From assembly GCF_009856865.1 (NCBI RefSeq), contig NZ_WVUD01000011.1, forward strand, positions 1-64,000: a DNA stretch of 64,000 bases, given 5' to 3'. Source of the stretch: Solidesulfovibrio aerotolerans. Its GTDB lineage: Bacteria; Desulfobacterota; Desulfovibrionia; Desulfovibrionales; Desulfovibrionaceae. A program made the translations under genes and the position numbers. The notes below the pieces were generated by a model. The model had not been told where the DNA came from. It searched no databases and saw only the letters and a program-made list of their open reading frames with translations. Of the stretch, positions 1 through 64,000 are shown in pieces. How positions within the stretch are numbered: position 1 is the stretch's first letter; the number at the start of each line of letters is the position of its first letter.

Positions 1-170
<170 letters not shown>

Positions 171-216
171 TTTTTGCCAACACAAATCCCATCCCTTATT
201 TTAACTTATATATTTG

Positions 217-332
217 TCCTGGTGGTCATAGAGGAGGGGGTACACCCGACCCCATTCCGAACTCGGAAGTTAAGCCCTCCTTCGCCGATGATACTGCATA
301 TTCTTGTGTGGGAAAGTAGGTCGCCGCCAGGG
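217..332 (+). rRNA. 5S ribosomal RNA
   Basis: About 116 bases carry the 5S hallmarks. The terminal stem is TCCTGGTGGTC at the 5' end and GCCGCCAGGG at the 3' end. The internal block CCCATTCCGAACTCGGAAG is at about 251-269, and GTAGGTCGCC is near the end. It follows the 23S gene and precedes a strong terminator, as expected for the end of an rRNA operon. Ends are accurate to a few bases. Confidence 0.95.
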
Positions 333-344
333 CTCTTTTTCAAA

Positions 345-378
345 AGCCTCGTGTAGAAATACACGGGGCTTTTTTTTG
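345..378 (+). terminator. Rho-independent terminator of the rRNA operon
   Basis: A 10-bp stem (AGCCTCGTGT / ACACGGGGCT, one G-T pair) with a 6-base loop is followed by a run of T residues. It lies 12 bases after the 5S gene. Confidence 0.9.
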
Positions 379-571
379 GCCCTGCGCTCACCAAAGAATG
401 CTGGACGCTGGACGCCCGGACGCAGGACGAGGCTGCCAATCGCTGCGCTACAGTTCGCGACGGGTGGCGTTAAAGACGATAGCAGAACGCGGGACGCCGA
501 ACGTAAGACTGTTTTTCCCCCGTGAGGTATCCCAGCTAAAAGTTCGTGACGCCCGGCCAACGCGGCCCGCG

Positions 572-1282
572 TCAATCCAACGGCGAGCTTTTTGCTTTCG
601 AGTCGGTAGCCACTGCGACCCATCCACGAAGCGAGAAACCTGCATAGAACATGGACACATCTTTAAACCCGGCGTCCGTCAGTAATTGTTCTTCCTCCTT
701 CTGAGTGAGGAGCGGCAACTTCTCCGCCATGACGGATGCCGACGCAGCGGCCTGTGCGAAATCGAATTTTGTGCCGCCTGAAAACGCCACTAATCGGGTC
801 AACTCCCGAGCAGTCTGTCCGTTGTCAGGCTTACAATGCTGTGCGACCACAAGCCTCGCACCGGGTGCAAGCCTTGACCGCAACGCACAAAGCGTTTCAA
901 ATCTTTCAGCCTTCGTCATAAAATGAAGCGTCAGGAGACAGGTCGCACCATCGAATGGCCCCCGCTGCGCGTCGGTGATATATCCTTTTTGAAGTGTCAC
1001 TTGCCCGATGGCAGGGCCAACTATCTCCTCCGCGAGTTGGAGCATTTCGGCGGAGGGATCGACGCCTAGAAAATGCCACTCAGGTTGCCATTGTGCAAAT
1101 GCCTTCAACTCCAGACCGCCTCCGGCCCCTAAAACCAATATGTTTGCCTTTTTGGGGGCGTGTTCCGTAAGTAACAGCATCGCCATACGGTGAAGATCGT
1201 CGTACCCTGGGACGCGTTGCGGGGTGTCTGCCGCGTAGCGTGCGACGTTGGCTGGATCGGTAAAGGGCTTAATGAAGTCCAT
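572..1282 (-). CDS. class I SAM-dependent methyltransferase
   Basis: A 236-residue protein with a Rossmann-type methyltransferase fold. The glycine-rich SAM-binding motif I reads VLGAGGGLE (about residues 50-58) and is followed by the acidic motif II region FLGVDPS, where the Asp should contact the ribose. A later segment, GARLVVAQHC, fits the post-motif strand. It is soluble, with no signal peptide or membrane helix. The substrate cannot be told from sequence. Upstream of the ATG the minus strand has CAGGTGG as a modest ribosome site. The gene stands alone between the rRNA operon and ybeY, with looser, lower-GC flanks than the rest of the window, so it may be a recent insertion (inference). 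Confidence 0.8.
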   Translation of the reverse strand: MDFIKPFTDPANVARYAADTPQRVPGYDDLHRMAMLLLTEHAPKKANILVLGAGGGLELKAFAQWQPEWHFLGVDPSAEMLQLAEEIVGPAIGQVTLQKGYITDAQRGPFDGATCLLTLHFMTKAERFETLCALRSRLAPGARLVVAQHCKPDNGQTARELTRLVAFSGGTKFDFAQAAASASVMAEKLPLLTQKEEEQLLTDAGFKDVSMFYAGFSLRGWVAVATDSKAKSSPLD

Positions 1283-1624
1283 GTCGCCACCTGATAGGAC
1301 GCTCGGTGCTCCCGGCTCCCTCTGTTTACAACATTTTAATCCTCAAACCGTGAAGGGCGCTCACAGTATCACTTAACATAGCCAGTGTGACCGCTGTGAA
1401 ACGGCTTGCCAGGACCTCTTGGACTTCTTCGAAAATGGGGTGTTTCCCTCGTTTTCAGAGGCAGGCGCGCCGACCGTCAGTCTGGCAACCAGGATCGTTG
1501 CCGACATTGCCGGCCCGCCGGAGTTTCACAGGCCGGCGAGCCGCCTATCAGCTTGGCATGGGGCAATGCGGGACAGTTCGCCCACAGCTTGGGCGTTGCA
1601 GAGGCGGGGGCGCCGACCCGACCG
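1283..1624. other. 342-bp gene-free stretch with decayed direct repeats
   Basis: No convincing gene or terminator was found. The stretch contains a near-copy of the 3' end of ybeY: 1458-1488 resembles 1601-1635. An 11-mer, TCAGCTTGGCA, occurs at 1548-1558 and again at 1625-1635, where it covers the ybeY stop. A variant, TCAGTCTGGCA, is at 1477-1487. Plus-strand frames exist here but have no ribosome site or family resemblance. Confidence 0.6.
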
Positions 1625-2053
1625 TCAGCTTGGCAGGCCCAGGCGGGCGGCGGCGGTTTCAGCGGCGATCTCGGTCAGCGACTCCATGAGCGGGCCGTGC
1701 TCGAGGCCGGCCAGATGCAGAAAACCGTGGGCGAGAAGCCGCGCCATATGCAGCCCCGGCGGCTGGCCGTAGAGAAAGGCTTCGCGGCCAACAGCGTCAA
1801 GGCTTAACGCCAGTTCGCCCAGATACTCCGGCCGGGCCGGATCTTCGGCCGGGAAGCTTAAGATGTTGGTCGGACCGGGCAGGCCCAGGAACTCCCGATT
1901 CAGCGCCGCAACGGCCGCGTCGCCGGCCACCTGCAAATCAAATTCCCGGCCCGAGAGGTCCAGAGCGTCCAGAAGTGCGTCGCACAACGCCGCCAACTCG
2001 GGCCGGGAAGCCGGCAGATCGGGCGCGAAAACGCCCCGGGCAAGACCTATCAT
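1625..2053 (-). CDS. ybeY: rRNA maturation endoribonuclease YbeY
   Basis: A 142-residue protein with the YbeY zinc motif H-x3-H-x5-H, seen as HGFLHLAGLEH in the C-terminal half. The family processes the 3' end of 16S rRNA and takes part in ribosome quality control. The preceding segment NILSFPAED matches the conserved YbeY block that usually reads like LSFP. The ATG overlaps the stop of the upstream HD gene by four bases (ATGA), so the two are translationally coupled. Gene order phoH, 7TM-HD, ybeY is a recurrent bacterial arrangement. The last codons lie inside a sequence repeated about 140 bases downstream. Confidence 0.95.
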   Translation of the reverse strand: MIGLARGVFAPDLPASRPELAALCDALLDALDLSGREFDLQVAGDAAVAALNREFLGLPGPTNILSFPAEDPARPEYLGELALSLDAVGREAFLYGQPPGLHMARLLAHGFLHLAGLEHGPLMESLTEIAAETAAARLGLPS

Positions 2054-4362
2054 GCCGCGTGTTCCGCAGCCTTGGGATCAACGGCGCAGGCCGGCTCTTC
2101 GCGAGTCTTGCCGTTTTTCTCCGTGCGGTTGGCGCTGGGATATTCGATGCGTTGGTGGAAGATGCCGGTTAAAATCCGGTGAAAGGTGTCGGTTAAAAGG
2201 GTCAAATCCTTGAGTGTCAGTTGCGATTCGTCCAACTCGCCCTCGGTATAGATCTTGCGCACGATATTTTGGATATGCCCCTTGATGCGGCTTGGCGTGG
2301 GGTCCACCAGGGTGCGGCTGGACGCTTCGATGGCGTCGGCCAAAAGGATCAGGCCGGCTTCCTTGGACTGCGGTTTGGGGCCGGGATAGCGGTAATCGGC
2401 TTCACGGATGGGATCGTCGCCCTTGGCCTCGGCCAGTTCCTTGGCCTTGTGGTAGAAATAGGCAATGAGCGTTGTGCCGTGGTGCTGCCCGATAAGGTCG
2501 GTGAGCGCCTGGCCGAGCCGGTGCTCGCGGGCCAGTTCGATGCCCTTTTTGACGTGGGAGATGAGAATGAGCGCGCTCATGGACGGCGCGAGCTTGTTGT
2601 GGCGGTTTTCCTTGCAGGAAATGTTTTCAATAAAATAGTGGGGGTTTTTGAGCTTGCCGATGTCGTGGTAGAGCGCCGCCACTTTGGCCAACAGCGGATT
2701 GGCCCCGATGGCCCGGGCACCGGCTTCCACCATGTTGGAAACGATCAGGGAATGGTGGTAGGTGCCGGGCGCCTTGACCATAAGTTCCTGAAGCAGCGGC
2801 TGCTCCAGATTGAGCAGTTCCATCAAGCGGAAGCGCGACGTATAGCCGAAGATAAGTTCCATGATGGGGGCGATGCCGACCACGGCCAAAAGTGACAGGA
2901 AGGCCGACAAGGCCACAAAGGCCAGACCGGCTCCCACCACCGAGGGATCGTTTAAATCCATCAGATTGACCGAAATCCACATGACGCACAGGGAGGCCAG
3001 GAGCGGTAAAACGGATTTGAACAGTTGGGACCGGGTTTCCGAGCGCTTGATGAGATAGATATAGATCATCGAGCCGACGAAATAGTAGCAAAAAACGCCG
3101 ATGCCGCCGTAGACCATATTGGCGGCCAGAAACGACAGAATGAGGCTGACAAAGATGCACAGGCGCTTGGAGAAAAACAGCGCCAAAATGCCGGCCGCCC
3201 CGGCCATGGGCAGGCTGAAGGCGAAATAGATGGATCGCGTGGCCTCAGGCAGCCCTCCGCCGCCGGGGAGGGTAACCACGTCGGCCACCTTGGCCAGGAA
3301 GCCAAAGATAAGCAGCACCACCCCGAGAAACATCCAGTCCGTGCTGCGCACCCGGTTAAAACCAACCCGCTCCAGTGAGACATAAAGCACGGCCAGAAAC
3401 ATCAGGCACATGCCGAACAGCCCGGTGGCCCGCAACAGGTTGTAGGGGCCTTTGCGGTGGGAATACAGGGATTGGAGCTTGAGTTGCTGGATGGGGCCTA
3501 CCCGTTCGCCCTGGCGTACGATGATCTCGCCCTTTTTAATGATGTAATACAGCGGTTCCACGGCCCGGGTGATCTCGGCCTTGCGGGCTTGGGTGGTTTC
3601 CTGGTTCAGCGTCATGCTGGGGGCCAGCAGGGGATAGACCAGGGTGTAGACAGCCTTTCGCAGACGGAAGGGCTTATTGAGCGACACCTTGAGCTGATGC
3701 TCCAGGTCGTCCTTGATCTGTTTGAGATCCCTGATGTCGCGGGTATCGACCCGCAGGGTTTCCATTTTCGAAGGCAGATCGCGCATGAGGATGCCGTTTT
3801 TATACGGCGTAAAGACCGTGACGCTGCCGACAACGCCCGGCTCGTAGTTATGCTTGAGCCACGGCAGCACGTCTTTGTTGAGCAGATTTCGAAAATCGTC
3901 CTGCCGCCAGACTTCGATGATGTCGCCGCCGACTTCGGTGTTGAGGTTTTCAGCGATCTGCCAGCGCAGCTTTTCCAGATCCTCGCCCGGGGCGGCGGCG
4001 CGCACCGAGGCGATGATGTCTTCGACGCTTTTGGCCAGGGCCTCGTAGGGCAGGGGGCTGACATCGAAGACCGGGGGCTGGGCCTCGGCCACCTGATCCC
4101 GGCGTCGGGTCGTGGCTTCCATGTCTTCGATTTGCAGATTCTGGTCGGCGGCCACGTCCTGGGTCGCGATCTCGCCGGCGGTAAAAAGCCGCACCGACGT
4201 GTCCAGGCCAAGCCTGGCCACAAAACTGAGGGTAAAAACAACGGCCAGGAAAAACAGAAATCCCGGCACCCATTCCGGTGTCGTCGTCCCGTTTGTCGGC
4301 TGGCCCGTGGTCGGGGCCGGGGCCTTGATGGCCCGCTTAACCCTGTCGACTATCTCGCTCAT
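2050..4362 (-). CDS. 7TM-HD family membrane phosphohydrolase (PgpH-like)
   Basis: A 770-residue protein with one N-terminal transmembrane helix, a large extracytoplasmic 7TMR-HDED domain (about 60-310), a block of some seven helices (about 320-520) and a cytoplasmic HD domain. The metal motif is YHDIGKLKNPHYF near residue 565, followed by ISHVKKG and GQHHGT. Family members such as Listeria PgpH hydrolyse cyclic di-AMP, but whether this protein does is not shown by sequence. Start chosen at the ATG preceded by GAAGGA. A longer frame reaches 4467 but would overlap phoH by 131 bases. The chosen start overlaps phoH by 26 bases. The stop overlaps the ybeY start. Confidence 0.9.
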   Translation of the reverse strand: MSEIVDRVKRAIKAPAPTTGQPTNGTTTPEWVPGFLFFLAVVFTLSFVARLGLDTSVRLFTAGEIATQDVAADQNLQIEDMEATTRRRDQVAEAQPPVFDVSPLPYEALAKSVEDIIASVRAAAPGEDLEKLRWQIAENLNTEVGGDIIEVWRQDDFRNLLNKDVLPWLKHNYEPGVVGSVTVFTPYKNGILMRDLPSKMETLRVDTRDIRDLKQIKDDLEHQLKVSLNKPFRLRKAVYTLVYPLLAPSMTLNQETTQARKAEITRAVEPLYYIIKKGEIIVRQGERVGPIQQLKLQSLYSHRKGPYNLLRATGLFGMCLMFLAVLYVSLERVGFNRVRSTDWMFLGVVLLIFGFLAKVADVVTLPGGGGLPEATRSIYFAFSLPMAGAAGILALFFSKRLCIFVSLILSFLAANMVYGGIGVFCYYFVGSMIYIYLIKRSETRSQLFKSVLPLLASLCVMWISVNLMDLNDPSVVGAGLAFVALSAFLSLLAVVGIAPIMELIFGYTSRFRLMELLNLEQPLLQELMVKAPGTYHHSLIVSNMVEAGARAIGANPLLAKVAALYHDIGKLKNPHYFIENISCKENRHNKLAPSMSALILISHVKKGIELAREHRLGQALTDLIGQHHGTTLIAYFYHKAKELAEAKGDDPIREADYRYPGPKPQSKEAGLILLADAIEASSRTLVDPTPSRIKGHIQNIVRKIYTEGELDESQLTLKDLTLLTDTFHRILTGIFHQRIEYPSANRTEKNGKTREEPACAVDPKAAEHAA

Positions 4363-5311
4363 AGGCCTGAACGATCCTTCCCACCAGGGGATGACGGACG
4401 ACATCGACGTCGCTAAAAGTGACGAATTCGATGCCGCGTACAGTGCGCAACACCCGACGGGCCTCAATCAGACCGGACGCCGTATACTGCGGCAGATCAA
4501 TCTGGGTCACATCGCCCGTGACCACGGCCTTGGAGGACAGTCCCAGGCGGGTGAGAAACATTTTCATCTGTTCGGGGGTGGTGTTTTGCGCTTCATCCAA
4601 AATGATCAGCGCATCGTTTAAGGTTCTCCCCCGCATAAAGGCCAGGGGGGCCACTTCGATGACCCCGGTATCGAGCATCTCGCGCACCTTGCGGAAATCG
4701 AGCATGTCGTTGAGGGCGTCATAGAGGGGGCGCAGGTAGGGATTGATTTTTTCGACCAGATCGCCGGGCAAAAAACCCAGCTTTTCGCCGGCTTCCACCG
4801 CCGGCCGGGTGAGGATGAGCCGTTTGACCCGACGTTCCAGCAGAAACGTGACGCCCATGGCCACGGCCAGATAGGTCTTGCCCGTGCCGGCCGGTCCGAT
4901 GCCGAAAACAAGGTCGTGGCGGCGGATGGCGGCAATGTAGTCGCGCTGGGTGGCGGTGCGCGGGGTAATGGTTTTTTTGGGGGATATGATCAGGGATTCT
5001 TCGCGGTAGACGCGTTGCAGGCTGGCCTCGGGTGTCCGGGCCAGAACGCTTAAGGCCTGCTCCACGTCAACGGGATACAGCGGCTTGCCCTGGCGCAACA
5101 GCCCGTAGAGCTGGACCAGGACATTGGCCACATGGGCCAGCGTTTCTTCGGAGTCGGCGCGCACGACAACGGCGTTTCCCCGAGTGTCGAGACGCGCCCC
5201 GGATTTGTCCGCGATCAGGGCAATATTGGCATTTTGGGGCCCGAAAAGGTCCCTGGCCAGCTCCGAATCGTCGAAATCGATGCGGCGCTCACAGCACAGT
5301 GTTTCTAGCAT
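4337..5311 (-). CDS. PhoH-like ATPase (YbeZ)
   Basis: A 324-residue protein with the PhoH nucleoside-triphosphatase core. Walker A is GPAGTGKT at about residues 138-145, and Walker B appears as ALIILDEAQNTTPEQMK. The N-terminal 100 residues form the small KH-like domain usual for the YbeZ branch (FGPQNANIALIADKSGARLD). YbeZ proteins work with YbeY on rRNA, and here the two genes share an operon with the HD protein. The ATG at 5311 is preferred because the protein then starts MLETLCCERR, close to where homologues begin. A GTG at 5350 gives 13 extra residues. The ribosome site is weak (GTGAAG). Confidence 0.93.
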   Translation of the reverse strand: MLETLCCERRIDFDDSELARDLFGPQNANIALIADKSGARLDTRGNAVVVRADSEETLAHVANVLVQLYGLLRQGKPLYPVDVEQALSVLARTPEASLQRVYREESLIISPKKTITPRTATQRDYIAAIRRHDLVFGIGPAGTGKTYLAVAMGVTFLLERRVKRLILTRPAVEAGEKLGFLPGDLVEKINPYLRPLYDALNDMLDFRKVREMLDTGVIEVAPLAFMRGRTLNDALIILDEAQNTTPEQMKMFLTRLGLSSKAVVTGDVTQIDLPQYTASGLIEARRVLRTVRGIEFVTFSDVDVVRHPLVGRIVQAYERDSRQG

Positions 5312-5406
5312 AACTTCACAACACCCGGTTGCGGTGCGCAGCCTTCGCACAAGCTACGGCCCGCAAGTAATACACCGCGCCGTTAAGGACAAGCAAAACA
5401 GTACAA

Positions 5407-7011
5407 TCACGTTGATTCCCGCAACATTTCCAAGGTCGGGTCCACCGCCGCCCGCACGGTTTCAAGCGTGTGCGACACCGTCACCAGCCCGGCCGCGGCA
5501 CCCTTTATTCGCCGCACATCGGCCACCCGGGCCATCCACACGTCGGCCGTCCCGGCCCCGGCGGCAAAGCTGGCCAGGGCGGCCAGCCCGGCGGCCTCTT
5601 CGAGGCTTTTTCGCGGCGGCTCCTGTCCGGGATGGTCGCGACGCAGAATCACGTGGGCACCCGGCCCGTTGGCCGCGTGGAACCACAGATCGAAGGGGCT
5701 GGCAAGTCGCAGAAGCTGGTCGTTGGCCTTGGCGTTTTTGCCCCGAAGGACCAAAAAGCCGTCGGTAGTGCGGTAGACGTGGGCGGCCACGCCTTTGAGG
5801 CTGCCTGACGGTCCCGGACTGGCGACGACGCGGTCCGGGCCGCGTTCCCTACTTTTTAAGTCTTTTTTTGCGCCTTGCAAGTCCCGGCGGCGGGTGGCGA
5901 TAGCGACCAACCCTCGTTGGCCTTTAGCCGCCAAATAATAGAGCTTTTGCATGTTGCCAAGGATAGTCAGGGCCGGATCGAGGAGCAGGGTTTGCTGCTC
6001 CCCTTCTGGGGTTGTCAATAAAAGTTCAGGAATTTTAGCTGTTTTGTCCAATGCGTGGAGACTTGCGGCAATGGCGTCGGCTTCGGCCTTGCGGGCGATA
6101 AATGCCTGCATGCGGGCCTCGTCGGCCGCCAGACGCGACAAAGCCCGGTCCTGGCGGCGTTTGGACGCGACCTGGGCCGCGGCGTCCGGGGCGCGGCTGC
6201 GGCCCGACACCTCGCCAAAGGCCAACGGCTCCCCAAAGGCGGCGGCCGCTTCCAGGGCGGTGGGAAAAGCCTGGGCCGTGACCGAGGCCGGGAGCGGGTC
6301 GGGCCAGCGCACCGGCCACACGGCTGCGAGTTCGCCGTTGTGGCGCTCCAGGAAAAACCCTTCGGATTCCCCGTCGGCCAGCCGGTCGTACACGGCCTGG
6401 GCCGTCTGGGGCGGCAGGGCGACCAGCCGGCGGCGCAGGCCGGGGGACAGCTGGGGGCTTGTCTGCCAGATGTCGGGTGTCGCGCGCACGGCGGCCAGCG
6501 TCGGCCAGACCGGTTCGGCCAGTTCGGATAGTCCGGCCAATTCGGATAGTCCGGCCTGTTCGGACGGTTTGTAGAATCCGGTCGGTTCGGCCGGTTCGGA
6601 GAGGCCGGGGCCGGGCGCGTCGGCCAGGGCCGGAAAGGAGCGGGGATCAAGGACCAGCGCCGGGCCGTCGCCGGTCAGGGTCAGGACAAGCTGGCGGTTT
6701 GGCCAGTCGGCCAGGACGCGGACGATGCGCCGGCCGCGCAGGTATTTGCGCAGGCGCATGGCCGCTTGGGGGGCGCGGTCAGGCTGGGCGGTTTTCTGGC
6801 CGGAAAGGAAAAGGAAATACCGGCCCGTGCCGTAGCGGGCGTGGAGATAGACGGTTTTTCTGGCCTCGCAGCCGGGCACAACACGGTTGACCGGCAGATA
6901 CAGGGCCAGGGTGACGACGTTTGGAGCCGGCAGGAAGACCTTCTCCACCCGGGCTCCCGGGAGGGCGTCAGCCAGTTCCCGGGCCAGGAACCGAAAAAAA
7001 ACTGCCTCCAT
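5407..7011 (-). CDS. NFACT family protein (RqcH / Rqc2-like ribosome quality control factor)
   Basis: A 534-residue protein with an NFACT-N domain (start to about 130), a variable linker, a middle helical region (about 270-400) and a C-terminal NFACT-R (DUF814) domain with LASPFDLWFHAANGPGAHVI and HPGQEPP. RqcH recruits alanyl-tRNA to stalled 50S subunits and adds C-terminal tails. Two oddities are visible. The linker contains a small tandem repeat encoding GLSELA units (DNA 6514-6576). The N-terminal site that is usually Asp-Arg in RqcH reads Asn-Arg here (WPNRQLVL), by my unaided alignment. GGAGG lies 9 bases before the ATG. It is separated from phoH by 95 bases. Confidence 0.85.
   Translation of the reverse strand: MEAVFFRFLARELADALPGARVEKVFLPAPNVVTLALYLPVNRVVPGCEARKTVYLHARYGTGRYFLFLSGQKTAQPDRAPQAAMRLRKYLRGRRIVRVLADWPNRQLVLTLTGDGPALVLDPRSFPALADAPGPGLSEPAEPTGFYKPSEQAGLSELAGLSELAEPVWPTLAAVRATPDIWQTSPQLSPGLRRRLVALPPQTAQAVYDRLADGESEGFFLERHNGELAAVWPVRWPDPLPASVTAQAFPTALEAAAAFGEPLAFGEVSGRSRAPDAAAQVASKRRQDRALSRLAADEARMQAFIARKAEADAIAASLHALDKTAKIPELLLTTPEGEQQTLLLDPALTILGNMQKLYYLAAKGQRGLVAIATRRRDLQGAKKDLKSRERGPDRVVASPGPSGSLKGVAAHVYRTTDGFLVLRGKNAKANDQLLRLASPFDLWFHAANGPGAHVILRRDHPGQEPPRKSLEEAAGLAALASFAAGAGTADVWMARVADVRRIKGAAAGLVTVSHTLETVRAAVDPTLEMLREST
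6514..6576 (-). repeat. 18-bp tandem repeat inside the NFACT gene
   Basis: Two near-identical 18-bp units (6523-6540 and 6541-6558, TTCGGATAGTCCGGCC core) are flanked by a half unit (6514-6522) and a decayed third unit (6559-6576). On the coding strand they give GLSELA-type hexapeptides in the linker after the NFACT-N domain. The 18-bp length keeps the frame when copies are gained or lost. Confidence 0.75.
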
Positions 7012-7186
7012 GGGACTTCGCCTCCAGCCTGGGGCCGGCCTTTTGCGTCCCAGGGCGGGCCATGGTCTGTGGCGTCCCGGGGCGGCTCACGTTGCAGCGG
7101 CGGCAGGGACAAGGCCCGATGCCGCCCGATGCGGCGTTTCGTCCGGGAGACGGGCCGCAACCGCAACCGTTTCCGGCGGCGACCGG

Positions 7187-7549
7187 CTAATCTCCCCGGA
7201 GGTCTTCGTCGGCCTCTTGCCTGCTCTTGCACTTGATGCACAGGGTGGTGACCGGGCGGGCCTTTAAACGGGCGAAGCTGATGTCTTCGCCGCATTCGAC
7301 GCACTCGCCGTAGGTGCCGTCGTCGATGCGCTCGATGGCTTCCTTGATCTTTTTGATGAGCCGGCGTTCCCGGTCGCGCAGGCGCAAGGTAAAGGCCCGG
7401 TCGGATTCGGCCGTGGCCCGGTCGGCCGGGTCGGCGTACACCTCGACCGTATCGGTCATGTCTTCCATGGTTTCCTCACCCTTTTTGAGGATGTCCTGGA
7501 GCATGCCGTTTAGAAGTTCCCGAAAAAAATCGACGTCCTTGGGATCCAT
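7187..7549 (-). CDS. dksA: RNA polymerase-binding transcription factor DksA
   Basis: A 120-residue DksA/TraR protein. The N-terminal coiled-coil hairpin carries the tip motif DPADRA (DxxDxA, the acidic residues that reach the RNA polymerase secondary channel). The C-terminal zinc finger has two CxxC pairs, CVEC and CIKC, about 17 residues apart. DksA acts with ppGpp to reset transcription of rRNA and amino-acid genes. All key residues are present, so this is a full DksA rather than a short TraR type. The ATG is preceded on the minus strand by GAGGACTTC. It may be cotranscribed with the NFACT gene 175 bases downstream. Confidence 0.93.
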   Translation of the reverse strand: MDPKDVDFFRELLNGMLQDILKKGEETMEDMTDTVEVYADPADRATAESDRAFTLRLRDRERRLIKKIKEAIERIDDGTYGECVECGEDISFARLKARPVTTLCIKCKSRQEADEDLRGD

Positions 7550-7818
7550 GAAGTCCTCCTCGGCCGCCGGCTAAACAGCTCCGGCTTGAAAAACGAATTG
7601 AGTAATGCAAAGTGGCGCAGAGGTAAAGAGGTATCGATTGGCCGGGAGAAAGGCCGGGCTGCTTGCGGTTGGCGGCGCGATCCGGCGATTTCGGTGGATG
7701 GGGCGGCTTGCACTTGCCCCCGACCGGGTCTGCAGGATAGATAAGAGACACGAGGGCGCGAGGCTTGCAGGCTTGCAGGCTGCGGGCCGGGGTCAGCCAG
7801 GTGGAAAAGGGGGCGGTG

Positions 7819-8886
7819 ATGCGCGCGGGGTGCCAGGAAACGCCATGCAACATTCGAAATTTGTGCGGCGAATTGCAAAAACTCGGGTGCGATCAGGATC
7901 CCTCCTGGTTGGCGATTTTGTTGTTTGTTCGCAACTTGTTGCGTCCCTTCACCATATTTGACGACAGCCACAAAAAAAAGCTGCAGGAATACGTTTTTTC
8001 CGAGTTGGCCCGGCGCGATCCTTCTGCCGCGCATCGCGCGCAGATGCTGGCCGGCCTTGAACAACTGCTGGTTGATCATCTGCCCATGGCAGCCGTCAAA
8101 GAGCAGCTCGCCACCGAACAGGCCGCCTCACGGTCCCTGGCCCGCTCCATCACGGATTTTCTGGAAGAGACCCTGGCCTCGGAGCAGGAACGTTCCACCC
8201 TTGTGGGCGCGTTTGGCCGCGAGACCATGGACACCCTGGACGGCGGCGACGAACCGGCGGTGATAATCCCCAGGCTGCGCCAGCTCGTGGTCGGCATGCT
8301 GGCCCACTACCGGGAGGAGGCGCAAGCCTGGGAACGCAAGGTCCAGCAACTGGAAAAGGTCATCCAGGTGGACCCGTTGCTGGCGCCGCTGCACAATCGC
8401 CGTTCCCTGGAAGATCATTTGTGCGGGGCCATCGCCCGGGCCGAAATCTCGGGCGAGCCGCTGGCGGCCATGATGATCGACGTGGATAATTTCAAGACGG
8501 CCATCAATGACGCCTTTGGCCATGTGGTCGGCGACGATGTCCTGCGCACCCTGGCCAAGATCATCGATGCCCACGCCACGCGCCACGGCTGGTTTGCCGC
8601 CCGGTTCGGCGGTGACGAGCTGGTGCTGGTGTGCAACATACCCGGCAGTCAGGCCCAGTTTCATGCCGACGCCATCCGGCTGGCTGTCCAGCATTACGAG
8701 TTTGTGCCACGTATCGAGGGCAGACTGTCCGAGAAGCCGGTTCGGTTCACCGTCTCCATTGGCGTGGCCGAGCATGTCTCCGGCATGTCCGCAGCCGAGC
8801 TCATCGGCGCGGCCGATGCCGCCATGTACCAGGTGAAAACGTCGGGCCGCAACAATGTGGCCCAGTTTGAACCATCCCCCGCCTGA
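7819..8886 (+). CDS. diguanylate cyclase (GGDEF) with an N-terminal helical region
   Basis: A 355-residue protein that should make cyclic di-GMP from two GTP. The GGDEF domain occupies about 185-350 with the active site RFGGDEL at about 262-268, and the substrate-site pattern DVDNFKTAINDAFGHVVGDD upstream. The N-terminal half is mostly helical without a recognised sensor domain or membrane segment, resembling the helical sensory part of some cytoplasmic cyclases. The inhibitory I-site (RxxD) is not complete: Arg is at the right place but Trp replaces Asp, so product inhibition may be weak. The start was chosen at the ATG preceded by AAGGGGG. A hairpin (8896-8920) follows the stop without a clear T run. 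Confidence 0.85.
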   Translation: MRAGCQETPCNIRNLCGELQKLGCDQDPSWLAILLFVRNLLRPFTIFDDSHKKKLQEYVFSELARRDPSAAHRAQMLAGLEQLLVDHLPMAAVKEQLATEQAASRSLARSITDFLEETLASEQERSTLVGAFGRETMDTLDGGDEPAVIIPRLRQLVVGMLAHYREEAQAWERKVQQLEKVIQVDPLLAPLHNRRSLEDHLCGAIARAEISGEPLAAMMIDVDNFKTAINDAFGHVVGDDVLRTLAKIIDAHATRHGWFAARFGGDELVLVCNIPGSQAQFHADAIRLAVQHYEFVPRIEGRLSEKPVRFTVSIGVAEHVSGMSAAELIGAADAAMYQVKTSGRNNVAQFEPSPA

Positions 8887-9082
8887 GAGCCTGCGCCGCC
8901 GGTTGGAACGACTCCGGCGGCAGCCGGCCAAAGCGTCTGACACGAAAAGCTTTTCTTTTTATCCGAAAGACGTATGCTGCCATCCAATTGCCATACGGTC
9001 TTTACAAGCGGCCGGTATGGGTGTCTTCCCGGCTGGCGGATCGTCCGCCGTCCGGGCGCAACTGACCCTTTTGGAGGGAATT

Positions 9083-9643
9083 ATGAGCGAGCAGGAATGC
9101 GCTTATTATCAAAGCCTTTATGAAGTTGCCATGTGCATCAACTCCAGCCTGGAGCCGGCCACGGTGCTGCACGCCATCGCCGAACAGGCGGCCAAGGCGC
9201 TCTCCGCCAAGGCCTGCTCCATCCGTCTCCTCGACCGCCAGGGCCGCACCTTGCTGGCCGGCACCTCCCATGGCCTGAGCAAAGGCTATCTGCGCAAGGG
9301 CGCTGTGGAAGTGGCCAAAAGCAAGATCGACCAGGAAACGCTCACCGGCAAGGTCGTCCAGATCAAGGACGCCGGCAACGACCCGCGTTTTCAGTATCCC
9401 GACGCCGCCCGCGAAGAAGGCATCGCCTCGGTCATGGCGCTGCCGCTCATGGTCGGCGGCAAGGCCATCGGCATCATGCGGCTGTACAGCGACAAGCCCC
9501 GCGAATTTGATGTCAGTGAAATCCACTTCGCCACGGCTATTGCCAACTTAAGCGCCATGGCCATCGAAAACGCCCGGATGCATCAGGCGCTGCGCACCGA
9601 CTACGAACTCTTAACCGCCTACGAATACACCATGCACGAGTAG
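9083..9643 (+). CDS. GAF domain protein
   Basis: A 186-residue cytoplasmic protein that is essentially one GAF domain (about 20-165). Recognisable segments are [20 protein letters not shown] at the start of the fold, [20 protein letters not shown] in the core and [19 protein letters not shown] in the last helix. GAF domains bind small ligands or chromophores, and no ligand can be named here. There is no output domain, so it may act by binding another protein. GGAGGG lies 5 bases before the ATG. The gene ends 13 bases before gapA, so the two are probably one transcript, which makes a role linked to glycolysis or redox state plausible but unproven. Confidence 0.8.
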
Positions 9644-9656
9644 CAGGAGCAGGCAT

Positions 9657-10673
9657 ATGCAAAAGCTTCGCATCGCCATCAACGGATTCGGCCGCATCGG
9701 CCGGCAAGTGCTTAAAGCCATTCTCGAACGCCACGCCGACGCCATGGACGTCGTGGCCATCAATGATCTTTTCGATGTGGGCACCAATGCCCATCTGCTC
9801 TCCTACGACACCAACTACGGCAAACTGCCCGTGGCCGCTTCCGTGGAAGGCGACGTTATGGTCGTTGGCGACTGGCGCATCCGCAATTTTGCCGAACGCG
9901 ATCCCAAGGGCCTGCCCTGGAACGACCTGGGCGTCGATATCGTCGTCGAATCCACCGGTATCTTTCGCACCGGCCCCAAATGCCAGGCCCACATCGACGC
10001 CGGAGCCAAAAAGGTCATCATCACCTCGCCGGCCAAGGAAGAGGATCTCACCATCGTGCTCGGCGTCAACGACGAGCGCTATGACCCGGCCGCCCACCAC
10101 ATCCTCTCCAACGCCTCCTGCACCACCAACTGTCTGGCCCCGGTGGCCAAGGTGGTCCACGAGCAGTTCGGCATCGTCAAGGGGGTCATGACCACCATCC
10201 ACTCCTATACCAACGATCAGCGCATCCTGGATCTACCGCACAAGGATCTGCGCCGGGCGCGCGCTGCCGCCTGCAACATGATCCCCACTTCCACGGGTGC
10301 GGCCGAAGCGGTCTCGCTGGTCATCCCGGCCCTTAAGGGCAAGTTCTCGGGCCTGTCCGTGCGCGTGCCCACGCCCACCGTTTCCCTGGTCGATTTTGTG
10401 GTGCAGTTGGAAAAATCCACCACCACCGCCGATCTGCGCGCCGCCCTCAAGGCCGCCGCTGACGGTCCTTTGGCCGGCATCCTGGGCTTTTGCGAACTGC
10501 CGCTGGTGTCGTCGGATTTTAAGGCCGATCCCCGCTCCTCCATTGTCGACGCCGAATACACCTTCGTCCAAGGCGGCGACATGGCCAAGATCCTGGCCTG
10601 GTACGACAACGAATGGGGCTATTCCTGCCGCGTTGCCGATCTGGCCGCCTTTATGGCCGAAAAGGGCCTGTAG
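9657..10673 (+). CDS. gap: type I glyceraldehyde-3-phosphate dehydrogenase
   Basis: A 338-residue protein of normal length for the phosphorylating enzyme of glycolysis and gluconeogenesis. The NAD-binding start is [10 protein letters not shown]. The catalytic cysteine lies in [12 protein letters not shown] at about 154, the catalytic His region reads [14 protein letters not shown], and the end has [11 protein letters not shown]. Glyceraldehyde 3-phosphate is oxidised with NAD and phosphate to 1,3-bisphosphoglycerate. AGGAGCAGG precedes the ATG. A strong terminator follows 43 bases after the stop. Confidence 0.97.
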
Positions 10674-10716
10674 ACCGCGCGGGGCCAGACCTGCGACGCG
10701 GCGACAACGTCTGCTT

Positions 10717-10750
10717 GGGCGGGAGGGCTACGGCCTTCCCGCCTTTTTTT
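10717..10750 (+). terminator. Rho-independent terminator after gap
   Basis: A GC-rich stem (GGGCGGGAGGGC / GCCTTCCCGCC) with a short TACG loop is followed by seven T residues. It closes the GAF-gap transcript. Confidence 0.9.
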
Positions 10751-10775
10751 ATTTCGTGCGCGAGTATCTCGCTTA

Positions 10776-10788
10776 TCAAACTGTTTGA
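10776..10788. promoter_or_regulatory. candidate operator palindrome upstream of the metal ATPase
   Basis: TCAAACTGTTTGA is a perfect 6-bp inverted repeat around one central base. It lies 59 bases before the P-type ATPase start and downstream of the gap terminator. The operon's second gene encodes a MarR regulator, and MarR dimers bind short palindromes, so this is a reasonable operator candidate. No direct evidence links the two. Confidence 0.4.
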
Positions 10789-10846
10789 CTCTCAAGAAAC
10801 CCCGTCGTAAAGATTCCTTGCCTGCATAAAAGCGTAAGGAGTGCCT

Positions 10847-12754
10847 ATGATCGGTCGTTTTGCCAACCTCGGCCAGTACCGGGGATTGTTTTCCTTGAAA
10901 GATTTTGCCGGTTGTCTGGCCGGCGGTGGCCTGGCCTTGGCGGCGTTCGTGCTCGGCCAGGCCGGCGGGCCGGTCTGGCTGGCGGGCGTCCTGGCCCTTG
11001 GGGCCGTGGCTGTAAACGGCCTGCCCATTGTGGTGGAAGCAGCCAAGGGCGTCATGGAACGCCGGGTCAATGTGGATGAGCTGGTCGCCATTGCCATCGT
11101 GGCCTCGCTGCTGCAAGGCGAGATGCTCACCGCCGCTGTCGTCAGTTTCATTATGACCCTGGGGGCCTTGGTGGAGGAGGCGGTCAGCGACGGGGCGCGG
11201 CGTTCCATCCAGGCTCTGGCCTCGCTGGCCCCTGAGGAAGCGGTGGTGGTTGCCGAGGACGGCAGCGAGCGCACCGTGCCACTGGCCGAGGTCCGTGTGG
11301 GCGACCGGGTGCTGGTGCGCCCTGGCGAGCGCATCCCGGTGGATGCCGTCATCGAAACCGGCGTCACCGCTGTGGACGAATCGGCCCTGACCGGCGAATC
11401 CCTGCCCCGGGAGCGCGCCCCGGGCGACGCCATCCTGGCCGGCACGCTCAATTATACCGGCCGGGTCACGGCCCGGGCGGTCAAGGTCGGCGAGGATTCC
11501 ACCTTCGGCAAAGTGGTGCGGCTGGTGGTCGCGGCCGAGGCCGGCAAGCCCCGGGCCGGTCGCATCGTGGACCGCTACGCCCGGTATTTTACGCCCCTGG
11601 TCCTGGCCAGCGCCGCCCTGGCCTGGCTTGTCAGCGGCGAGGCCGGGCGGGCCGTGGCCGTGCTGGTGGCCGGCTGTCCCTGCGCCCTGCTGATGGCCGC
11701 GCCAACGGCCACGGTGGCCGCCATCGGCCGGGCCGCCAAACGCGGCATCCTGATCAAGGGCGGGCAGTATCTCGAAGAAGCCGCCCGGGCCGATGTCGTC
11801 CTTTTCGACAAGACCGGAACCCTGACCCTGGGCCGGCCAACGGTGGACGCCGTCATCCCGGCCGCTGGCCACGACACCGCCGATGTCCTGACCTGCGCCG
11901 CCTGTCTGGAGCGCCACTGCAACCATCCGCTGGCTGCCGCCGTCCTGGACGCGGCCCGGGCCGCCGGCCTGACCATCCGGGCGGCCGATGCCATGGTGAC
12001 CGAAATCGGCCTGGGCGTTCGCGGCGAACTGGACGGGCAGGTCGTGGAAGTGGGCAGCCCGGAGATGCTGGGCGGTGCCCCGGCCCTGCCGGCCGATGTG
12101 GCTGCCTGCCTGGAAACGGTGCGCGAGCGCGGGGCCACGGCCCTGGTGGTGCGCCGGGGCGGGGAAGTCCTTGGGCTGCTCAGCGTGTCCGACACCGTCA
12201 AGGACAACGCCAAAAACGCCGTGGCCGCGCTGCGCCATCTCGGCATCACCTCCGTGGGCATCCTCTCCGGCGACCATGACCGGGCCGTTGCCACCCTGGC
12301 CGGCCAGGTCGGGATCAGCGAGGTCTGGTCGGGGCTTAAGCCCCAGGGCAAGCTCGACGTATTGGCCGACTTGCAGCGCCGGGGCCGGCGGGTGCTCTTT
12401 GTTGGCGACGGCGTCAATGACGCCCCGGCCCTGGCCCGGGCCAATGTGGGCGTGGCCATGGGGGCCATCGGCTCGGATGTGGCCCTGGAAACCGCCGACG
12501 TGGCCCTGGTTGACGACGATCTTGGACGCCTGCCCTTTCTGGTGTATCTTGGTCGGCGCATGACCAAAATGATCGCATTGAACATCGGCCTGGGCCTTTT
12601 TTTCAACAGCGCCGCCATCCTCGGCAGCGGCTATGGCCTGCTTTCACCCATCATGGCCGCCCTGTTGCACAACCTCGGCTCCATCGTGGTGGTCCTGTCC
12701 TCGGCCAGTCTTGCTCTTACGGCCGAACCTGCAATCCAGAGCGAAAAGGCCTGA
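10847..12754 (+). CDS. P1B-type heavy-metal-translocating ATPase
   Basis: A 635-residue membrane pump with all P-type signatures: actuator TGES (about 180), membrane metal site CPC in AGCPCALL, phosphorylation site DKTGTLT, the P1B-specific NHP in the nucleotide domain, and GDGVNDAPALA at the hinge. There is no N-terminal HMA metal-binding domain. The last membrane segment reads AALLHNLGSIVVVLSSASL, which does not cleanly fit the Cu, Zn/Cd or Co subclasses, so the metal is left open. Start chosen at the ATG after AAGGAG. A GTG six bases earlier would break that spacing. A MarR regulator gene follows 4 bases later, suggesting a self-contained metal-response unit. Confidence 0.93.
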   Translation: MIGRFANLGQYRGLFSLKDFAGCLAGGGLALAAFVLGQAGGPVWLAGVLALGAVAVNGLPIVVEAAKGVMERRVNVDELVAIAIVASLLQGEMLTAAVVSFIMTLGALVEEAVSDGARRSIQALASLAPEEAVVVAEDGSERTVPLAEVRVGDRVLVRPGERIPVDAVIETGVTAVDESALTGESLPRERAPGDAILAGTLNYTGRVTARAVKVGEDSTFGKVVRLVVAAEAGKPRAGRIVDRYARYFTPLVLASAALAWLVSGEAGRAVAVLVAGCPCALLMAAPTATVAAIGRAAKRGILIKGGQYLEEAARADVVLFDKTGTLTLGRPTVDAVIPAAGHDTADVLTCAACLERHCNHPLAAAVLDAARAAGLTIRAADAMVTEIGLGVRGELDGQVVEVGSPEMLGGAPALPADVAACLETVRERGATALVVRRGGEVLGLLSVSDTVKDNAKNAVAALRHLGITSVGILSGDHDRAVATLAGQVGISEVWSGLKPQGKLDVLADLQRRGRRVLFVGDGVNDAPALARANVGVAMGAIGSDVALETADVALVDDDLGRLPFLVYLGRRMTKMIALNIGLGLFFNSAAILGSGYGLLSPIMAALLHNLGSIVVVLSSASLALTAEPAIQSEKA

Positions 12755-12758
12755 CGCC

Positions 12759-13172
12759 ATGGAAACCGAACAGCTCACCCGGCTGCTCATTGCGTTTTAC
12801 GAGAAATTCTCCTCCTGGGAACACGGGGTGGTCAAGGAGTCGGGCCTGTCCTTGCCCCAGATGCACACTTTGGAAATCCTCGGGGCCGACGGTGATCTGC
12901 GCATGACGGAACTGGCCGGCAAAATGGGCATCACCACCGGCTCGCTGACCGTCTTGGTGGACCGTCTGGAGCGGGGCGGGTTTGTGGTGCGAAAACCCCA
13001 CGAGACCGACCGTCGTTCCATCCGGGTGAGCCTCACCGAGGCCGGCCAGCGCCTTTTTGCCGAACACCACAAGCTCCACGAGCAGCTCACCCAGGAGATT
13101 CTGTGCGCCCTGGCCCCGGACGAAGCCGGCCAATTCGCCGCCATGTTGCACAAAATTACGAGTTGTTTTTAG
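12759..13172 (+). CDS. MarR family transcriptional regulator
   Basis: A 137-residue winged-helix protein. The helix-turn-helix region is MTELAGKMGITTGSLTVLVD (about 50-70). The wing follows with the MarR signature RLERGGFVVRKPHETDRRS, and dimer helices lie at both ends. It starts 4 bases after the P-type ATPase stop and is surely cotranscribed. It is likely to control the pump and itself in response to a ligand or metal, but no metal-binding cysteines or His cluster stand out. A palindrome at 10776-10788 is a possible target. A dispersed repeat element begins 8 bases after its stop. Confidence 0.9.
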   Translation: METEQLTRLLIAFYEKFSSWEHGVVKESGLSLPQMHTLEILGADGDLRMTELAGKMGITTGSLTVLVDRLERGGFVVRKPHETDRRSIRVSLTEAGQRLFAEHHKLHEQLTQEILCALAPDEAGQFAAMLHKITSCF

Positions 13173-13180
13173 GAGAAGAG

Positions 13181-13245
13181 GCCTCCGGCGGCCGGGGGGG
13201 ATAATCCCCCCCGGACCCCCTTGATAGGAGAAGTTTTTTAAGGGG
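13181..13245 (-). repeat. dispersed 3'-end element, core copy C
   Basis: This 65-bp stretch matches, on the minus strand, the distal part of the two 148-bp copies at 34068-34215 and 39185-39332. Shared blocks are GCCTCCGGCGGCCGGGGG, CCCGGACCCCC and AAGTTTTTTAAGGGG. It begins 8 bases after the marR stop. Its hairpin is CCGGGGGGG / CCCCCCCGG around ATAAT, different in sequence from but equal in length to the stem in the other copies. Confidence 0.8.
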
Positions 13246-13463
13246 TAATCGGCTTTGTGCCATCCGGTCGGCAGGCAGCGTTGCTATGGGTGCAACAGCG
13301 GGCGGCCAACGACTCCCGGTGCGGCGCAACCTGCTTGCCGCGCACCAGTTCTGCGCACTGTCGGCAGGAACACAGCGGGGGTGCGGCGCAGCGCCAGCCG
13401 CGAGAGGCTTTTCCCGGCGGCAAAGCGCTTGTGATCCATGGCAAAAGGATGGTAGGAACGGGA

Positions 13464-15155
13464 ATGCTGCCGGAATCGCATGGAAACCAAGCGGACAGGG
13501 ACAGCCTTCTCGAAGGCGTGGCCCTGCTGTTGGCCGTGCCGGACCGGCAGGCCTTGCTCCAGGTCGTTTTGCGCCTCGTTGGTGGCTGGACCGGCTGCGA
13601 AGCCGTGGGCATCCGGCTGCGCAGCGGCGAGGATTATCCGTATTACACCACGCAGGGATTCCCGGAACAGTTCATTATGGCGGAGAATTCGCTGTGCGCG
13701 CGACAACCGGCCGGGCCGGACCAGAAGGCGTTGTCGGACACGCCGTCCCGCCGGCTGGAATGCCTGTGCGGCGCAGTCCTTGAAGGCAGAACCGATGCGG
13801 CCCTGCCTTTTTTTACACAACACGGCAGTTTTTTTACCGGTTCGACCTCCCGGTTGCTGGCGGATCCTTCCGCCCTCGGCGGAGTGTGGCGTGTGCGAAA
13901 CCGTTGCAACACTGCCGGCTATGAAACCGTGGCCCTTATCCCCCTGCGCGCGGCCGATACGACCTACGGTCTGTTGCAGCTTGACGACCGGCGACCGGAT
14001 TGCCTGGACAAACCTGACATCGAACGTTTGGAGCGCCTGGCTCACGGCCTGGCCATCATTTTGTCCCGCCAGGAAATGGCGCAAGCCCTGGCCGATTCCG
14101 AATCCCGGCATCGGGCCATGTTTTTTTCCAACATCGCGGTCAAGCTTCTCATTGATCCCATGACCGGCAGCATCGTGGATGCCAACCCGGCGGCCTGCGA
14201 CTTTTACGGGTATTCACTGGGCGAAATACAAAAATTGTCGATCTGGGACATCAACACCATGCCCCAGGAGCAGATTCGCCAGGAGATGAACCGGGCCAAG
14301 GATGAGGGACGGGGATTTTTCCGGTTCCGGCATCGCTGTGCCGCCGGGGAAATGCGGGAAGTGGAGGTCTATTCGGGGCCGGTGGAATATCTGGGCCGCA
14401 ATCTGCTCTTTTCCATCGTCCACGACGTGACCGACCGGGTCCGGGCCGAGGAGGCCCGGGATCGGGTGGAGCAGATCGTGCGCCATGATCTGCGTTCGCC
14501 CCTGGCCGGGATTGCCGGACTGGCCGCCCATCTGGCCGACACGCCGCTGACGCCCAAACAGCACGAAATAGCTGCCGTCATCCGGGACACGGCCACGGGC
14601 CTGGGCGAACTGGTCGGGCGCAATCTCGATTTGTGCAAGATTGAGCAGGGCCGCTATCTGCTGGTGCCAAATCCCGTGCCGCTGGCTCCCCTGGTGCGGC
14701 GTCAGGTCCAGGTGGCTTTGCCGTTGGCCGCCAGACGCAGCGTGTCCCTGGTGCTGGGCGACGGGTTTGCCACCGATGCGGCAGGGGAGGACAGCCCCTG
14801 CGTGGCTGGCGAGGCCGGCCTTTTGGCCACGGTTTTTTCCAATCTCATCACCAACGCCGTGGAAGCCGCCCCGCCCCAGACCGCCGTCACCGTGGCCCTG
14901 GCCGCCCTGGCCGACGGCGTGGCGGCCTCGGTGCACAATTTCGGCGTCATCCCCGAAGACATCCGCCACAGGTTTTTTACGAAATACGCCACCAGCGGCA
15001 AGGTGGGCGGCACCGGTCTTGGAGCCTACATCGCGCGCCGCATCATCCAGTTGCACGGCGGCGATATCGACTGGGAATCAAACCACGAGACAGGCACGCG
15101 TCTGACCGTGCGCCTGCCGCTCCATGCCTCGCCGGGCTGCCGTCAATCCGCCTGA
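13464..15155 (+). CDS. GAF-PAS sensor histidine kinase (soluble)
   Basis: A 563-residue kinase without signal peptide or membrane helix. A GAF-like region spans about 10-200. A PAS domain spans about 208-325 (GSIVDANPAACDFYGYSLGE) with a PAC-like tail. The dimerisation helix has the phospho-acceptor in RHDLRSPLAG (His341), and the ATPase domain has the N box NLITNAVEAAPP and the G box GGTGLGAYIARRII. No receiver domain is attached and no response regulator is adjacent, so the partner is unknown. Two starts are close: ATG 13464 is preferred because AGGA sits 6 bases before it, and ATG 13449 is possible. A longer reading back to 13257 has no ribosome site. Confidence 0.88.
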   Translation: MLPESHGNQADRDSLLEGVALLLAVPDRQALLQVVLRLVGGWTGCEAVGIRLRSGEDYPYYTTQGFPEQFIMAENSLCARQPAGPDQKALSDTPSRRLECLCGAVLEGRTDAALPFFTQHGSFFTGSTSRLLADPSALGGVWRVRNRCNTAGYETVALIPLRAADTTYGLLQLDDRRPDCLDKPDIERLERLAHGLAIILSRQEMAQALADSESRHRAMFFSNIAVKLLIDPMTGSIVDANPAACDFYGYSLGEIQKLSIWDINTMPQEQIRQEMNRAKDEGRGFFRFRHRCAAGEMREVEVYSGPVEYLGRNLLFSIVHDVTDRVRAEEARDRVEQIVRHDLRSPLAGIAGLAAHLADTPLTPKQHEIAAVIRDTATGLGELVGRNLDLCKIEQGRYLLVPNPVPLAPLVRRQVQVALPLAARRSVSLVLGDGFATDAAGEDSPCVAGEAGLLATVFSNLITNAVEAAPPQTAVTVALAALADGVAASVHNFGVIPEDIRHRFFTKYATSGKVGGTGLGAYIARRIIQLHGGDIDWESNHETGTRLTVRLPLHASPGCRQSA

Positions 15156-15182
15156 TTGTTTCCAACGTTCCCCGTCTGATTG

Positions 15183-15219
15183 CGGCAAGGCCGCGCCAGC
15201 CCGTGGGCCTGCCGTTTTT
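15183..15219 (+). terminator. probable terminator after the GAF-PAS kinase
   Basis: CGGCAAGGCC pairs with GGGCCTGCCG with one bulge, followed by TTTTT. It lies 28 bases after the kinase stop and just before the convergent gene at 15238. Confidence 0.6.
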
Positions 15220-15237
15220 GTCGCGCCACCGCGTTTT

Positions 15238-16140
15238 CTATTCCGCCTCCTCGCCAAAGGCCGCAAAGACCTGCTCCAGTGAGGCCGCAATGCCCATATT
15301 CTGGCAACTGGCTCCGGTATCGACGGCCGGGCGGCCGGTGACGGCTTCCAGGATGGCGGCGGCCTGGCCCAGTTCCCGGGCGATGTCCGGGGCGTGGAGG
15401 TAGGGCAGGCGGGCACCGGCCATGATCAGCGTTTCGTAGTTGCTTTTGGCCAGCGCTTCTTCCTGCTGCCTGGCCCGGCGCAGTTGGGCCAGCAGTTGGC
15501 TGTAGCGGGCCGACAGCGCCGGCAGGGGCGGCGTGCCCGGGGGCGTATCGGCCAGAAAGCGCAGGCCAAACCGCAGGATGCCCGGGATGTCGGGCACCTC
15601 GGGCGCTAATTTGACGAGCAGTGTCTGGAAAAAGGCGGCCGCCCCCGGCGACCAGTCCGGGCCGATCTGGCGGGCGGCTGCGGCCAGGGGCACAGCGTCG
15701 TGCGGGAAGCGTTCTGCCAAAAGCCGTACCAACGGTTCGGGCAGATTGCGCTGGGGGGCCAGACGGTCAACGAAGCGCCGTATCCGCTCCGGGGAAAGGG
15801 GCACGGGAAACCGGGTGCCGTCGGGCATCAGCGCGGCGGCCCGGGGCGGGTTTTCGACCAGGGCCTCGGCCAGCCGGGCGGTTGCGGCGACGCTTAAACG
15901 CGCGCGCTCCATGGTCGGCTCCAGGGCGAGTGCCGTGTCCGGGCCGGGAAAGAGCAACAGTTCGCGAAGCGTTTCGGCTTGGGGATCGTCGGGATCGGCG
16001 ATCAGGGCCGCCAGTTGCTGCGCTCGGAGTTCGCCATAGGTGGAGTGGATGAAATGGAGCACGGCGGCGTCCTGGGGCAGACCGGTTTCAAGGATGTCGA
16101 TGATGGCGGCCATGAGATCCTGGATCGGCTGGTCTTGCAT
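15238..16140 (-). CDS. hypothetical protein, helical, upstream of the Anbu operon
   Basis: I do not recognise a family for this 300-residue protein. It is cytoplasmic by appearance, with no signal peptide, membrane helix or cysteine cluster, and is rich in Ala, Leu, Pro and Arg. Predicted helices dominate, for example RYSQLLAQLRRARQQEEALA, which may form a short coiled coil. The C-terminal part includes LIMAGARLPYLHAPDIAREL. The start is taken at the ATG of MQDQPIQDLM. An in-frame start at 16212 has no ribosome site. It is divergent from the ATP-grasp gene with 162 bases between, so the two may share a control region. Confidence 0.7.
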   Translation of the reverse strand: MQDQPIQDLMAAIIDILETGLPQDAAVLHFIHSTYGELRAQQLAALIADPDDPQAETLRELLLFPGPDTALALEPTMERARLSVAATARLAEALVENPPRAAALMPDGTRFPVPLSPERIRRFVDRLAPQRNLPEPLVRLLAERFPHDAVPLAAAARQIGPDWSPGAAAFFQTLLVKLAPEVPDIPGILRFGLRFLADTPPGTPPLPALSARYSQLLAQLRRARQQEEALAKSNYETLIMAGARLPYLHAPDIARELGQAAAILEAVTGRPAVDTGASCQNMGIAASLEQVFAAFGEEAE

Positions 16141-16271
16141 AGTTTTTCCGGGAGGTTTTATCCCCTGCGCCAGGGCCGGCGATTGACAGGGGGCTTGGAA
16201 TATTATTAACAAAAAAAGGAATCAGGTCGAAGCGGTCCACGTCCCGGACCCCAGGCCGGCATCCGACCAAC

Positions 16272-16287
16272 CCGCCTGCCCAGGCGG
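16272..16287 (+). promoter_or_regulatory. hairpin just before the ATP-grasp ribosome site
   Basis: CCGCCT and AGGCGG pair around GCCC, ending 4 bases before the AAGG ribosome site of the gene at 16303. Such a stem could affect translation of the first gene of the Anbu operon, but this is only inferred from position. Confidence 0.35.
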
Positions 16288-16302
16288 CAGCAAGGCATCT
16301 GC

Positions 16303-17766
16303 ATGCTCCCGAAAATGGACTTCGACAATTACGACACCGGTCCCTTCTACGACGAGATGTTCACCCCTGACGGCCGGCCTCGGGACGGCTGCCGCCTGCT
16401 CCACGGCAAGGTCGAGTCCCTGCCGCCCGGCGAGATACGCACCCGCCAGACGGCGGCCGAACAGGCCTTTTACGACATGGGCATCACCTTTACCGTATAC
16501 GGTCACGAAGAGGGAACCGAAAAAATCTTCCCCTTCGACATCATTCCCCGGGTCATCGAAGCTGCCGAGTGGGACAGCCTGGAACGCGGGCTGGTGCAGC
16601 GCATCCGGGCGCTCAACCTTTTCATCGACGACGTCTATCATCAGGGCCGCATCATGGCCGACGGGGTCATTCCCCGTTCGATTGTCGAATCGTCATCGGG
16701 CTATTTCAAGGAATGCCAGGGGTTAAATCCCCCGCGCGGAGTGTGGTGCCACATCACCGGGTCTGATCTGGTGCGCGACGAAACGGGCCGGTTCATGGTG
16801 CTGGAAGACAATCTGCGCTGCCCGTCCGGCGTTTCCTATGTGCTGGCCAACCGCCGGATTTTAAAGCGCACCTTTCCCCAAGTGTTTGAGACCATCGACA
16901 TCCGGCCGGTGGACGACTACGCGCCGCTTTTGCTCGATATGCTCCACGCCATCGCCCCCCCGGCGGTGGGGCGGCCAACGGCCGCGCTTTTAACCCCCGG
17001 CGTCTACAATTCCGCCTATTTCGAGCACACGTTTTTGGCCCAGCAGGCCGGCATCGAGCTGGTGGAAGGACGCGATCTGGTGGTGGCTGACGGCTACGTC
17101 CACATGCGCACCACCAAGGGCCTTAAAAAAGTGGATGTGCTCTATCGCCGGGTGGGCGAGGATTTTCTCGACCCCAAGGTCTTTCGGCCCGATTCGCTCC
17201 TGGGCGTGCCCGGCATCATGGAAGTCTACAAGGCCGGTCGGGTGGCCATGGCCAACGCCCCGGGCACGGGGGTGGCCGACGACAAGGTGGTCTATGCCTA
17301 TGTGCCGCAGATGATCCGCTATTATCTGGGCGAGACGCCGCTCATTGACAACGTCGAGACGTTTTTGTGCTGGGAAGACAAGCAGCGCCGGCATGTGCTG
17401 GAAAATCTCGATACCATGGTGGTCAAGGCAGCGGCGGAATCCGGCGGCTACGGCATGCTGGTCGGCCCGGCCGCCACACCCGAGGAACGCGCCGCTTTTG
17501 CCGCCAAGATCGAGGCCGATCCGCGCAACTACATTGCCCAGCCCACCATCAACCTGTCGCGGGCTCCGGTCCTGGTGGACGACCATTTCGAGGGCCGCCA
17601 TGTGGATCTGCGCCCCTACATTCTCTACGGCGAGGATATCCGGGTCATCCCCGGCGGCCTGACCCGGGTGGCGCTCAAGCGCGGCTCGCTGGTGGTCAAT
17701 TCCTCCCAGGGCGGCGGCAGCAAGGACACCTGGGTGCTCGGCCCGGGGCAGGCGCGTCAGGGCTAA
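16303..17766 (+). CDS. circularly permuted ATP-grasp protein (Anbu-operon type)
   Basis: A 487-residue protein of the circularly permuted ATP-grasp family (DUF404/DUF407). Diagnostic segments are FDIIPRVIEAAEWDSLERGL, the GVWCHITGSDLVRDETG region, VLEDNLRCPSGVSYV and GGYGMLVGP, with late basic and acidic residues in VDLRPYILYGEDIRVIPGG. ATP-grasp enzymes usually ligate a carboxylate to an amine, and the product of this branch is not established. It opens a run of four genes (ATP-grasp, alpha-E, Anbu, transglutaminase), a known association. An AAGG lies 8 bases before the ATG. A second ATG at 16315 is possible. Confidence 0.9.
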   Translation: MLPKMDFDNYDTGPFYDEMFTPDGRPRDGCRLLHGKVESLPPGEIRTRQTAAEQAFYDMGITFTVYGHEEGTEKIFPFDIIPRVIEAAEWDSLERGLVQRIRALNLFIDDVYHQGRIMADGVIPRSIVESSSGYFKECQGLNPPRGVWCHITGSDLVRDETGRFMVLEDNLRCPSGVSYVLANRRILKRTFPQVFETIDIRPVDDYAPLLLDMLHAIAPPAVGRPTAALLTPGVYNSAYFEHTFLAQQAGIELVEGRDLVVADGYVHMRTTKGLKKVDVLYRRVGEDFLDPKVFRPDSLLGVPGIMEVYKAGRVAMANAPGTGVADDKVVYAYVPQMIRYYLGETPLIDNVETFLCWEDKQRRHVLENLDTMVVKAAAESGGYGMLVGPAATPEERAAFAAKIEADPRNYIAQPTINLSRAPVLVDDHFEGRHVDLRPYILYGEDIRVIPGGLTRVALKRGSLVVNSSQGGGSKDTWVLGPGQARQG

Positions 17767-17811
17767 GGGTGCAGCACCCATTTTTTGCGTGAGCCAAGGG
17801 AAGGAGTCTCC

Positions 17812-18786
17812 ATGCTAAGCCGTGTGGCCGAAGCCATTTACTGGATGAGCCGCTACCTGGAGCGGGCCGAAAATATCGCCCGCTTCCTCGACGTCAACTG
17901 GCACCTTACCCTGGACACCCCGGGCGGGCGCGGCGAACAATGGATGCCGCTGGTGTCGGCCATGGGCGACCACAGCCTGTTTGTTGACCGGGAGTTGGCC
18001 GGCAACCGCAAATCCGTGATCCGGTTTCTGGCCTTTGACCCGGAGTATCCCAATTCCATTGTCAATTGTCTGGCCCGGGCGCGCGACAATGCCCGCACCA
18101 TCCGCGAGATCATCCCCACCGAGATGTGGGAGCAGACCAATACGTTTTACCATATGGTGCGCGAAGCGGCCCGCGACTGCGAAACGGTGCTTAATAACCC
18201 CTACCAGTTCTGCGACGAGGTCAAGCGGCGCGATCTGACCATCAGCGGCATTGCCGGCGATGCCATGAGCCATGACGAAGCCTGGGATTTTTTTCGGCTG
18301 GGGCGCTTGCTGGAGCGGGCGGACAAGACGTCGCGCATCCTTGATGTCAAGTATTTCATCCTGCTGCCGCACCCGACCGACATCGGCTCCAACCTCGACT
18401 ATGTGCAGTGGGGGGCCTTGTTAAAGGCCATAAGCGCCCTGGAGGCCTATCGTCGCCGCCATGGCCGCATCCAGCCGGAGCGGATTGTGGAGTTTTTGCT
18501 GCTGGACCACGATTTTCCGCGTTCGGTGCTGTGTTGCCTCATAAAAGCCCAAGAGTGCCTGCACGCCATCACCGGCACCCCGGCCGGCTACTTCGCCAAT
18601 CCGGCGGAAAAGCGCATTGGCTTGCTGACCGGCGATCTGGCCTACAGCGGCCTGGAAGAGATTTTTTCGGCCGGGTTGCATGAATTCACCGACAATCTGC
18701 AAACCAGGATGAATCTTGTGGATACGGCCATATACGACACCTTTTTCTCCACCTTCCCGGCTATTGACGCCGCCTCCCAACAGTGA
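17812..18786 (+). CDS. alpha-E domain-containing protein
   Basis: A 324-residue, nearly all-helical protein of the alpha-E (DUF403) family. The start MLSRVAEAIYWMSRYLERAE is typical, and a second conserved block, FFRLGRLLERADKTSRILDV, follows in the middle. No enzymatic motif is seen. Family members are found beside ATP-grasp and transglutaminase genes and are thought to act with them. AAGGAG precedes the ATG at correct spacing. The in-frame codon at 17785 is not needed. The gene begins 45 bases after the ATP-grasp stop and ends 13 bases before Anbu. Confidence 0.9.
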   Translation: MLSRVAEAIYWMSRYLERAENIARFLDVNWHLTLDTPGGRGEQWMPLVSAMGDHSLFVDRELAGNRKSVIRFLAFDPEYPNSIVNCLARARDNARTIREIIPTEMWEQTNTFYHMVREAARDCETVLNNPYQFCDEVKRRDLTISGIAGDAMSHDEAWDFFRLGRLLERADKTSRILDVKYFILLPHPTDIGSNLDYVQWGALLKAISALEAYRRRHGRIQPERIVEFLLLDHDFPRSVLCCLIKAQECLHAITGTPAGYFANPAEKRIGLLTGDLAYSGLEEIFSAGLHEFTDNLQTRMNLVDTAIYDTFFSTFPAIDAASQQ

Positions 18787-18799
18787 GAAACAAAGCGCC

Positions 18800-19564
18800 A
18801 TGACATTTTGCCTCGGTATTACAGTTGAGGAAGGCCTTGTCGGCATTGCCGACACCCGCATCACTTCCGGCAACGAACTGACCAGCGCCCAGAAGGTCTC
18901 CACCTACCATAACGGCCATGGGGCCTTTTTCCTCATGACCTCGGGGCTGCGCTCGGTGCGTGATAAGACCCTGACGTATTTTGAAGAAACCATGGATTCC
19001 TGCTCCGTTCCCTTTGACAAGCTCTACAAGGTGGTCAACGCTTTTGCCGCCGAGTTGCGCCGGGTGGCGACGGAAGACAAGGCCTTTTTGGCCGAGTCGG
19101 GCCTGGGATTCAATCTGCATGTCCTCATTGGCGGCCAGATGACCGCCGACGCCACCCACAAGCTCTATCTGGTCTATCCCGAGGGCAACTGGGTGGAGGT
19201 GAGCCAGGGCACGCCGTATCACATCATCGGCGAGGGCGGGTATGGCAAGCCGGTGCTCGACCGGACGCTCAAGTATTCCGATTCCCTGCGTATGGCGCTT
19301 AAGGTCGGCTGCCTGGCCTTTGATTCCACCCGCATAAGCGCTTCGGACGTGGATTTCCCCATCGACGTGGTGCTCTACCACCGGGCCGGCATGGAGCTGG
19401 TGCAGCACCGCTACGAGAAGGCGGATCTGGCCGATATCTCCTCCTGGTGGCAGGAACATCTGCGCGGTCTGGTCCACGATCTGCCCTCGGAGTGGATCGA
19501 CAACATCGCCTCCAAACTGACCAAGGTCTGTGGCAAGGCGGGCTGTCTGTCCGAAACGAAGTAA
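18800..19564 (+). CDS. Anbu, proteasome-like peptidase (ancestral beta subunit)
   Basis: A 254-residue N-terminal nucleophile hydrolase of the Anbu/BPH type. The protein begins MT, so removal of Met would expose the catalytic Thr1. Asp17 lies in VGIADTR, and a lysine near position 31 fits the proteasome Thr-Asp-Lys triad. Other proteasome-like segments are TSGLRSVRDK and YHIIGEGGYGKPVLDR. No unfoldase or cap gene is nearby, in line with the family. Anbu assembles into open helical or ring particles in studied homologues, and its substrate is unknown. It ends 3 bases before the transglutaminase gene. I see no strong ribosome site, so coupling to the upstream gene is likely. Confidence 0.9.
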   Translation: MTFCLGITVEEGLVGIADTRITSGNELTSAQKVSTYHNGHGAFFLMTSGLRSVRDKTLTYFEETMDSCSVPFDKLYKVVNAFAAELRRVATEDKAFLAESGLGFNLHVLIGGQMTADATHKLYLVYPEGNWVEVSQGTPYHIIGEGGYGKPVLDRTLKYSDSLRMALKVGCLAFDSTRISASDVDFPIDVVLYHRAGMELVQHRYEKADLADISSWWQEHLRGLVHDLPSEWIDNIASKLTKVCGKAGCLSETK

Positions 19565-19567
19565 GCC

Positions 19568-20416
19568 GTGCACTTTCGCATCCGCCACCGCACCCGCTAC
19601 GAATACGGGCGGCCGGTTTTCCTGGAGCCGCATCGGCTGCGCCTTGTGCCGCGCGGTGATGCCTGCCAGCGCCTGCTCTCCTTTGCCGCCGCCATTGAAC
19701 CCACCCCGGCCGGCCAGACCCTTGTCACCGATGCCCTTGGCAACACCTTGCTGTCCTTTTGGTTTGTGGAGCTCACCGACCATTTCGAGGTGACCACCGA
19801 GGCGCTGGTGGAGACGCTGCGGGCCAATCCCTTCGACTATCTGGTGGAGTCGGCCCGGGCTGTGCTCCCGATACCGCTGGACCGGATCGAGGCTGCGGCC
19901 GCCCCGTTCTGTCTGGCCCGGCCCGAAGGGGCTGTCCAGCGCGTCCTGGCGCTGGCCGAGACCCTGCGCCGCGTAAGCGGCGCGCCCCAGGACTTTGCCC
20001 TGGCGCTTGTAGACTGGATGCAGATCAATCTGCGCACCGTGGTCCGCCATGAACCCGGCATCCTCGATCCCGACGCCGTGCTGGCCGCCGGGGAGGCGTC
20101 CTGCCGCGATCTGGCCGTTTTTTACATCACCGCCTGCCGGCATGTCGGTATCCCGGCCCGGTTTGCCAGCGGCTACCACGAGGGCGATCCCGACAGCACC
20201 GAACGCGATCTGCACGCCTGGGCCGAATTGCTCCTGCCCGGCGGCGGCTGGCGCGGCTTCGATCCCTCCCTGGGGCTGGCCGTGGCCGACCGCCACGTCG
20301 TCGTGGCCGCAGCGCCCCATCCTGACGACGCCTCCCCGGTCTCCGGCTCTTTCCGGGGGGACGGGGTGACGGCCCGCCTGACACACCATATTCGGCTCAA
20401 GGAGTCCCCGGCCTGA
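19568..20416 (+). CDS. transglutaminase-like cysteine protease family protein
   Basis: A 282-residue protein with an N-terminal beta domain (IRHRTRYEYGRPVFLEPHRL, the bacterial transglutaminase N-terminal region) and a papain-like core. The catalytic triad is visible: Cys in GEASCRDLAVFY, His in DLHAWAE and Asp in WRGFDPS. The start is a GTG three bases after the Anbu stop. No signal peptide is present, so it should act in the cytoplasm with Anbu and the ATP-grasp protein. A peptide-cleaving or peptide-joining role is possible, and the sequence does not decide. Confidence 0.9.
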   Translation: MHFRIRHRTRYEYGRPVFLEPHRLRLVPRGDACQRLLSFAAAIEPTPAGQTLVTDALGNTLLSFWFVELTDHFEVTTEALVETLRANPFDYLVESARAVLPIPLDRIEAAAAPFCLARPEGAVQRVLALAETLRRVSGAPQDFALALVDWMQINLRTVVRHEPGILDPDAVLAAGEASCRDLAVFYITACRHVGIPARFASGYHEGDPDSTERDLHAWAELLLPGGGWRGFDPSLGLAVADRHVVVAAAPHPDDASPVSGSFRGDGVTARLTHHIRLKESPA

Positions 20417-20490
20417 GGCCAGCCCGTTTATGGGGCTTGGGTTTCGGGGCTGCTTGGGGTATCGTTGGCGGGAAACGAAACGGGGGCTGC

Positions 20491-23400
20491 ATGCATTTTT
20501 CTTGTCGCGCGTCCATTGGACGTCTGCTGCTGGTCATGGTGTTTGCCAGCCTTTTTTGGGGGGCGGTCGGGCCGGCTGGGGCCGCGTCGTCGGCCATTGA
20601 CCTCACGCCTGAAGAAAAAGCCTTTATCGATGCCCATCCGGTCATCCGCTTTAGCGATACGGACTGGCGGCCACTGTCCATCTACGAAGACGGCCGTTTA
20701 CAGGGGCTTTTCCACGACTACTACAACCTGATTTCCCAAAAATCCGGTCTGGCCTTCCAGTTTGTCCCCGTGGGCGACGGGCATGACTTCCAGTCCGTTC
20801 TGGATGCCCTGCGCGAAAGACGCATCGACATGATCGACGGCACGGGCAAGACTCCCGACCGGGCGAATTACGCCTTGTTCGTAGGACCGTTCCTGCGTTT
20901 CCCCCTGGCCATCATGACTCGCGACGACGCCTCGGCCTATTCCCTGGAAACACTCGCCGGCAAGCGCGTGGCCGCCGGCAATGGCGGCACGGCCTACGAA
21001 TACATCCGGGAACACGGCAAAAATATTGAACTGGTGCCGGCCAAGGACGCCGCCGACGCTTTGGCCATGGTGTCTGTGGGCAAGGCCGACGCTGCCGTGG
21101 AAAATCTGGCCGTGGCTGCCTACGCCATACGCGGGGCAGGGCTGGCCAACGTCAAGATATCCGGCCAGCTCGACTACAATTTTGAGATTTTTGCCCTGGT
21201 GCGCAAGGACTGGCCGGTCCTGGCTTCCATTTTGCAAAAAGCCCAGGCAGCGGTTGATGATACGGAAAAGGCCGCGCTGCTGGCCAAATGGCTGCCCATC
21301 TACAAGGGCGGGGTCAAAAGCGACCAGCCGGCCTCGGACGTGGCCGGCAAGCCCGTCGATTCCCACGCCGGCATTACCCTCAGTGAGCGCGAACGCGACT
21401 ACCTCGCCGGCAAAAAAGCCCTGGCCTTTTGCGTGGACCCGGACTGGGCACCCATCGAGCGCATTGACGAAAACGGGCAGCATGTGGGCATCTCTGCCGA
21501 TTTTCTGTCGCTGATAAGCGAGCGTCTGGGCGTTCCGGTCGTTTTGGTGCCCACCAGTTCCTGGAGCCAGACGCTGTCGGCGGTGCGCGACCGGCGCTGC
21601 GATTTCCTGCCGGCAGCCGGGGACACCAAGGAGCGGCGGCGCTACCTGCGTTTCACCTCGCCCTATTTGCGTTTTCCCATGGTGGTGGCCGCCCTGGCCA
21701 CGGCGCCGTTTATCGACGATCCGGCCGCCCTGTCGGGCAAGACGCTTGGCGTGGTCAACGGCTACGCCAGCCTGGACATCCTGCGGGCCAAATACCCGGG
21801 CATCCGGCTGGTGGAAGTCCCCAGCGTTGCCGAAGGCCTGCGGTTGGTGGCCGACGGCAAGCTCGACGGCTACATCGACACCGTGCCGGCCATCAGTCGG
21901 GCCATTGCCAAGGGGCATTTCAGCGATTTAAAGATCGCCGGCCGTCTGGACGCCCAGCTCGATCTGTCCCTGGCCAGCCGCGACGACGAACCCGAACTGG
22001 CCTCGCTTTTCCAAAAGGCCGTCAATACCCTGACCAAGGAAGAAACCGACGCCATCATCAAGAAATGGGTGGCCGTCACCTTTGAACAGCGCTTTGACTA
22101 TTCCAGGTTCTGGAAGGCCTTGGCCGTGGCTGCGGCCGTGGTTGCCCTGGTTGTCTGGTGGAACCGCAAACTCACCCGGCTCAATCGGGCCATCCGCCAG
22201 GCCCACGAGGAACTCGACGACGCCAACCGCAACATGGCGGCCCTGCTCGACAACGCCCGCCAGGGCTTTTTGTCCGTGGATCGCGACGGGATCGTTTCGC
22301 CGCAGTACAGCCAGGAATGCCGGGTGCTTTTTGGTGCTGCCATCGAAGGGCGCAATGTGGCCGAACTACTCTTTCCCGACAACCCGGCCGGGGGCGAGAC
22401 CATGCGTGTCAACATCGGGCGCGTCATTGACGAGCCTGACGCCTATCGCCAGGAACTCTACCTGTCGCTTATGCCCAAAACCGTGGCCCGGGGTGAGGCC
22501 TCTTTGACCGTGGCGTATCGCCCCCTTGCCGGGGGGCGGCTCATGTTCGTTGTCACTGACGTGACAGGCGAAGTGCGCCTCAAAGACGCCGTGGCCCGGG
22601 AGCGCAACCGGCTGGCCTGCGTGGTGGCGGCGGTCCGGGAGCAGCACGACTTTTTTGCCGTCCTCGACAGTTTCGCCGCCTTTCGGGAATCCGGGGCCGC
22701 CTTGATTGCCGGGGCTGTGGACGGTCGCAGTGCCCTGCAAGCCGTGTATCGGCAGGTGCACACCTTTAAGGGGTTGTTTCTCCAGCTCGAATGCGCCTTT
22801 GTGGGCAAGGCCTTAAACGACCTGGAAACCCGGCTGGCCGAGCTTGGCCGTGAGGCGGCACCGGCTGCGGCCGCTGTTGCGGCCCTGGTGGCGGCGGCGG
22901 ACGTGGACGCGGCCCTGGCCCGGGATCTCGACGTGGTGCGCCAGGCCCTGGGACCGGAATTTTTCGACCGGCGCGGCGAGATCTGCCTTGGAAAAGATCT
23001 GGCCGAGGCCCTGGCCTCTCTGGCCGACCGGCTGCTTACGTGTCTGGATGCCTTGCCGCTTGGAGCCAAGGATCGGGCCGTGCTGACCGCCGCCCGCAGC
23101 CTGCGCCATGTCGATCTGAAAAAACTGCTGGCCGCCTATCCCCGCACCGTGGCCCGACTGGCCGCCGGTCGGGGCAAGCTCGTGGCCCCCTTTGCCGTGG
23201 AAGGCGAGACCGTGCCGGTCGATCCGGCCCGGTTTGGCCCCTTGGCGAAAACACTGGTCCATGCCTTTCGAAACGCCGTGGACCATGGCCTGGAAACGCC
23301 GGACGAACGCTCGGATATGGGCAAGACCGAAACCGGAACCATCTCCTGCCGGGTGCATGTCGCCTCAGGGTGGGCCACCATCGAGGTGGCCGACGACGGC

Positions 23401-23682
23401 CGGGGCGTGGATGTGGAAGCCATTCGATCCCGGGCCTTTGAACGCGGGCTGGCCGGAGCCGAAGAGCTGGCAGCCATGGACGACGCGGCCCTTGAGGAGC
23501 TTTTGTTTCGCGACGGATTTTCGTCGCGCCGGGAGGTTGGCGATTTGTCCGGCCGGGGCGTGGGGCTGGCCGCTGTGCGGGCCGAAGCCGAGCGCCTGGG
23601 CGGAACTGTCCGCATCGTCAATAATCCGGGCCACGGCCTGCGCCTGCTCGTTGCCGTGCCCCTTGACCCAGTGAGTTCTTGA
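20491..23682 (+). CDS. sensor kinase: double periplasmic SBP, PAS, Hpt and CheA-like ATPase
   Basis: A 1063-residue membrane protein. A signal peptide (about 1-32) is followed by two tandem solute-binding-protein domains of the SBP_bac_3 type (about 38-285 and 297-530), each opening with a matching helix (LTPEEKAFIDAHPVIRF and LSERERDYLAGKKALAF). One membrane helix lies at about 540-556. A PAS-like domain follows (about 575-700), then an Hpt domain with the phosphorylatable His757 in VHTFKG, then a CheA-like ATPase with NAVDHGLETP, DDGRGVD and GRGVGL. There is no CheW-like domain. The double SBP recalls BvgS/EvgS, but the kinase half is CheA-like. The start is the ATG before the signal peptide. 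First gene of a signalling operon. Confidence 0.87.
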   Translation: MHFSCRASIGRLLLVMVFASLFWGAVGPAGAASSAIDLTPEEKAFIDAHPVIRFSDTDWRPLSIYEDGRLQGLFHDYYNLISQKSGLAFQFVPVGDGHDFQSVLDALRERRIDMIDGTGKTPDRANYALFVGPFLRFPLAIMTRDDASAYSLETLAGKRVAAGNGGTAYEYIREHGKNIELVPAKDAADALAMVSVGKADAAVENLAVAAYAIRGAGLANVKISGQLDYNFEIFALVRKDWPVLASILQKAQAAVDDTEKAALLAKWLPIYKGGVKSDQPASDVAGKPVDSHAGITLSERERDYLAGKKALAFCVDPDWAPIERIDENGQHVGISADFLSLISERLGVPVVLVPTSSWSQTLSAVRDRRCDFLPAAGDTKERRRYLRFTSPYLRFPMVVAALATAPFIDDPAALSGKTLGVVNGYASLDILRAKYPGIRLVEVPSVAEGLRLVADGKLDGYIDTVPAISRAIAKGHFSDLKIAGRLDAQLDLSLASRDDEPELASLFQKAVNTLTKEETDAIIKKWVAVTFEQRFDYSRFWKALAVAAAVVALVVWWNRKLTRLNRAIRQAHEELDDANRNMAALLDNARQGFLSVDRDGIVSPQYSQECRVLFGAAIEGRNVAELLFPDNPAGGETMRVNIGRVIDEPDAYRQELYLSLMPKTVARGEASLTVAYRPLAGGRLMFVVTDVTGEVRLKDAVARERNRLACVVAAVREQHDFFAVLDSFAAFRESGAALIAGAVDGRSALQAVYRQVHTFKGLFLQLECAFVGKALNDLETRLAELGREAAPAAAAVAALVAAADVDAALARDLDVVRQALGPEFFDRRGEICLGKDLAEALASLADRLLTCLDALPLGAKDRAVLTAARSLRHVDLKKLLAAYPRTVARLAAGRGKLVAPFAVEGETVPVDPARFGPLAKTLVHAFRNAVDHGLETPDERSDMGKTETGTISCRVHVASGWATIEVADDGRGVDVEAIRSRAFERGLAGAEELAAMDDAALEELLFRDGFSSRREVGDLSGRGVGLAAVRAEAERLGGTVRIVNNPGHGLRLLVAVPLDPVSS

Positions 23683-23699
23683 TTCTATCGGGAGATGTT

Positions 23700-24221
23700 A
23701 TGACCGAATATCTGGACGTGAAAGCCTTCCTCGACGCCCTGACGGCGCGCACCAAAGCCTTTTTCCAAGAGGAACTGGGCCTGGAAACCACGACCGCCGG
23801 CTTGCATTTTGACGAGGTCCAAAAGCTCGACCTGCGCCATCTGACTGCCATCTTAAGCGCCACCGGCCAGCTCAAGCTCTACCTGGCCTATAGTTTCGAC
23901 GCGTCGCTGATCGATGCGGCCTTTGCCGCCTACACCGCCGACCTCGACATCGCCGAGGACGAACGGGAGGACGCCGTGCAGGAAACCGCCGGTGACATCA
24001 TCAACATCATCGTGGGCAATGCCCTGGCCGACATTGCCGGCAATGGGGCGGCCATAGCACTCTCGCCGCCCATTATCCTCACCGAGGCCAAGTCCGTCAT
24101 GCGCCATCGGGGCGCGAAGTTCGCCTCCGCCGAGCTGACCGCTGCCGCCGGTTCGCTGGCCATCCACCTCATCGGTCCGGGTGAACTGTTTGACGACGCA
24201 CTGGAATATGTGGAGGGGTAA
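23700..24221 (+). CDS. CheX-like chemotaxis phosphatase domain protein
   Basis: A 173-residue cytoplasmic protein with a CheX-like fold. The conserved E-x2-x-N type active segment is seen as ETAGDIINIIVGNALADI (about 97-114). CheX proteins dephosphorylate CheY-P, so this could reset the response regulator encoded 3 bases downstream. GGGAG precedes the ATG, and the gene starts 17 bases after the sensor kinase. It could instead bind the regulator without phosphatase activity if the helix lacks the full Glu-Asn pair. Confidence 0.82.
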   Translation: MTEYLDVKAFLDALTARTKAFFQEELGLETTTAGLHFDEVQKLDLRHLTAILSATGQLKLYLAYSFDASLIDAAFAAYTADLDIAEDEREDAVQETAGDIINIIVGNALADIAGNGAAIALSPPIILTEAKSVMRHRGAKFASAELTAAAGSLAIHLIGPGELFDDALEYVEG

Positions 24222-24224
24222 GGC

Positions 24225-24599
24225 ATGAAATCGTTGCGCATCCTGGTGGTGGACGACTCCGGCCTCACCGTAAAGAAAATGACCAAGCTCCTCACAGATA
24301 TCGGGCACGAGGTGGTCGGCGTGGCCACCACCGGCCAGCAGGCCGTGGACATCTTTGCATCGCTGGCCCCGGATCTGACCACCATGGACATCACCATGCC
24401 GGATTTAAACGGCATCGAGGCCACCCGGCGCATCCTGGCCGATCATCCCCAGGCCTGCATTATCATGGTCACTTCCCACGGCCAGGAGCAGATGGTCATG
24501 GACGCCATCGAGGCCGGGGCCAAAGGCTATATCCTTAAGCCCGTCAAACAGGAAAAATTGGCCGAAACCCTGGAAACTGTGGCAGCTAAGTACCTGTGA
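24225..24599 (+). CDS. single-domain response regulator (CheY-like)
   Basis: A 124-residue receiver domain without output. The acidic pocket is VVDDSG (Asp pair about 9-10), the phospho-acceptor is Asp in TTMDITMPDLNG (about 54), the switch Thr is in IIMVTSHG and the conserved Lys is in ILKPVK. The sequence is close to CheY. It is placed between the CheX-like phosphatase and a PAS kinase, so it probably receives phosphate from the Hpt of the first gene. Its last codon overlaps the start of the PAS-kinase gene. Confidence 0.93.
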   Translation: MKSLRILVVDDSGLTVKKMTKLLTDIGHEVVGVATTGQQAVDIFASLAPDLTTMDITMPDLNGIEATRRILADHPQACIIMVTSHGQEQMVMDAIEAGAKGYILKPVKQEKLAETLETVAAKYL

Positions 24600-25753
24600 T
24601 GCAAAGCGGCTCCATGCTCGAAAGCGCGCTGCTCAAAACGCACTTCGACGTCATCCCTTTTGGCATCTATGTCGTTGACGTGGTCTCGTACGAGCTGGTC
24701 TTCGTCAACCGCCATTACCGCAAAAGTCTTGGCCAGGCCGAGGGCGGTATCTGTTACAAAGTCCTCTACGACAACGATACCCCGTGCCTGCATTGCCGTA
24801 TCCCGGAACTGCTCACCGAGGCGGGCCTGCCAAATGGCCAGACCGCCATTTACGACCACTACAACGACCGCAATGAGCGCTGGGCCCAGATTCAGGAAAA
24901 AGCCATGGGCTGGCCCGATGGCCGGGTGGTCAAATACGCCATTGCCGTTGATATCTCCGAGCTCAAAGAAACCCAGAACCGTCTGGCCGAGGCCCATGCC
25001 GAGCTGGCCATTCGCAACCGGGAGTTGGCCGGCCAAAACAAGGCGCTGACAGACAGCATGGATCTGCGCGAACATGTGGAGCGCATCGCCCGCCATGACC
25101 TCAAAGCGCCGCTGTCGGCCCTGATCGGCTTGCCCCAGGTGCTTTTGGAGAACTATGATCTGCCGCCCCAGGCTGCTGAGATTGTGGGGCTTATGGAACA
25201 GGCCGCCCATTCCATGCTCGACATGCTCAATCAGTCCCTGGTGCTCTATCGCCTGGAGACGGGTTCGTTTACGCTGACCCCGCAGCCCCTGGATCTGCTC
25301 GATCTGGCCCAGCGCACCTGCACCCGGCTGTCCAACATGCCCACAGCCCGGGGCCGCAGCCTGTTGACAAGCCTGTCCGGCGCTCCGATTCCCTCTGGTG
25401 CCCGGGTGGATTTCGCCGGTGACGACCTTCTGCTTGGCCCCATGCTGCAAAATATCATCGTCAATGCCCTGGAAGCCTCCCCCGAAGGCGGGCTGGTCAG
25501 CGTGGATCTGCGGCCCGAATCCGACGCAACACGCCTTGTCGTGACCAATGACGGGGAAGTGCCCCCCGAGATCCGGGCGCGCATGTTTGAGAAATACGTG
25601 ACCCAGGGCAAGCGCGGCGGCACGGGTCTTGGCGCGTATTCGGCTTTTCTGGCGGCCAAAGCCCACGGCGGGCGCATTGATCTCGACGCAGGCACCCCGG
25701 GGCGCACCGTCGTCACCGTGACCCTGCCGCGTTTGGGAGGCGGTGGAGCATGA
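24599..25753 (+). CDS. Cys-motif PAS sensor histidine kinase
   Basis: A 384-residue soluble kinase. A PAS domain (about 10-115) contains the motif C-x10-C-x2-C (Cys52, Cys63, Cys66; CYKVLYDNDTPCLHC). A short coiled coil leads to the dimerisation helix with His166 in RHDLKAPLSAL. The ATPase domain has NIIVNALEASP and the G box GGTGLGAYSAF. The start overlaps the regulator stop by one base. A GTG at 24596 or ATG at 24614 are alternatives. The PAS domain is paralogous to that of the next gene, which ends instead in a cyclase. The three cysteines suggest a metal, heme or redox sensor (inference). Confidence 0.88.
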   Translation: MQSGSMLESALLKTHFDVIPFGIYVVDVVSYELVFVNRHYRKSLGQAEGGICYKVLYDNDTPCLHCRIPELLTEAGLPNGQTAIYDHYNDRNERWAQIQEKAMGWPDGRVVKYAIAVDISELKETQNRLAEAHAELAIRNRELAGQNKALTDSMDLREHVERIARHDLKAPLSALIGLPQVLLENYDLPPQAAEIVGLMEQAAHSMLDMLNQSLVLYRLETGSFTLTPQPLDLLDLAQRTCTRLSNMPTARGRSLLTSLSGAPIPSGARVDFAGDDLLLGPMLQNIIVNALEASPEGGLVSVDLRPESDATRLVVTNDGEVPPEIRARMFEKYVTQGKRGGTGLGAYSAFLAAKAHGGRIDLDAGTPGRTVVTVTLPRLGGGGA

Positions 25754-26649
25754 TGGAAAACGCCCTCTTTGAAAGCCATTTCGATCTCATTCCCTTTGGC
25801 ATCTATGTGGTGGATGCAGCCAGCAACGATATCATCTACTGCAACAGTGCGTTTATCGAGCACTTTGGCAACCATGTGGGGTGTTGCTGCCACAACGCCC
25901 TCTACGAGCGCCCCGTTCCCTGTCCGTGGTGTTATGTGCAGGAACTGATGACCGATCAAGGCCTGCCCAACGGCGAAACCCGGGTGTTTGAGCATTTTAA
26001 CGAGTCCGACGACCGCTGGTATCAGATGCAGGTGCGGGCCATGACCTGGCCCGATGGGCGGGTGGTGCGCTACGCCATTGCCGTGGACATTACCGAACTC
26101 AAGGCCACCCAGAACCAACTGGCCGAAGCCCATGCCCGGCTGGCCCTGACCAACCTTGAACTGGTGCGCCTTTCGACCACAGACATGCTCACCGGGTTGG
26201 CCAACCGCCAGCATACCGAAACCCTGCTGGAGGCGGCCCTGGCCGCTCTGGCCCGGGACGGGAAGCCCTTTAGCCTGATCATGCTCGATATCGACAATTT
26301 CAAGGCCATCAACGATCACCACGGCCATTTGCGCGGGGATGACGTGCTGCGGGCTTTGGCCGGCCTGTTGCGGGATGCGGGGACGCAGGGGCCGGCTGTT
26401 GGCCGCTGGGGCGGCGAGGAATTTCTCGTCGGCTGTCCGGGTTTGCATCTGGCGGATGCCTATGTTCTGGCCGAGAGCCTGCGCCGGGCCATATCGTGCC
26501 TCGATCTGTCCGGGATAGGGCGCATCACCTGCAGTTTTGGGGTGACCGAGGCCCGGGCCGGGGACTCCCCGGTGCATTTGCTGACCCGCGCCGATCAGGC
26601 GCTCTACATGGCCAAGGCGTTGGGGCGTAACCGGGTGGAGACGGCCTGA
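25750..26649 (+). CDS. Cys-motif PAS diguanylate cyclase
   Basis: A 299-residue protein with an N-terminal PAS domain (about 5-115) very like that of the preceding gene: both begin with a near-identical H-F-D-(V/L)-I-P-F-G-I-Y-V-V-D segment, and Cys47, Cys58 and Cys61 match the same C-x10-C-x2-C spacing. The GGDEF domain follows (about 135-298) with TDMLTGLANR at its start, LDIDNFKAINDHHGHLRGDD and the active site RWGGEEF (about 217-223). The RxxD inhibitory site is absent. The start overlaps the previous stop (ATGA). It should make cyclic di-GMP under control of its PAS ligand. Confidence 0.9.
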   Translation: MMENALFESHFDLIPFGIYVVDAASNDIIYCNSAFIEHFGNHVGCCCHNALYERPVPCPWCYVQELMTDQGLPNGETRVFEHFNESDDRWYQMQVRAMTWPDGRVVRYAIAVDITELKATQNQLAEAHARLALTNLELVRLSTTDMLTGLANRQHTETLLEAALAALARDGKPFSLIMLDIDNFKAINDHHGHLRGDDVLRALAGLLRDAGTQGPAVGRWGGEEFLVGCPGLHLADAYVLAESLRRAISCLDLSGIGRITCSFGVTEARAGDSPVHLLTRADQALYMAKALGRNRVETA

Positions 26650-26778
26650 TCCACGGATTCTATCCGTTGCCTGCTTTACATACAGCCCAAAAGCTTTTAC
26701 CGGCTGTGTCTTTCGGCCGAAGCGCACTGCGGCGGGTTCGCCCGGCTCCACCCCCCACTCGAAAGGACGGCGCACGGT

Positions 26779-27333
26779 ATGGACGGCAAACTGGCCAATC
26801 CCGCTCCCCTGGGCCTTATGGGCTTCGGCATGACCACGATTTTACTGAACATTCACAATGCCGGCTGGTTTCCTGTCAGTTCCATGGTCCTGGCCATGGG
26901 GATTTTCTACGGCGGTCTGGCCCAGGTCGTTGCCGGCATCCTGGAATTTAAAAAGGGCAATACCTTTGGCCTTACGGCCTTTGTCAGCTACGGTTTTTTC
27001 TGGCTGACCCTGGTGGGCCTGATCGTGCTCCCCAAAATGGGGCTGGCCGAGCCCACGCCAGAGGCCTTTATGGGCTGGTATCTGTTTCTCTGGGGTCTTT
27101 TCACCCTGTTTATGTTTCTGGGAACGCTGGGCGGCAACTTCGTTTTGCAGTTCATCTTCGGTTCCCTGACCGTGCTGTTTTTCCTGCTGGCGGCCAGGGA
27201 TTGGCTGGAGTCGGCAGCCATCGGCCGGCTGGCCGGCTACGAGGGCATCGTGTGCGGGGCCAGCGCCTGCTATCTGGCCATGGCCGAGGTGCTCAACGAA
27301 AAATACGGCCGCACCGTGTTGCCTGTTGGCTAG
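26779..27333 (+). CDS. acetate/succinate transporter, GPR1/FUN34/YaaH family (SatP-like)
   Basis: A 184-residue protein with six membrane helices and the family signature NPAPLGLMGFG near the N-terminus. The segment FYGGLAQVVAGILEF is the conserved second-helix block. SatP carries acetate and succinate with protons in E. coli, and anion choice here is inferred from family. It starts 129 bases after the signalling operon and probably has its own promoter. A terminator lies 128 bases downstream. Confidence 0.92.
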   Translation: MDGKLANPAPLGLMGFGMTTILLNIHNAGWFPVSSMVLAMGIFYGGLAQVVAGILEFKKGNTFGLTAFVSYGFFWLTLVGLIVLPKMGLAEPTPEAFMGWYLFLWGLFTLFMFLGTLGGNFVLQFIFGSLTVLFFLLAARDWLESAAIGRLAGYEGIVCGASACYLAMAEVLNEKYGRTVLPVG

Positions 27334-27397
27334 TGTGGCGTTCGCTAATTGCCGTTAGGGTTATCCAAGTATTAACACGTTGAATTTATTGTTTTTA

Positions 27398-27429
27398 TTC
27401 ACAAAAAAACATAAATGTTTTTTTGTGAA
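27398..27429. promoter_or_regulatory. perfect AT-rich 15-bp inverted repeat
   Basis: TTCACAAAAAAACAT and ATGTTTTTTTGTGAA are exact reverse complements separated by AA. The AT-rich 32-bp palindrome is unusual in this GC-rich region. It lies 64 bases after the satP stop. It could be a protein-binding site for a dimer, or a hairpin in the satP mRNA, with T and A runs on opposite arms. Confidence 0.7.
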
Positions 27430-27460
27430 CGCGACGCTAGGCCGGGTTTTCTGTACTGGT

Positions 27461-27498
27461 AAAGCCGCTTCCCCGGGCTGCGGGGAGCGGCTTTTTTT
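27461..27498 (+). terminator. Rho-independent terminator after satP
   Basis: AAAGCCGCTTCCCCG pairs with CGGGGAGCGGCTTT around GGCTG, followed by a T run. It sits between satP and the nuclease gene. Confidence 0.9.
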
Positions 27499-27553
27499 GG
27501 TGCACCCGGCAGGGTGGCCGTATGCGGCGTTGGCCGCCTGTATGGAGACGATG

Positions 27554-28288
27554 ATGCCGACCAGATTGGGGAAACGGGTGGTGCAGCGCACCCTGGCGGC
27601 CATCCGGCTGGCTTGCGTCCTGGCCTTGGGGCTGACGGGGCTGGCTGGGATCGGGGGGGCTGCCGCGATGGTGTCGGCGGCCTGGGGGCAGCCGGCAGCT
27701 CCGGCAGCCCGGCCGGTGCCGGTGGAGGCGGTTTTTGACGGCGACACCTGCCGGCTGGCCGGCGGTGCCCGGGTGCGACTGGCCGGCATTGATGCCCCGG
27801 AACTGGCCCACGACGGCCAGCCGGCCCAGTATTATGCGGCGGAGTCCAAAAATGCGCTGTCCCGGCTGGTTGCGGGCGCTGGGGTGCAGTTTGTGGGAGT
27901 CGGTCCTGGCCACGACCGTTTCGGCCGGCTCCTGGGCGACCTGCTCCTGCCTGGTGGCGTGTCGGCGGCCGAGCGTCTGGTGGCCGAAGGGGCGGCCTTT
28001 TGCTTCTGGTTTGACGACATCCCCCCGCCAATGCAAGCGCGGTTGCTTGCAGCCCAGCAGCGGGCCATGGCGGCCGGCAAGGGGTTTTGGCCACGGCTGC
28101 TGGCGCTGCCTGCCCCGCCGGACCCGTATGTCGGCAACGTGGCCTCCTGGCGGTTTCATGCCCCGGGCTGCCCGGACGCGGCGCGTATCGCCCGGCGTAA
28201 CCGGGTGCTGTTGCCAACGCTTGACGAAGCCTTTGCCCGGGGATTTGCCCCGGCCAGGGAGTGTACCCCCTGGCCAACTCTGCGCTAA
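27554..28288 (+). CDS. exported thermonuclease-family (SNase-like) nuclease
   Basis: A 244-residue protein. An N-terminal hydrophobic segment (about 14-45) looks like a signal peptide or anchor. The SNase core has FDGDTCRL, VRLAGIDAPE and DRFGRLLGDL, which contain the catalytic Asp, Arg, Glu and second Arg expected for Ca-dependent phosphodiester cleavage. A C-terminal motif ASWRFHAPGCPDA, then a stretch ending GFAPARECTP, is a small add-on known in some secreted nucleases and may bind metal. The start is taken at ATG 27554, 6 bases after GGAG. ATG 27542 and 27551 are also in frame. A terminator lies just upstream, so it has its own promoter. Confidence 0.85.
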   Translation: MPTRLGKRVVQRTLAAIRLACVLALGLTGLAGIGGAAAMVSAAWGQPAAPAARPVPVEAVFDGDTCRLAGGARVRLAGIDAPELAHDGQPAQYYAAESKNALSRLVAGAGVQFVGVGPGHDRFGRLLGDLLLPGGVSAAERLVAEGAAFCFWFDDIPPPMQARLLAAQQRAMAAGKGFWPRLLALPAPPDPYVGNVASWRFHAPGCPDAARIARRNRVLLPTLDEAFARGFAPARECTPWPTLR

Positions 28289-28452
28289 ACGCGCCTTCCC
28301 GGTCGGTTGCGCCGCAATCAAACCTTGACGCGGCGGCTTTTTTGGACCATCCATTTTGGCGCAATAGACTCGCTTCGAAAGCCGCATCGTGTTGCGGACG
28401 TTGCCGCAAATCGGACTTTCGGACGCTCTCACCATCTCAAACTGGAGGCCTC

Positions 28453-28827
28453 ATGCTTTTTCCGAGCCTGGCGCACGCCATGGGTGCCATTCCCGGCGGA
28501 GACGCTGCCGGGGGCAGTAACCCCATCACCGCTTTTCTGCCGCTGATCCTCATGTTTGGTATTTTCTATTTTCTGCTCATCCGTCCCCAGCAGAAAAAAG
28601 CCAAACAACATCGGGAATATCTGGCCGGCCTCAAGCGCGGCGACTACATCCTGACCGGCGGTGGCATCTACGGTCGCATCATGGAAGTCCATGGCGACAA
28701 GTTGACCATCGACATTGCCAAGGATCTTAACATCGAGATCAATCGCAACTTCGTCTCCGGTCCTGGCGACGCCGCTGCGCCGGCTGCCAAAGCCGAGCCC
28801 AAGGGCAAAGACAAGTCCAAGGACTAG
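28453..28827 (+). CDS. yajC: preprotein translocase subunit YajC
   Basis: A 124-residue protein with one membrane helix (about 28-50, FLPLILMFGIFYFLLIRPQQ) and the YajC signature RPQQKK followed by LKRGDYILTGGGIYG. The Lys-rich C-terminal tail is soluble. YajC joins SecD and SecF in the accessory complex of the Sec translocon. GGAGG lies 4 bases before the ATG. secD follows 110 bases later, and that gap holds two hairpins that might tune SecD. Confidence 0.95.
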   Translation: MLFPSLAHAMGAIPGGDAAGGSNPITAFLPLILMFGIFYFLLIRPQQKKAKQHREYLAGLKRGDYILTGGGIYGRIMEVHGDKLTIDIAKDLNIEINRNFVSGPGDAAAPAAKAEPKGKDKSKD

Positions 28828-28865
28828 GAAACGCACTTCGGGCCGCATGCTGCCCGAAGCGACGA

Positions 28866-28897
28866 CGAAGGGATGCCCCAGGCCGTCCCTTCGTTTT
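28866..28897 (+). terminator. hairpin between yajC and secD (possible attenuator)
   Basis: CGAAGGGA pairs with TCCCTTCG around a 12-base loop and is followed by TTTT. It is preceded by a second stem at 28836-28859 (CTTCGGGC / GCCCGAAG). The pair sits in the yajC-secD gap, so it could reduce readthrough into secD. The T run is short. Confidence 0.45.
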
Positions 28898-28937
28898 GTC
28901 GTTGTACCCGACAAGCCTCCCAAGGAGAGCCTCGCCC

Positions 28938-30542
28938 ATGACTGGAAATCTGCGTTGGCGGCTGGCTGTGATCAGTCTTGTGGCCTTTTTGGGCCTTATC
29001 TACATGTTGCCCTCCCTGGGGTCGGTCAAGCAGTCTTTTTTGGGCAAGTTCCTGCCCGATGACGTGATCAGCCTGGGCCTTGACCTTAAAGGCGGCATCC
29101 ATCTCACCCTTGGCGTTGACGTGGACAAGGCGCTTGCCACCTCCCTGGCCCAGATGGGTCGCGATATCCGCGACCAGGTCAAGGAAGAGGGCATCGCCAT
29201 CCAACGCCCGGGAACCACCGGCGACGGCAAACAGCTGGAATTTGTCCTGGCCACCCCGGACAAACGCGACGCCCTCGACAAGTACCTCTCCAGCCACTTT
29301 GCCGTGCTGCATGTGGACTCGGTTGCAAGCGCTCCCGAAGGCCGCTTCATCTATAAGCTGTCCTTTACCCAGAGCTACCGGGACGATCAGGCCCGCATGA
29401 CCGTGGATCAGGCGGTAAAGACCATCCGCAACCGCATCGACGAGTTCGGTGTGGCCGAGCCTGATATCCGCAAGCAGGCCGACAACCGTATCCAGATCCA
29501 GCTGCCGGGGCTGCAAGACCCCGAGCGGGCCATCAAGCTCATCGGCAAGACCGCCCATCTGGAATTCAAGGTCGTTGACGAGACGGTCGATCTGGACAAA
29601 GCCCAGAAGGGTGTCCTGCCGCCGGGTGACGAACTGTCGGTGCTGCGCCACCGCAATCCCGATGGCTCCTATCTGGAGCGCCCCATTGCGCTCAAGGCCG
29701 ACGCCGTCATGACCGGCGAGAGCATTGCCGATGCCCGGGCCAACTTCGACGCCAACAATCAGGCCTACGTGGCCCTGACCTTCACCCCGGGCGGTTCGCG
29801 CCAGTTTGAGCGGGTGACAGGTGAAAACGTCAAAAAGCAGTTGGCCATCGTCCTTGACGGCAAGGTCTATTCCGCGCCCACCATCCAGGAAAAAATCGGC
29901 GGCGGCCGGGCCAGCATCACGGGCCGGTTCTCCACCGAGGAAGCCCGCGATCTGGCCATTGTCCTGCGCGCCGGCGCATTGCCCGCCCCGGTCAACATCC
30001 TGGAGCAGCGCACGGTGGGTCCGTCCCTTGGACAGGAGTCCATCGAAAAAGGCGTCTTCTCGGCTGTGGTCGGCGGCATCATCGTTATCGCCTTTATGAT
30101 CCTGTACTACGGTCTGGCCGGAGCCGTGGCCGACATGGCGCTCCTGTTCAATCTGGTGCTCATTGTGGCCGGACTGGCCGGGTTCGGGGCCACGCTGACC
30201 CTGCCGGGCATAGCCGGTATCATTTTGACCATCGGCATGGCTGTCGACGCCAACGTCATCATCTTCGAGCGCATCCGCGAGGAACTGCGTCGGGGCGATA
30301 CGGCCCGTCGGGCTGTGGACATCGGCTACAGCCGGGCCACCCTGACCATTCTCGACGCCAACGTAACCACCGTCATCGCCGCCGTGGTGCTCTATCAGTT
30401 CGGCACCGGTCCCATTCGGGGATTTGCGGTGACGCTCATCCTCGGCATCGTGGCCTCCATGTTTACGGCTATCTTTTTTACCCGCTTTTTGTTTGATCTG
30501 TGGCTGGCCAAGCGGCCGGCAGACGCTGCCCTGCGCATCTGA
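28938..30542 (+). CDS. secD: protein translocase subunit SecD
   Basis: A 534-residue membrane protein of the RND-like SecDF family. The first membrane helix is at about 8-26. The P1 periplasmic domain starts with the conserved DLKGGIHLTLGVD. The later part has five helices with GMAVDANVIIFERIREELR, the signature of helix 4-5, and the end FTRFLFDLW. SecD uses the proton gradient to pull translocated chains. AAGGAG lies 10 bases before the ATG. A terminator follows immediately after the stop and no secF is present downstream, which is unusual. Confidence 0.95.
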   Translation: MTGNLRWRLAVISLVAFLGLIYMLPSLGSVKQSFLGKFLPDDVISLGLDLKGGIHLTLGVDVDKALATSLAQMGRDIRDQVKEEGIAIQRPGTTGDGKQLEFVLATPDKRDALDKYLSSHFAVLHVDSVASAPEGRFIYKLSFTQSYRDDQARMTVDQAVKTIRNRIDEFGVAEPDIRKQADNRIQIQLPGLQDPERAIKLIGKTAHLEFKVVDETVDLDKAQKGVLPPGDELSVLRHRNPDGSYLERPIALKADAVMTGESIADARANFDANNQAYVALTFTPGGSRQFERVTGENVKKQLAIVLDGKVYSAPTIQEKIGGGRASITGRFSTEEARDLAIVLRAGALPAPVNILEQRTVGPSLGQESIEKGVFSAVVGGIIVIAFMILYYGLAGAVADMALLFNLVLIVAGLAGFGATLTLPGIAGIILTIGMAVDANVIIFERIREELRRGDTARRAVDIGYSRATLTILDANVTTVIAAVVLYQFGTGPIRGFAVTLILGIVASMFTAIFFTRFLFDLWLAKRPADAALRI

Positions 30543-30546
30543 TCCG

Positions 30547-30571
30547 AGGCCCCCGCAAGGGGGCCTTTTTT
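30547..30571 (+). terminator. Rho-independent terminator after secD
   Basis: AGGCCCCC and GGGGGCCT form a stem around GCAA, then six T residues. It begins 4 bases after the secD stop codon. Confidence 0.92.
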
Positions 30572-30879
30572 GTGGTGCGCCGGGGACTGGAACGCGGTCG
30601 CCAGCCGCCGGCTGCATGCCCTGCAGGAGCCACTTTTGTGATGCGTCCGGCAGGGTTCCAAATTCTTACGGTCCAAAGCGGCTGCGTCCAAAAAACGCCT
30701 CGTTGTCCGTTCGCCCCTGCCGCAAGGCAGCCTCGCCGCGGCCCGGCTCCGCAGCATCACAGGGGTATGCCGTTGGTTGTGGCGCATCGGCGTTTCCCGG
30801 AGTCGGGCTTTTATCTTGGCCGGGTCTTGGATATTTCCGAGTTATCAGGTAGGTTCTCAGGCCTAACCAGGGAGGCAGG
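30572..30879. other. 308-bp non-coding stretch between secD and the ADP-ribosylglycohydrolase
   Basis: No gene with a ribosome site or recognised family was found on either strand. It should hold the promoter for the gene at 30880, but no confident -35/-10 pair was seen. No remnant of secF is recognisable. Confidence 0.5.
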
Positions 30880-31791
30880 ATGTCTGATAATGCGAGGGCC
30901 ATGGTCCTGGCGTCTTTTATCGGCGATGCATTGGCGCTTGGGCCGCACTGGGAGTATGATCCCAAGATCCTGGCCCAACGCTTTGGCCCGGTGACCGGGT
31001 ACCTCAAACCGCTGGCCGACAGCTACCATGACGGCAAAAATGCCGGCGAGCTGACCCACTACGGTGACCAGACTTTGGTGTTGCTGGAGTCGTTGGCTGC
31101 CCGGGGTGGCTTTGACTTGGACGATTTTGCTGCCCGGTGGCGGGCACTTTTTAACGGCTACAGCGGTTATGTGGACGGCGCTACCCGTATGACGCTTAAA
31201 ATATTCGATTTTGGCGAAGGGCCGACCAATTCCGGTTCCAATTCCAATGATTTGGCCGGAGCAGCCCGGGTGGCCCCGCTGGTGTATGCCTTAAGCGGCG
31301 ATCTGCCGCAGCTGGTGGCTGCGGCCCGGGCTCAAACGAAAATGACGCATAACCATGCCCAGGTCATTGAAGCGGCTGAGTTTTTTGCCCGTGCCGCCTG
31401 GGCCATTCTGGGTGGCACGAAGCCGGAAGCGGCCCTGCGCCTGGCCGGCGAAGCCGGGTATGCCAGTGCGCCCATCGGCCAGTGGCTGGAGATGGGGCTG
31501 GCTTCGGCCGATCAGGATACGGTGACGGCCATCGCCGGTTTCGGCCAGACCTGTCATATTGGCGAAGCCATGCCCGGGGTGATTCATCTTATCGCCCGGC
31601 ACGGCTGGGATCTGTCCGCCTGTTTGCGGGAAAATGTCATGGCCGGCGGCGACAGCGCGGCCCGGGGCATGCTCGCCGGCCTCATCGTCGGGGCCACGGT
31701 GGGCCTTGAAGGGCTGCCCGTGGCCTGGATGGAGGGGCTGGCCGCCAAAGCCGCCATCGAAGGCGATCTGCAGGCCCTTGCCGTTGCCTGA
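30880..31791 (+). CDS. ADP-ribosylglycohydrolase family protein
   Basis: A 303-residue all-helical protein with the DraG-type pattern: FIGDALALGPHWEYD near the start (the usual GD..G site), YGDQT in the metal-site position, MTHNHAQVI and the late GGDSAARGM block, which corresponds to the GGDTDT motif but with Ser-Ala in place of the second Asp. The family removes ADP-ribose from proteins or small molecules using Mg or Mn. The changed last motif makes activity uncertain. AGGGAGGCAGG precedes the ATG. No ADP-ribosyltransferase gene or nitrogenase gene is nearby. Confidence 0.85.
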   Translation: MSDNARAMVLASFIGDALALGPHWEYDPKILAQRFGPVTGYLKPLADSYHDGKNAGELTHYGDQTLVLLESLAARGGFDLDDFAARWRALFNGYSGYVDGATRMTLKIFDFGEGPTNSGSNSNDLAGAARVAPLVYALSGDLPQLVAAARAQTKMTHNHAQVIEAAEFFARAAWAILGGTKPEAALRLAGEAGYASAPIGQWLEMGLASADQDTVTAIAGFGQTCHIGEAMPGVIHLIARHGWDLSACLRENVMAGGDSAARGMLAGLIVGATVGLEGLPVAWMEGLAAKAAIEGDLQALAVA

Positions 31792-31919
31792 CCCCGCGCA
31801 GAGGCAACCGGATTTTACAGCACCGCGTTGTTTGGATAGGGTCGTGTTTGATTGCGCCAATCCCGTTCGACGGGTGTCCGGGACGACCGGGCGTTTGATC
31901 GACGGCTAAGGGGGAGGAC

Positions 31920-32225
31920 ATGGAAGTGCTGAACGCGCATTTGCCGGAACTCGTGCAGTCGCGCATCGAAGATCTCGTCAATGTCCAGACTGTTGACGAG
32001 GAAATGGCCACGCACATGAAAGAGCTTGAGGCCCGCCTTGGTGCTCTGGAGGCGCTGGCCCGGACCGAGAGCGCCGATGCGGCCAGACAACTCGTGGAGG
32101 ACGTGGAGCGATTGATCGACCGCATCCGCCGGGATTACGTGGCCATTGCCTACCGCCAGGGTGTGGTGGACGGGGCGGGGTTTAAAAAACTCGTGGCTGC
32201 ACAAGAGGCACCCGTCGGAGCCTAA
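31920..32225 (+). CDS. hypothetical small coiled-coil protein
   Basis: I do not recognise this 101-residue acidic protein. It is mostly helical with heptad-like spacing in EEMATHMKELEARLGALEAL and a second amphipathic helix, VEDVERLIDRIRRDYVAIA. No cysteines, signal peptide or membrane helix are seen. GGGGAGG stands just before the ATG. A 7-bp stem (CCGGTTC/GAACCGG, 32246-32264) follows its stop. Possible cofactor or regulator role, but nothing specific. Confidence 0.72.
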   Translation: MEVLNAHLPELVQSRIEDLVNVQTVDEEMATHMKELEARLGALEALARTESADAARQLVEDVERLIDRIRRDYVAIAYRQGVVDGAGFKKLVAAQEAPVGA

Positions 32226-32376
32226 CCCCGCGTCATTGAAAACGGCCGGTTCAGGCGGAACCGGACAAACGGAAAAGCCCCGGATACGACGGCCCGCGGG
32301 GGACGCAGACGACGGGACGTTACCGGCCGGACATTGGGGTGTGCGGCCCAGGGAGAGCGCGTGACCAAGAGGCGTT

Positions 32377-32580
32377 ATGGCTGACAAGGATATCAAGGAC
32401 ATTGCCCATTGTGTCTATATGATCGATCTGGTGTTGCGAGAGGTCATGCATTCGCCAAGCATCAGCAACAAGGAATTCGCCACCCAGTGCATCATCGACA
32501 GCTTTGTGCGTATTCTGCGCGAGGAAGGTTATTCCGTCACTCCGGCCCGCCTGAAAAACATGCTCGCCTACGCCCATTAA
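32377..32580 (+). CDS. hypothetical protein, 67 residues
   Basis: A very small soluble protein that I do not recognise. The sequence is structured rather than random: DIAHCVYMIDLVLREVMHS then EFATQCIIDSFVRILREEG, two amphipathic helices, with two cysteines about 26 residues apart, then a helix-turn-like SVTPARLKNML. Codon use fits the neighbours. The start at 32377 has GGCGTT before it, a poor ribosome site, so the start is uncertain. Confidence 0.6.
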   Translation: MADKDIKDIAHCVYMIDLVLREVMHSPSISNKEFATQCIIDSFVRILREEGYSVTPARLKNMLAYAH

Positions 32581-32818
32581 ATCCCCAGGCCGTCCTTTGG
32601 CGCCGGCGGCCTGTTTGCTTTTCCCAGGGGCGGCTCACTGGCCCGGTGCCGGTCGCTGCCAATTGAACGCGTTTCCTGTTTTGTCGTAAAAGTGGACAGT
32701 CTGCGCCCGGGTTCCTGGCTCACTGTCGAAGAAATTGTTTCATTTTCAGCTTGTTGGATGCAAAGAGAGACAAGGCTCAATTATTGCTTAGAGGCAGGGC
32801 AGGGAGGAACAGCACACC

Positions 32819-33187
32819 ATGCTGCGCATTTTGCTTGCCGAAGACGATGAGAACCACGCCACACTGGCCCGTCTGACCCTGGAAGACGAGGGGCACCGAA
32901 TCACGGCTGTTTCGGATGGGAAGCGGGCGCTGGAAGCGATCACCCACGAAGCGTATGATCTGGTGCTGCTCGACATGCGTTTGCCGGAAATTGACGGACG
33001 GGAATTCATTGGCCGGATCCGGGCCGCCGGCACGCCGCTAAGCCACATCCCCATCGTGGTCGTCACGGGTTACGGTGTGCGACAATATATCGATTTTTTT
33101 AAAGATTTTGACGTTCGCCACTACCTCGCCAAACCCTACGACTGCGACGAACTGGCTTCCATCATCCGCAGTTACGACGCCCACTAA
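32819..33187 (+). CDS. single-domain response regulator
   Basis: A 122-residue receiver without output. Asp residues of the acidic pocket are in LAEDDEN, the phospho-acceptor Asp in LLDMRLPEIDG (about 53), the conserved Thr in IVVVTGYG and Lys in HYLAKPYD. No kinase or output gene is adjacent. It sits alone after a 238-base gap that should carry its promoter, with GGGAGG before the ATG. It may serve one of the window's orphan kinases (13464 or 24599), which is a guess. Confidence 0.9.
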   Translation: MLRILLAEDDENHATLARLTLEDEGHRITAVSDGKRALEAITHEAYDLVLLDMRLPEIDGREFIGRIRAAGTPLSHIPIVVVTGYGVRQYIDFFKDFDVRHYLAKPYDCDELASIIRSYDAH

Positions 33188-33403
33188 GCGACTCCGGCCG
33201 CCCAAGCCCGGGAGATGCCGCCAACGCCTGACAGCGCCAGCTCGGTCAGCCCTGCCTTCTTCCCCCTTTTTCCGTTGTCAGCAACGATCCTTTTCCCTAT
33301 CAATACGGGATATCCGTACGCTGGAGGCTCGGCGTCGCGTCATGGCGCACGCCCGGCCAGGGCTGATCAAAAGACTTTACAACACCGTCTCCCGGAGGTT
33401 TGC

Positions 33404-33874
33404 ATGTCTCGTATGACCACAGTGCTACTGGCCCTCGTCCTCGGATGTTTGTTGGCCGCCGCGCCGGCCCTGGCCAAGGAGAAAAAGGAAAAAAACATCC
33501 CGGATGTCACCGGGGTCTGGAAGGGCACTTCAGATTCTGTGTCCATGGGGAAGCTGGGGCATGGCGAACCGAGTGATGCGCCCAAGTTCCAGCATGTGGC
33601 GTGGACGCTGACCATCGACAAGCAGGAAGGCCGGACCTTTTTCGGCAGCAAGGTTTCGGCCCGGGGCAAAGAAACCGTGGTCGGGGTGGTTGACGGCGCA
33701 AAGCTCTTTTTGGCCGATGACGATGGCGTGACCGTCGGCAAGCTGACCAGCAAGCATCGGATGCTCCTCATTTATATGGAAGCGGGCAAGGAATCCAAAG
33801 TGGCCAGCACCACGCTTTTCATCCGGGAAGGCGGCGACAAGGAAGAGACGCCGGCCGGCGCGCCGGCGCAATAG
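33404..33874 (+). CDS. hypothetical exported protein
   Basis: A 156-residue protein with a clear signal peptide (SRMTTVLLALVLGCLLAAAP, cleavage near AxA at about 22-24). The mature part has a mostly beta pattern (DVTGVWKGTSDSVSMGKLGH, WTLTIDKQEGRTFFG, VVGVVDGAKLFLADDDG) that resembles small lipocalin-like or beta-barrel ligand-binding folds. I do not recognise the family. It ends in a Gly/Ala/Pro tail. GGAGG stands before the ATG. A large GC hairpin begins 12 bases after the stop. Confidence 0.8.
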   Translation: MSRMTTVLLALVLGCLLAAAPALAKEKKEKNIPDVTGVWKGTSDSVSMGKLGHGEPSDAPKFQHVAWTLTIDKQEGRTFFGSKVSARGKETVVGVVDGAKLFLADDDGVTVGKLTSKHRMLLIYMEAGKESKVASTTLFIREGGDKEETPAGAPAQ

Positions 33875-33886
33875 CGCGGCTGTTTC

Positions 33887-33918
33887 GGGGGGCGGGGGCT
33901 TAAGCCCCCGGCCCCCCC
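33887..33918 (+). terminator. large GC hairpin after the exported protein gene
   Basis: A GGGGGG arm, then CGGGGGCTT, pairs with AAGCCCCCG and CCCCCC with no extra loop bases. The stem is about 15 bp. There is no T run after it on the plus strand. It may end the upstream transcript or belong to the repeat family found next to it. Confidence 0.6.
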
Positions 33919-33947
33919 AAGCAACCGTGATTCCCGTCAAGCCTGCC
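33919..33947 (+). repeat. fragment of the dispersed 3'-end element (copy D)
   Basis: A stretch of about 28 bases with GCAACCGTGATTCCCGTCAAG is similar to the start of copy A at 34073 (GCAACGGTGGTTCCTGTCAAG). It follows the large hairpin directly, so element-like sequence occurs twice within 300 bases. Confidence 0.5.
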
Positions 33948-34067
33948 TTGCGGCATTGTCCGCCTGATGGAAGTGCATTTCCCGCTCCCACCCACCGTCA
34001 CGGCAACGCCGTCCCCCTTTACCCCTTGCCTCCATCTGGGATTCCAAAGGGCTGTCACTCCCTTTGG

Positions 34068-34215
34068 CCGCCGGAGCAACGGTGGTTCCTGTCAAGCAAC
34101 AACGCTCTCTGTCCAGGCTGATAGCCGACCCGTTTGCCAGCCAACGCCCAAAACCCCTTGAAAAACTTTTCCCGGTGGGGGGTCCGGGGGCCTCAGGCCC
34201 CCGGCCGCCGGAGGC
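34068..34215 (-). repeat. dispersed 3'-end element, copy A (148 bp)
   Basis: Nearly identical over 148 bp to 39185-39332. On the minus strand the order is GCCTCCGGCGGCCGGGGG, a hairpin (CCGGGGGCC / GGCCCCCGG around TGA), then AAAAGTTTTTCAAGGGGTTT and a further 90 conserved bases. It begins 19 bases after the stop of the deacetylase gene (34235). Confidence 0.88.
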
Positions 34216-34234
34216 TCTTTTCTTTTCCTGCCGG

Positions 34235-35281
34235 TCATTTTTCCAAGGGCTGTGGCGTGGGCTTTGGTCCGCTTTTTTTGCGTGGATGGGTGGTGCCGTC
34301 GCCGAAGAGGGCGTCGTATTGGGCCGTGTCGCCGGGATGGCTGTCGTAGCAGTCCGAGGCGATGATCGGTCGGCCGGCCGCCAGCAGTTCGCTCACCGTG
34401 ACCAGCTTGAAGCCGCGTTTGGTCAGTTCCGCAATCAGGACGGGCAGGGCTTCCCCGGTGCCGTGGCCGTTGCCGTTGGCGTGGCCGATGATGATGTCGC
34501 CGGGGCGCACCCGTTCCAGCACGACTTTTAGGATGCGTTCCGGGGTGCTCAGCGGATCAGGGTCGCCGGTGGTCAGGCTCCACTGGATGGCGGGAAGGCC
34601 CCGCTCGGCGAGCAGCGACAAGGCCTCGGCCCGGCAGCGGCCATAGGGAAAGCGAAATACCGTCGGCACGGCCGGGATATGGGCCAGGATCGTTTCCGGC
34701 AGGCCGTGCCGGCTGGCCAGCTGCACCAGTTCGGCCCGCAGCGCGGCGTACTGGGTTTGGGTCCAGTCTATTTCCCGGATCATGGCGGCAGTGTCCAGGC
34801 GGCCGAAATTGCCATGGGTCCAGGCATGGCTGCCGATCTCGAAAAGCGGATCGGCCATGAGCTGCATGGCCCGATCCGGGTGGGACCGCAGCCATTTGCC
34901 GCCGACAAAGAGCGTGGCCCGGGCATGAGCGGCGCGCAGGGCATCGATGACGGCTCCGTCATAGCCGGCAACCTGATCCGCCAGTTCGCACAGATCAAAG
35001 GTGAGGGCGACGAGCTTTTGGCCGTGGGTATCCACCCGGCGGATGGAACCGCGCAGATTCTCGGGCAGGGGGGGCAGGGCCGGGGCGGTAACGGACGTCG
35101 GCGGTGAACGGTCCGGCTGGCCCAGCCGGCCGGATTTGCGTTCGGCCGCCGTGCCGGCCAGTTCGGCCGGGCTCCACAACGTGCTTGGAATCGTTACCAC
35201 GTCGCAATCGGCCCTGGCCGTCGGCGGCGAGGGGAAAGCAAGGCAGGCAAGCGTCAGGAAGAGCAAAAGGGCAGGGCGCAC
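34235..35281 (-). CDS. exported polysaccharide deacetylase (NodB domain)
   Basis: A 348-residue protein with a signal peptide (about 1-24) and a NodB homology domain (about 95-320). Motif 1 reads LTFDLCELAD, where the second Asp of the usual TFDD is Leu. The metal-site histidines are in SHAWTHGNF, and motif 3 is FRFPYG. The family removes acetyl groups from polysaccharides or peptidoglycan with a divalent metal, so the motif change may alter metal use or activity. The start is a GTG with AAGGAG 8 bases before it. An ATG at 35389 adds a region without family resemblance. A repeated element lies just after the stop. Confidence 0.85.
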   Translation of the reverse strand: MRPALLLFLTLACLAFPSPPTARADCDVVTIPSTLWSPAELAGTAAERKSGRLGQPDRSPPTSVTAPALPPLPENLRGSIRRVDTHGQKLVALTFDLCELADQVAGYDGAVIDALRAAHARATLFVGGKWLRSHPDRAMQLMADPLFEIGSHAWTHGNFGRLDTAAMIREIDWTQTQYAALRAELVQLASRHGLPETILAHIPAVPTVFRFPYGRCRAEALSLLAERGLPAIQWSLTTGDPDPLSTPERILKVVLERVRPGDIIIGHANGNGHGTGEALPVLIAELTKRGFKLVTVSELLAAGRPIIASDCYDSHPGDTAQYDALFGDGTTHPRKKSGPKPTPQPLEK

Positions 35282-35483
35282 GCCGGTATCTCCTTGGGGC
35301 GCTCCCGAACTAAGCCGGGCCGCCGGGGTGGTGTGGCTGGGAAAGGTGGCACGCGGGGCCGGGCTTGGCAAGATGGGCGCGACAGGCACGGGTGACTGGC
35401 AAGCCCCGGTCCAAGCCTCCCACGCCGCCCCGGGAGGATGGCAGTGACCAAAGCGGCGCGGGAGGGGAAGGCGAATAGGCGGG

Positions 35484-35693
35484 CTAGTCGGTGACCAGCA
35501 TGACGCTGGAGGCCTTGACCATGGCCTTTATGGGCTGGCCCACGACAAGGCCCATGGCTTCAACAGAGTGTTTGGTGACGACAGACACGATTTCAACGCC
35601 GGGCGCGATTTCAATAACGACTTCGCTGCTGACCATACCGTTGGTGATGGATTTGATCATGCCGGGTACGAGATTGCGGGCACTGACTTTCAT
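35484..35693 (-). CDS. molybdopterin/molybdate-binding (Mop domain) protein
   Basis: A 69-residue protein consisting of one Mop domain (SARNLVPGMIKSITNGMVSS, then VVIEIAPGVEIVSVVTKHSV). Single-Mop molbindins bind molybdate or tungstate as oligomers and act as a cytoplasmic store or buffer. AGCCCTCC lies 4 bases upstream on the plus strand, so GGAGGGCT is the ribosome site. The modA gene is about 6 kb away and no permease genes are beside either. Confidence 0.9.
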   Translation of the reverse strand: MKVSARNLVPGMIKSITNGMVSSEVVIEIAPGVEIVSVVTKHSVEAMGLVVGQPIKAMVKASSVMLVTD

Positions 35694-35850
35694 GGAGGGC
35701 TCCTGGTTGGAGGTTGATCTACCATGAAAGAGTAGCTGTTCTGATTTCTTCAGGTCAATACTGTCAATTGAATTGGCGCTGCTGTCACCCTGTTATGAAA
35801 TTTCATGTAAGCGGGAGGCTTGGCCGCGGTGAGCGATCCGCAGTATTGTG

Positions 35851-36924
35851 TTACTGGCGCTGCTTGCCCTGGCTATGGGAGTTTTTGCGGGAGGATTCGG
35901 CTTTACTGGACTTGGCCGACTTGGAACGCTTGGATTTGGACGAGACATCGTGGGCATCAAAGCGGGCCGAAGCGCCGCGTCGGGCACTGACCTTGCTGCT
36001 GCGGTGCTCGGAGTTGGCCACGCGCAGGTTCTTGCCGTGGTGGCTTGTTCTGCCGCGCTTGGATGTGATTTTGGTCGGGGCCGGTTCGGGAACGTCGCAG
36101 GAAGCGACCATGCTGTCCACGACGCCGGAGAAAGAGGCGTCGAGGATGCGGGTGGCTTCGCGGTTGCGCAACTGCTTGGTGCGCCCGCCGAGGACCACGG
36201 CGATGACCCGGGAATCGCCGCGTTTGGCCGTGGCGATGATGTTGTAGCCGCTGGCATCGACATAGCCGGTCTTGATGCCGTCCACGCCGTCACAGGAATT
36301 GAGCAGATGGTTGGTGTTGCCGTGGACCGCGCCGTTGTGATTGATCACGGTGGTGGAATGGTAGCGCAGGGCCTGGGGATAGCGGTGCAGATAGCTGACG
36401 GCCAGGGTGGTGAGATCCCGGGCCGTGGTCAACTGGCCCGGGGCCGGCAGGCCGTTGGGATTTTTAAACGTGGTGCCGTTCATGCCCAGGGCGCGGGCCT
36501 TGCGGTTCATCAACTCCACGAAACGGGGGATGCCGCCGAAATGCTCGGCCACGGCGATGCAGGCGTCGTTGCCCGAGGCCACGGCCATGCCGCGCATGAG
36601 GTCGTCCAGGGTGACGACTTCGCCGGAGCGCAGGCCCATGGACGAGCCGCCGGTGGCATCAGCCTGGCGGCTGACCTTGACCCGATCGGTGAAATTGGCC
36701 TGACCCGAGGCCACGAGGTCAAAGACCACATACATGGTCATCACCTTGGTCAGCGAGGCCGGGGGGATGCGGCGGTCGGCGTCCTGGCTGTAGAGCGTCC
36801 TGCCCGAGCCAAACTCCGTGACCAGGGCGGATTTGACGGCCAGTTTCCCGGATTGCTTGGCCGGGAAGGCCGATTTGGGTCCGATGAGACAAAGGAGGAC
36901 AAGCAAGAATAGTACGCGGCGCAT
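35851..36924 (-). CDS. D-alanyl-D-alanine carboxypeptidase (S11 family, PBP5-like)
   Basis: A 357-residue serine peptidase with a signal peptide (MRRVLFLLVLLCLIG). The active site is complete: SxxK in PASLTKVM (Ser57, Lys60), SGN in ASGNDA (Ser117) and KTG in GIKTGYV (Lys218). It trims the terminal D-Ala of peptidoglycan stems in the periplasm. The last 80 or so residues form a Ser-, Lys- and Arg-rich tail instead of the usual PBP5 domain. GGGAGG sits 6 bases before the ATG. The longer frame to 37047 is not needed. Confidence 0.93.
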   Translation of the reverse strand: MRRVLFLLVLLCLIGPKSAFPAKQSGKLAVKSALVTEFGSGRTLYSQDADRRIPPASLTKVMTMYVVFDLVASGQANFTDRVKVSRQADATGGSSMGLRSGEVVTLDDLMRGMAVASGNDACIAVAEHFGGIPRFVELMNRKARALGMNGTTFKNPNGLPAPGQLTTARDLTTLAVSYLHRYPQALRYHSTTVINHNGAVHGNTNHLLNSCDGVDGIKTGYVDASGYNIIATAKRGDSRVIAVVLGGRTKQLRNREATRILDASFSGVVDSMVASCDVPEPAPTKITSKRGRTSHHGKNLRVANSEHRSSKVSARRGASARFDAHDVSSKSKRSKSAKSSKAESSRKNSHSQGKQRQ

Positions 36925-37163
36925 GACGCCTCCCAGATTAAAAAAGTGATACGAGTGCCGCTGCAACCTTGGCTGCCCCTGGCCGTCGTCAGGCGAGCAT
37001 GATCCATGCCAGCCAAAACCTGTTTTGCGGCCGCAAACAGCCAACAAACTGGAAATGCGCGGGATTTGATGCTGGATTAAAATCGGGCCGGCAGACGGTC
37101 CACGGTTGGGCGTACACGCTGGTCAAAAACGTTTACGATTTTCAAACGAGGTGTTTGATAATG

Positions 37164-38339
37164 TTAGACGCTTTTGGGGGCAAGCATTAAATGCCGCAAT
37201 GCCTCAATTTTTTCCAGATACTCCCGGCGATAGACCTCGCCATTATTGGTAAAAGCGGCGGCCCGCCGGCTATGGGCCTCGCACCACGCGGCCAGGGCCG
37301 GGTCCGGTCGGCGCGCGCCGTAGGCCCGCACCATATGCAGCAGATTGTGGCACACCGGCATATGGGGCGCGGCTGCGAGCAGCAGTTCCGTTGCGCTCTC
37401 CTGAGGGCATAACAGGAAATGCCCCACAGCCCGGGCCGCCCGGTAGTTGGAGCCGCTTATGAGATGTTCGATCAGGGCGTCGTCGCTTAAACGCTCCGGG
37501 GCAAAGGGTTGCTGCCAACTTTCCGGCACGGATTCTTGCGGGGCATACGTCACCCGGCCGCTGGCCAGGGTGGCGGCGATTGTGGCCGCAAGAGCCGGCC
37601 ACAGGCCGCCGGCATGCTCCAGATCGCGGCTGATGGCCGGCCGGCCGTCGGCCGGCGAAGCGGAGACGCGCAGAAACGGAAAAAGAGCTTCCACCGGCGC
37701 GCCGGACCGGGCGGCCACCCCGGCCATGATCCGGTCGGCATCGAGAAAAAAGACGCCGGGCACGGTTTCGACCCAGGCGGCGAATTCCCGGCCGGCGGTA
37801 AAGCACAGTTCGCCCCAGCCGTCGAGATAGGAGTGGGGGGCCGGCCCCAGGCCCGGGTAGTGGCTCATGCGCCCGGCCACCAGGATGGGCAGGCCGGGGA
37901 GCCGCTCCCGCAGCAAAAGGAGCATGGCGGCATAGCGGTCGAGATAGCCGGCCGGCTTGGGCACAATAGCCTGAAAATGGCGGTCCATGGCCCGGCCCAG
38001 GGCCGGCTTGCCGGCGTAGGCGTTGGGATCGAGATAGAAGGCGTAGCCGTCGGTTTTATGGAGAAAAAGCGGCCGGTTTTCGTGGAACAGGTTTATGACC
38101 AAGGCCTGGGCTTTCGGGTCGGGCGCAGGCGGCACAAACTGGTCAACAAGTTCCCGGGAGTGGAGATATTCCCCGACCTTGGCCCCAGAAATGAGCGACG
38201 CCACCAGGGGCGGCACGAAGCCCGGCGAGGCCGTCAGCGTCAGGGGCGAGGCCAGGGAGGCAAAAGAGACGTCGCAGCCAGCGGACGCGGCCGCTTCGGC
38301 GCAAAACTGCATCTGGCAGTTGCCGCGAAAAAGGATCAT
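37164..38339 (-). CDS. WcbI-like polysaccharide-associated protein
   Basis: A 391-residue protein starting MILFRGNCQMQF. The GNCQ motif near the N-terminus is characteristic of the WcbI family, a GDSL-like fold linked to capsule or LPS polysaccharide modification. Later segments are HSYLDGWGELCF and a helical C-terminal half from about 270. The assignment rests on one motif and general length, so it is moderate. GGGGAGG precedes the ATG. It is divergent from the MBL-fold gene with 82 bases between, so the two promoters share that interval. No other glycan genes are adjacent. Confidence 0.6.
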   Translation of the reverse strand: MILFRGNCQMQFCAEAAASAGCDVSFASLASPLTLTASPGFVPPLVASLISGAKVGEYLHSRELVDQFVPPAPDPKAQALVINLFHENRPLFLHKTDGYAFYLDPNAYAGKPALGRAMDRHFQAIVPKPAGYLDRYAAMLLLLRERLPGLPILVAGRMSHYPGLGPAPHSYLDGWGELCFTAGREFAAWVETVPGVFFLDADRIMAGVAARSGAPVEALFPFLRVSASPADGRPAISRDLEHAGGLWPALAATIAATLASGRVTYAPQESVPESWQQPFAPERLSDDALIEHLISGSNYRAARAVGHFLLCPQESATELLLAAAPHMPVCHNLLHMVRAYGARRPDPALAAWCEAHSRRAAAFTNNGEVYRREYLEKIEALRHLMLAPKSV

Positions 38340-38421
38340 GGTCAGCCTCCCCGGGTGCTGGGCATCAATCGGCAAGGGGTTTGCAAGGCATTTTGGGAAA
38401 GGACAATTTTACCGGCAGCCT

Positions 38422-39042
38422 ATGTACATCAAGACGTTTCCCATGCAGCCCTACGGGGTCAACAGCTATCTGGCCTGGAATGCCGACGGCACGGCCCTGG
38501 TCGTGGATTGCGGCGGCCAGCCCGACGTGCTGGTGGAGCACTTGCAGGCCTACAGTCTGAAGCTGACAGCTATCCTGCTCACCCACCTCCACCATGACCA
38601 TGTGCTCGGGGTGGCCACGTTGGCCGCGCAGACCGGGGCGCCGGTCTTTGCCTCGGCCGCCGACGCCGTGCTGGTCGAAACGGACAGCGACAGCCCGGAC
38701 GCCGCTTTGCCTGCCGTGCCGCCGTTCGCGTTTAAGGACATCCGTCACGGTCGCGCAACGTTTCTGGGCGAGCCCTGTCTGGTCCTGCCGGTTCCCGGGC
38801 ATACGCCGGGCCATCTGGCCTATTTTTTCCCCAAAACACTTACCGCCTTTACCGGCGACACGCTCTTTCGCGGCAGCGTGGGCCGCACCGACAGCCCCTA
38901 CGGCGACGCCTCCCTGCTCCTGGAGTCCATCCGCAGCCGCCTGCTCGTCCTGCCGGACGCCGTGGAGCTTTTTCCGGGACATGGCCCCTCCACCACCGTG
39001 GGTCGGGAAAAGGCCGAGAATCCCTTTTTCGCTCCGAAATAA
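38422..39042 (+). CDS. MBL-fold metallohydrolase (glyoxalase II-like)
   Basis: A 206-residue single-domain hydrolase with the metal motif LTHLHHDHVLG (HxHxDH) and further His/Asp ligands in VPGHTPGHL and FTGDTLF, ending with FPGHGPSTTVGREK. Two zinc or iron ions activate water. Compared with true glyoxalase II the C-terminal substrate domain is missing. Relatives hydrolyse thioesters of many kinds, and no substrate can be named. No clear ribosome site precedes ATG 38422. An AAAGGA sits 20 bases off, so the start could lie slightly elsewhere. Confidence 0.87.
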   Translation: MYIKTFPMQPYGVNSYLAWNADGTALVVDCGGQPDVLVEHLQAYSLKLTAILLTHLHHDHVLGVATLAAQTGAPVFASAADAVLVETDSDSPDAALPAVPPFAFKDIRHGRATFLGEPCLVLPVPGHTPGHLAYFFPKTLTAFTGDTLFRGSVGRTDSPYGDASLLLESIRSRLLVLPDAVELFPGHGPSTTVGREKAENPFFAPK

Positions 39043-39102
39043 CTTTCGCCGCTTCCCGCCGCCGGCCCGCTGCGTCTGCAGTCCACCTGCCCCATGACAA
39101 TG

Positions 39103-39132
39103 AAAAAAGACGCGCCCCGAGCGGGACGCGTC
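39103..39132 (-). terminator. terminator for the minus-strand carboxypeptidase transcript
   Basis: GACGCG-CCC pairs with GGG-CGCGTC in a stem around GAG, with one mismatched base on each arm. On the minus strand a run of T residues follows. It lies about 220 bases after the carboxypeptidase stop, beyond repeat copy B. Confidence 0.7.
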
Positions 39133-39184
39133 CTCGAAGCCTCTTGTCTTTCTCAACGGGGTAGCAAGGGGGCACTGTATGCGT

Positions 39185-39332
39185 CCGCCGGAGCAACGGT
39201 GGTTCCTGTCAAGCTCCAACGCTGACTCTCCAGGCTGGTAGCCGACCCGTCTACCAGCCAACGCCCAAAACCCCTTAAAAAACTTTTCCCGTTGGGGGGT
39301 CCGGGGGCCTCAGGCCCCCGGCCGCCGGAGGC
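39185..39332 (-). repeat. dispersed 3'-end element, copy B (148 bp)
   Basis: Same element as 34068-34215, roughly 90 percent identical by eye over equal length. On the minus strand it begins 17 bases after the carboxypeptidase stop (39350). The hairpin and the AAAAGTTTTTTAAGGGG block are intact. Confidence 0.88.
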
Positions 39333-39349
39333 ATCTTCTGCCTTCTCTT

Positions 39350-40855
39350 CTAGATGCCGTAAATAGCTGCCGCCTTGGCGCGCAGATGGCGTACCAGCGG
39401 TCCGGCTGTTGGTGCTTGGCCGGTTGCCTGGGTGATGAGGGCGCGCGGGCGCAGCAGGCGGCCTTTTTCGTGGACGGCTTTACCCAGCCAAGCCAGCAGC
39501 GGGGCGAAATCGCCGGCCGCCATGCGGGCGGGCAAATCCGGGATGGCCTGGCCGGCGGCCTCGAACAGGCAGGCGGCGTAAATGTTGCCCAGGCTGTACG
39601 TCGGGAAATAGCCAAAGGCACCGGTGGACCAGTGGACGTCCTGGAGGCAGCCCAGGGCGTCGTTTGGCGGCGTCAGTCCCAAAATGGCTTGGGATTTTTC
39701 GTTCCAGGCCCCGGGCAGGTCGGCCACGGCCAGATCGCCCCGAATGAGCGCCAGTTCCAGTTCGAAGCGCAGCACGATATGCGGGTTGTAGGTGGTCTCG
39801 TCGGCGTCCACCCGGATAAGCCCCGGCCGGATGGCTCCCACATCCCGAAAGACGTCAAGCGGGGTCAGGCCGGCCAGTTGTGGAAAATGCGCGGCAGCCA
39901 GGGGCAGCATATGCTCCCAAAAGGGCAGGGAGCGGGCCACCTGGTTTTCCCATAGCCGCGATTGGGACTCGTGCACGGCAAAGGAGGCCGGTTCGCCCAT
40001 GGGCGTGCCGTAGTGGCCGTTGCCGACATGGCCCAGGCTGTAGAGGGCATGGCCGGTTTCGTGGACGGCACCGAAAAAGGCCTTGGTGAAATCATCTTCG
40101 TCAAAGCGGGTGGTGATGCGGGCGTCGCCCGGCCCGATGAGGGTGGAAAAGGGATGGGTCGATACGTCCAGGCGCGAGGCTGCGGCCGGCAGCCCGAGGC
40201 GGGCCGTGACCTGGGCCAGCAGCGCTTTCTGTTCCTTGGCCGCATACGGCCCGGCGGGCAGGGGAGCGGGCTGGGGCGCGTCAGCGATGGCCCCCAGGAT
40301 GTCTGTGGCGGCGTCCCGTAGCTCAGCCAGGATGGGGGCGATGGCCGCCACGGTCTCCCCTGGCTCGAAGAGATCGAGCAGGGCGTCGTAGGCCTCGCCG
40401 GCATAGCCCAGGGCCTCGGCCTTTTGGCGCGACAGGTCGAGCAGGCTGGTCAGGTGCGGGGCAAAGGCGGCAAAATCGTTGTCTTTGCGGGCCAGTTCCC
40501 AGGCCCGCTGGCCGGTGCTTGCGGCCTGGGCCAGGGCCACGGCCAGGGATTCGGGGATTTTAACAGCCTGCTCATAATCCCGGCGCAGCTCCCGGATGTT
40601 GGCAGCTTCGGGCGAGGCTGCATCCCGGGTCAGTTCCGACCCTTGGCAGGCGTCCAGCCACTGGCCCATGGCCGGATCGCAGGCCCGGCGGTGCAGGATT
40701 GCGGTCAAGGCTCCGATCTGCTCGGCCCGGCCGGCATGGCCGGCGGGCGGGATCATGACCTGCTGGTCCCAGGAGAGCAGGCTCAAGGTGGCCGCGATGT
40801 CGGCCGAGGCCCGGCTGTGGGCGAGGAGTTTGTCGTAGGCGTCCCTGGCGTTCAT
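39350..40855 (-). CDS. carboxypeptidase Taq (M32 family metallopeptidase)
   Basis: A 501-residue M32 peptidase. The zinc site is HETGH in GAVHETGHALYSLG at about residue 265. Family blocks include MGEPASFAVHESQSRLWEN (the third ligand Glu and the substrate loop) and the end region RADETTYNPH-like VDADETTYNPHIVLRFELE. It removes C-terminal residues from peptides in the cytoplasm. The ATG overlaps the stop of the upstream lipoprotein gene (ATGA), so the two are coupled. Two repeats and a terminator lie after it. Confidence 0.94.
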   Translation of the reverse strand: MNARDAYDKLLAHSRASADIAATLSLLSWDQQVMIPPAGHAGRAEQIGALTAILHRRACDPAMGQWLDACQGSELTRDAASPEAANIRELRRDYEQAVKIPESLAVALAQAASTGQRAWELARKDNDFAAFAPHLTSLLDLSRQKAEALGYAGEAYDALLDLFEPGETVAAIAPILAELRDAATDILGAIADAPQPAPLPAGPYAAKEQKALLAQVTARLGLPAAASRLDVSTHPFSTLIGPGDARITTRFDEDDFTKAFFGAVHETGHALYSLGHVGNGHYGTPMGEPASFAVHESQSRLWENQVARSLPFWEHMLPLAAAHFPQLAGLTPLDVFRDVGAIRPGLIRVDADETTYNPHIVLRFELELALIRGDLAVADLPGAWNEKSQAILGLTPPNDALGCLQDVHWSTGAFGYFPTYSLGNIYAACLFEAAGQAIPDLPARMAAGDFAPLLAWLGKAVHEKGRLLRPRALITQATGQAPTAGPLVRHLRAKAAAIYGI

Positions 40856-41511
40856 GGCTTGGCGCTCCTGGCCGGGGTTTTGGCCCCACCGGTTTTGCGG
40901 GCGGCGATCATGCGTTCGTAGAGCGGCTGATAGAAAAAGCTCACGTCGCCTTCGTTGAGAGCGGGATGGAAGGCGCAGTAGACGTTGACATCGCCAAGCG
41001 TCCAGGCGTGGTAGTATTTGTCGCGATTTTCCTGGGTCGGGGGACCGTAGGTGCGGATCAGCCCAGCCAGGGCCGTTTCATAGGCGGCCATGCCGTCGAA
41101 ATTGATCCAGACGTGGTAGAACTGGTTCTTGAAAAATTCATAATAAGCTTCGCGGACAGGTGCTCCGAGCACATCCTTGGGGCCTTGGGGCCACAGGTAG
41201 GTGGTGGTGCCGTTATCCGCAGAAGCTTCCCATTGGGCCAGTCCCGGTTGGGCAGTGGTCGGCGCGCCCCAGGCGATGCCGCCGAAACCTTGGGGGGGGC
41301 CGGCATCGGTCACAGCCAAAGGGGAGGCCTGGGGTGTGGGGGCAGGCTTGGCCGCCCCGGGGCCTGGGGTCGGCTTGGCCGGAGTCGGTTTGGCCGGAGC
41401 CGTACTTTGGACCGGCTTGGCCGAGGTCTTGGTGGCGTTGCGGGTGGCAGGTGCGCAGGCGGCAACGAAAACGAGCAGCACAATAGCGGCAAGGCGCGTG
41501 GCAAAGGACAT
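40852..41511 (-). CDS. putative lipoprotein
   Basis: A 219-residue protein with a lipoprotein signal: a hydrophobic start (IVLLVFVAACAP) with the lipobox VAAC, so Cys19 should be acylated. A Pro/Ala/Lys-rich linker (about 28-66) leads to a globular part with GGIAWGAPTTAQPGL and AYYEFFKNQFYHVWINF. I do not recognise the domain. It is likely bound to the inner or outer membrane and is translated together with the M32 carboxypeptidase, whose start overlaps its stop. Confidence 0.75.
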   Translation of the reverse strand: MSFATRLAAIVLLVFVAACAPATRNATKTSAKPVQSTAPAKPTPAKPTPGPGAAKPAPTPQASPLAVTDAGPPQGFGGIAWGAPTTAQPGLAQWEASADNGTTTYLWPQGPKDVLGAPVREAYYEFFKNQFYHVWINFDGMAAYETALAGLIRTYGPPTQENRDKYYHAWTLGDVNVYCAFHPALNEGDVSFFYQPLYERMIAARKTGGAKTPARSAKP

Positions 41512-41587
41512 GCAGTTCTCCAGACGGGGCGCTCAAAGCTGCGCCTGTCTATAGCCAAACCCACACCGAAAGGAAAGGGCTCGAAAT

Positions 41588-42349
41588 TTATTCCGGTTGC
41601 GTCGGCGGCGGGGTGAAACCGAAGACAGCCAGCGTTGCTTTGGCTTGGGGTGTGGCCAGATAGGCCAGGAAGTCGGCGGCCAGCCGCGTATCCTTGGCGG
41701 CCGCGCTCCTGGCGGCGGTGTAGGTGATGGGCGGCGACAGGACCAGACTGGCAGCGGTGCCCACAGTGATGCCGGGGGCGGCAGCGTCTGTGGCGTAGAC
41801 AAAGCCTGCATCGACTTCGCCGTGGGACACGGCCGTCAGCACATGGCGCACGGACGGATAGTAGACCAGCTTGGAGGTCAGGGCGAACCACAGGGCCTTT
41901 TGCTGCAAGGCGCGTTTGGCGTAGCGGCCGGCCGGCACGGTTTCGGGATTGCCCACGCCGATGCGCCGCACGCCGCCCTGGGACAGGCTGTCGAGATCCT
42001 TGACGCGGGCCGGATTGCCGGGTGGCACGGCCAGGACAAGGGTGTTGCCGGCAAAGACAAGCCGGCTGGCCGGATCGACCCGGCGTTTGTCCACGGCCAT
42101 GGTCATGGTGTCGCGGTCGGCGCTGACAAACACGTCGCAGGCTGCGCCGGCGTCCATGCGGCCAAGCAGCGCCCCGGAAGCGGCGAAATCCAGATGGATC
42201 GTATTGCCGGGATGGAGCTGCTCAAAGTCGGCTTTGACGGCGGTGAAGGCATTGACCAGACTGGCGGCGGCAAACACGGTGATTTCCCCGGCCGCAGCCG
42301 GCCGGCAGGCAGCGATAACCAGGACCAGGGCGGCCAGGAGACGTTTCAT
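41588..42349 (-). CDS. modA: molybdate ABC transporter substrate-binding protein ModA
   Basis: A 253-residue exported protein (signal peptide about 1-20, cleaved near AAAG). Type II periplasmic binding protein with the ModA start EITVFAAASLVNAFTAV, then FAASGALLGRMDAGAACDVF (Ser and other oxyanion ligands), and VFVSADRDTMT. It binds molybdate or tungstate outside the membrane. The modB and modC permease genes are not seen in the window. A porin gene lies upstream, separated by a terminator. Confidence 0.93.
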   Translation of the reverse strand: MKRLLAALVLVIAACRPAAAGEITVFAAASLVNAFTAVKADFEQLHPGNTIHLDFAASGALLGRMDAGAACDVFVSADRDTMTMAVDKRRVDPASRLVFAGNTLVLAVPPGNPARVKDLDSLSQGGVRRIGVGNPETVPAGRYAKRALQQKALWFALTSKLVYYPSVRHVLTAVSHGEVDAGFVYATDAAAPGITVGTAASLVLSPPITYTAARSAAAKDTRLAADFLAYLATPQAKATLAVFGFTPPPTQPE

Positions 42350-42401
42350 GGGAATTCCTCATCAAGTGCGTTGGCTCTTTGTAACGCAGGGCGGCGCACA
42401 A

Positions 42402-42440
42402 GAAAAGGGCCGGCCGGGGCGGTGTCCTGCGGCCGGCCCC
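42402..42440 (-). terminator. terminator of the porin gene
   Basis: GGGCCGGCCG and CGGCCGGCCC form a perfect 10-bp stem, followed on the minus strand by TTTTCTT. It lies between the porin stop (42457) and modA. Confidence 0.85.
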
Positions 42441-42456
42441 ATGCGGTGGCGGTGTT

Positions 42457-43905
42457 TTAGAACCAGTATTTGACGCCAAACGAGGTCATCCAGGCATCAG
42501 TGACGTTGCCGGTGAAGTTGCGGCTGGCTGTATTCCAGATGCTGCCATTGGGATTGCCGTAATGCGCCCAGCCCGCCTCGACGATAAAGGCCAGGGTTTT
42601 TTCGTACACCCAGTATTTGGCGTTGGCGTTGGCGGCGATGAGATATTCGCCGGTGGCCAGATCCTTGCCCATGGTCAGGTAGTTGCCGTTGCCACTGGAG
42701 GCCAGGACGGCCTTGCGCAGACCGGCCGGGGAGTTGGTTCCCCAGGCGGCGGTAAAGGTGCCGAGCATGGTCAGCTTTTCCATAAACGAGATGTTTTTCA
42801 GCGACGCGCCAAGGCCCCAGGAGCCCAGCGGATTGACGCCCATGTCGTTTTTGCTGAATTCCTGGCTGGTGGGATAGAGGAAGGAGCTGCCCAGGCCGAA
42901 GTAGCCGGCCATGGAGGGAATGCGCTCGGAACCGTTGCGCAGGCTCGAATCCTCCCCGGAACTCCACCAGGCACCGAGTTGCGGCGTGGCCCAGTCAAAG
43001 CCGGTGTATTCCAGGCCGCCGTCGATGAACCAGCCCTGGCGGCTGGAGCGTTCCCGGTCGGCCATGGCCCCCTGGCCGTAGATGCCGTCAGCGTAAAATT
43101 TAAACGGTTCGGCGACGGTGACCGCCAGATTGAGGCCGCCCCACCAGTAGCCGTTTTGGTTATTGGCGCTATTTGGCGCGACGAAGCTGCCCCCGGAAAC
43201 CATGCCGTTGCGGATGGCGGTGACCGCCGAGGCGCTGGCCTTGCCCATGACGGCGGCCAAGCCCCAGGGCGTGATGGTGAAGCCGTCCAGCACGACGGGC
43301 AGGGTCAGGAAATAGATGTCGAGCTCGTCGTCGACCTGGGTGGTGGTGATGTCATAGGTGCGGTTGGCATCGATCAGGCGGGAGAAGCCGGCTATCGGCT
43401 CGAACACGCCCGTAACGATGGGTGCCTTGACCACCAGCCCGGCAAAGGAGTTCGTGGCACCGTCGCCCGAGCCCTTGGCGGCCAGGATCGGGGAATCGTA
43501 GAAAATCGGCGCTTCGGGCATGGAGAAGGGCTGCAGGCCGGCTGTAATTTCCACATCGGAGCCGGGCCATTTAAAGGCCAGATAGGCTTGGTAGACATCG
43601 ATGGAAACGGTGGGGTTGGCGGCGGTGTAGGTGCCATAGCCCCAGGGCGTGTCGTTGACCCGGATGCCCAGGCGAAACTTGACGGCTTCGTTGGCCACGA
43701 AATCGGTGCGCAAACGCCAGCGTTGCCATATTTCAAAGGTGTCTTCCGTCTGGGTGCCCTTGGCGTTCCAGGACGTCCAGTTGTGGTTCTCGAAAAAAAC
43801 GCCGTAGGCTCGAAAATCGCCAGCCATTTTGACTTCGGTAGCGGCCTGGGCCGTGGCTGTTGCAACAAGCAGGCAGAACAGCAACGCTGCGGTGATCCGT
43901 TTCAT
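42457..43905 (-). CDS. outer membrane homotrimeric porin-like protein
   Basis: A 482-residue protein with a signal peptide (MKRITAALLFCLLVATATAQ, cleaved at AQA) and a barrel-type C-terminus ending in Phe (FGVKYWF), the usual outer-membrane insertion signal. Repeated aromatic-rich strands alternate with loops, e.g. DFRAYGVFFENHNWTSW and GWFIDGGLEYTGFDW. This resembles the porin family common in Desulfovibrio. Substrate and exact strand count are not derivable. GGGAGAAGG precedes the ATG on the minus strand. Abundant porins of this kind are often strongly expressed, but no promoter was pinned down. Confidence 0.85.
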   Translation of the reverse strand: MKRITAALLFCLLVATATAQAATEVKMAGDFRAYGVFFENHNWTSWNAKGTQTEDTFEIWQRWRLRTDFVANEAVKFRLGIRVNDTPWGYGTYTAANPTVSIDVYQAYLAFKWPGSDVEITAGLQPFSMPEAPIFYDSPILAAKGSGDGATNSFAGLVVKAPIVTGVFEPIAGFSRLIDANRTYDITTTQVDDELDIYFLTLPVVLDGFTITPWGLAAVMGKASASAVTAIRNGMVSGGSFVAPNSANNQNGYWWGGLNLAVTVAEPFKFYADGIYGQGAMADRERSSRQGWFIDGGLEYTGFDWATPQLGAWWSSGEDSSLRNGSERIPSMAGYFGLGSSFLYPTSQEFSKNDMGVNPLGSWGLGASLKNISFMEKLTMLGTFTAAWGTNSPAGLRKAVLASSGNGNYLTMGKDLATGEYLIAANANAKYWVYEKTLAFIVEAGWAHYGNPNGSIWNTASRNFTGNVTDAWMTSFGVKYWF

Positions 43906-44476
43906 ACCTTCTCCCTTGGGTGTTGTACTGCACTCTGCGTCTATAGAGGCCCTGTGGTGTCTCTCCTGTTACGTCGCCGTGGCAACAAGCGGCATTTTTG
44001 CAACAACAGCTTTCGGGAAAACAAAGCCGCACGCTTCGTTGCGCTCCAGCCCGCAGGGACGCGCCTGCCGAAGGCCGACAGGACGCGCACAGCCTATATG
44101 GGTAATTATGTAATTGTTAAAACAGAAATCGACCAACGGCAAGCATTTGTATGGGGCATACCAGCCCCGGGCCTGTGCCCTGGCCGCGCAGGCGCAACGC
44201 CGCAACATAGTTGATCCTTGCGGGTCGCGGCGGCCATAGCGGCGGCCATGCCGGGCGACGTGCCATGCCGGGCCACGGCGGGCCATGACACTTGTGATTT
44301 CCTGTGAAAGGGCCTTGCTTTGCGCTGGTTGGAAAGTGGGCTAACGACGTGGGCCAACGACGTTGACACGACACCGAATCCGTGGTTTGGCACAACGGGC
44401 CGCATGGTTGGCCGTGCTGTTTGGGAGAAAACCCTTGCCCAGGGCCTGTGGAATAATTCGAAAACTGGAGTGATCC
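43906..44476. other. 571-bp divergent control region between porin and trpB2
   Basis: No gene with family support was found. The region separates divergent genes and should hold both promoters. Notable patterns are a 12-mer GCCATGCCGGGC repeated at 44245-44256 and 44262-44273, and AACGACGT repeated at 44343-44350 and 44356-44363, the second running into TTGACA (44363-44368). No good -10 box follows that TTGACA. No trp leader peptide with Trp codons and hairpins was recognised. Confidence 0.55.
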
Positions 44477-45823
44477 ATGGACGTTAAGATACATCTTCCC
44501 GAGAGCGACATGCCGACTCAGTGGTACAACGCCCTGCCGGACCTGCCAACACCTCTGGCACCGCCGCTCGATCCCCAGACCAAGCAGCCCGTAAGTCCCG
44601 AGCAGCTTGAAGTCATCTTTCCCAAGGCCGTTATTGAGCAGGAGATGTCTCCCCAGCGTTGGTTGCCCATCCCCCAGCCGGTGCTTGACGTCTATCGCCT
44701 CTATCGCCCCACGCCCCTGGTGCGGGCCACACGCCTGGAAGCGGCCCTTGGCGTTAAATGCAAGATTTATTATAAAAACGAGTCCGTTTCGCCGGCCGGC
44801 TCGCACAAGCCCAATACCGCCATCCCCCAAGCCTATTACAACAAGGCCGAAGGTGTTCGCCGACTGGCAACAGAGACGGGAGCCGGCCAGTGGGGCACGG
44901 CCCTTTCCTTTGCCTGTTCCATGCTGGGGATGGAATGCACGGTCTACATGGTCAAGGTGAGCTACGATCAAAAGCCCTATCGCCGTATTCTCATCAACGC
45001 CTACGGCGGCGAGGTCTTTGCTTCGCCCTCGATACGCACGCAGACCGGCCGGGCCATGCTGGAAAGCGATCCCGACTGCACCGGGTCGCTTGGGCTGGCC
45101 ATCTCTGAAGCCGTGGAAGACGCCGCGACCCACGCGGACACCAAATACGCCCTGGGCAGCGTGCTCAACCATGTCCTGCACCACCAGACCGTCATTGGCC
45201 TGGAAGTGGAAAAGCAGTTGGCCATGGTCGGGGACAAGCCCGACTATCTGGTGGGCTGCGTGGGCGGCGGCAGCAACTTCGCCGGCTTGATCACGCCCTT
45301 TTTGCCGCGAAAGCTTTCCGGCGAAGCCATCCGTTTTGTCGCCGTGGAGCCCAAGGCCTGCCCGACCCTGACCCGGGGGCAGTTCCGCTACGACTACGGC
45401 GACGTGGCGCGGCTGACACCCCTGCTCAAGATGCACACCCTGGGGCACGCCTTCATGCCCGCGCCCATCCATGCCGGCGGCCTGCGCTACCATGGCGACG
45501 CGCCCATTTTGTGCAATCTGGTCAACGAGGGATTGGTGGAGGCCACGGCCTACTACCAGACCGAGTGTTTCGAGGCGGCCCAGTTGTTTTTGCGCACCGA
45601 GGGCTTCCTGCCGGCCCCGGAAACCTCCCACGCCATCAAGGGTGCCATCGAAACGGCGAAAAAGGCCAAACCCGGCGAGTCGGTGGTGTTTCTCTATTCT
45701 GGCCACGGCCTGCTCGATCTGGCCTCGTACGACGCCTTCCTGCAGGGAAAATTGACGGATTTCGCCTATCCCGAGGAGCATATTGCCGAGGCCCTCAAGG
45801 CCTGCCCGGACGTCGCGGAATAG
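44477..45823 (+). CDS. trpB: tryptophan synthase beta chain, TrpB2 type
   Basis: A 448-residue PLP enzyme of the TrpB2 subfamily. The PLP lysine is in [11 protein letters not shown] (about Lys113), the phosphate-binding glycine loop is [10 protein letters not shown], and the N-terminal extension ([12 protein letters not shown]) together with [12 protein letters not shown] marks the TrpB2 group. It joins indole or related substrates to serine to give tryptophan. No trpA lies beside it, which fits TrpB2, often a stand-alone enzyme for indole salvage. GGAG sits 7 bases before the ATG. A strong hairpin terminator follows. Confidence 0.93.
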
Positions 45824-45859
45824 TAAAGTCCACGGCCGTCTGGTGGCCGTCCCAGCGTT

Positions 45860-45898
45860 GCAAAAGCCCGCCGGAGGTCCTGTCCGGCGGGCTTTTGC
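45860..45898. terminator. bidirectional terminator between trpB2 and yaiI
   Basis: A perfect 16-bp stem (GCAAAAGCCCGCCGGA / TCCGGCGGGCTTTTGC) with a 7-base loop. The AAAA/TTTT ends of the stem give a T run in either direction. It lies between convergent genes. Confidence 0.9.
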
Positions 45899-45927
45899 GT
45901 GGTGTGCCCGGTGTTGTCCCCAAGCTT

Positions 45928-46018
45928 CGCTGCCGTATCAAGGCTGGAGCGGCACGCCGACACGCCGTCTCTGATTGCGGCGATAAAAGAGCGAGGTCCG
46001 CTGCCGTATCAAGGCTGG
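45928..46018. repeat. 20-bp direct repeat pair at the yaiI 3' end
   Basis: CGCTGCCGTATCAAGGCTGG occurs exactly at 45928-45947 and 45999-46018, 71 bases apart. The second copy contains the yaiI stop codon. The stretch between is ordinary. Confidence 0.9.
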
Positions 46019-46476
46019 CGAGGCATGGTGCCGGCGTGGCGGGTTAGAAAGATATCGAGCTGGTTGGCAAAGGCTTCCTTATCGCGGTTATGCAGCGGCG
46101 GCGGGCCGCCAGTGGTCACGCCGGCCCCGCGCAACTCGTAGAGCAGATTGCGCATGGTCAGCCGGCCCTGGATGTTGTCCTTGGTGTACAGTTCGCCCCG
46201 GGGATTGAGCGCATGGCCGTCTTTTTCAATGACCAGGGCGGCCAGCGGAATGTCGGCCGTAATGACCAGATCGCCGGGTACCACGCGGGCCACAATGGCC
46301 GCATCCACCACGTCGAACCCTTGGCCTGTCCGCACAAAGGCGAGGTAGGGTGAAGCGGGGATCTGCAAAAACTTGTTGGCCACCAGTGTCATGGGAATGC
46401 GGCGGCGCATGGCGGCGCGAAACAGAATTTCCTTGATGGGGCCGGGCAGGGCGTCGGCATCGACGTAAATGTGCAT
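46009..46476 (-). CDS. YaiI/YqxD family protein (UPF0178)
   Basis: A 155-residue protein of the DUF188 family with the typical start [20 protein letters not shown] and the block [12 protein letters not shown], plus [13 protein letters not shown]. The fold resembles PIN-type nucleases with conserved Asp residues, and a role in nucleic acid handling is suggested but not established for the family. It is convergent with trpB2 and lies 9 bases downstream of the LOG gene, so those two are cotranscribed. Confidence 0.9.
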
Positions 46477-46485
46477 GTGCTTCCT

Positions 46486-47142
46486 CTAGATAATCACGTG
46501 CCGCCGGATATACGCCACAGCCTCTTCCGGGGTGTCGAGCACGGTAAAAAGCTCCAGATCATCCGCCGAGACGTAGCCCTTGTCCAGCAGTGTGCCCTTA
46601 AACCAGTCGATAAGCCCGCTCCAGAACTGCCTGCCCATAAAAATGATGGGAAAGGGCTTGATGCGTCGGGTCTGAATCAGCACCATGGCTTCGCTCAGTT
46701 CGTCCAGGGTGCCGAAACCGCCGGGCATGGCGATATACGCCATGGCGTATTTGATAAACATAAGCTTGCGGATGAAAAAATAGCGGTAGTCGCTGCGAAT
46801 GGTCAGATACTTGTTGGGCTGCTGCTCCAGCGGCAGATGAATGTGCAGGCCGACAGACTGGCCGCCGGCCTCGTTGGCCCCCTTGTTGGCCGCTTCCATG
46901 AGTCCCGGGCCGCCGCCGGTGATGACCGAATAGCCGGCCCGGCACAGCATATCGGCCAGCCGGGTGGTTTCGTGGTAGATCGGATCGTCGGGCTGGGTGC
47001 GGGCCGAGCCGAAAATGGACACGGCGGGATTTAAGTCCCCAAGCTGCTCGAAACCGTCCACGATTTCGGCCATGATTTTAAAAAGCCGCCAGGATTCGGA
47101 CATGGACAGGTCGTTTATGAGATACTGGCGCGAGGCGGGCAT
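46486..47142 (-). CDS. LOG family protein (TIGR00730-type nucleotide hydrolase)
   Basis: A 218-residue Rossmann-fold protein with the LOG signature PGGFGTLDE and the upstream nucleotide site GGGPGLMEAANKGA. Plant and bacterial LOG enzymes cleave cytokinin or other nucleoside monophosphates to the base and ribose 5-phosphate. The exact substrate is unknown. AAGGAG sits 6 bases before ATG 47142. The longer frame to 47202 is less likely. It is divergent from the beta-CASP nuclease gene at 47304. Confidence 0.9.
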   Translation of the reverse strand: MPASRQYLINDLSMSESWRLFKIMAEIVDGFEQLGDLNPAVSIFGSARTQPDDPIYHETTRLADMLCRAGYSVITGGGPGLMEAANKGANEAGGQSVGLHIHLPLEQQPNKYLTIRSDYRYFFIRKLMFIKYAMAYIAMPGGFGTLDELSEAMVLIQTRRIKPFPIIFMGRQFWSGLIDWFKGTLLDKGYVSADDLELFTVLDTPEEAVAYIRRHVII

Positions 47143-47303
47143 GGGCGCTCCTTTGCGGGCTAAGCGGTCGAGGCTTTTCAGCGGCAGCCGAACGGGGTAC
47201 ATGGTGGGATGCGGCTACCGCTTTGGCGTGTTCGCCGGTCTTGCCCGCTTGGGCGAGGTTTATCAAGACGTGGCCGGCCCCCCGGCCAAACTTCGGAGGC
47301 ATC

Positions 47304-48911
47304 ATGAAGGTTAAGTTTCTCGGCGCGGCCGGCACCGTCACCGGTTCCTGCCATTGCATCGAAACCGCCGCCGCCCGGTTCGCCATCGACTGCGGCATGC
47401 ACCAGGGCAACGAAACCATCGAGCGCCGAAACCTGGATACTTCGGTCTATCAGCCGCGCAAAATGGATTTTTTCATCCTGACCCATGCCCATATCGACCA
47501 TTCGGGGCTGTTGCCGCGCATGGTCAAAACCGGGTTTTCCGGCAAGATCTACTGCACCCCGCCCACCCGCGATCTGCTGGGCATCATGCTCGAAGACAGC
47601 GCCCACATCCAGGAAATGGAGGCCGAGTGGGCCAGCCGCAAAAACCGCCGCCACGGTGCCCGCCCGGTGGAGGCCCTCTACACCCGGGCCGACGCCGAAG
47701 CCACAACGAAACTCCTCACGCCCATCCCCTACGGCCAGCCCTTTTCGCCGGCCCCGGGCATAACCGCCGTCTACCACGACGCCGGGCATATCCTGGGTTC
47801 GGCCTTTATCGAGCTGACCCTGGAGGGCGACGGCAAGCGCACCCGCATGCTCTTTTCCGGTGATCTCGGCCGCCCGGACCAGTTGCTGGTCAACGACCCG
47901 GACAAGCCCGTGGACACCGACTATCTCTTTTTGGAAGGCACCTACGGCGACCGCGACCATAAAAACGTGGCCGACAGCCGCGAGGAACTGGCCCAGGCCA
48001 TCCGCGCCAGCTACGAGCGCGGCGGCAAGGTCATTATCCCGGCCTTTGCCGTGGAGCGCACCCAGGAGCTGTTGTTCTGCCTGCATCTGTTGCAAAAGGA
48101 AGGCCGGATACCGTCCGATATGCCGGTCTTTGTGGACAGCCCGCTGGCCATCAAGGCCACAGAGATCTTTAAGCGCAATCCGGCCTATCTCGACGCCGAG
48201 ACGCGGGCCTATTTCGACCGGGGCGAAGACCCGCTGTCCCTGCCCACGTTGCGCTTTACCCTCAGTACGGACCAGTCCCGCGAAATAAACGAGATGGCCG
48301 GCCCGGCCATTGTCATCGCGGCCAGCGGCATGTGCAACGCCGGACGCATCAAGCACCATCTGCGCCATAACCTCTGGCGTCCCGAGGCCACCATCGTCTT
48401 TGTGGGCTTCCAGGCCATGGGCACGCCCGGGCGAAAGATCGTGGACGGCGCGAAAATGATCCGGATTTTTGGCGAGGAAGTGGTGGTCAATGCCCGCATC
48501 TTCACCATCGGCGGCTTTTCCTCCCACGCCGGCCAGAGCCAGATTCTCACCTGGTTGTCGCATTTTAAGGTCAACCATCCGCAGGTGTTTCTGGTCCACG
48601 GCGAACAAAAGTCCCTGGACACCCTGGCCGGGCTTATCCGCCAGCGCTTCGGCGTCACGGTGCGCATTCCCCAGTATCTGGAAGAATATACCCTGACCCC
48701 CGGGGCCGAGCCGGTGGTGGCGGTGGACGCCGAAAAGGCCCACCCGCGCATCGACTGGGACGTGGTTTTCACCGAGATGGAGGGCCGCCTGTCCCGAATG
48801 CGGGAACGCACCAAGACCCTGGCCGATCGGCCAGTGGAGGAACAGGCGGAAATGCGCCAGCGGCTTTTGGCCCTGGACCGGGAGTTGCTGGAGCTGCTCT
48901 CGGAGATGTGA
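47304..48911 (+). CDS. MBL-fold beta-CASP ribonuclease
   Basis: A 535-residue beta-CASP protein. The MBL part has ILTHAHIDHSG (HxHxDH) and further metal ligands in FSGDLG. The beta-CASP insert carries IPAFAVERTQELLFCLHLL. Motif B/C residues appear in IAASGMCNAGRI and the late GGFSSHAGQ and LVHGEQ. Family members act as RNases (CPSF-like or RNase J-like). There is no KH domain. GGAGG stands 5 bases before the ATG. The last 40 residues are a helical Glu/Arg-rich tail. Confidence 0.92.
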   Translation: MKVKFLGAAGTVTGSCHCIETAAARFAIDCGMHQGNETIERRNLDTSVYQPRKMDFFILTHAHIDHSGLLPRMVKTGFSGKIYCTPPTRDLLGIMLEDSAHIQEMEAEWASRKNRRHGARPVEALYTRADAEATTKLLTPIPYGQPFSPAPGITAVYHDAGHILGSAFIELTLEGDGKRTRMLFSGDLGRPDQLLVNDPDKPVDTDYLFLEGTYGDRDHKNVADSREELAQAIRASYERGGKVIIPAFAVERTQELLFCLHLLQKEGRIPSDMPVFVDSPLAIKATEIFKRNPAYLDAETRAYFDRGEDPLSLPTLRFTLSTDQSREINEMAGPAIVIAASGMCNAGRIKHHLRHNLWRPEATIVFVGFQAMGTPGRKIVDGAKMIRIFGEEVVVNARIFTIGGFSSHAGQSQILTWLSHFKVNHPQVFLVHGEQKSLDTLAGLIRQRFGVTVRIPQYLEEYTLTPGAEPVVAVDAEKAHPRIDWDVVFTEMEGRLSRMRERTKTLADRPVEEQAEMRQRLLALDRELLELLSEM

Positions 48912-48923
48912 GCCGGTGGAGCG

Positions 48924-48958
48924 GGCGCGGCTTTGGGGGGTGTCCCCGTCGCCGCGCC
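48924..48958. terminator. hairpin between the beta-CASP gene and infA
   Basis: GGCGCGGC pairs with GCCGCGCC, with an inner GGGG/CCCC stem around TGT. No T run follows on either strand. It lies between convergent genes and could serve as a weak end for both. Confidence 0.45.
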
Positions 48959-48985
48959 GCCCGCCGAGGCAGGAGGGCGGCGACG

Positions 48986-49204
48986 TTACTTGAGGCGGTA
49001 GGTGATGCGGCCGCGGGTGAGGTCGTAGGGGGAAAGCTCGACCTTGACCCGGTCGCCGGGCAGGATGCGGATGTAGAACTTGCGCATTTTGCCGGAGATG
49101 TGGGCCAGCACGGCGTGCCCGTTTTCCAGCTCGACGCGAAACATGGCGTTGGGTAGTGCTTCCTGCACCACGCCGTCGACCTCAATAGCGCCTTCTTTGG
49201 CCAT
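48986..49204 (-). CDS. infA: translation initiation factor IF-1
   Basis: A 72-residue IF-1, normal length. The S1-type OB fold reads [20 protein letters not shown], then [20 protein letters not shown] and the end [10 protein letters not shown]-1 binds the ribosomal A site during initiation. AGGAGG lies 8 bases before the ATG. It is convergent with the beta-CASP gene. In many genomes infA lies in the ribosomal protein operon, so a stand-alone copy like this is one of several known placements. Confidence 0.96.
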
Positions 49205-49378
49205 AATCTGTATCCTCCTGCGGCACGCCGTATGGGCGCGGCCGCTACGGTCGCGTTGTTGAGAACGTAGTAAGATAGTCGATTTTTTTACGGTTGGCAA
49301 GGGGGCGGGAGCGCTTCTCCAGTCCTTGCCGCCTGCCCGCCTTTCAGATTATACCCCGGGAAAAAAGGATATAACGCC

Positions 49379-50578
49379 GTGCTTACGCGCCCCCAATTGG
49401 AAAAATACGCCGATGTTCTCGTCTGGGGACTGACCACTTCGCGCGCCGAACCGTACAAGCCGGGCGATGTCATCCTGGTCCAATACGAACTGGCCGCCAT
49501 AAAGCTCGCCGAGGCCGTGTACGCCAAGCTTTTGGCCCGGGGGCTTAATCCCGTGCCCCGGCTGGCCCTGACCCCGGCCATGGAATCCGCCTTTTACGGC
49601 GTGGCCGACGAGGCCCAGCTCGTCTTCCAGGCCCCCGGCCAGGTCGAACTCAACGAAAATCTGCACGGTGCCATGCATCTGCTGGCCCCGGACAGCTTGA
49701 CGCATTTAAGCGGCGTCGATCCCAAACGCATTGCCACGGCCGCCCTGGCGCGAAAACCCCTGCGCGACATCTTAGTCGGCCGGGAGGAGCGGGGCGAATT
49801 CGGCTGGACGCTGTGTCTGTATCCCACCGCCGAACTGGCCGCCAAAGCCGGCATGACGAAAAAAGAATACGCCGCCCAGGTCATTGCAGCTTGTTTCTTG
49901 AAAGACGCCGACCCGGTCGCCCGCTGGAGCAAGCTGTACGAAGACGCCCGGGAAATAAAAGCCTGGCTTGGCAGCATAAAGGCCGAATACCTGCACGTCG
50001 AATCCGCCAACGTGGATTTGAAGGTCACGCCCGGGGCCAAGCGCCGCTGGCTGGGCCTGTCCGGCCACAATATCCCGAGTTTCGAGATTTTCACTTCCCC
50101 GGACTGGCGCGGCACCACCGGGCGGTATTACGCCGATCAGCTGTCGTATCGCAGCGGCAACCTGGTCGGCGGCGTACGCCTGACCTTTGCCAACGGCCAG
50201 GTCACGGAGATTGCCGCCGAACAGGGCGAGCAGTTTGTGCGCAAACAATTGGCCATGGACCCCGGGGCTTCCCGGCTGGGCGAGTTTTCCCTGACGGACC
50301 GCCGGTTCTCCCGCATCGACAAATTCATGGCCAACACGCTCTATGACGAGAATTTCGGCGGAGCGAACGGAAACTGCCATGTGGCCGTGGGAAGCTCCTA
50401 TTCCGACACCTACGACGGCGACCCGGCCAGCCTTGACGCTGCCGCCAAAGCTGACCTGGGCTTTAACGATTCGGCCCTGCACTGGGATCTGGTCAATACC
50501 GAGCCCAAGCGGGTCCGGGCGCATCTCGCCGACGGCCGCGACGTCACCATTTATGAGGATGGCCAGTTCGCGTATTGA
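49379..50578 (+). CDS. aminopeptidase, M29 family (PepS/AmpS-like)
   Basis: A 399-residue metallopeptidase of normal M29 length. The conserved metal-site block is GHNIPSFEIFTSPDWRGTTG, followed by EFSLTD, and near the end NGNCHVAVGSSYSD and ALHWDLV. Two metal ions in the C-terminal half remove N-terminal residues from peptides. The start is a GTG. AAAGGA lies 11 bases before it, so a modest ribosome site. It might start later at an internal Met, but the first residues fit homologues. Confidence 0.92.
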   Translation: MLTRPQLEKYADVLVWGLTTSRAEPYKPGDVILVQYELAAIKLAEAVYAKLLARGLNPVPRLALTPAMESAFYGVADEAQLVFQAPGQVELNENLHGAMHLLAPDSLTHLSGVDPKRIATAALARKPLRDILVGREERGEFGWTLCLYPTAELAAKAGMTKKEYAAQVIAACFLKDADPVARWSKLYEDAREIKAWLGSIKAEYLHVESANVDLKVTPGAKRRWLGLSGHNIPSFEIFTSPDWRGTTGRYYADQLSYRSGNLVGGVRLTFANGQVTEIAAEQGEQFVRKQLAMDPGASRLGEFSLTDRRFSRIDKFMANTLYDENFGGANGNCHVAVGSSYSDTYDGDPASLDAAAKADLGFNDSALHWDLVNTEPKRVRAHLADGRDVTIYEDGQFAY

Positions 50579-50660
50579 CGCCGACGGGAAGGCACCGTAT
50601 CGCGGCAGTGGCGCGCGGTCCTGGGGACCGGCGCGACCGGGGATATGCAAGGAGTGGGGT

Positions 50661-51143
50661 ATGCGCAGATTGGCAGTGCTGAGCGTGGCGGCGGTTCTTT
50701 TGGTTTTTGGTCTGGCCCAGGCCGGTTCCAAGGCCAACCCGGACATCAAGGGCTGGGAAAAGGGCGGGGAATACGACAGGATGTTCGATCCCAAGGAAGC
50801 CGACGCCATCAAAGGCCGGGTGGTGAAGATTTATGACATGACGCCATCGCCCGGCATGGCCACGGGTGTTGCCTTGCAGGTCGAGGACAAAAAAGACAAA
50901 ACCCTGGAAATCGTCCACCTGGGACCAAAAGATTTCGTTGATCTGGCCTCCATTGGCCTGAAAGAAGGCGACCAGATCAAGGCGGCCGGGGTCTGGGCCG
51001 AGTTTGACGGCCAGGATGTGCTGCTTGCCGTCAAGGTGAAAAAGGGCGAGAACCAGCAACTCAAGGTCCGACGCACCAAGGACGGCTTCCCTTTTTGGAG
51101 CATGACACCCGAGGAACGCCAGCGGGAATCGGCCGGAGACTAG
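50661..51143 (+). CDS. hypothetical exported protein, possible OB-fold
   Basis: A 160-residue protein with a signal peptide (MRRLAVLSVAAVLLVFGLAQ, cleavage near AQA). The mature part opens with GSKANPDIKGWEKGGEYDRM and then has alternating strands, IKGRVVKIYDMTPSPGMATG, LEIVHLGPKDFVDL and GDQIKAAGVWAEFDGQDVLL, which look like a small beta barrel of the OB type. The last segment is charged (FPFWSMTPEERQRESA). I do not recognise a named family. AAGGAG before the ATG supports the start, 82 bases after the M29 gene. Confidence 0.8.
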   Translation: MRRLAVLSVAAVLLVFGLAQAGSKANPDIKGWEKGGEYDRMFDPKEADAIKGRVVKIYDMTPSPGMATGVALQVEDKKDKTLEIVHLGPKDFVDLASIGLKEGDQIKAAGVWAEFDGQDVLLAVKVKKGENQQLKVRRTKDGFPFWSMTPEERQRESAGD

Positions 51144-51263
51144 TTTTTTTCGCCGTCGCCACGGATCGGCCTTGCATTGTTGGGCCTGCTTTCGTTACTA
51201 GTGGTCTAAGAGACGTATTCTGCCGCCGCAGGGGCGGCCACACCATAAATGGGAGCTTGTCGC

Positions 51264-51740
51264 ATGGAGGAAACCCTCAAGAAACAGGATGCCGAACTGC
51301 TGCAGCTCGTCACGTTTAGTATTGGCGAGGAAGAGTTTGGTGTCGATATCCTCAGCGTGCAGGAGATCATCCGCATGATGGATATCACCAAGGTTCCGCG
51401 CGCCCCTGACTTTGTCGAGGGCGTCATCAATCTGCGGGGCAAGGTCATTCCCATCATCGATCTCAGGCGTCGCTTTGGCCTGTCCACCCGGGACCACGAC
51501 AAGCATACCCGCATCATTGTCATTGAGATCAACAATATGATCGTGGGGTTTGTGGTCGATTCCGTCTCCGAGGTGCTGCGCATACCCGCCAGCACGGTCG
51601 AGCCGCCACCACCGGTGGTTTCCGGTCTGGAATCGGAGTATATCAGCGGCGTGGGCAAGCTTGAGGATCGGTTGCTTATCCTTTTGGATCTGAACAAACT
51701 GCTTTCCGGCGAAGAGCGCGACATGCTCGGGTCGTTCTAG
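51264..51740 (+). CDS. cheW: chemotaxis adaptor protein CheW
   Basis: A 158-residue single CheW domain. The beta-rich fold includes LVTFSIGEEEFGVDIL, VQEIIRM, the conserved VINLRGKVIPIIDLRRRFGL and the end segment ISGVGKLEDRLLILLDL. It links chemoreceptors to the CheA kinase. No cheA or receptor gene is in the window besides the CheA-like kinase at 20491, which lacks a CheW-binding domain. GGAG lies 8 bases before ATG 51264. The earlier ATG at 51249 would place that site inside the gene. Confidence 0.93.
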   Translation: MEETLKKQDAELLQLVTFSIGEEEFGVDILSVQEIIRMMDITKVPRAPDFVEGVINLRGKVIPIIDLRRRFGLSTRDHDKHTRIIVIEINNMIVGFVVDSVSEVLRIPASTVEPPPPVVSGLESEYISGVGKLEDRLLILLDLNKLLSGEERDMLGSF

Positions 51741-51904
51741 ATCCAAGCCGCCACGCGCTCGGACCTGCGCCGGGGCGAGGTCTGGAGTGCTCCAGGCCTT
51801 GCCGTATCCTGGCTTGATGCGGCCGCTTGTGGGGCCGAGGCAACATTCGTTTGATTTCACGGCCGCCGTCACGACCTGTGGCGGCGGCCATCCCGTATTT
51901 CCCC

Positions 51905-54900
51905 ATGAGGCCTGTCTTGTCCCGCACCCCCTCTCCCCTTGCCGATCTTTTAGCCGGCGCTGATTCCGCCTCGGTCTATAAAAGCGGTCCGGCCACCTTG
52001 GCCTTTCTGGCCGTTGCGGCCCTGGCCCGGGGGCAGTCCGCCGTGGTTGTTGTCCCGGGTATGACGGAACTGACCCGGATTGCCGCCCTGCTCGAACTGC
52101 TGGCCCCGCCCTCGCCGGGAACCCTGTGGGGCGCGCCCTATGCCACCTTGCCATCCTATGCGCCCGGTCGCCCCAGCGGCGCGTTCTGGGCCAGACGCAT
52201 GGCCTTTTTGGCCTTTGCCGCCATGGGGCGCGGGCCTCGGGTGCTGCTCGTCACGGCGGATAACCTGCTCCCCAAGTGGCCGCCCCAGCGCGCCTTGGAA
52301 GGCAACATCCTAAACGTGGCCCTGGGCGAGGAACTGCCCCGGGATCTCATTGCCGAACAGGCCGTCCTGTGGGGCTACAAGCGTTCGCCCATGGTCACCA
52401 ACCCTGGCGAATTCGCCCTGCGCGGCGACATTTTAGACATCTTTCCGCCGGGCTACGACAGCCCGCTGCGCCTGGAATTTTTTGGCGATACGGTGGAGGC
52501 GATACGCCGCTTCGACGCCGGCAGCCAGCGCTCCCTGGCGGAATTAAACGAAGCCGCCTTGCTGCCGGCCGCCCCGGCGGTCCTCTCCGACACCTTCATG
52601 GATGAGGCCCGCGCCCTGTGGACCACCATCGCCGGCACGGGCGAACTGCACCGGACCGCCAAGCAGCATCTGGAAACCTGCCTGGAAACCCGCGACGGCG
52701 GCATCTGGCCCGGACTTTTCTATGAAAAACCGGTGGAGCTTTCCGCCTGGTTTCCCGAAGACGCCGCCTACCTCGTGAGCGATCCCACCAAGGTCAAGGA
52801 ACGCCTGGAAGAGGCCGAACACGCCTGGCGGCGGTTTTTCGAGGCCGAAACCAAGGAACGCGGTCATCCCTGGCCCACGTCCCGGGTGCTGTGGCCCGAG
52901 AACATGGCGCGCAAATCCCTGGTGGCCGGCCGGCGCATCCTCTTTGAAGATCTGGTCATGGGCCGGGGGCGGCATGGGCCGGATCTGCCGGAAAAGGTCG
53001 TGGAGCACTTTGGCGACATCTTCTGGAAGCCGGGGTCGGACAAACGGCCCTGGACCACGCTGGTGGCGTCGCTCAAAGACTGGAACCGCCAGGGCCAGAC
53101 CATCCTGTCCTTTCATGGCGAGCGCTCGCGTAAGAAATTTCTCCAGATGATCGAGCCTGAGGGGCTGGCCTTTCGCACCAGCTATGCCCCTGGAGAGACA
53201 GGACTTTTCGCGCTCATCTCGACGCTGCGCCACGGCATGGAACTGTCCTGGCGCGACACCCGCATCCTGGCCGAGGATATCCTGCATCCCGAATCGGCCA
53301 AGGCTGGAGGCGAGCGGGGCCGTGACAAGGATTTCAAGGGGCTGGCCTCTTTTGACGACATCCGCCCAGGCGATCTGATCGTACACCGCGACTACGGCGT
53401 GGCCACCTTCGAGGGCCTGACACGCATGACCGTGGACGCCACCGGCGGGGATTATCTGCTGCTGGTCTTTGCCGACGAGGACAAGCTCTATCTGCCAGCC
53501 GACCGGCTCGGCCTGCTCCAGCGCTACAAAGGCCCGGAAGGCATCTCGCCGCCGCTGGACCGTCTGGGCGGAGCGCGCTGGAAGTCGATTCGCGAGCGGG
53601 CCAAAAAGGCCATCGAGCGCATCGCCGCCGATCTGGTCGAGATGTACGCCTACCGGCAGGTGGCCAAGGGCTATGCCTACGGCCCCACCAACGAGCTGTA
53701 CCTGGAATTTGAGGCCACTTTCGGTTTCGAGGAGACCCCGGACCAGGAGCGGGCGATTAACGAGGTGCTGGCCGACATGGAGCGGCCTGAACCCATGGAT
53801 CGCCTCGTGTGCGGCGATGTGGGCTTTGGCAAGACCGAGGTGGCTTTGCGCGCCGCTTTTCGGGCTGTCCTTGACGGCAAGCAGGTGGCCATGCTCTGTC
53901 CGACCACGGTCTTGGCCGAGCAGCACTACCAGAATTTTGCCGCCCGGCTGGAAGGCTTTCCGGTGCGTGTGGAGATGCTGTCGCGCTTTGTTTCGCCCAA
54001 ACGCCGCAAAGTGGTGCTGGAATCCGTGGCCCGGGGCCAGGTGGACATCCTGATCGGCACCCACCGCATCCTGTCCTCTGACGTGACCATCCCCAACATC
54101 GGTCTGCTGATTCTCGACGAGGAACAGCGCTTTGGCGTCAAGCACAAGGAACGCCTCAAGGCCTTTAAAAAGAACATCGACGCCCTGACGCTGACAGCCA
54201 CGCCCATTCCGCGCACCCTGCAACTGTCGCTGTCCGGCGTGCGCGGGCTGTCGGTCATCGAAACCCCGCCCGTGGATCGCAAAACCGTGGAAACGGCTCT
54301 GGTCGAGCGCGACGAAGGCTTTTTGCGCGAAGTCATAAAGCGCGAACTGGAGCGCCAGGGACAGGTCTTTTGGGTGCACAACCGCGTGCAGGGGCTGGAG
54401 GATGTGACCGCTTACGTCAAGACCCTGGCCCCGGGGGCCAAGGTGGCCATGGCCCACGGCCAGATGTCGGAAACCGCCCTGGAAGAGGCCATGCACGGCT
54501 TCTGGCACGGCGAAACCGACATCCTGGTGTGCACCTCCATTATCGAATCCGGCCTGGATTTTCCTCGCGCCAATACGCTTATCGTCGATAACGCCCACAT
54601 GTTTGGCCTGGGCCAACTCTACCAGTTGCGCGGCCGGGTGGGCCGTTCGCCCCGGCAGGCCTTTGCCTATTTCGTGGTGCCAAGCATCGAAAAGGTGCCG
54701 GAACTGGCCCGAAAGCGCCTGCGCGTCATTCTCGATATGGACTATCTCGGGGCCGGCTTCCAGGTGGCCATGGAAGATCTGCGCCTGCGCGGGGCCGGTA
54801 ACATCCTGGGCGAGGCCCAGTCCGGCCATATCGCCCGCATTGGCCTGGACATGTTCCTGGAGATGCTCTCCGAAGAAGTGCGGCGCCTGAAGGGCGAACC

Positions 54901-55366
54901 CATCAAGGAGCACACCGAACCGGAACTGACCCTGGCCCTGCCTGCCCGCATCCCGGAGCGCTACGTGCCCGAGGCTTCGGACCGGCTGCGCCTGTACAAG
55001 GCCCTGTCCACGGCCCGTTCCGAGGAAGGGCTGGCCGAACTGGCGGCCGAGATGCGCGACCGGTTCGGGCCGCCGCCGCCGGAGGTGGACAATTTCCGGG
55101 CCGTTTTGGGTTTAAAGCAGGTGCTGGCCCGGTTGGGCGTGGCCAGGGCCGAGATTGCCCCGACCAAGCTCACTGTTTCCTTTGAGGGCGAAGGGGCGGC
55201 GGTCGAACCCCAGCGGCTGGTGGATTTTGTGGGCACGCATCAGGGCGCGCGCCTGCTGCCGCCGGGAAAGATCGTCCTGCCGGTGGATCAGACCCTGCCC
55301 TTGCCCGAGGCGCTATCGATTTGGGCCAGGGAACTGGCCGGGCTTGGCGAGGCAGGGACTCCGTGA
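51905..55366 (+). CDS. mfd: transcription-repair coupling factor Mfd
   Basis: An 1153-residue protein of normal Mfd length. Domains in order: UvrB-like N-terminal region, RNA polymerase interaction domain (GDLIVHRDYGVATFEGL and LYLPADRLGLLQRY, about 480-560), then the RecG-like motor with Walker A GDVGFGKTEVA (about 638), the DEEQ box in LLILDEEQRFGVKH and LTATPIPRTLQLS, and the C-terminal TRCF domain. It displaces stalled RNA polymerase and recruits UvrA. The start is set at an ATG followed by RPVLSRTPSP. No good ribosome site is visible. The last codon overlaps the next gene's GTG. Confidence 0.96.
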   Translation: MRPVLSRTPSPLADLLAGADSASVYKSGPATLAFLAVAALARGQSAVVVVPGMTELTRIAALLELLAPPSPGTLWGAPYATLPSYAPGRPSGAFWARRMAFLAFAAMGRGPRVLLVTADNLLPKWPPQRALEGNILNVALGEELPRDLIAEQAVLWGYKRSPMVTNPGEFALRGDILDIFPPGYDSPLRLEFFGDTVEAIRRFDAGSQRSLAELNEAALLPAAPAVLSDTFMDEARALWTTIAGTGELHRTAKQHLETCLETRDGGIWPGLFYEKPVELSAWFPEDAAYLVSDPTKVKERLEEAEHAWRRFFEAETKERGHPWPTSRVLWPENMARKSLVAGRRILFEDLVMGRGRHGPDLPEKVVEHFGDIFWKPGSDKRPWTTLVASLKDWNRQGQTILSFHGERSRKKFLQMIEPEGLAFRTSYAPGETGLFALISTLRHGMELSWRDTRILAEDILHPESAKAGGERGRDKDFKGLASFDDIRPGDLIVHRDYGVATFEGLTRMTVDATGGDYLLLVFADEDKLYLPADRLGLLQRYKGPEGISPPLDRLGGARWKSIRERAKKAIERIAADLVEMYAYRQVAKGYAYGPTNELYLEFEATFGFEETPDQERAINEVLADMERPEPMDRLVCGDVGFGKTEVALRAAFRAVLDGKQVAMLCPTTVLAEQHYQNFAARLEGFPVRVEMLSRFVSPKRRKVVLESVARGQVDILIGTHRILSSDVTIPNIGLLILDEEQRFGVKHKERLKAFKKNIDALTLTATPIPRTLQLSLSGVRGLSVIETPPVDRKTVETALVERDEGFLREVIKRELERQGQVFWVHNRVQGLEDVTAYVKTLAPGAKVAMAHGQMSETALEEAMHGFWHGETDILVCTSIIESGLDFPRANTLIVDNAHMFGLGQLYQLRGRVGRSPRQAFAYFVVPSIEKVPELARKRLRVILDMDYLGAGFQVAMEDLRLRGAGNILGEAQSGHIARIGLDMFLEMLSEEVRRLKGEPIKEHTEPELTLALPARIPERYVPEASDRLRLYKALSTARSEEGLAELAAEMRDRFGPPPPEVDNFRAVLGLKQVLARLGVARAEIAPTKLTVSFEGEGAAVEPQRLVDFVGTHQGARLLPPGKIVLPVDQTLPLPEALSIWARELAGLGEAGTP

Positions 55367-57111
55367 GGGCTGTGCTTGGCCGGTTGCTGCGGGGTGGGGC
55401 GGGCTGTTGCCTGCTCGCGGCCTGTCTGCTGGCCGGCTGTCTGGGGGAGAACCCCGAGGAGTCGGGGGTGGTGGCCGTGGTCAACGGCGCACCGATCCGT
55501 CTGGCTGCCCTGGAGGCCCGGCATGAGGTCGGCCGTCTGGGCATGCCCGCGTTTGAGAATCCGGCGGTTGAGGAACTGCGGACCGAATACGGCGCAACCC
55601 TGGCCGATCTGATTGTGTCCCGGCTGGTGGCCCAGGAGCTGGCCCGGCGCAAACTGTCCCCGACGTCCCGGGAACTGGTCGAGGCCGAGGAGGCTGTGCG
55701 GGCCGATTATCCGGGCGACGCCTTCGAGCGCCTGCTCCTTGAGGAACACCTCGATCTGGCCCGCTGGCGGGCCATGCTGGCTGATCGGCTGGCCCAGGAA
55801 AAATTTACGCGGGAGGTGCTGCGCCCCACGCTCCGGGTGGGGGTTTCCGAAGCGGCCACCTATTACAAAGAACATATCAATACCTTCACCAGACCGGCCT
55901 CGGTCCGGGTTCTGGTTGTTTCGGGGCGCGACGCGGATGCGGTCAAGGCGCTTCTCGCCAAGGCCCGCAAATTGGGCCAGGGGGAGGAGGCGGGGGCGGG
56001 CATCGCCCAGGCCGTGCTGCCCGAAGCCGGCCTCCCCGCCGCCTGGCGCGACGCCCTTAAGGGCCTTAAGCCCGGCGAGGCCACCCCGCCCTTGCCCTCG
56101 GGCCGGGAGCAGATCGGGCTGGTCCTTCTCGAGCGCCTGCCGTCTGCCGTCCTTGATCCGGCCAAGGCCTACGCCCGGGTCGAAGCCCTGCTGGCCGAGG
56201 AAAAGCTGACCAAGGCGTTTGCGGCCTGGCTGGCCGAGGCGCTGGCCGCAGCGCATATCAGCATCAACCGCCAGCTTCTGGCCGAGGGGAAGTCGCCGGA
56301 GACAGGGCCGGCGTCCCCATCGGCCCAGGCCGGCAGGCAGCCGGAGCAGACGGAAATCGAGACTGCCCGGGCCGAGGATGCGGCGCGGGCCTATGTGGCT
56401 GCACAGGCCCAAAAGACCCTGGCCGACAAGCGGGAAGCCGCTGCCGCAGTGCCGGTGGCGTCGGGGCAGACGGTGAGCCCGGCCGCCGTCCCCCTGTCGC
56501 CTGGGCCGACCGGAGCTGGCGGAGCGGGCCTGCCTGTCGTGGCCGGGGAGACGATACCTGCCGCCGAGCCTGCTGCCGCCCCCGGACAGCCGGAGCAGGG
56601 GGCCGAAGCCGCGCCGCCCCCGGACCTGACCCCGGCCGCGCCGCCGGTTTCGGCCGATTTGGCCCCTGTTGCCATTGCTACTCCGGCCGTGCCACCGGTT
56701 TTGGCCGAACCGTCCCATGCCGCCACCCCTGGGGCGACAGCGCCCGCCACCGCGCCGTCCGGCCTTGGTGCTCCCGTGCCACCGGCTGCCTCGCCGTCGC
56801 ATGATGCAGCGGTGGTTGCCGCCGCCGGTGATGCGCCGGCCTCCCTGCCGGCACCGCCCCAGGCGCTCCAGGCCCCGGCCGGCGGCGAAGTGGAGTTTGT
56901 TGCGGTCAAGGCCAGCTGGATTCTCTACATCGTGGATGAGGGCCAGGAGGAACGGGTCTATCTCAAACCGGGAAAACCCCAGCGCATCGCTTATAGCCGA
57001 CGGCTGGTCGTGCGGCTTGGCAGCCCAAGCGAAGTGACCTACCGCGCCGGCGGCCGCGAGGCCACCGTGGAAGTCGGGAGGAAAGAAAGCCGGGTGCTTG
57101 AATTTCCCTGA
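55363..57111 (+). CDS. PpiC/SurA-like lipoprotein with a RodZ-type C-terminal domain
   Basis: A 582-residue protein with a lipoprotein signal: basic and hydrophobic start, then LLAGC, so acylated Cys at about 27. A SurA/PrsA-like chaperone and parvulin-like region spans about 30-310 (VVAVVNGAPIRLAALEARH, then helical arms). A long Pro/Ala-rich linker runs about 320-505. The last 75 residues (WILYIVDEGQEERVYLKPG then VVRLGSPSEVTYRAGGREA, ending LEFP) resemble the C-terminal domains of the RodZ-like protein at 58370. The start is a GTG overlapping the mfd stop (GTGA). The fusion is unusual, see findings. Confidence 0.8.
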   Translation: MRAVLGRLLRGGAGCCLLAACLLAGCLGENPEESGVVAVVNGAPIRLAALEARHEVGRLGMPAFENPAVEELRTEYGATLADLIVSRLVAQELARRKLSPTSRELVEAEEAVRADYPGDAFERLLLEEHLDLARWRAMLADRLAQEKFTREVLRPTLRVGVSEAATYYKEHINTFTRPASVRVLVVSGRDADAVKALLAKARKLGQGEEAGAGIAQAVLPEAGLPAAWRDALKGLKPGEATPPLPSGREQIGLVLLERLPSAVLDPAKAYARVEALLAEEKLTKAFAAWLAEALAAAHISINRQLLAEGKSPETGPASPSAQAGRQPEQTEIETARAEDAARAYVAAQAQKTLADKREAAAAVPVASGQTVSPAAVPLSPGPTGAGGAGLPVVAGETIPAAEPAAAPGQPEQGAEAAPPPDLTPAAPPVSADLAPVAIATPAVPPVLAEPSHAATPGATAPATAPSGLGAPVPPAASPSHDAAVVAAAGDAPASLPAPPQALQAPAGGEVEFVAVKASWILYIVDEGQEERVYLKPGKPQRIAYSRRLVVRLGSPSEVTYRAGGREATVEVGRKESRVLEFP

Positions 57112-57300
57112 GCACGGGCAGCCAGGCATCGGTGGGCACGATTGCCTGGGGTGGCAAAAACGTTTATAGGCCCCAAAAGCGTGGTTGCGCCGGCCTGGGA
57201 GTGAGGACGCCGCAGCTTTGCTGACGTAACCGGGGCAGTGCCGGACGGGCGCGGTGTGTCTCTTGCACGCGGCCGACGCCGCCTCACCATGGAGGATACT

Positions 57301-58296
57301 TTGCCGCGACTGCCAAAAATTTTCTGTATACTCGGATTGCTGGCCGCATTGGCTGCCCCGGCTGGTGCCGCCGAACTGGTGGATCGGGTGGTGGCGGTTG
57401 TCAATGGCAAGCTCATCACCTTGTTTGACGTCAACACCAAGGTCGTCGATGTCGTCCAGCGCACGCAAGGTGTCGCGCTAAAGCCTGGCGATCCCCGGGT
57501 GGATGAGTTGCGGCGTCAGATGCTCGACAGCATGATCACTGAGATGCTCATCGAAGACGAAGCGGCAAGGATGAAGATTAACGTATCGGAAACTGAAATT
57601 GATACGCAGATTGATGAACTTAAAAAGAAGAACTCGCTTTCCCAGCAACAGCTCGTGGCCGAGTTGGCCAAGGAAGGGTTGACGCTTAAGCAGTTCCGCC
57701 AACGCATGCGTGACGACAGCATGCGTAAGCGTCTTCTTGGCTTCATGGTTCACCGCAAGGTGTTGGTCACTGAAGACGAAATCCGTGACTATTACGAAAA
57801 AAACAGGGGCAATCTCCCGACGGCCAAGTCTCTCCTTGGCCCGAAAGTGACGGGAACTATCGGCTTTATCATGGTCCCTTCCAAAAAGCAGGCCGATGAA
57901 CTGCGGGCCAAAATCAATTCCGGGGGCATGAGCTTCGCCGATGCCGCCAAAAAGTTTTCCATCGGTCCCGGCCGCGACCAGGGCGGCGATCTGGGCGACG
58001 TGCAGGCCAAGGATCTGGCCGCCCCTTTGCGCGATGCCCTGAAAGCGGCTCCGGCCGGACAGGTCAGCGAACCGGTGATGCTTGACGGCAAGGCCGTGCT
58101 GCTCATGCAGCGCTCGGACAAGGCCGCCCCGGCGCAGCCTGCCCCGGCACCTGTTGCCGCCGCGCCTGCCGGCGGTTCCTACGAGGGTGCCCGGGAGCAG
58201 ATTCAGGAATTGCTGTACAAGCAGAAGTTCGACAAGATCTTTCAGGAATACATCGAGAATCTGCGGTCCAAGGCTGTGATCGAGGTCAAGCTGTAG
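57301..58296 (+). CDS. SurA-like periplasmic peptidyl-prolyl isomerase/chaperone
   Basis: A 331-residue exported protein. The signal peptide is LPRLPKIFCILGLLAALAAP followed by AGA. The chaperone N-domain (AELVDRVVAVVNGKLITLFD, typical SurA start) is followed by arms and a parvulin domain (about 190-280) with GGDLGDV-like GRDQGGDLGDVQAKDL, and a C-terminal helix. It folds outer membrane proteins in the periplasm. Start chosen at TTG 57301 because GGAGG is 5 bases before it. An ATG at 57289 without a ribosome site is the alternative. It lies 189 bases after the lipoprotein gene and 73 before the RodZ-like gene. Confidence 0.88.
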   Translation: MPRLPKIFCILGLLAALAAPAGAAELVDRVVAVVNGKLITLFDVNTKVVDVVQRTQGVALKPGDPRVDELRRQMLDSMITEMLIEDEAARMKINVSETEIDTQIDELKKKNSLSQQQLVAELAKEGLTLKQFRQRMRDDSMRKRLLGFMVHRKVLVTEDEIRDYYEKNRGNLPTAKSLLGPKVTGTIGFIMVPSKKQADELRAKINSGGMSFADAAKKFSIGPGRDQGGDLGDVQAKDLAAPLRDALKAAPAGQVSEPVMLDGKAVLLMQRSDKAAPAQPAPAPVAAAPAGGSYEGAREQIQELLYKQKFDKIFQEYIENLRSKAVIEVKL

Positions 58297-58369
58297 CGCG
58301 CTTGTGATCGATCCGGCTGTCCGGGGGACCTCCCGCTCCCGGCGTGGCGGGCACAGAGGAGTTTTTTAT

Positions 58370-59851
58370 ATGGATTTGCGTGAGATAGGGACGATACTGC
58401 GCGAGGAACGGGAGCGACAGGGTTTGTCCCTCGATACGGTGTCGGACAGGATCAAGGTATCGCGATCCTGTCTTGCCGCCATCGAGGAAGGCAACGAAAA
58501 AACGTTGCCCCATCCGGTGTATGCGAAGGGATTCATTAAAAATTACGCCAAACTGCTTGGCGTTGACCAGGCTGAATTTAATGCCGGGCTGTCCACTGTC
58601 TATCAGACCGAAGAGACGCATTTTCGCGAGATCTCGTTGGTTTCCGACATCCCGGACGACGATTGCGGCTGCTCCGTGCCAACGTCCGCGCCGCGTCCGC
58701 CCTTCAAACTGATCGCTCTGGTCGGGGGCGGCCTGCTGCTCCTGCTTGGGCTGGGTTGGTTTGTCGTGGCCCATGTTTTTTCAGGCCCCGACGACCAGAC
58801 TCCGGCATCGGCAACCCCGCCAGCCGGGGATCTGGCTGGCCCGGTTGCCGGGAAATCAGCCCCCGCCACCGCGCCTGTTGCGCCGACCCCGGTCGTTTCG
58901 GCTCCTGCGCCGGTCGTGCCTGCCCCTGCGCCGGTCGTTTCGGCTCCCGCGCCGGTTGTCCCGGCCCCTGCGCCAGTAGCCGTCGTCCCGGTCGTTCCCG
59001 TCGCCCCGGCCCCTGTTGCCGAGCCGGCCAAGTCCGGTGCCGACGCCACCCCGCGCCCCGGCCTTACCCCCGAAGACCGGGCTACCCAGGACATTGCCGT
59101 CAGTGGCCCGGCCGCTGCGGTCCCGGCTGTGCCGTCTGCCCCGGACAACGTCCCGGCTCCGACGGCTCCGTCGGCCAAGAGCTTTACTGTCGGCGAGACC
59201 GGCCCTCATACCGTCGTCATTGCGGCCAATGAGCGCTGCTGGCTGCAGGCCGGGGCCGACGGCGGTTCCATGCACGAATCCATGTTGGAAAAAGGTGATA
59301 CCTTCACCGGCCGGTTCACCGACTATCTCCTGGTGCGCCTGGGCAACGCCGGCGCGGTGGAGATTCATTTCGACAACAAGCTGTATCCGCTTCAGGCCGG
59401 CAAAGGTGCCGTCAAGACGCTCAAGTTCGTGGCCAAAAAGACCGAAGGTGAGCCGGCCAAGCCGGCTGCCGGGACCGCACCGGCTGCGGGCAGCCCGCAG
59501 CCAAGTGTGCCTGTCACACCGGGTGCGCCGGGCGCGTCGGTCGCGCCAAGTGCGCCGGGCGCGAGCGCAGCGGCACCGGCGGTTGCGGCGGCTCCGGCTG
59601 TCGCCGAGGGAACGCCGGGCGGCAAGGAAGTGGAAATTTACGGCCAGGACGGCAGTTGGGTCATTGTCAGCCCGGATAAGGCCCCGTCCAAGGAAATCTA
59701 CGTCAAAAAGGGCCAGCGCATCAGCATCCCCTTTGGCGAGAAAATCGAGATCAAACTCGGCAATCCGAGCAGTGTGGTCTTTCGCTACGACGGCAAGGAG
59801 ACGCCCGTGAATACCGAAAAGGGCGGCGTCAAAACCATGCGTTTCCCCTGA
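58370..59851 (+). CDS. RodZ-like cell-shape protein with two C-terminal beta domains
   Basis: A 493-residue membrane protein. The N-terminal helix-turn-helix (IGTILREERERQGLSLDTV, HPVYAKGFIKNYAKLLGVD; about 1-75) is the RodZ cytoplasmic domain that binds MreB. One membrane helix is at about 110-135 (LIALVGGGLLLLLGLGWFVV). A Pro/Ala/Val-rich periplasmic linker (about 145-260) contains a 21-bp tandem repeat. Two beta domains of the DUF4115 kind follow (about 270-355 and 415-493), each with a WVIV/CWLQ start, a GxxxTG region and an end like VKTL(K/R)F. RodZ normally has one. GAGGAG precedes the ATG by 8 bases. Confidence 0.85.
   Translation: MDLREIGTILREERERQGLSLDTVSDRIKVSRSCLAAIEEGNEKTLPHPVYAKGFIKNYAKLLGVDQAEFNAGLSTVYQTEETHFREISLVSDIPDDDCGCSVPTSAPRPPFKLIALVGGGLLLLLGLGWFVVAHVFSGPDDQTPASATPPAGDLAGPVAGKSAPATAPVAPTPVVSAPAPVVPAPAPVVSAPAPVVPAPAPVAVVPVVPVAPAPVAEPAKSGADATPRPGLTPEDRATQDIAVSGPAAAVPAVPSAPDNVPAPTAPSAKSFTVGETGPHTVVIAANERCWLQAGADGGSMHESMLEKGDTFTGRFTDYLLVRLGNAGAVEIHFDNKLYPLQAGKGAVKTLKFVAKKTEGEPAKPAAGTAPAAGSPQPSVPVTPGAPGASVAPSAPGASAAAPAVAAAPAVAEGTPGGKEVEIYGQDGSWVIVSPDKAPSKEIYVKKGQRISIPFGEKIEIKLGNPSSVVFRYDGKETPVNTEKGGVKTMRFP
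58892..58975 (+). repeat. 21-bp tandem repeat in the RodZ-like linker
   Basis: Four imperfect 21-bp units in frame (58892, 58913, 58934, 58955) encode the heptapeptide V-V-(S/P)-A-P-A-P. Unit 1 and 3 and unit 2 and 4 are the closer pairs, so a 42-bp double unit may have been copied. Confidence 0.85.
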
Positions 59852-59937
59852 GGCGACCGGCGGGTGCGCGAGGTGTCTTTACCCGGCGCGCCTGGAAACG
59901 TCGGACGAGCCAATGGTGTGAGGGGGCGGCAAACGGC

Positions 59938-60687
59938 ATGGAATTTTGCGAACAGGCACTGGTACTTGCCGTACGGCGATTTCGGGAGATCGATGCCTGG
60001 GTACGGCTGCTTTCGCCGGTGCGCGGCGTCTATACTGCCTTTGCCTTTGGCGGCATGAAAAGCCGCCGCCGGTTCCTGGGCTGTCTTGACCCCCTTAACC
60101 ATGTCCAGTTCAAGGTGCGCCGGTCCGGCTACCGGTCCTATCACTGCCTGACCGAAGGCCGGCTTCTGGATTCGCCGCGGCAATTGCGCACCCATCCCCA
60201 GCGTCTGGGCATGGCGGTCAATTGCTTGAAATTTTTTGAGGCTGTGCCTATCCCGGCCCACAGCGCGGCCGAGGCCTACGCGCTTTTGCGCGAGCTTTTG
60301 GCCGCCCTGGATGCGGCCGAGGCTCCGTCGTCGCTGGTGCCGCTGCTGTTTCGGGCCAGGATGACGTTTGTGCACGGCATGTTGCCCGTGTGCGGCCACT
60401 GCGCCGCCTGCGGCAGGGCCCTTGGGGATAACGGGGCCGTGTGCCATGTCGAGGAAGGCAAAATTTTGTGCCCGGCCTGCCGCAGTGCCGCAAGCGGCGG
60501 CGTGCGCCTGCCGCTGTCCAGCGGGGCGCTGTCGCTGCTGGAGACTGCCGTCGCCCAGAGCCCGGACTGCTGGGCGCTCTGCCGGCCCCAGCCGACGGCG
60601 GCCAGGGAGTTTTCCCGGGCGGTCGATCTGCTGGTACGCTATCATATGGGCCTGGCCTGGGAGCAGGGCGGGTTTGTGCGGGCCTGA
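59938..60687 (+). CDS. recO: DNA repair protein RecO
   Basis: A 249-residue RecO. The N-terminal OB fold starts [20 protein letters not shown] and has the conserved [21 protein letters not shown] helical middle and a zinc finger follow ([12 protein letters not shown] and then CPACRS). RecO anneals ssDNA coated by SSB and loads RecA with RecR. It lies 86 bases after the RodZ-like gene and 85 before glyQ, and recO-glyQ-glyS is a common order. No strong ribosome site is seen before the ATG. Confidence 0.93.
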
Positions 60688-60772
60688 CGCCGTCGCACCA
60701 CACACGGCCGTACCTCCAACACCTCGCCGCGTCCGGCCCGGCTGGCGGCGAAACCTTGAAATCGGAGCGAGC

Positions 60773-61645
60773 ATGTATTTTCAGGATGTCATTTTGACGC
60801 TGCAAAACTTCTGGGCCAAATCCGGTTGCCTCGTGGTCCAGCCCTATGACAGCGAGGTCGGTGCCGGCACGTTTAATCCGGCCACCTTTTTTCGGGTCAT
60901 CGGTCCCGAGCCGTGGAAGGCCGCCTATGTCCAGCCTTCCCGCCGTCCCACCGACGGCCGCTACGGCGAAAACCCCAATCGCCTGCAGCACTATTACCAG
61001 TTTCAGGTGATCCTCAAACCTTCGCCGGACAACATCCAGGATCTGTATCTGCAAAGTCTCGCCGCAATAGGACTTTCCGCCTCGGATCACGACGTGCGCT
61101 TTGTCGAGGACGACTGGGAATCCCCCACCCTTGGGGCCTGGGGCCTGGGCTGGGAAGTCTGGGTCGACGGCATGGAGGCCACCCAGTTCACCTATTTCCA
61201 GCAGGTGGGCGGCATCGACCTGTCGCCGGTCTCCGTGGAGATCACCTACGGCCTGGAACGCATTACCATGTATCTGCAGCAGAAGGATTCCGTCTACGAT
61301 CTGGACTGGAACGAGGATGTGACCTACGGCCAGGTGTTTAAGCGCGGCGAGTACGAACATTCGCGCTACAATTTCGAGGAATCCGACGCAGCCATGTTGC
61401 TGGCCCATTTCAATGCCTGCGAAAAGGAATGCAAGCGGTTGTGCGAACTGAGCCTGCCCTGGCCGGCCTATGACTATTGCCTCAAGTGTTCCCACGCCTT
61501 TAACATGCTCGAAGCCCGGGGGGCCATCTCCATCACCGAACGCACCGGCTACATCGGCCGGGTGCGTAATCTGGCTTCTTCTCTGGCCCGGCTCTATGCC
61601 GCCCAGCGTACGGAACTCGGCTATCCTCTTCTGAATAAAAGCTAA
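60773..61645 (+). CDS. glyQ: glycine--tRNA ligase alpha subunit
   Basis: A 290-residue alpha chain, normal length. The start is [20 protein letters not shown] and class II motif segments follow: [39 protein letters not shown] and [13 protein letters not shown]. It holds the glycine and ATP site. The beta chain gene follows 12 bases later. GGAG precedes the ATG by 7 bases. Confidence 0.97.
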
Positions 61646-61657
61646 AGGACGCATGCC

Positions 61658-63751
61658 ATGTCCCATTTTTTGTTTGAGATCGGATTTGAGGAAATGCCGG
61701 CCCGGTTCCTCGCGGGGCTGACCGAAGAGGTCAAGACCCTTTTTGCCGAAGCCCTGGCCCAGGCCAAGGTGACCTGCGGTCCGGTCGCCGCCTTTGCCAC
61801 GCCGCGCCGGCTGGTGGTCAGCATCCCCGACATTGCGGCCAGCGCCCGCCAGGAAGAGGAAGTGGTCAGCGGTCCGCCCGAGCGGGTGGGCTACGACGCC
61901 GCCGGCAACCCGACCCCGGCCGCCATCGGCTTTGCCAAGGGGCAGGGCTTAACCGTGGCCGACGTCTATGTCATGGAGACGGGCAAGGGCCGGTATCTGG
62001 CCCTGCGCAAAAATACCGGCGGGCAGGCCACCACCGAGCTGCTGCCCGGCATCTGTCTGGAGACGGTCAAGAAACTGTCATTCCCCAAACGCATGCGCTG
62101 GGGCAGCCGGGAGTTCGCTTTCGGCCGGCCGGTGCACTGGTTTGTGGCCCTCTATGATGACGCCGTGGTTTCCTTCGAGCTTGACGGCATCGTTTCCGGC
62201 CGCCACACCCGGGGCCAGCGCATCATGGGCCCCGGCCCCTTTGAGGTGCCGACGGCGGCGGATTATTTCACCATCATCCGTGAGGCGGGCAAGGTCGTGC
62301 TCGATGCCCGGGAACGCGAGAGCATTGTGCGGTCCCAGGCCGAAGCCCTGGCCAAGGAAGCCGGCGGCACGGCTGTGATCAATCCGGCGCTTTTGGCCGA
62401 AGTCACGGGCCTGACCGAGCATCCGGTGGTGCTCATGGGGCAGATTGATCCCAAGTTCCTGGAAGTCCCCCGGGAAGTGCTCATCACCAGCATGGAGAGC
62501 CATCAGAAGAGCTTTGCCGTGGAAGACGGCAAAGGGGGCCTCCTGCCGGTGTTTTTAACCACCCTGGGCCTGATGCCGGGCGACGTCGAACTGGTGCGCC
62601 GGGGCTGGCAGCGGGTGCTGACAGCCCGCCTGGAAGACGCGCGGTTTTTCTGGGAAGCCGATCTGGCCACCGACCTTGAGACCTGGCAGAAAAAGCTTGA
62701 AAGCGTGGTCTTTCTGGCCGGCCTTGGCTCCATGCGCGACAAGTCCCGGCGGTTGGAACGGCTGTGCGGCCTTATTGCCGAGCAGGCCGGCAAGCCCGAG
62801 ATCATGCTCGAAGCCTCCCAGGCCGGCGGTCTGGCCAAGGTGGATCTCGTCAGCGACATGGTGGGCGAATTCGCCGAGCTGCAGGGACGGATGGGCGGCA
62901 TCTACGTGCGCCGCAAAGGCCAGTCAAAAACCGTTTCCCGGGCCATTGCCGAGCAGTATCTACCGGCTGGCCCGGACAGCCCGGTCCCGGCCAGTCTGGC
63001 CGGTGCCATCCTGTCCATCGCCGACAAGGCCGACACCCTGGCCGGCTGCTTCGGCCTGGACATGGCCCCCACCGGTGCGGCCGACCCCTATGCCCTGCGC
63101 CGGGCGGCTCTTGGCATCTGCCGCATCATCATTGAGCACGGTTTGCGCCTTGATCTCATGGAACTGCTGCAAGGGGCCATCGACGGGTACGGCGAGGTGA
63201 AGTTCAAGGTGGACCGCACCCATGGGCTGGCCAAGCTGCTGGACTTTTTCGGCCAGCGCCTCAAAGCCTATTTCACCGGCCAGGGCTATGACACCCTGGT
63301 GGTGGAAGCGGCCCTGGGCGCGTCGTACACCGACATCGCCGCACTGACCTCCCGGCTGGCCGCTTTGGCGACGTTTGCCGCCAAGCCGGATTTTGGCCAG
63401 GCGGTGTTGACGTTTAAGCGTGCCGCCAACATCATCCGCAAGCAGGGAGTCGGGGCCGGCGTGCCGCTGACCGGCACGATCAAGGCCGAGCTTCTGGCCG
63501 AGCCGGCGGAAAAAGAACTGGCAGCGGTGTGCACGGCGGTTTTCCCGCGTTTCGATGCCTTGTTTGCAGGCGGCGACTATGGGGCGGTGCTTGAACTGCT
63601 CTATGAATTGCGGCCGTCGGTGGACGCCTTTTTTGATAACATCATGGTGATGTGCGACGACATGGATATGCGGCTTAATCGCCTCAATTTGCTCAAGTCG
63701 CTGGTGGACCGTCTGGGCCGGGTGGCGGATTTCGCTGCTTTGCAGGTCTAG
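61658..63751 (+). CDS. glyS: glycine--tRNA ligase beta subunit
   Basis: A 697-residue beta chain. The start FLFEIGFEEMPARFLAGLTE and the block KRMRWGSREFAFGRPVHWF are typical. A central HD-like metal region has DLVSDMVGEFAELQGRMGGI, and the end has an anticodon-binding helical domain with YELRPSVDAFFDNIMVM. It recognises tRNA(Gly) as part of an alpha2-beta2 enzyme. It forms an operon with glyQ. The next gene, rpsT, has its own promoter candidate. Confidence 0.97.
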   Translation: MSHFLFEIGFEEMPARFLAGLTEEVKTLFAEALAQAKVTCGPVAAFATPRRLVVSIPDIAASARQEEEVVSGPPERVGYDAAGNPTPAAIGFAKGQGLTVADVYVMETGKGRYLALRKNTGGQATTELLPGICLETVKKLSFPKRMRWGSREFAFGRPVHWFVALYDDAVVSFELDGIVSGRHTRGQRIMGPGPFEVPTAADYFTIIREAGKVVLDARERESIVRSQAEALAKEAGGTAVINPALLAEVTGLTEHPVVLMGQIDPKFLEVPREVLITSMESHQKSFAVEDGKGGLLPVFLTTLGLMPGDVELVRRGWQRVLTARLEDARFFWEADLATDLETWQKKLESVVFLAGLGSMRDKSRRLERLCGLIAEQAGKPEIMLEASQAGGLAKVDLVSDMVGEFAELQGRMGGIYVRRKGQSKTVSRAIAEQYLPAGPDSPVPASLAGAILSIADKADTLAGCFGLDMAPTGAADPYALRRAALGICRIIIEHGLRLDLMELLQGAIDGYGEVKFKVDRTHGLAKLLDFFGQRLKAYFTGQGYDTLVVEAALGASYTDIAALTSRLAALATFAAKPDFGQAVLTFKRAANIIRKQGVGAGVPLTGTIKAELLAEPAEKELAAVCTAVFPRFDALFAGGDYGAVLELLYELRPSVDAFFDNIMVMCDDMDMRLNRLNLLKSLVDRLGRVADFAALQV

Positions 63752-63767
63752 GAATTCAATAAACTGC

Positions 63768-63796
63768 TTGACAGGGTTGGGGCTTTGTTTTAGCTA
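63768..63796 (+). promoter_or_regulatory. candidate promoter for rpsT
   Basis: A perfect -35 box TTGACA (63768-63773) is followed after 17 bases by TAGCTA (63791-63796), a weak -10. It lies between glyS and rpsT, 38 bases before the rpsT start. The spacing is right but the -10 is poor. Confidence 0.45.
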
Positions 63797-63833
63797 ACCC
63801 TGCTTCAGCGAACATTTCACGGAGGAACGATCC

Positions 63834-64000
63834 TTGGCCAATCATAAATCTGCCATCAAGCGGCACCGTCAAAGCCTTTTGGCCCGGGCTCGCAACCGGG
63901 CGGTCAAGACCCGCGTGCGTAACGTCATCAAGGCCGTGCGCGCCGCCCTGGTCGGCGGGGATGTCGCCGCTGCCGAAACGGCCCTGCTCACTGCCACCAA
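63834..64000 (+). CDS. rpsT: 30S ribosomal protein S20 (partial, start only)
   Basis: The first 55 codons are inside the window and run off the end. The start is a TTG, 8 bases after GGAGG. The protein begins [20 protein letters not shown] and continues [16 protein letters not shown], the Arg/Lys-rich helical start of S20, which binds 16S rRNA helix 9. Rare start codons are known for rpsT and are used to limit its synthesis in E. coli. Confidence 0.93.

Follow-up and report, generated by a model that had tools for sequence, protein, structure and literature searches.

A dispersed palindromic element behind stop codons in Solidesulfovibrio aerotolerans and its possible use as an mRNA 3' end

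The element in the window and in the genome

A 64,000-nt stretch of the Solidesulfovibrio aerotolerans genome (positions 1 to 64,000 of contig NZ_WVUD01000011.1; the window) carries two similar sequences of 148 nt, each of which lies shortly behind a gene and on its strand. What kind of element is this, and is the place behind a stop codon a property of the element itself? A preliminary description made from the sequence had located both repeats on the minus strand, and its coordinates were confirmed (Table 1). It had put their identity at about 90% by eye; the similarity held, and the measured value was 93% without gaps. The spacing of 19 and 17 nt after the stops was also correct, the first bases of the copies being 34215 and 39332 and the upstream open reading frames (ORFs) 34235-35389 and 39350-40855. 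Pfam assigned these ORFs to polysaccharide deacetylase and M32 carboxypeptidase, as the preliminary description had done. The window holds two further family members, one A-type and one D-type.

Table 1. Positions of the element and of associated features in the window
Feature	Position	Strand	Remark
Full-length C-type copy	34068..34215	-	19 nt past polysaccharide deacetylase stop
13-nt head GCCTCCGGCGGCC	34203..34215	-	305 exact genome copies
Core hairpin CCGGGGGCCTGAGGCCCCCGG	34184..34204	-	Stem covariation
Purine-rich leader, stop-to-head stretch	34216..34234	-	Leader composition from 60 copies
3' module GCTTGACAGGAACCACCGTTGCTCCGGCGG, closes full-length copies	34068..34097	-	23-nt module pattern: 14 matches/710 kb, reversed control 0
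D-type copy, tandem behind 34068-34215: head with 2 mismatches and hairpin CCAAAGGGAGTGACAGCCCTTTGG	34044..34078	-	
Full-length C-type copy	39185..39332	-	17 nt past M32 carboxypeptidase stop
Head and core hairpin, second copy	39301..39332	-	
Canonical U-tract terminator, downstream of second (M32) copy	39106..39135	-	
A-type copy: head and hairpin CCGGGGGGGATAATCCCCCCCGG	13181..13214	+	8 nt past same-strand stop

The window also contained other features. A GC-rich hairpin without a head, GGGGGGCGGGGGCTTAAGCCCCCGGCCCCCC, was seen at 33887-33918, soon after the stop of a plus-strand ORF at 33874; beside it, at 33920, the 3' module occurs on the minus strand. A pair of 224-nt direct repeats (24805-25028 and 25941-26164; 71% identical, 1136 nt apart) perhaps represents paralogous coding domains, and a 21-nt tandem repeat at 58879-58962 is perhaps a proline-rich linker within coding sequence.

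In the whole genome, the exact head occurred 305 times and the reversed word 0 times. When 2 mismatches were allowed, the pattern GCCTCCGGCGGCCNGGGG was found at 348 sites, compared to 34 for the reversed pattern. BLAST with the 148-nt copy gave at least 47 matches at E<=0.001, a lower bound as 40 of 284 candidates were scored. Full-length copies at unrelated loci were 83-93% identical. These results demonstrate a dispersed repeat of several hundred copies, far beyond chance, and the search of the genome and its relatives that had been proposed showed copies neither limited to two nor random in placement and strand. The length of 148 bp, however, describes one full-length variant and not the family: 16 of the 47 BLAST matches covered at least 145 of the 148 nt, and most others ended after 60-115 nt. 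Since most copies have only this 5' part in common, 148 bp was rejected as the unit. The AAAAGTTTTT tract, which had been named as a feature of the element, was absent from the D-type and E-type copies.

Structure of the element and its position at gene ends

The structure was determined in a sample of the genome consisting of the window and contigs C73 and C84 (710 of 4614 kb; the own sample). The element is composed of a purine-rich leader of about 20 nt, the 13-nt head, a hairpin at a fixed offset, and a variable tail; in the consensus of the own sample, the final CC of the head opens the perfect hairpin. The purine fraction of the 30 nt before the head was 0.77 in 60 copies, compared to 0.50 in 314 first 30-mers past other stops. 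A hairpin of at least 7 bp stood at the fixed offset at 58 of 60 non-genic heads and at 24 of 400 random places. The own sample contained 16 distinct hairpins, and the stem types include GGGGGGG/CCCCCCC, GGGGGCC/GGCCCCC, AAAGGGG/CCCCTTT, GGGAGGGGG/CCCCCTCCC, and others, with free energies of about -14 to -25 kcal/mol. Full-length copies are closed by a second module, GCTTGACRGGAAYCACSGTTGCTCCGGCGG; the pattern of its first 23 nt was matched at up to 5 mismatches. The short head was far better conserved than its surroundings.

Pairing was maintained while the stem sequence changed. Among 200 heads from 14 genomes, the complement of the 7-nt 5' arm was present in the same copy in 159 cases, compared to 183 of 4000 comparisons with copies of other types. 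An alignment of 30 distinct rows, taken from 163 distinct 40-mers by spacing and by the tail A[ACT][CT]CC and not by pairing, paired in 269 of 270 cells (99.6%), with changes on both sides in 6 of the 9 pairs; its covariation score was matched by 0 of 500 shuffles. The stem was followed by ACCCC, AATCCC or, in one row, AACCCC in these tail-selected rows, and the unselected list of copies agreed. As a whole, the first 148-nt copy folded no better than its shuffles (z -0.34) and the second slightly better (z -1.51); what is conserved is the hairpin alone. A source of small RNA, one of the roles considered at the outset, was therefore rejected with nothing in its support, and so was a known RNA family, as rRNA was the only Rfam match in the window. 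A single head can be followed by two stacked hairpins, as was observed in G172 (joined position 69834) and G095 (joined positions 29958, 137321, and 233718; L168, L173, L178).

We placed the 56 exact heads of the own sample relative to genes. A same-strand stop preceded 39 of them, 11 had none, and 6 lay inside called genes (39 versus 11, binomial p 9e-5). The median distance from stop to head was 28 nt, and 34 of the 39 were within 60 nt. Four of the six in-gene heads fall within the final part of a same-strand ORF, for which the element supplies the stop. The gene caller was a simple home-made hexamer scorer that misses genes, and strong hidden same-strand ORFs were found at some of the heads scored as lacking a same-strand stop. 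An ORF that reads through an element, which encodes its last residues, was also noted in the own genome at L074:11024-13126 (-); in relatives, the matching sequence reaches a stop codon near residue 661-671. In two other genomes picked for density, of which 400 kb each was counted, 13 of 22 heads (G095; 5 not, 4 in genes) and 23 of 36 heads (G217; 8 not, 5 in genes; median 93 nt) were past a same-strand stop, the G095 ratio of 13 to 5 being not significant (p 0.096). Divergent gaps of at least 100 bp contained an element in 1 of 64 cases in the own sample, 1 of 37 in G095, and 0 of 30 in G217. The counts of 39/56 heads and 1/64 divergent gaps bear out the earlier view that position and strand at gene ends belong to the element.

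Facing pairs exceeded the number predicted by independence, with both orientations in 5 of 151 codirectional gaps (p 0.0003) and 6 of 65 convergent gaps (p 0.025), and in convergent gaps each flanking gene often has its own element. Common facing pairs and a short head much more conserved than its surroundings would also be found in a signal that acts at the DNA level, such as an uptake sequence or a gyrase or nucleoid-protein site that is harmless at gene ends, as in Neisseria terminators; passages of PMC1852404 place uptake signals in terminators. We consider such a signal very improbable, because the same passages count a thousand or more uptake signals against the few hundred copies here, the purine leader and the hairpin are left unexplained, and full-length copies of 148 bp imply duplication.

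Terminators were then compared between gene ends with and without the element. A separate U-tract terminator was present at 1 of 42 element-bearing gene ends of the own sample and at 49 of 242 others (p 0.003); the single exception is the M32 copy of the window. G095 alone gave 0/17 versus 19/147, which was not significant, and both genomes pooled gave 1/59 versus 68/389 (p 0.0007), with one duplicated pair of G095 rows dropped before the Fisher test. A transcript end, as had been suggested for the element, remained plausible, but not in the form of a canonical intrinsic terminator, as ACCCCC or AATCCC, and no U, comes after the hairpin.

In G217, which belongs to another genus (g31), terminators were present at 5 of 14 element-bearing ends and 27 of 136 others; in its convergent gaps alone, the difference was opposite in direction (4/8 versus 10/62, p 0.045). 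The terminators there lie 21-56 nt before the element, and therefore the G217 element may be untranscribed. An element that can lie behind a terminator is compatible with a selfish or tolerated palindrome, which sits at 3' ends because insertions elsewhere were purged and which has no role in 3'-end formation; purging also predicts the near-absence from divergent, promoter-bearing gaps. We regard this explanation as unlikely. Passive insertion leaves the missing canonical terminators of the own genus unexplained, as well as the covarying stem, the sense bias, and the tight stop spacing, though a transposition mechanism could demand both the stem and the head.

Occurrence and turnover in related genomes

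Counts of the 13-mer in 247 genomes of the order were high in one family only (f1), which we infer to be the Desulfovibrionaceae. All ten genomes of the own genus had 117-363 heads and many other f1 genera had tens, whereas genus g3 had at most 8 and often none. In families f2-f6, no genome exceeded 4 heads. In a survey of the phylum (297 genomes), no genome outside f1 had more than 20 heads; this number was reached in G286 (family f42), against a control of 0, and the rest were low and mostly near the control. Copy number thus varies widely among genera, as would also be expected of a selfish repeat.

The M32 gene end was compared among relatives, which include Solidesulfovibrio magneticus (a metagenome-assembled genome, MAG) and Desulfovibrio sp. 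DV. Of 11 relatives that could be read there, 6 had the element and 5 lacked it; the stems were C-like, A/B-like, or D. Two loci were left out, one because its contig ended within the head and the other as uninformative, and G103, scored 'none' by the script, was counted as present by eye from its mutated head and hairpin. One C-G pair of the stem is T-A in the S. magneticus copy, and the 3' half of the element differs at the orthologous M32 site. An element was found behind 12 of the 61 orthologs compared for element-bearing genes and behind 11 of the 149 compared for other genes, counts that include three hairpins with 2 mismatches scored as elements that by eye are chance. As conservation at orthologous gene ends was weak, no single copy looks indispensable. 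Polymorphism between relatives fits a selfish repeat as well.

Weak orthologous conservation and changing stem types argue against terminators that the host evolved without mobility, in which U-tract-free hairpins, with a head that recruits a termination factor, are kept by selection. The identity of 83-93% at unrelated loci, yet with a different 3' half at the orthologous M32 site, and the missing U tract also speak against them. Their precedent lies in passages of PMC8355165, where U-tract-free hairpins near stop codons are proposed as terminators. The head is invariant across genera, the hairpin energies are those given above, and the two genes of a convergent gap often each have an element, all of which would suit such terminators. 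On balance, they appear to us improbable.

Turnover was also seen in longer comparisons. One convergent gap is a bidirectional terminator of 50 bp in four relatives; in the own genome, G124, and G182, it is 282-362 bp long with elements, and the stem types of these elements differ among the three genomes. Most elements were common to G172 and G078, which are 93% identical over 75.5 kb. One 170-bp element-bearing segment was present in only one of the two, with CGCCGCC on both sides and CGTCGCC at the empty site; a deletion can equally account for this pair. Another element differed by a 34-nt hairpin cassette directly behind the head. The two genomes (G172: L217, L218, L226-L235; G078: L219, L220, L236-L245) also differ by a 12-kb inversion at 49083-60879 of the joined 240 kb of G172. 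Elements are located no more than about 200 bp from either end of the inversion, and one alignment has its start exactly at an element (G172 5177). Recombination may take place at the repeats.

The element had also been proposed to be a miniature mobile unit. Its spread, the presence or absence and stem changes at orthologous ends, and the inverted ends in another genus are consistent with this; a transposase was not found and no target duplication was clean. In G217, 24 of 31 sites were a unit of 159-167 bp that closes with a 13-bp imperfect inverted copy of the head. Of 60 heads in the own genome, 25 had a perfect inverted partner 100-330 nt away, at variable distance, and the ends were otherwise mostly single. 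A plasmid or phage element was rejected, because the 148-bp copy had no match in the plasmid and viral collections searched. Two contigs of the viral collection contained the D-type core GCCTCCGGCGGCCAAAGGG (L187:223-241 and L188:733-751).

Possible role and comparison with known systems

Terminators are usually viewed as home-grown, one gene at a time. For the element described here, it is moderately probable on the basis of sequence comparison that a REP/MITE-like palindrome family was spread by copying and that its transcribed hairpin acts as the 3' end of mRNAs in this genus. A mobile origin of the palindrome is suggested by its duplication at unrelated loci, its polymorphism at orthologous ones, and its inverted ends, and the covarying stem, the place behind the stop, and the missing terminators suggest its use as a 3' end. 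From these observations, we infer transcription, 3'-end function, and mobility of the element. Copies would duplicate and settle behind stop codons, either as facing pairs or in the sense direction. In genomes like that of Solidesulfovibrio, the transcribed 3' end would then include the hairpin, which would set the 3' boundary of the mRNA, and the host's U-tract terminator would usually be missing where an element has settled. Passages of PMC9927376 describe the removal of mRNA tails left by Rho by 3'-to-5' exonucleases, and a stable stem could thus be a natural stop for trimming. The stem would most likely be a barrier to which transcripts ended further on, for example by Rho, are trimmed back.

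A wider proposal can be put forward only tentatively and is, as a whole, doubtful: a mobile palindrome, whose 13-nt word is read by a putative protein, took over the formation of 3' ends in many transcription units of one genus, displaced intrinsic terminators, and persists across the family for that service. If the use as a 3' end is true, a repeat supplies the mRNA 3' ends of many genes, and such gene ends will escape predictions of terminators and operons that depend on U tracts. With the invariant 13-nt word as a handle, a binding partner can be sought, and neighbour species that differ in having a copy behind the same gene are ready comparisons.

The element resembles canonical intrinsic terminators in its GC-rich hairpin shortly past the stop codon. 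It differs from them in the fixed 13-nt word before the stem and in the lack of a U tract directly after it; as ACCCC or AATCCC follows the stem, it is not a canonical terminator. The uptake signals of Neisseria and Pasteurellaceae are similar in that a short repeated word lies at gene ends, in terminators and often as inverted pairs, according to passages of PMC1852404. In those terminators, the stem is made of the word itself and leads into a U tract, whereas the word of the element is mostly unpaired before a separate stem without a U tract. Text searches for the head, its complement, and three longer forms returned unrelated papers only, and a published description of such a Desulfovibrio repeat was not found, in a search that covered mainly open-access literature.

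The closest likeness is to REP and BIME sequences, for which passages of PMC3733652 and PMC12306157 describe an unpaired tag at the stem foot, many extragenic copies, inverted dimers, and stem variants, with some REPs no further than 15-20 nt from stop codons. The element is likewise a high-copy extragenic palindrome with an unpaired tag, often behind genes, with inverted dimers and stem variants (58/60 hairpins, 305 heads). However, its tag is the GC-rich head, about 11-13 nt long, and not GTAG or CGTC, which were absent from the stem foot in the aligned and listed copies, where CCGGCGG precedes the stem C. The purine-rich leader, units of up to about 150-165 bp, and the scarcity of U-tract terminators also distinguish it from REPs. 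RAYT transposases are associated with GTAG REP families and are not required for CGTC families. None was found in the own genome, where two Y1_Tnp matches were examined, and a RAYT-driven REP was rejected on this ground. The intact Y1_Tnp was assigned to IS200/IS605 at 137 bits and reached 29 bits with the REP-associated model, for which the cut-off is 80 bits; no exact CCTCCGGCGGCC was present within the two loci, part of one being masked. The element shares with MITEs a non-coding, dispersed, and polymorphic nature and, in G217, a unit with inverted ends; it differs in that a partner transposase was not found, the target duplication was not clean, and the ends in the own genome are mostly single or variably spaced. 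As neither the GTAG/CGTC tag nor an association with RAYT was found when looked for, we do not file the element as a member of either family; it is REP-like and partly MITE-like.

Follow-up and report, generated by a model that had tools for sequence, protein, structure and literature searches.

A predicted lipoprotein of Solidesulfovibrio aerotolerans combines a SurA-like front part with a C-terminal RodZ_C tail, a new domain architecture assembled from known parts and found in two genera only, Solidesulfovibrio and g44. The tail domain (designated L3) is under purifying selection and is most closely related to a second, extra RodZ_C domain of the RodZ encoded two genes downstream, which suggests a helper docked near the cell-wall growth machinery. 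Neither a fusion of RodZ with a prolyl isomerase nor a duplicated RodZ domain was found in the literature searched.

Domain organization of the lipoprotein and RodZ

Within the window (the whole analysed stretch of 64,000 nucleotides), mfd, the lipoprotein gene, a surA-like gene, rodZ and recO are all located on the + strand. The lipoprotein gene (55363..57111, +) is an open reading frame for a 582-aa protein of the PpiC/SurA type (Pfam Rotamase_2, E 3.4e-8), and its GTG start codon shares bases with the stop codon of mfd (GTGA). It is followed by the surA-like gene (57289..58296, +; Pfam SurA_N, 4e-19; Rotamase, 2e-10), whose product is predicted to be periplasmic, and by rodZ (58370..59851, +), encoding a 493-aa protein (Pfam HTH_25, 6.9e-22; RodZ_C, 1.7e-20 over two stretches). 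The open reading frames and Pfam matches placed these genes, including the SurA-like gene between those of the lipoprotein and RodZ, where the original prediction had put them. The neighbourhood survey identified a conserved downstream neighbour (59938..60687, +), which we take from the gene order to be recO; its function is probably unrelated to rodZ or the lipoprotein gene. The numbers of promoter and terminator consensus sites in the cluster were not above chance.

The lipoprotein starts with a signal peptide (55363..55440, +) containing the lipobox LAGC (residues 23-26), and Cys26 is predicted to be lipidated; a lipobox-like motif was found by pattern matching in 39 of 43 orthologues. AlphaFold modelling (pLDDT >90 for most of this part) and structure matches delimited a SurA chaperone core at 55459..56289 (+), into which a parvulin domain, probably degenerate, is inserted. 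Among structural matches to the front part, E. coli SurA scored highest (8pzv_F; Z 15.2, 169 residues at 3.1 Å), and Foldseek retrieved PEB4/Cj1289 and SurA with E ~1e-9. The predicted fold, composed of an N-terminal core, a parvulin-like domain and a C-terminal helix, is that of SurA, PEB4, Cj1289 and LIC12922. Among the 42 aligned lipoproteins, Pfam detected Rotamase_2 in 39 and SurA_N_3 in 30. There was no Pfam match to Rotamase (PF00639) in the lipoprotein, which hints at a degenerate isomerase site. The model and the lipobox bear out the claim of a SurA-like lipoprotein: the protein is predicted to belong to the SurA/PpiC chaperone family, with a SurA core and a parvulin fold, and its core may have chaperone activity.

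The core is followed by a Pro/Ala-rich linker of ~140 residues (56455..56877, +; 82% P/A/G/S/T/V), which is predicted to be disordered (pLDDT ~34-46). SurA is soluble; compared with SurA-like chaperones, the protein described here is a predicted lipoprotein with a single parvulin-like domain lacking PF00639, a long linker and a RodZ_C tail. In its predicted lipidation it resembles PrsA, the lipid-anchored SurA/PrsA-like parvulin foldase of Gram-positive bacteria, but it occurs in a diderm host, carries the RodZ_C tail and is structurally closer to SurA (Z 15.2 vs 10.6).

The tail domain L3 comprises residues 507-582 (56881..57108, +) and was defined by alignment, profiles, a domain tree and AlphaFold. 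In local alignments scored against 2000 shuffles, L3 and the second RodZ domain (R2) gave a score of 123 (z 19.8; shuffle maximum 52), R2 and the first RodZ domain (R1) a score of 99 (z 18), and L3 and R1 a score of 48 (z 6.2). The window's L3 matched Pfam RodZ_C (PF13464, formerly DUF4115) at E 0.0065 with 16.8 bits, under the curated cut-off of 23.9, while the L3 of another genome (G123) exceeded it (25.6 vs 23.9 bits); RodZ_C was reached at E 0.01 by 8 of the 42 aligned lipoproteins. A profile comparison of the kind that the original prediction had proposed matched 12 L3 domains to 20 single RodZ domains taken from other genera with a probability of 98.3 and E 1.5e-14. Together with the shuffle test, this confirmed a third RodZ_C copy at the end of the lipoprotein. 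Judged by sequence, L3 is a true RodZ_C-type domain, and L3, R1 and R2 are of the same family as the RodZ_C (PF13464) of RodZ (YfgA). The lipoprotein itself is not a RodZ: HTH_25 was absent (Pfam) and only the C-terminal domain is common to both.

The proposed structure prediction was also carried out. L3 was modelled as an all-beta domain of eight strands (pLDDT 95.8), and the same fold was obtained within the full-length model. The solved RodZ structures identified by sequence search cover the HTH part only, with none for RodZ_C that could serve as an experimental comparison; for Bacillus subtilis RodZ, a compact all-beta fold of nine strands has been reported (PMC6946637). Foldseek found nothing similar to L3 at E 0.001; the top VIA-align match, TRAP, had a Z of 8.0, in the range that the tool reports as common. 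Matches to carbohydrate-binding modules (Z ~5-6) were given no weight, being no better than those to unrelated folds.

RodZ of S. aerotolerans has the parts expected of its family, with HTH_25, a hydrophobic segment (transmembrane helix) visible in the sequence and periplasmic RodZ_C, the last of which is present twice, as originally claimed. R1 (approximately residues 277-354; 59198..59431, +; Pfam E 1.9e-13) groups with single domains, while R2 (residues 417-493; 59618..59848, +; Pfam E 1.7e-7) is the sister of L3; both exceed the curated RodZ_C cut-off. The motifs said to unite all three copies (LKPG or VKKG, LGxPSxV and a final xFP) hold for L3 and R2 but not for R1, which has LEKG, LGNAGAV and LKFV. 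The usual Cys-Trp pair is retained in 15 of 16 R1 copies and is replaced by Ser-Trp in every L3 and R2 copy. Compared with the ordinary RodZ_C, the domain is thus doubled in RodZ and also terminates a lipoprotein chaperone, and L3 and R2 have Ser-Trp for Cys-Trp and LGxPSxV for LGNAGGV. The mean net charge is +2.7 for L3 and +2.3 for R2, against +0.2 for single domains. One more hit to RodZ_C in this genome, a weak one (C84, E 0.037), was taken as chance.

Distribution, origin and conservation of the tail

The locus was compared at 40 places, sampled at genus, family and order level. The gene order mfd-lipoprotein-surA-rodZ-recO-glyQ was widely conserved across the order, with lipoprotein orthologues at the equivalent position, and the lipoprotein was absent in some families; the surA-like gene was present in 58 of the 59 relatives searched. 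Conservation of the gene order, for which the original prediction had proposed a survey of the Desulfovibrionales, was found throughout the order, but the RodZ_C tail was limited to two genera, with none detected in the 28 lipoproteins examined outside Solidesulfovibrio and g44. The proposed linked module for outer-membrane protein folding and cell shape is supported only in part, since this gene order persists in species lacking both the RodZ_C tail and the second RodZ domain. Gene order alone was rejected as evidence for a module, being order-wide and including mfd, recO and glyQ as well.

At eight loci from several families and genera (L055, L056, L062, L063, L064, L067, L074 and L101) the SurA-like lipoprotein gene was missing, and in most of them surA lies close behind mfd.

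A profile of L3, used on 348 Desulfovibrionales genomes, found full-strength L3 tails restricted to Solidesulfovibrio and g44, which are sister genera of sulfate-reducing bacteria, the former belonging to the Desulfovibrionaceae. When searched with a profile of ordinary RodZ domains, 13 of 14 Solidesulfovibrio genomes and all three g44 genomes of the 348 had three or more RodZ_C matches; the one Solidesulfovibrio genome without three is 69% complete, and one mixed genome has four. All other Desulfovibrionales genomes had at most one match, except for two g11 genomes with two. RodZ of g44 is likewise doubled, and the lipoprotein tail and doubled RodZ occurred together in each of the 16 genomes of these genera whose locus could be read. 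The fusion is thus present in relatives, whose lack of it would have refuted the original prediction, and co-occurs there with the doubled RodZ domain. In a search of 395 genomes of the phylum, at a threshold too strict for weak copies (the window's own L3 among them), more than one RodZ_C was found only in Solidesulfovibrio, g44 and a single further genome (near-identical score, second contig). No match was obtained in a plasmid collection.

The metagenome-assembled genome S. magneticus UBA7700 contains the locus twice, from two lineages (L039 and L049, G006; L084, L088). The rodZ gene of L049 appears chimeric, with R1 like that of L046 and R2 like that of L042, which indicates a mixed assembly or recombination.

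In a tree of 77 domains, built from an alignment of just 80 columns and containing some long branches, L3 and R2 were jointly set apart by a branch supported at 100/96. The individual groups were supported at 100/99 (L3), 94/76 (R2) and 100/99 (R1). R1 fell among the ordinary single domains and is the orthologue of the single RodZ domain of other genera. L3 and R2 each formed one group within their joint clade, so their separation predates the split of the two genera. Descent of all three domains from the lineage's own RodZ was not rejected (p 0.32), and a clade of R1 and R2 was not clearly rejected (p 0.07).

The sequence of L3 is not drifting. In eight species pairs, dN/dS lay at 0.08-0.20 in L3, 0.08-0.34 in the core and 0.40-0.73 in the linker, and the mean identity within Solidesulfovibrio was 72% for L3, 63% for the SurA/parvulin part and 23% for the linker. 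L3 is therefore under purifying selection and is constrained at least as strongly as the chaperone core, whereas the linker is drifting.

Candidate roles of the tail

The sister relationship of L3 and R2, their co-occurrence, the constraint on L3 and the SurA fold match favour the view that the RodZ_C duplicate is a periplasmic docking module which brings a SurA-like chaperone close to RodZ and to the elongasome. We hold this view tentatively, at slightly below an even chance. RodZ_C would have yielded, in an ancestor shared by Solidesulfovibrio and g44, a second copy that is now present twice, as R2 and L3. The SurA core would bind unfolded envelope proteins, the lipid anchor would tie the lipoprotein to a membrane, and the linker, long and disordered, would allow L3 to reach a partner common to R2, either RodZ itself or another elongasome component. 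As a result, the chaperone would be concentrated where the envelope grows.

Published observations on RodZ and the elongasome speak for such docking. According to a review, fragments of E. coli RodZ without most of the cytoplasmic domain are still found at the division site, pointing to a partner of the periplasmic part within the periplasm, where RodZ also associates with itself (PMC6946637). A porin-lipoprotein complex in the outer membrane of Rhodospirillum rubrum, of which PapS is a component, traps RodZ-marked elongasomes (PMC11369160). PapS is an outer-envelope lipoprotein controlling RodZ-marked elongasomes, but the parallel is functional only; its domains are unrelated to those described here, PapS having an OmpA-like peptidoglycan-binding domain (PMC11369160).

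Other observations weaken the docking view. E. coli can largely keep its rod shape without the periplasmic domain of RodZ (PMC6946637). The co-occurrence of L3 and R2 represents one evolutionary event and provides no independent replicates. The location of the lipoprotein is perhaps not conserved: the residue after the lipoprotein Cys is Asp in g44 (L089, L090, L091) and G/L/R/K in Solidesulfovibrio, and according to the E. coli rule Asp at +2 specifies the inner membrane, so membrane sorting may differ between the genera.

Docking to the elongasome is further weakened by beta-domain tails found on lipoproteins elsewhere. In g26 (L060, G043), the tail of the SurA-like lipoprotein consists of two PEGA domains (E 3.5e-11) in place of RodZ_C, and in g11 Pfam detected RodZ_C at the end of an unrelated lipoprotein encoded alongside a rhomboid-like gene (L105:1474-2523, -, and L106:748-1722, +, of genomes G291 and G023; E 4.7e-7 and 5.4e-5, with the second narrowly missing the cut-off). 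These cases show that small beta domains, RodZ_C included, joined lipoprotein tails more than once in the family, and they make general use in anchoring or docking a serious alternative. RodZ_C might be a small all-purpose envelope anchor, binding peptidoglycan, glycan or lipid, and L3 would then hold the chaperone to the wall with no relation to RodZ or cell shape. The replacement of L3 by PEGA in g26, the RodZ_C of a different lipoprotein in g11 and the mildly basic character of L3 and R2 agree with this explanation. However, the matches to carbohydrate-binding modules are weak, and the joint origin of L3 and R2 favours a common partner. We consider a general anchor less likely than docking, but the g26 and g11 cases keep it in contention.

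It is also improbable that L3 works inside its own protein, as a lid or client-binding domain replacing the missing second parvulin domain of SurA. The protein has one parvulin-like domain with no Rotamase PF00639 match, a deficit for which an accessory domain could compensate, but ~140 disordered residues separate the core from L3, and the relation to R2 would be left unexplained. A functionless accident of duplication in the gene cluster, compatible with the confinement of the tail to two sister genera and an otherwise unchanged cluster, is contradicted by the dN/dS of L3 (0.08-0.20, against 0.40-0.73 for the linker, in the eight species pairs) and by its identity (72%, against 23%), and is highly improbable.

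Any partner of L3 is a candidate for the partner of RodZ_C in general, and the fusion offers a direct experimental handle on this domain. Should that partner be part of the elongasome, L3 would physically connect the delivery of outer-membrane proteins with wall growth, processes that are coordinated in E. coli, where peptidoglycan matures before outer-membrane proteins are inserted (PMC9242858). A broader extension, which we regard as quite unlikely, is that RodZ_C serves periplasmic docking and is copied by lineages to lipoproteins, thereby tethering envelope-assembly factors to the elongasome. In Solidesulfovibrio it would then physically tie a SurA-type chaperone, and with it the delivery of outer-membrane proteins, to wall growth directed by RodZ. 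In E. coli, two genes lie between rodZ and yfgM/bamB, an arrangement that is suggestive at most.
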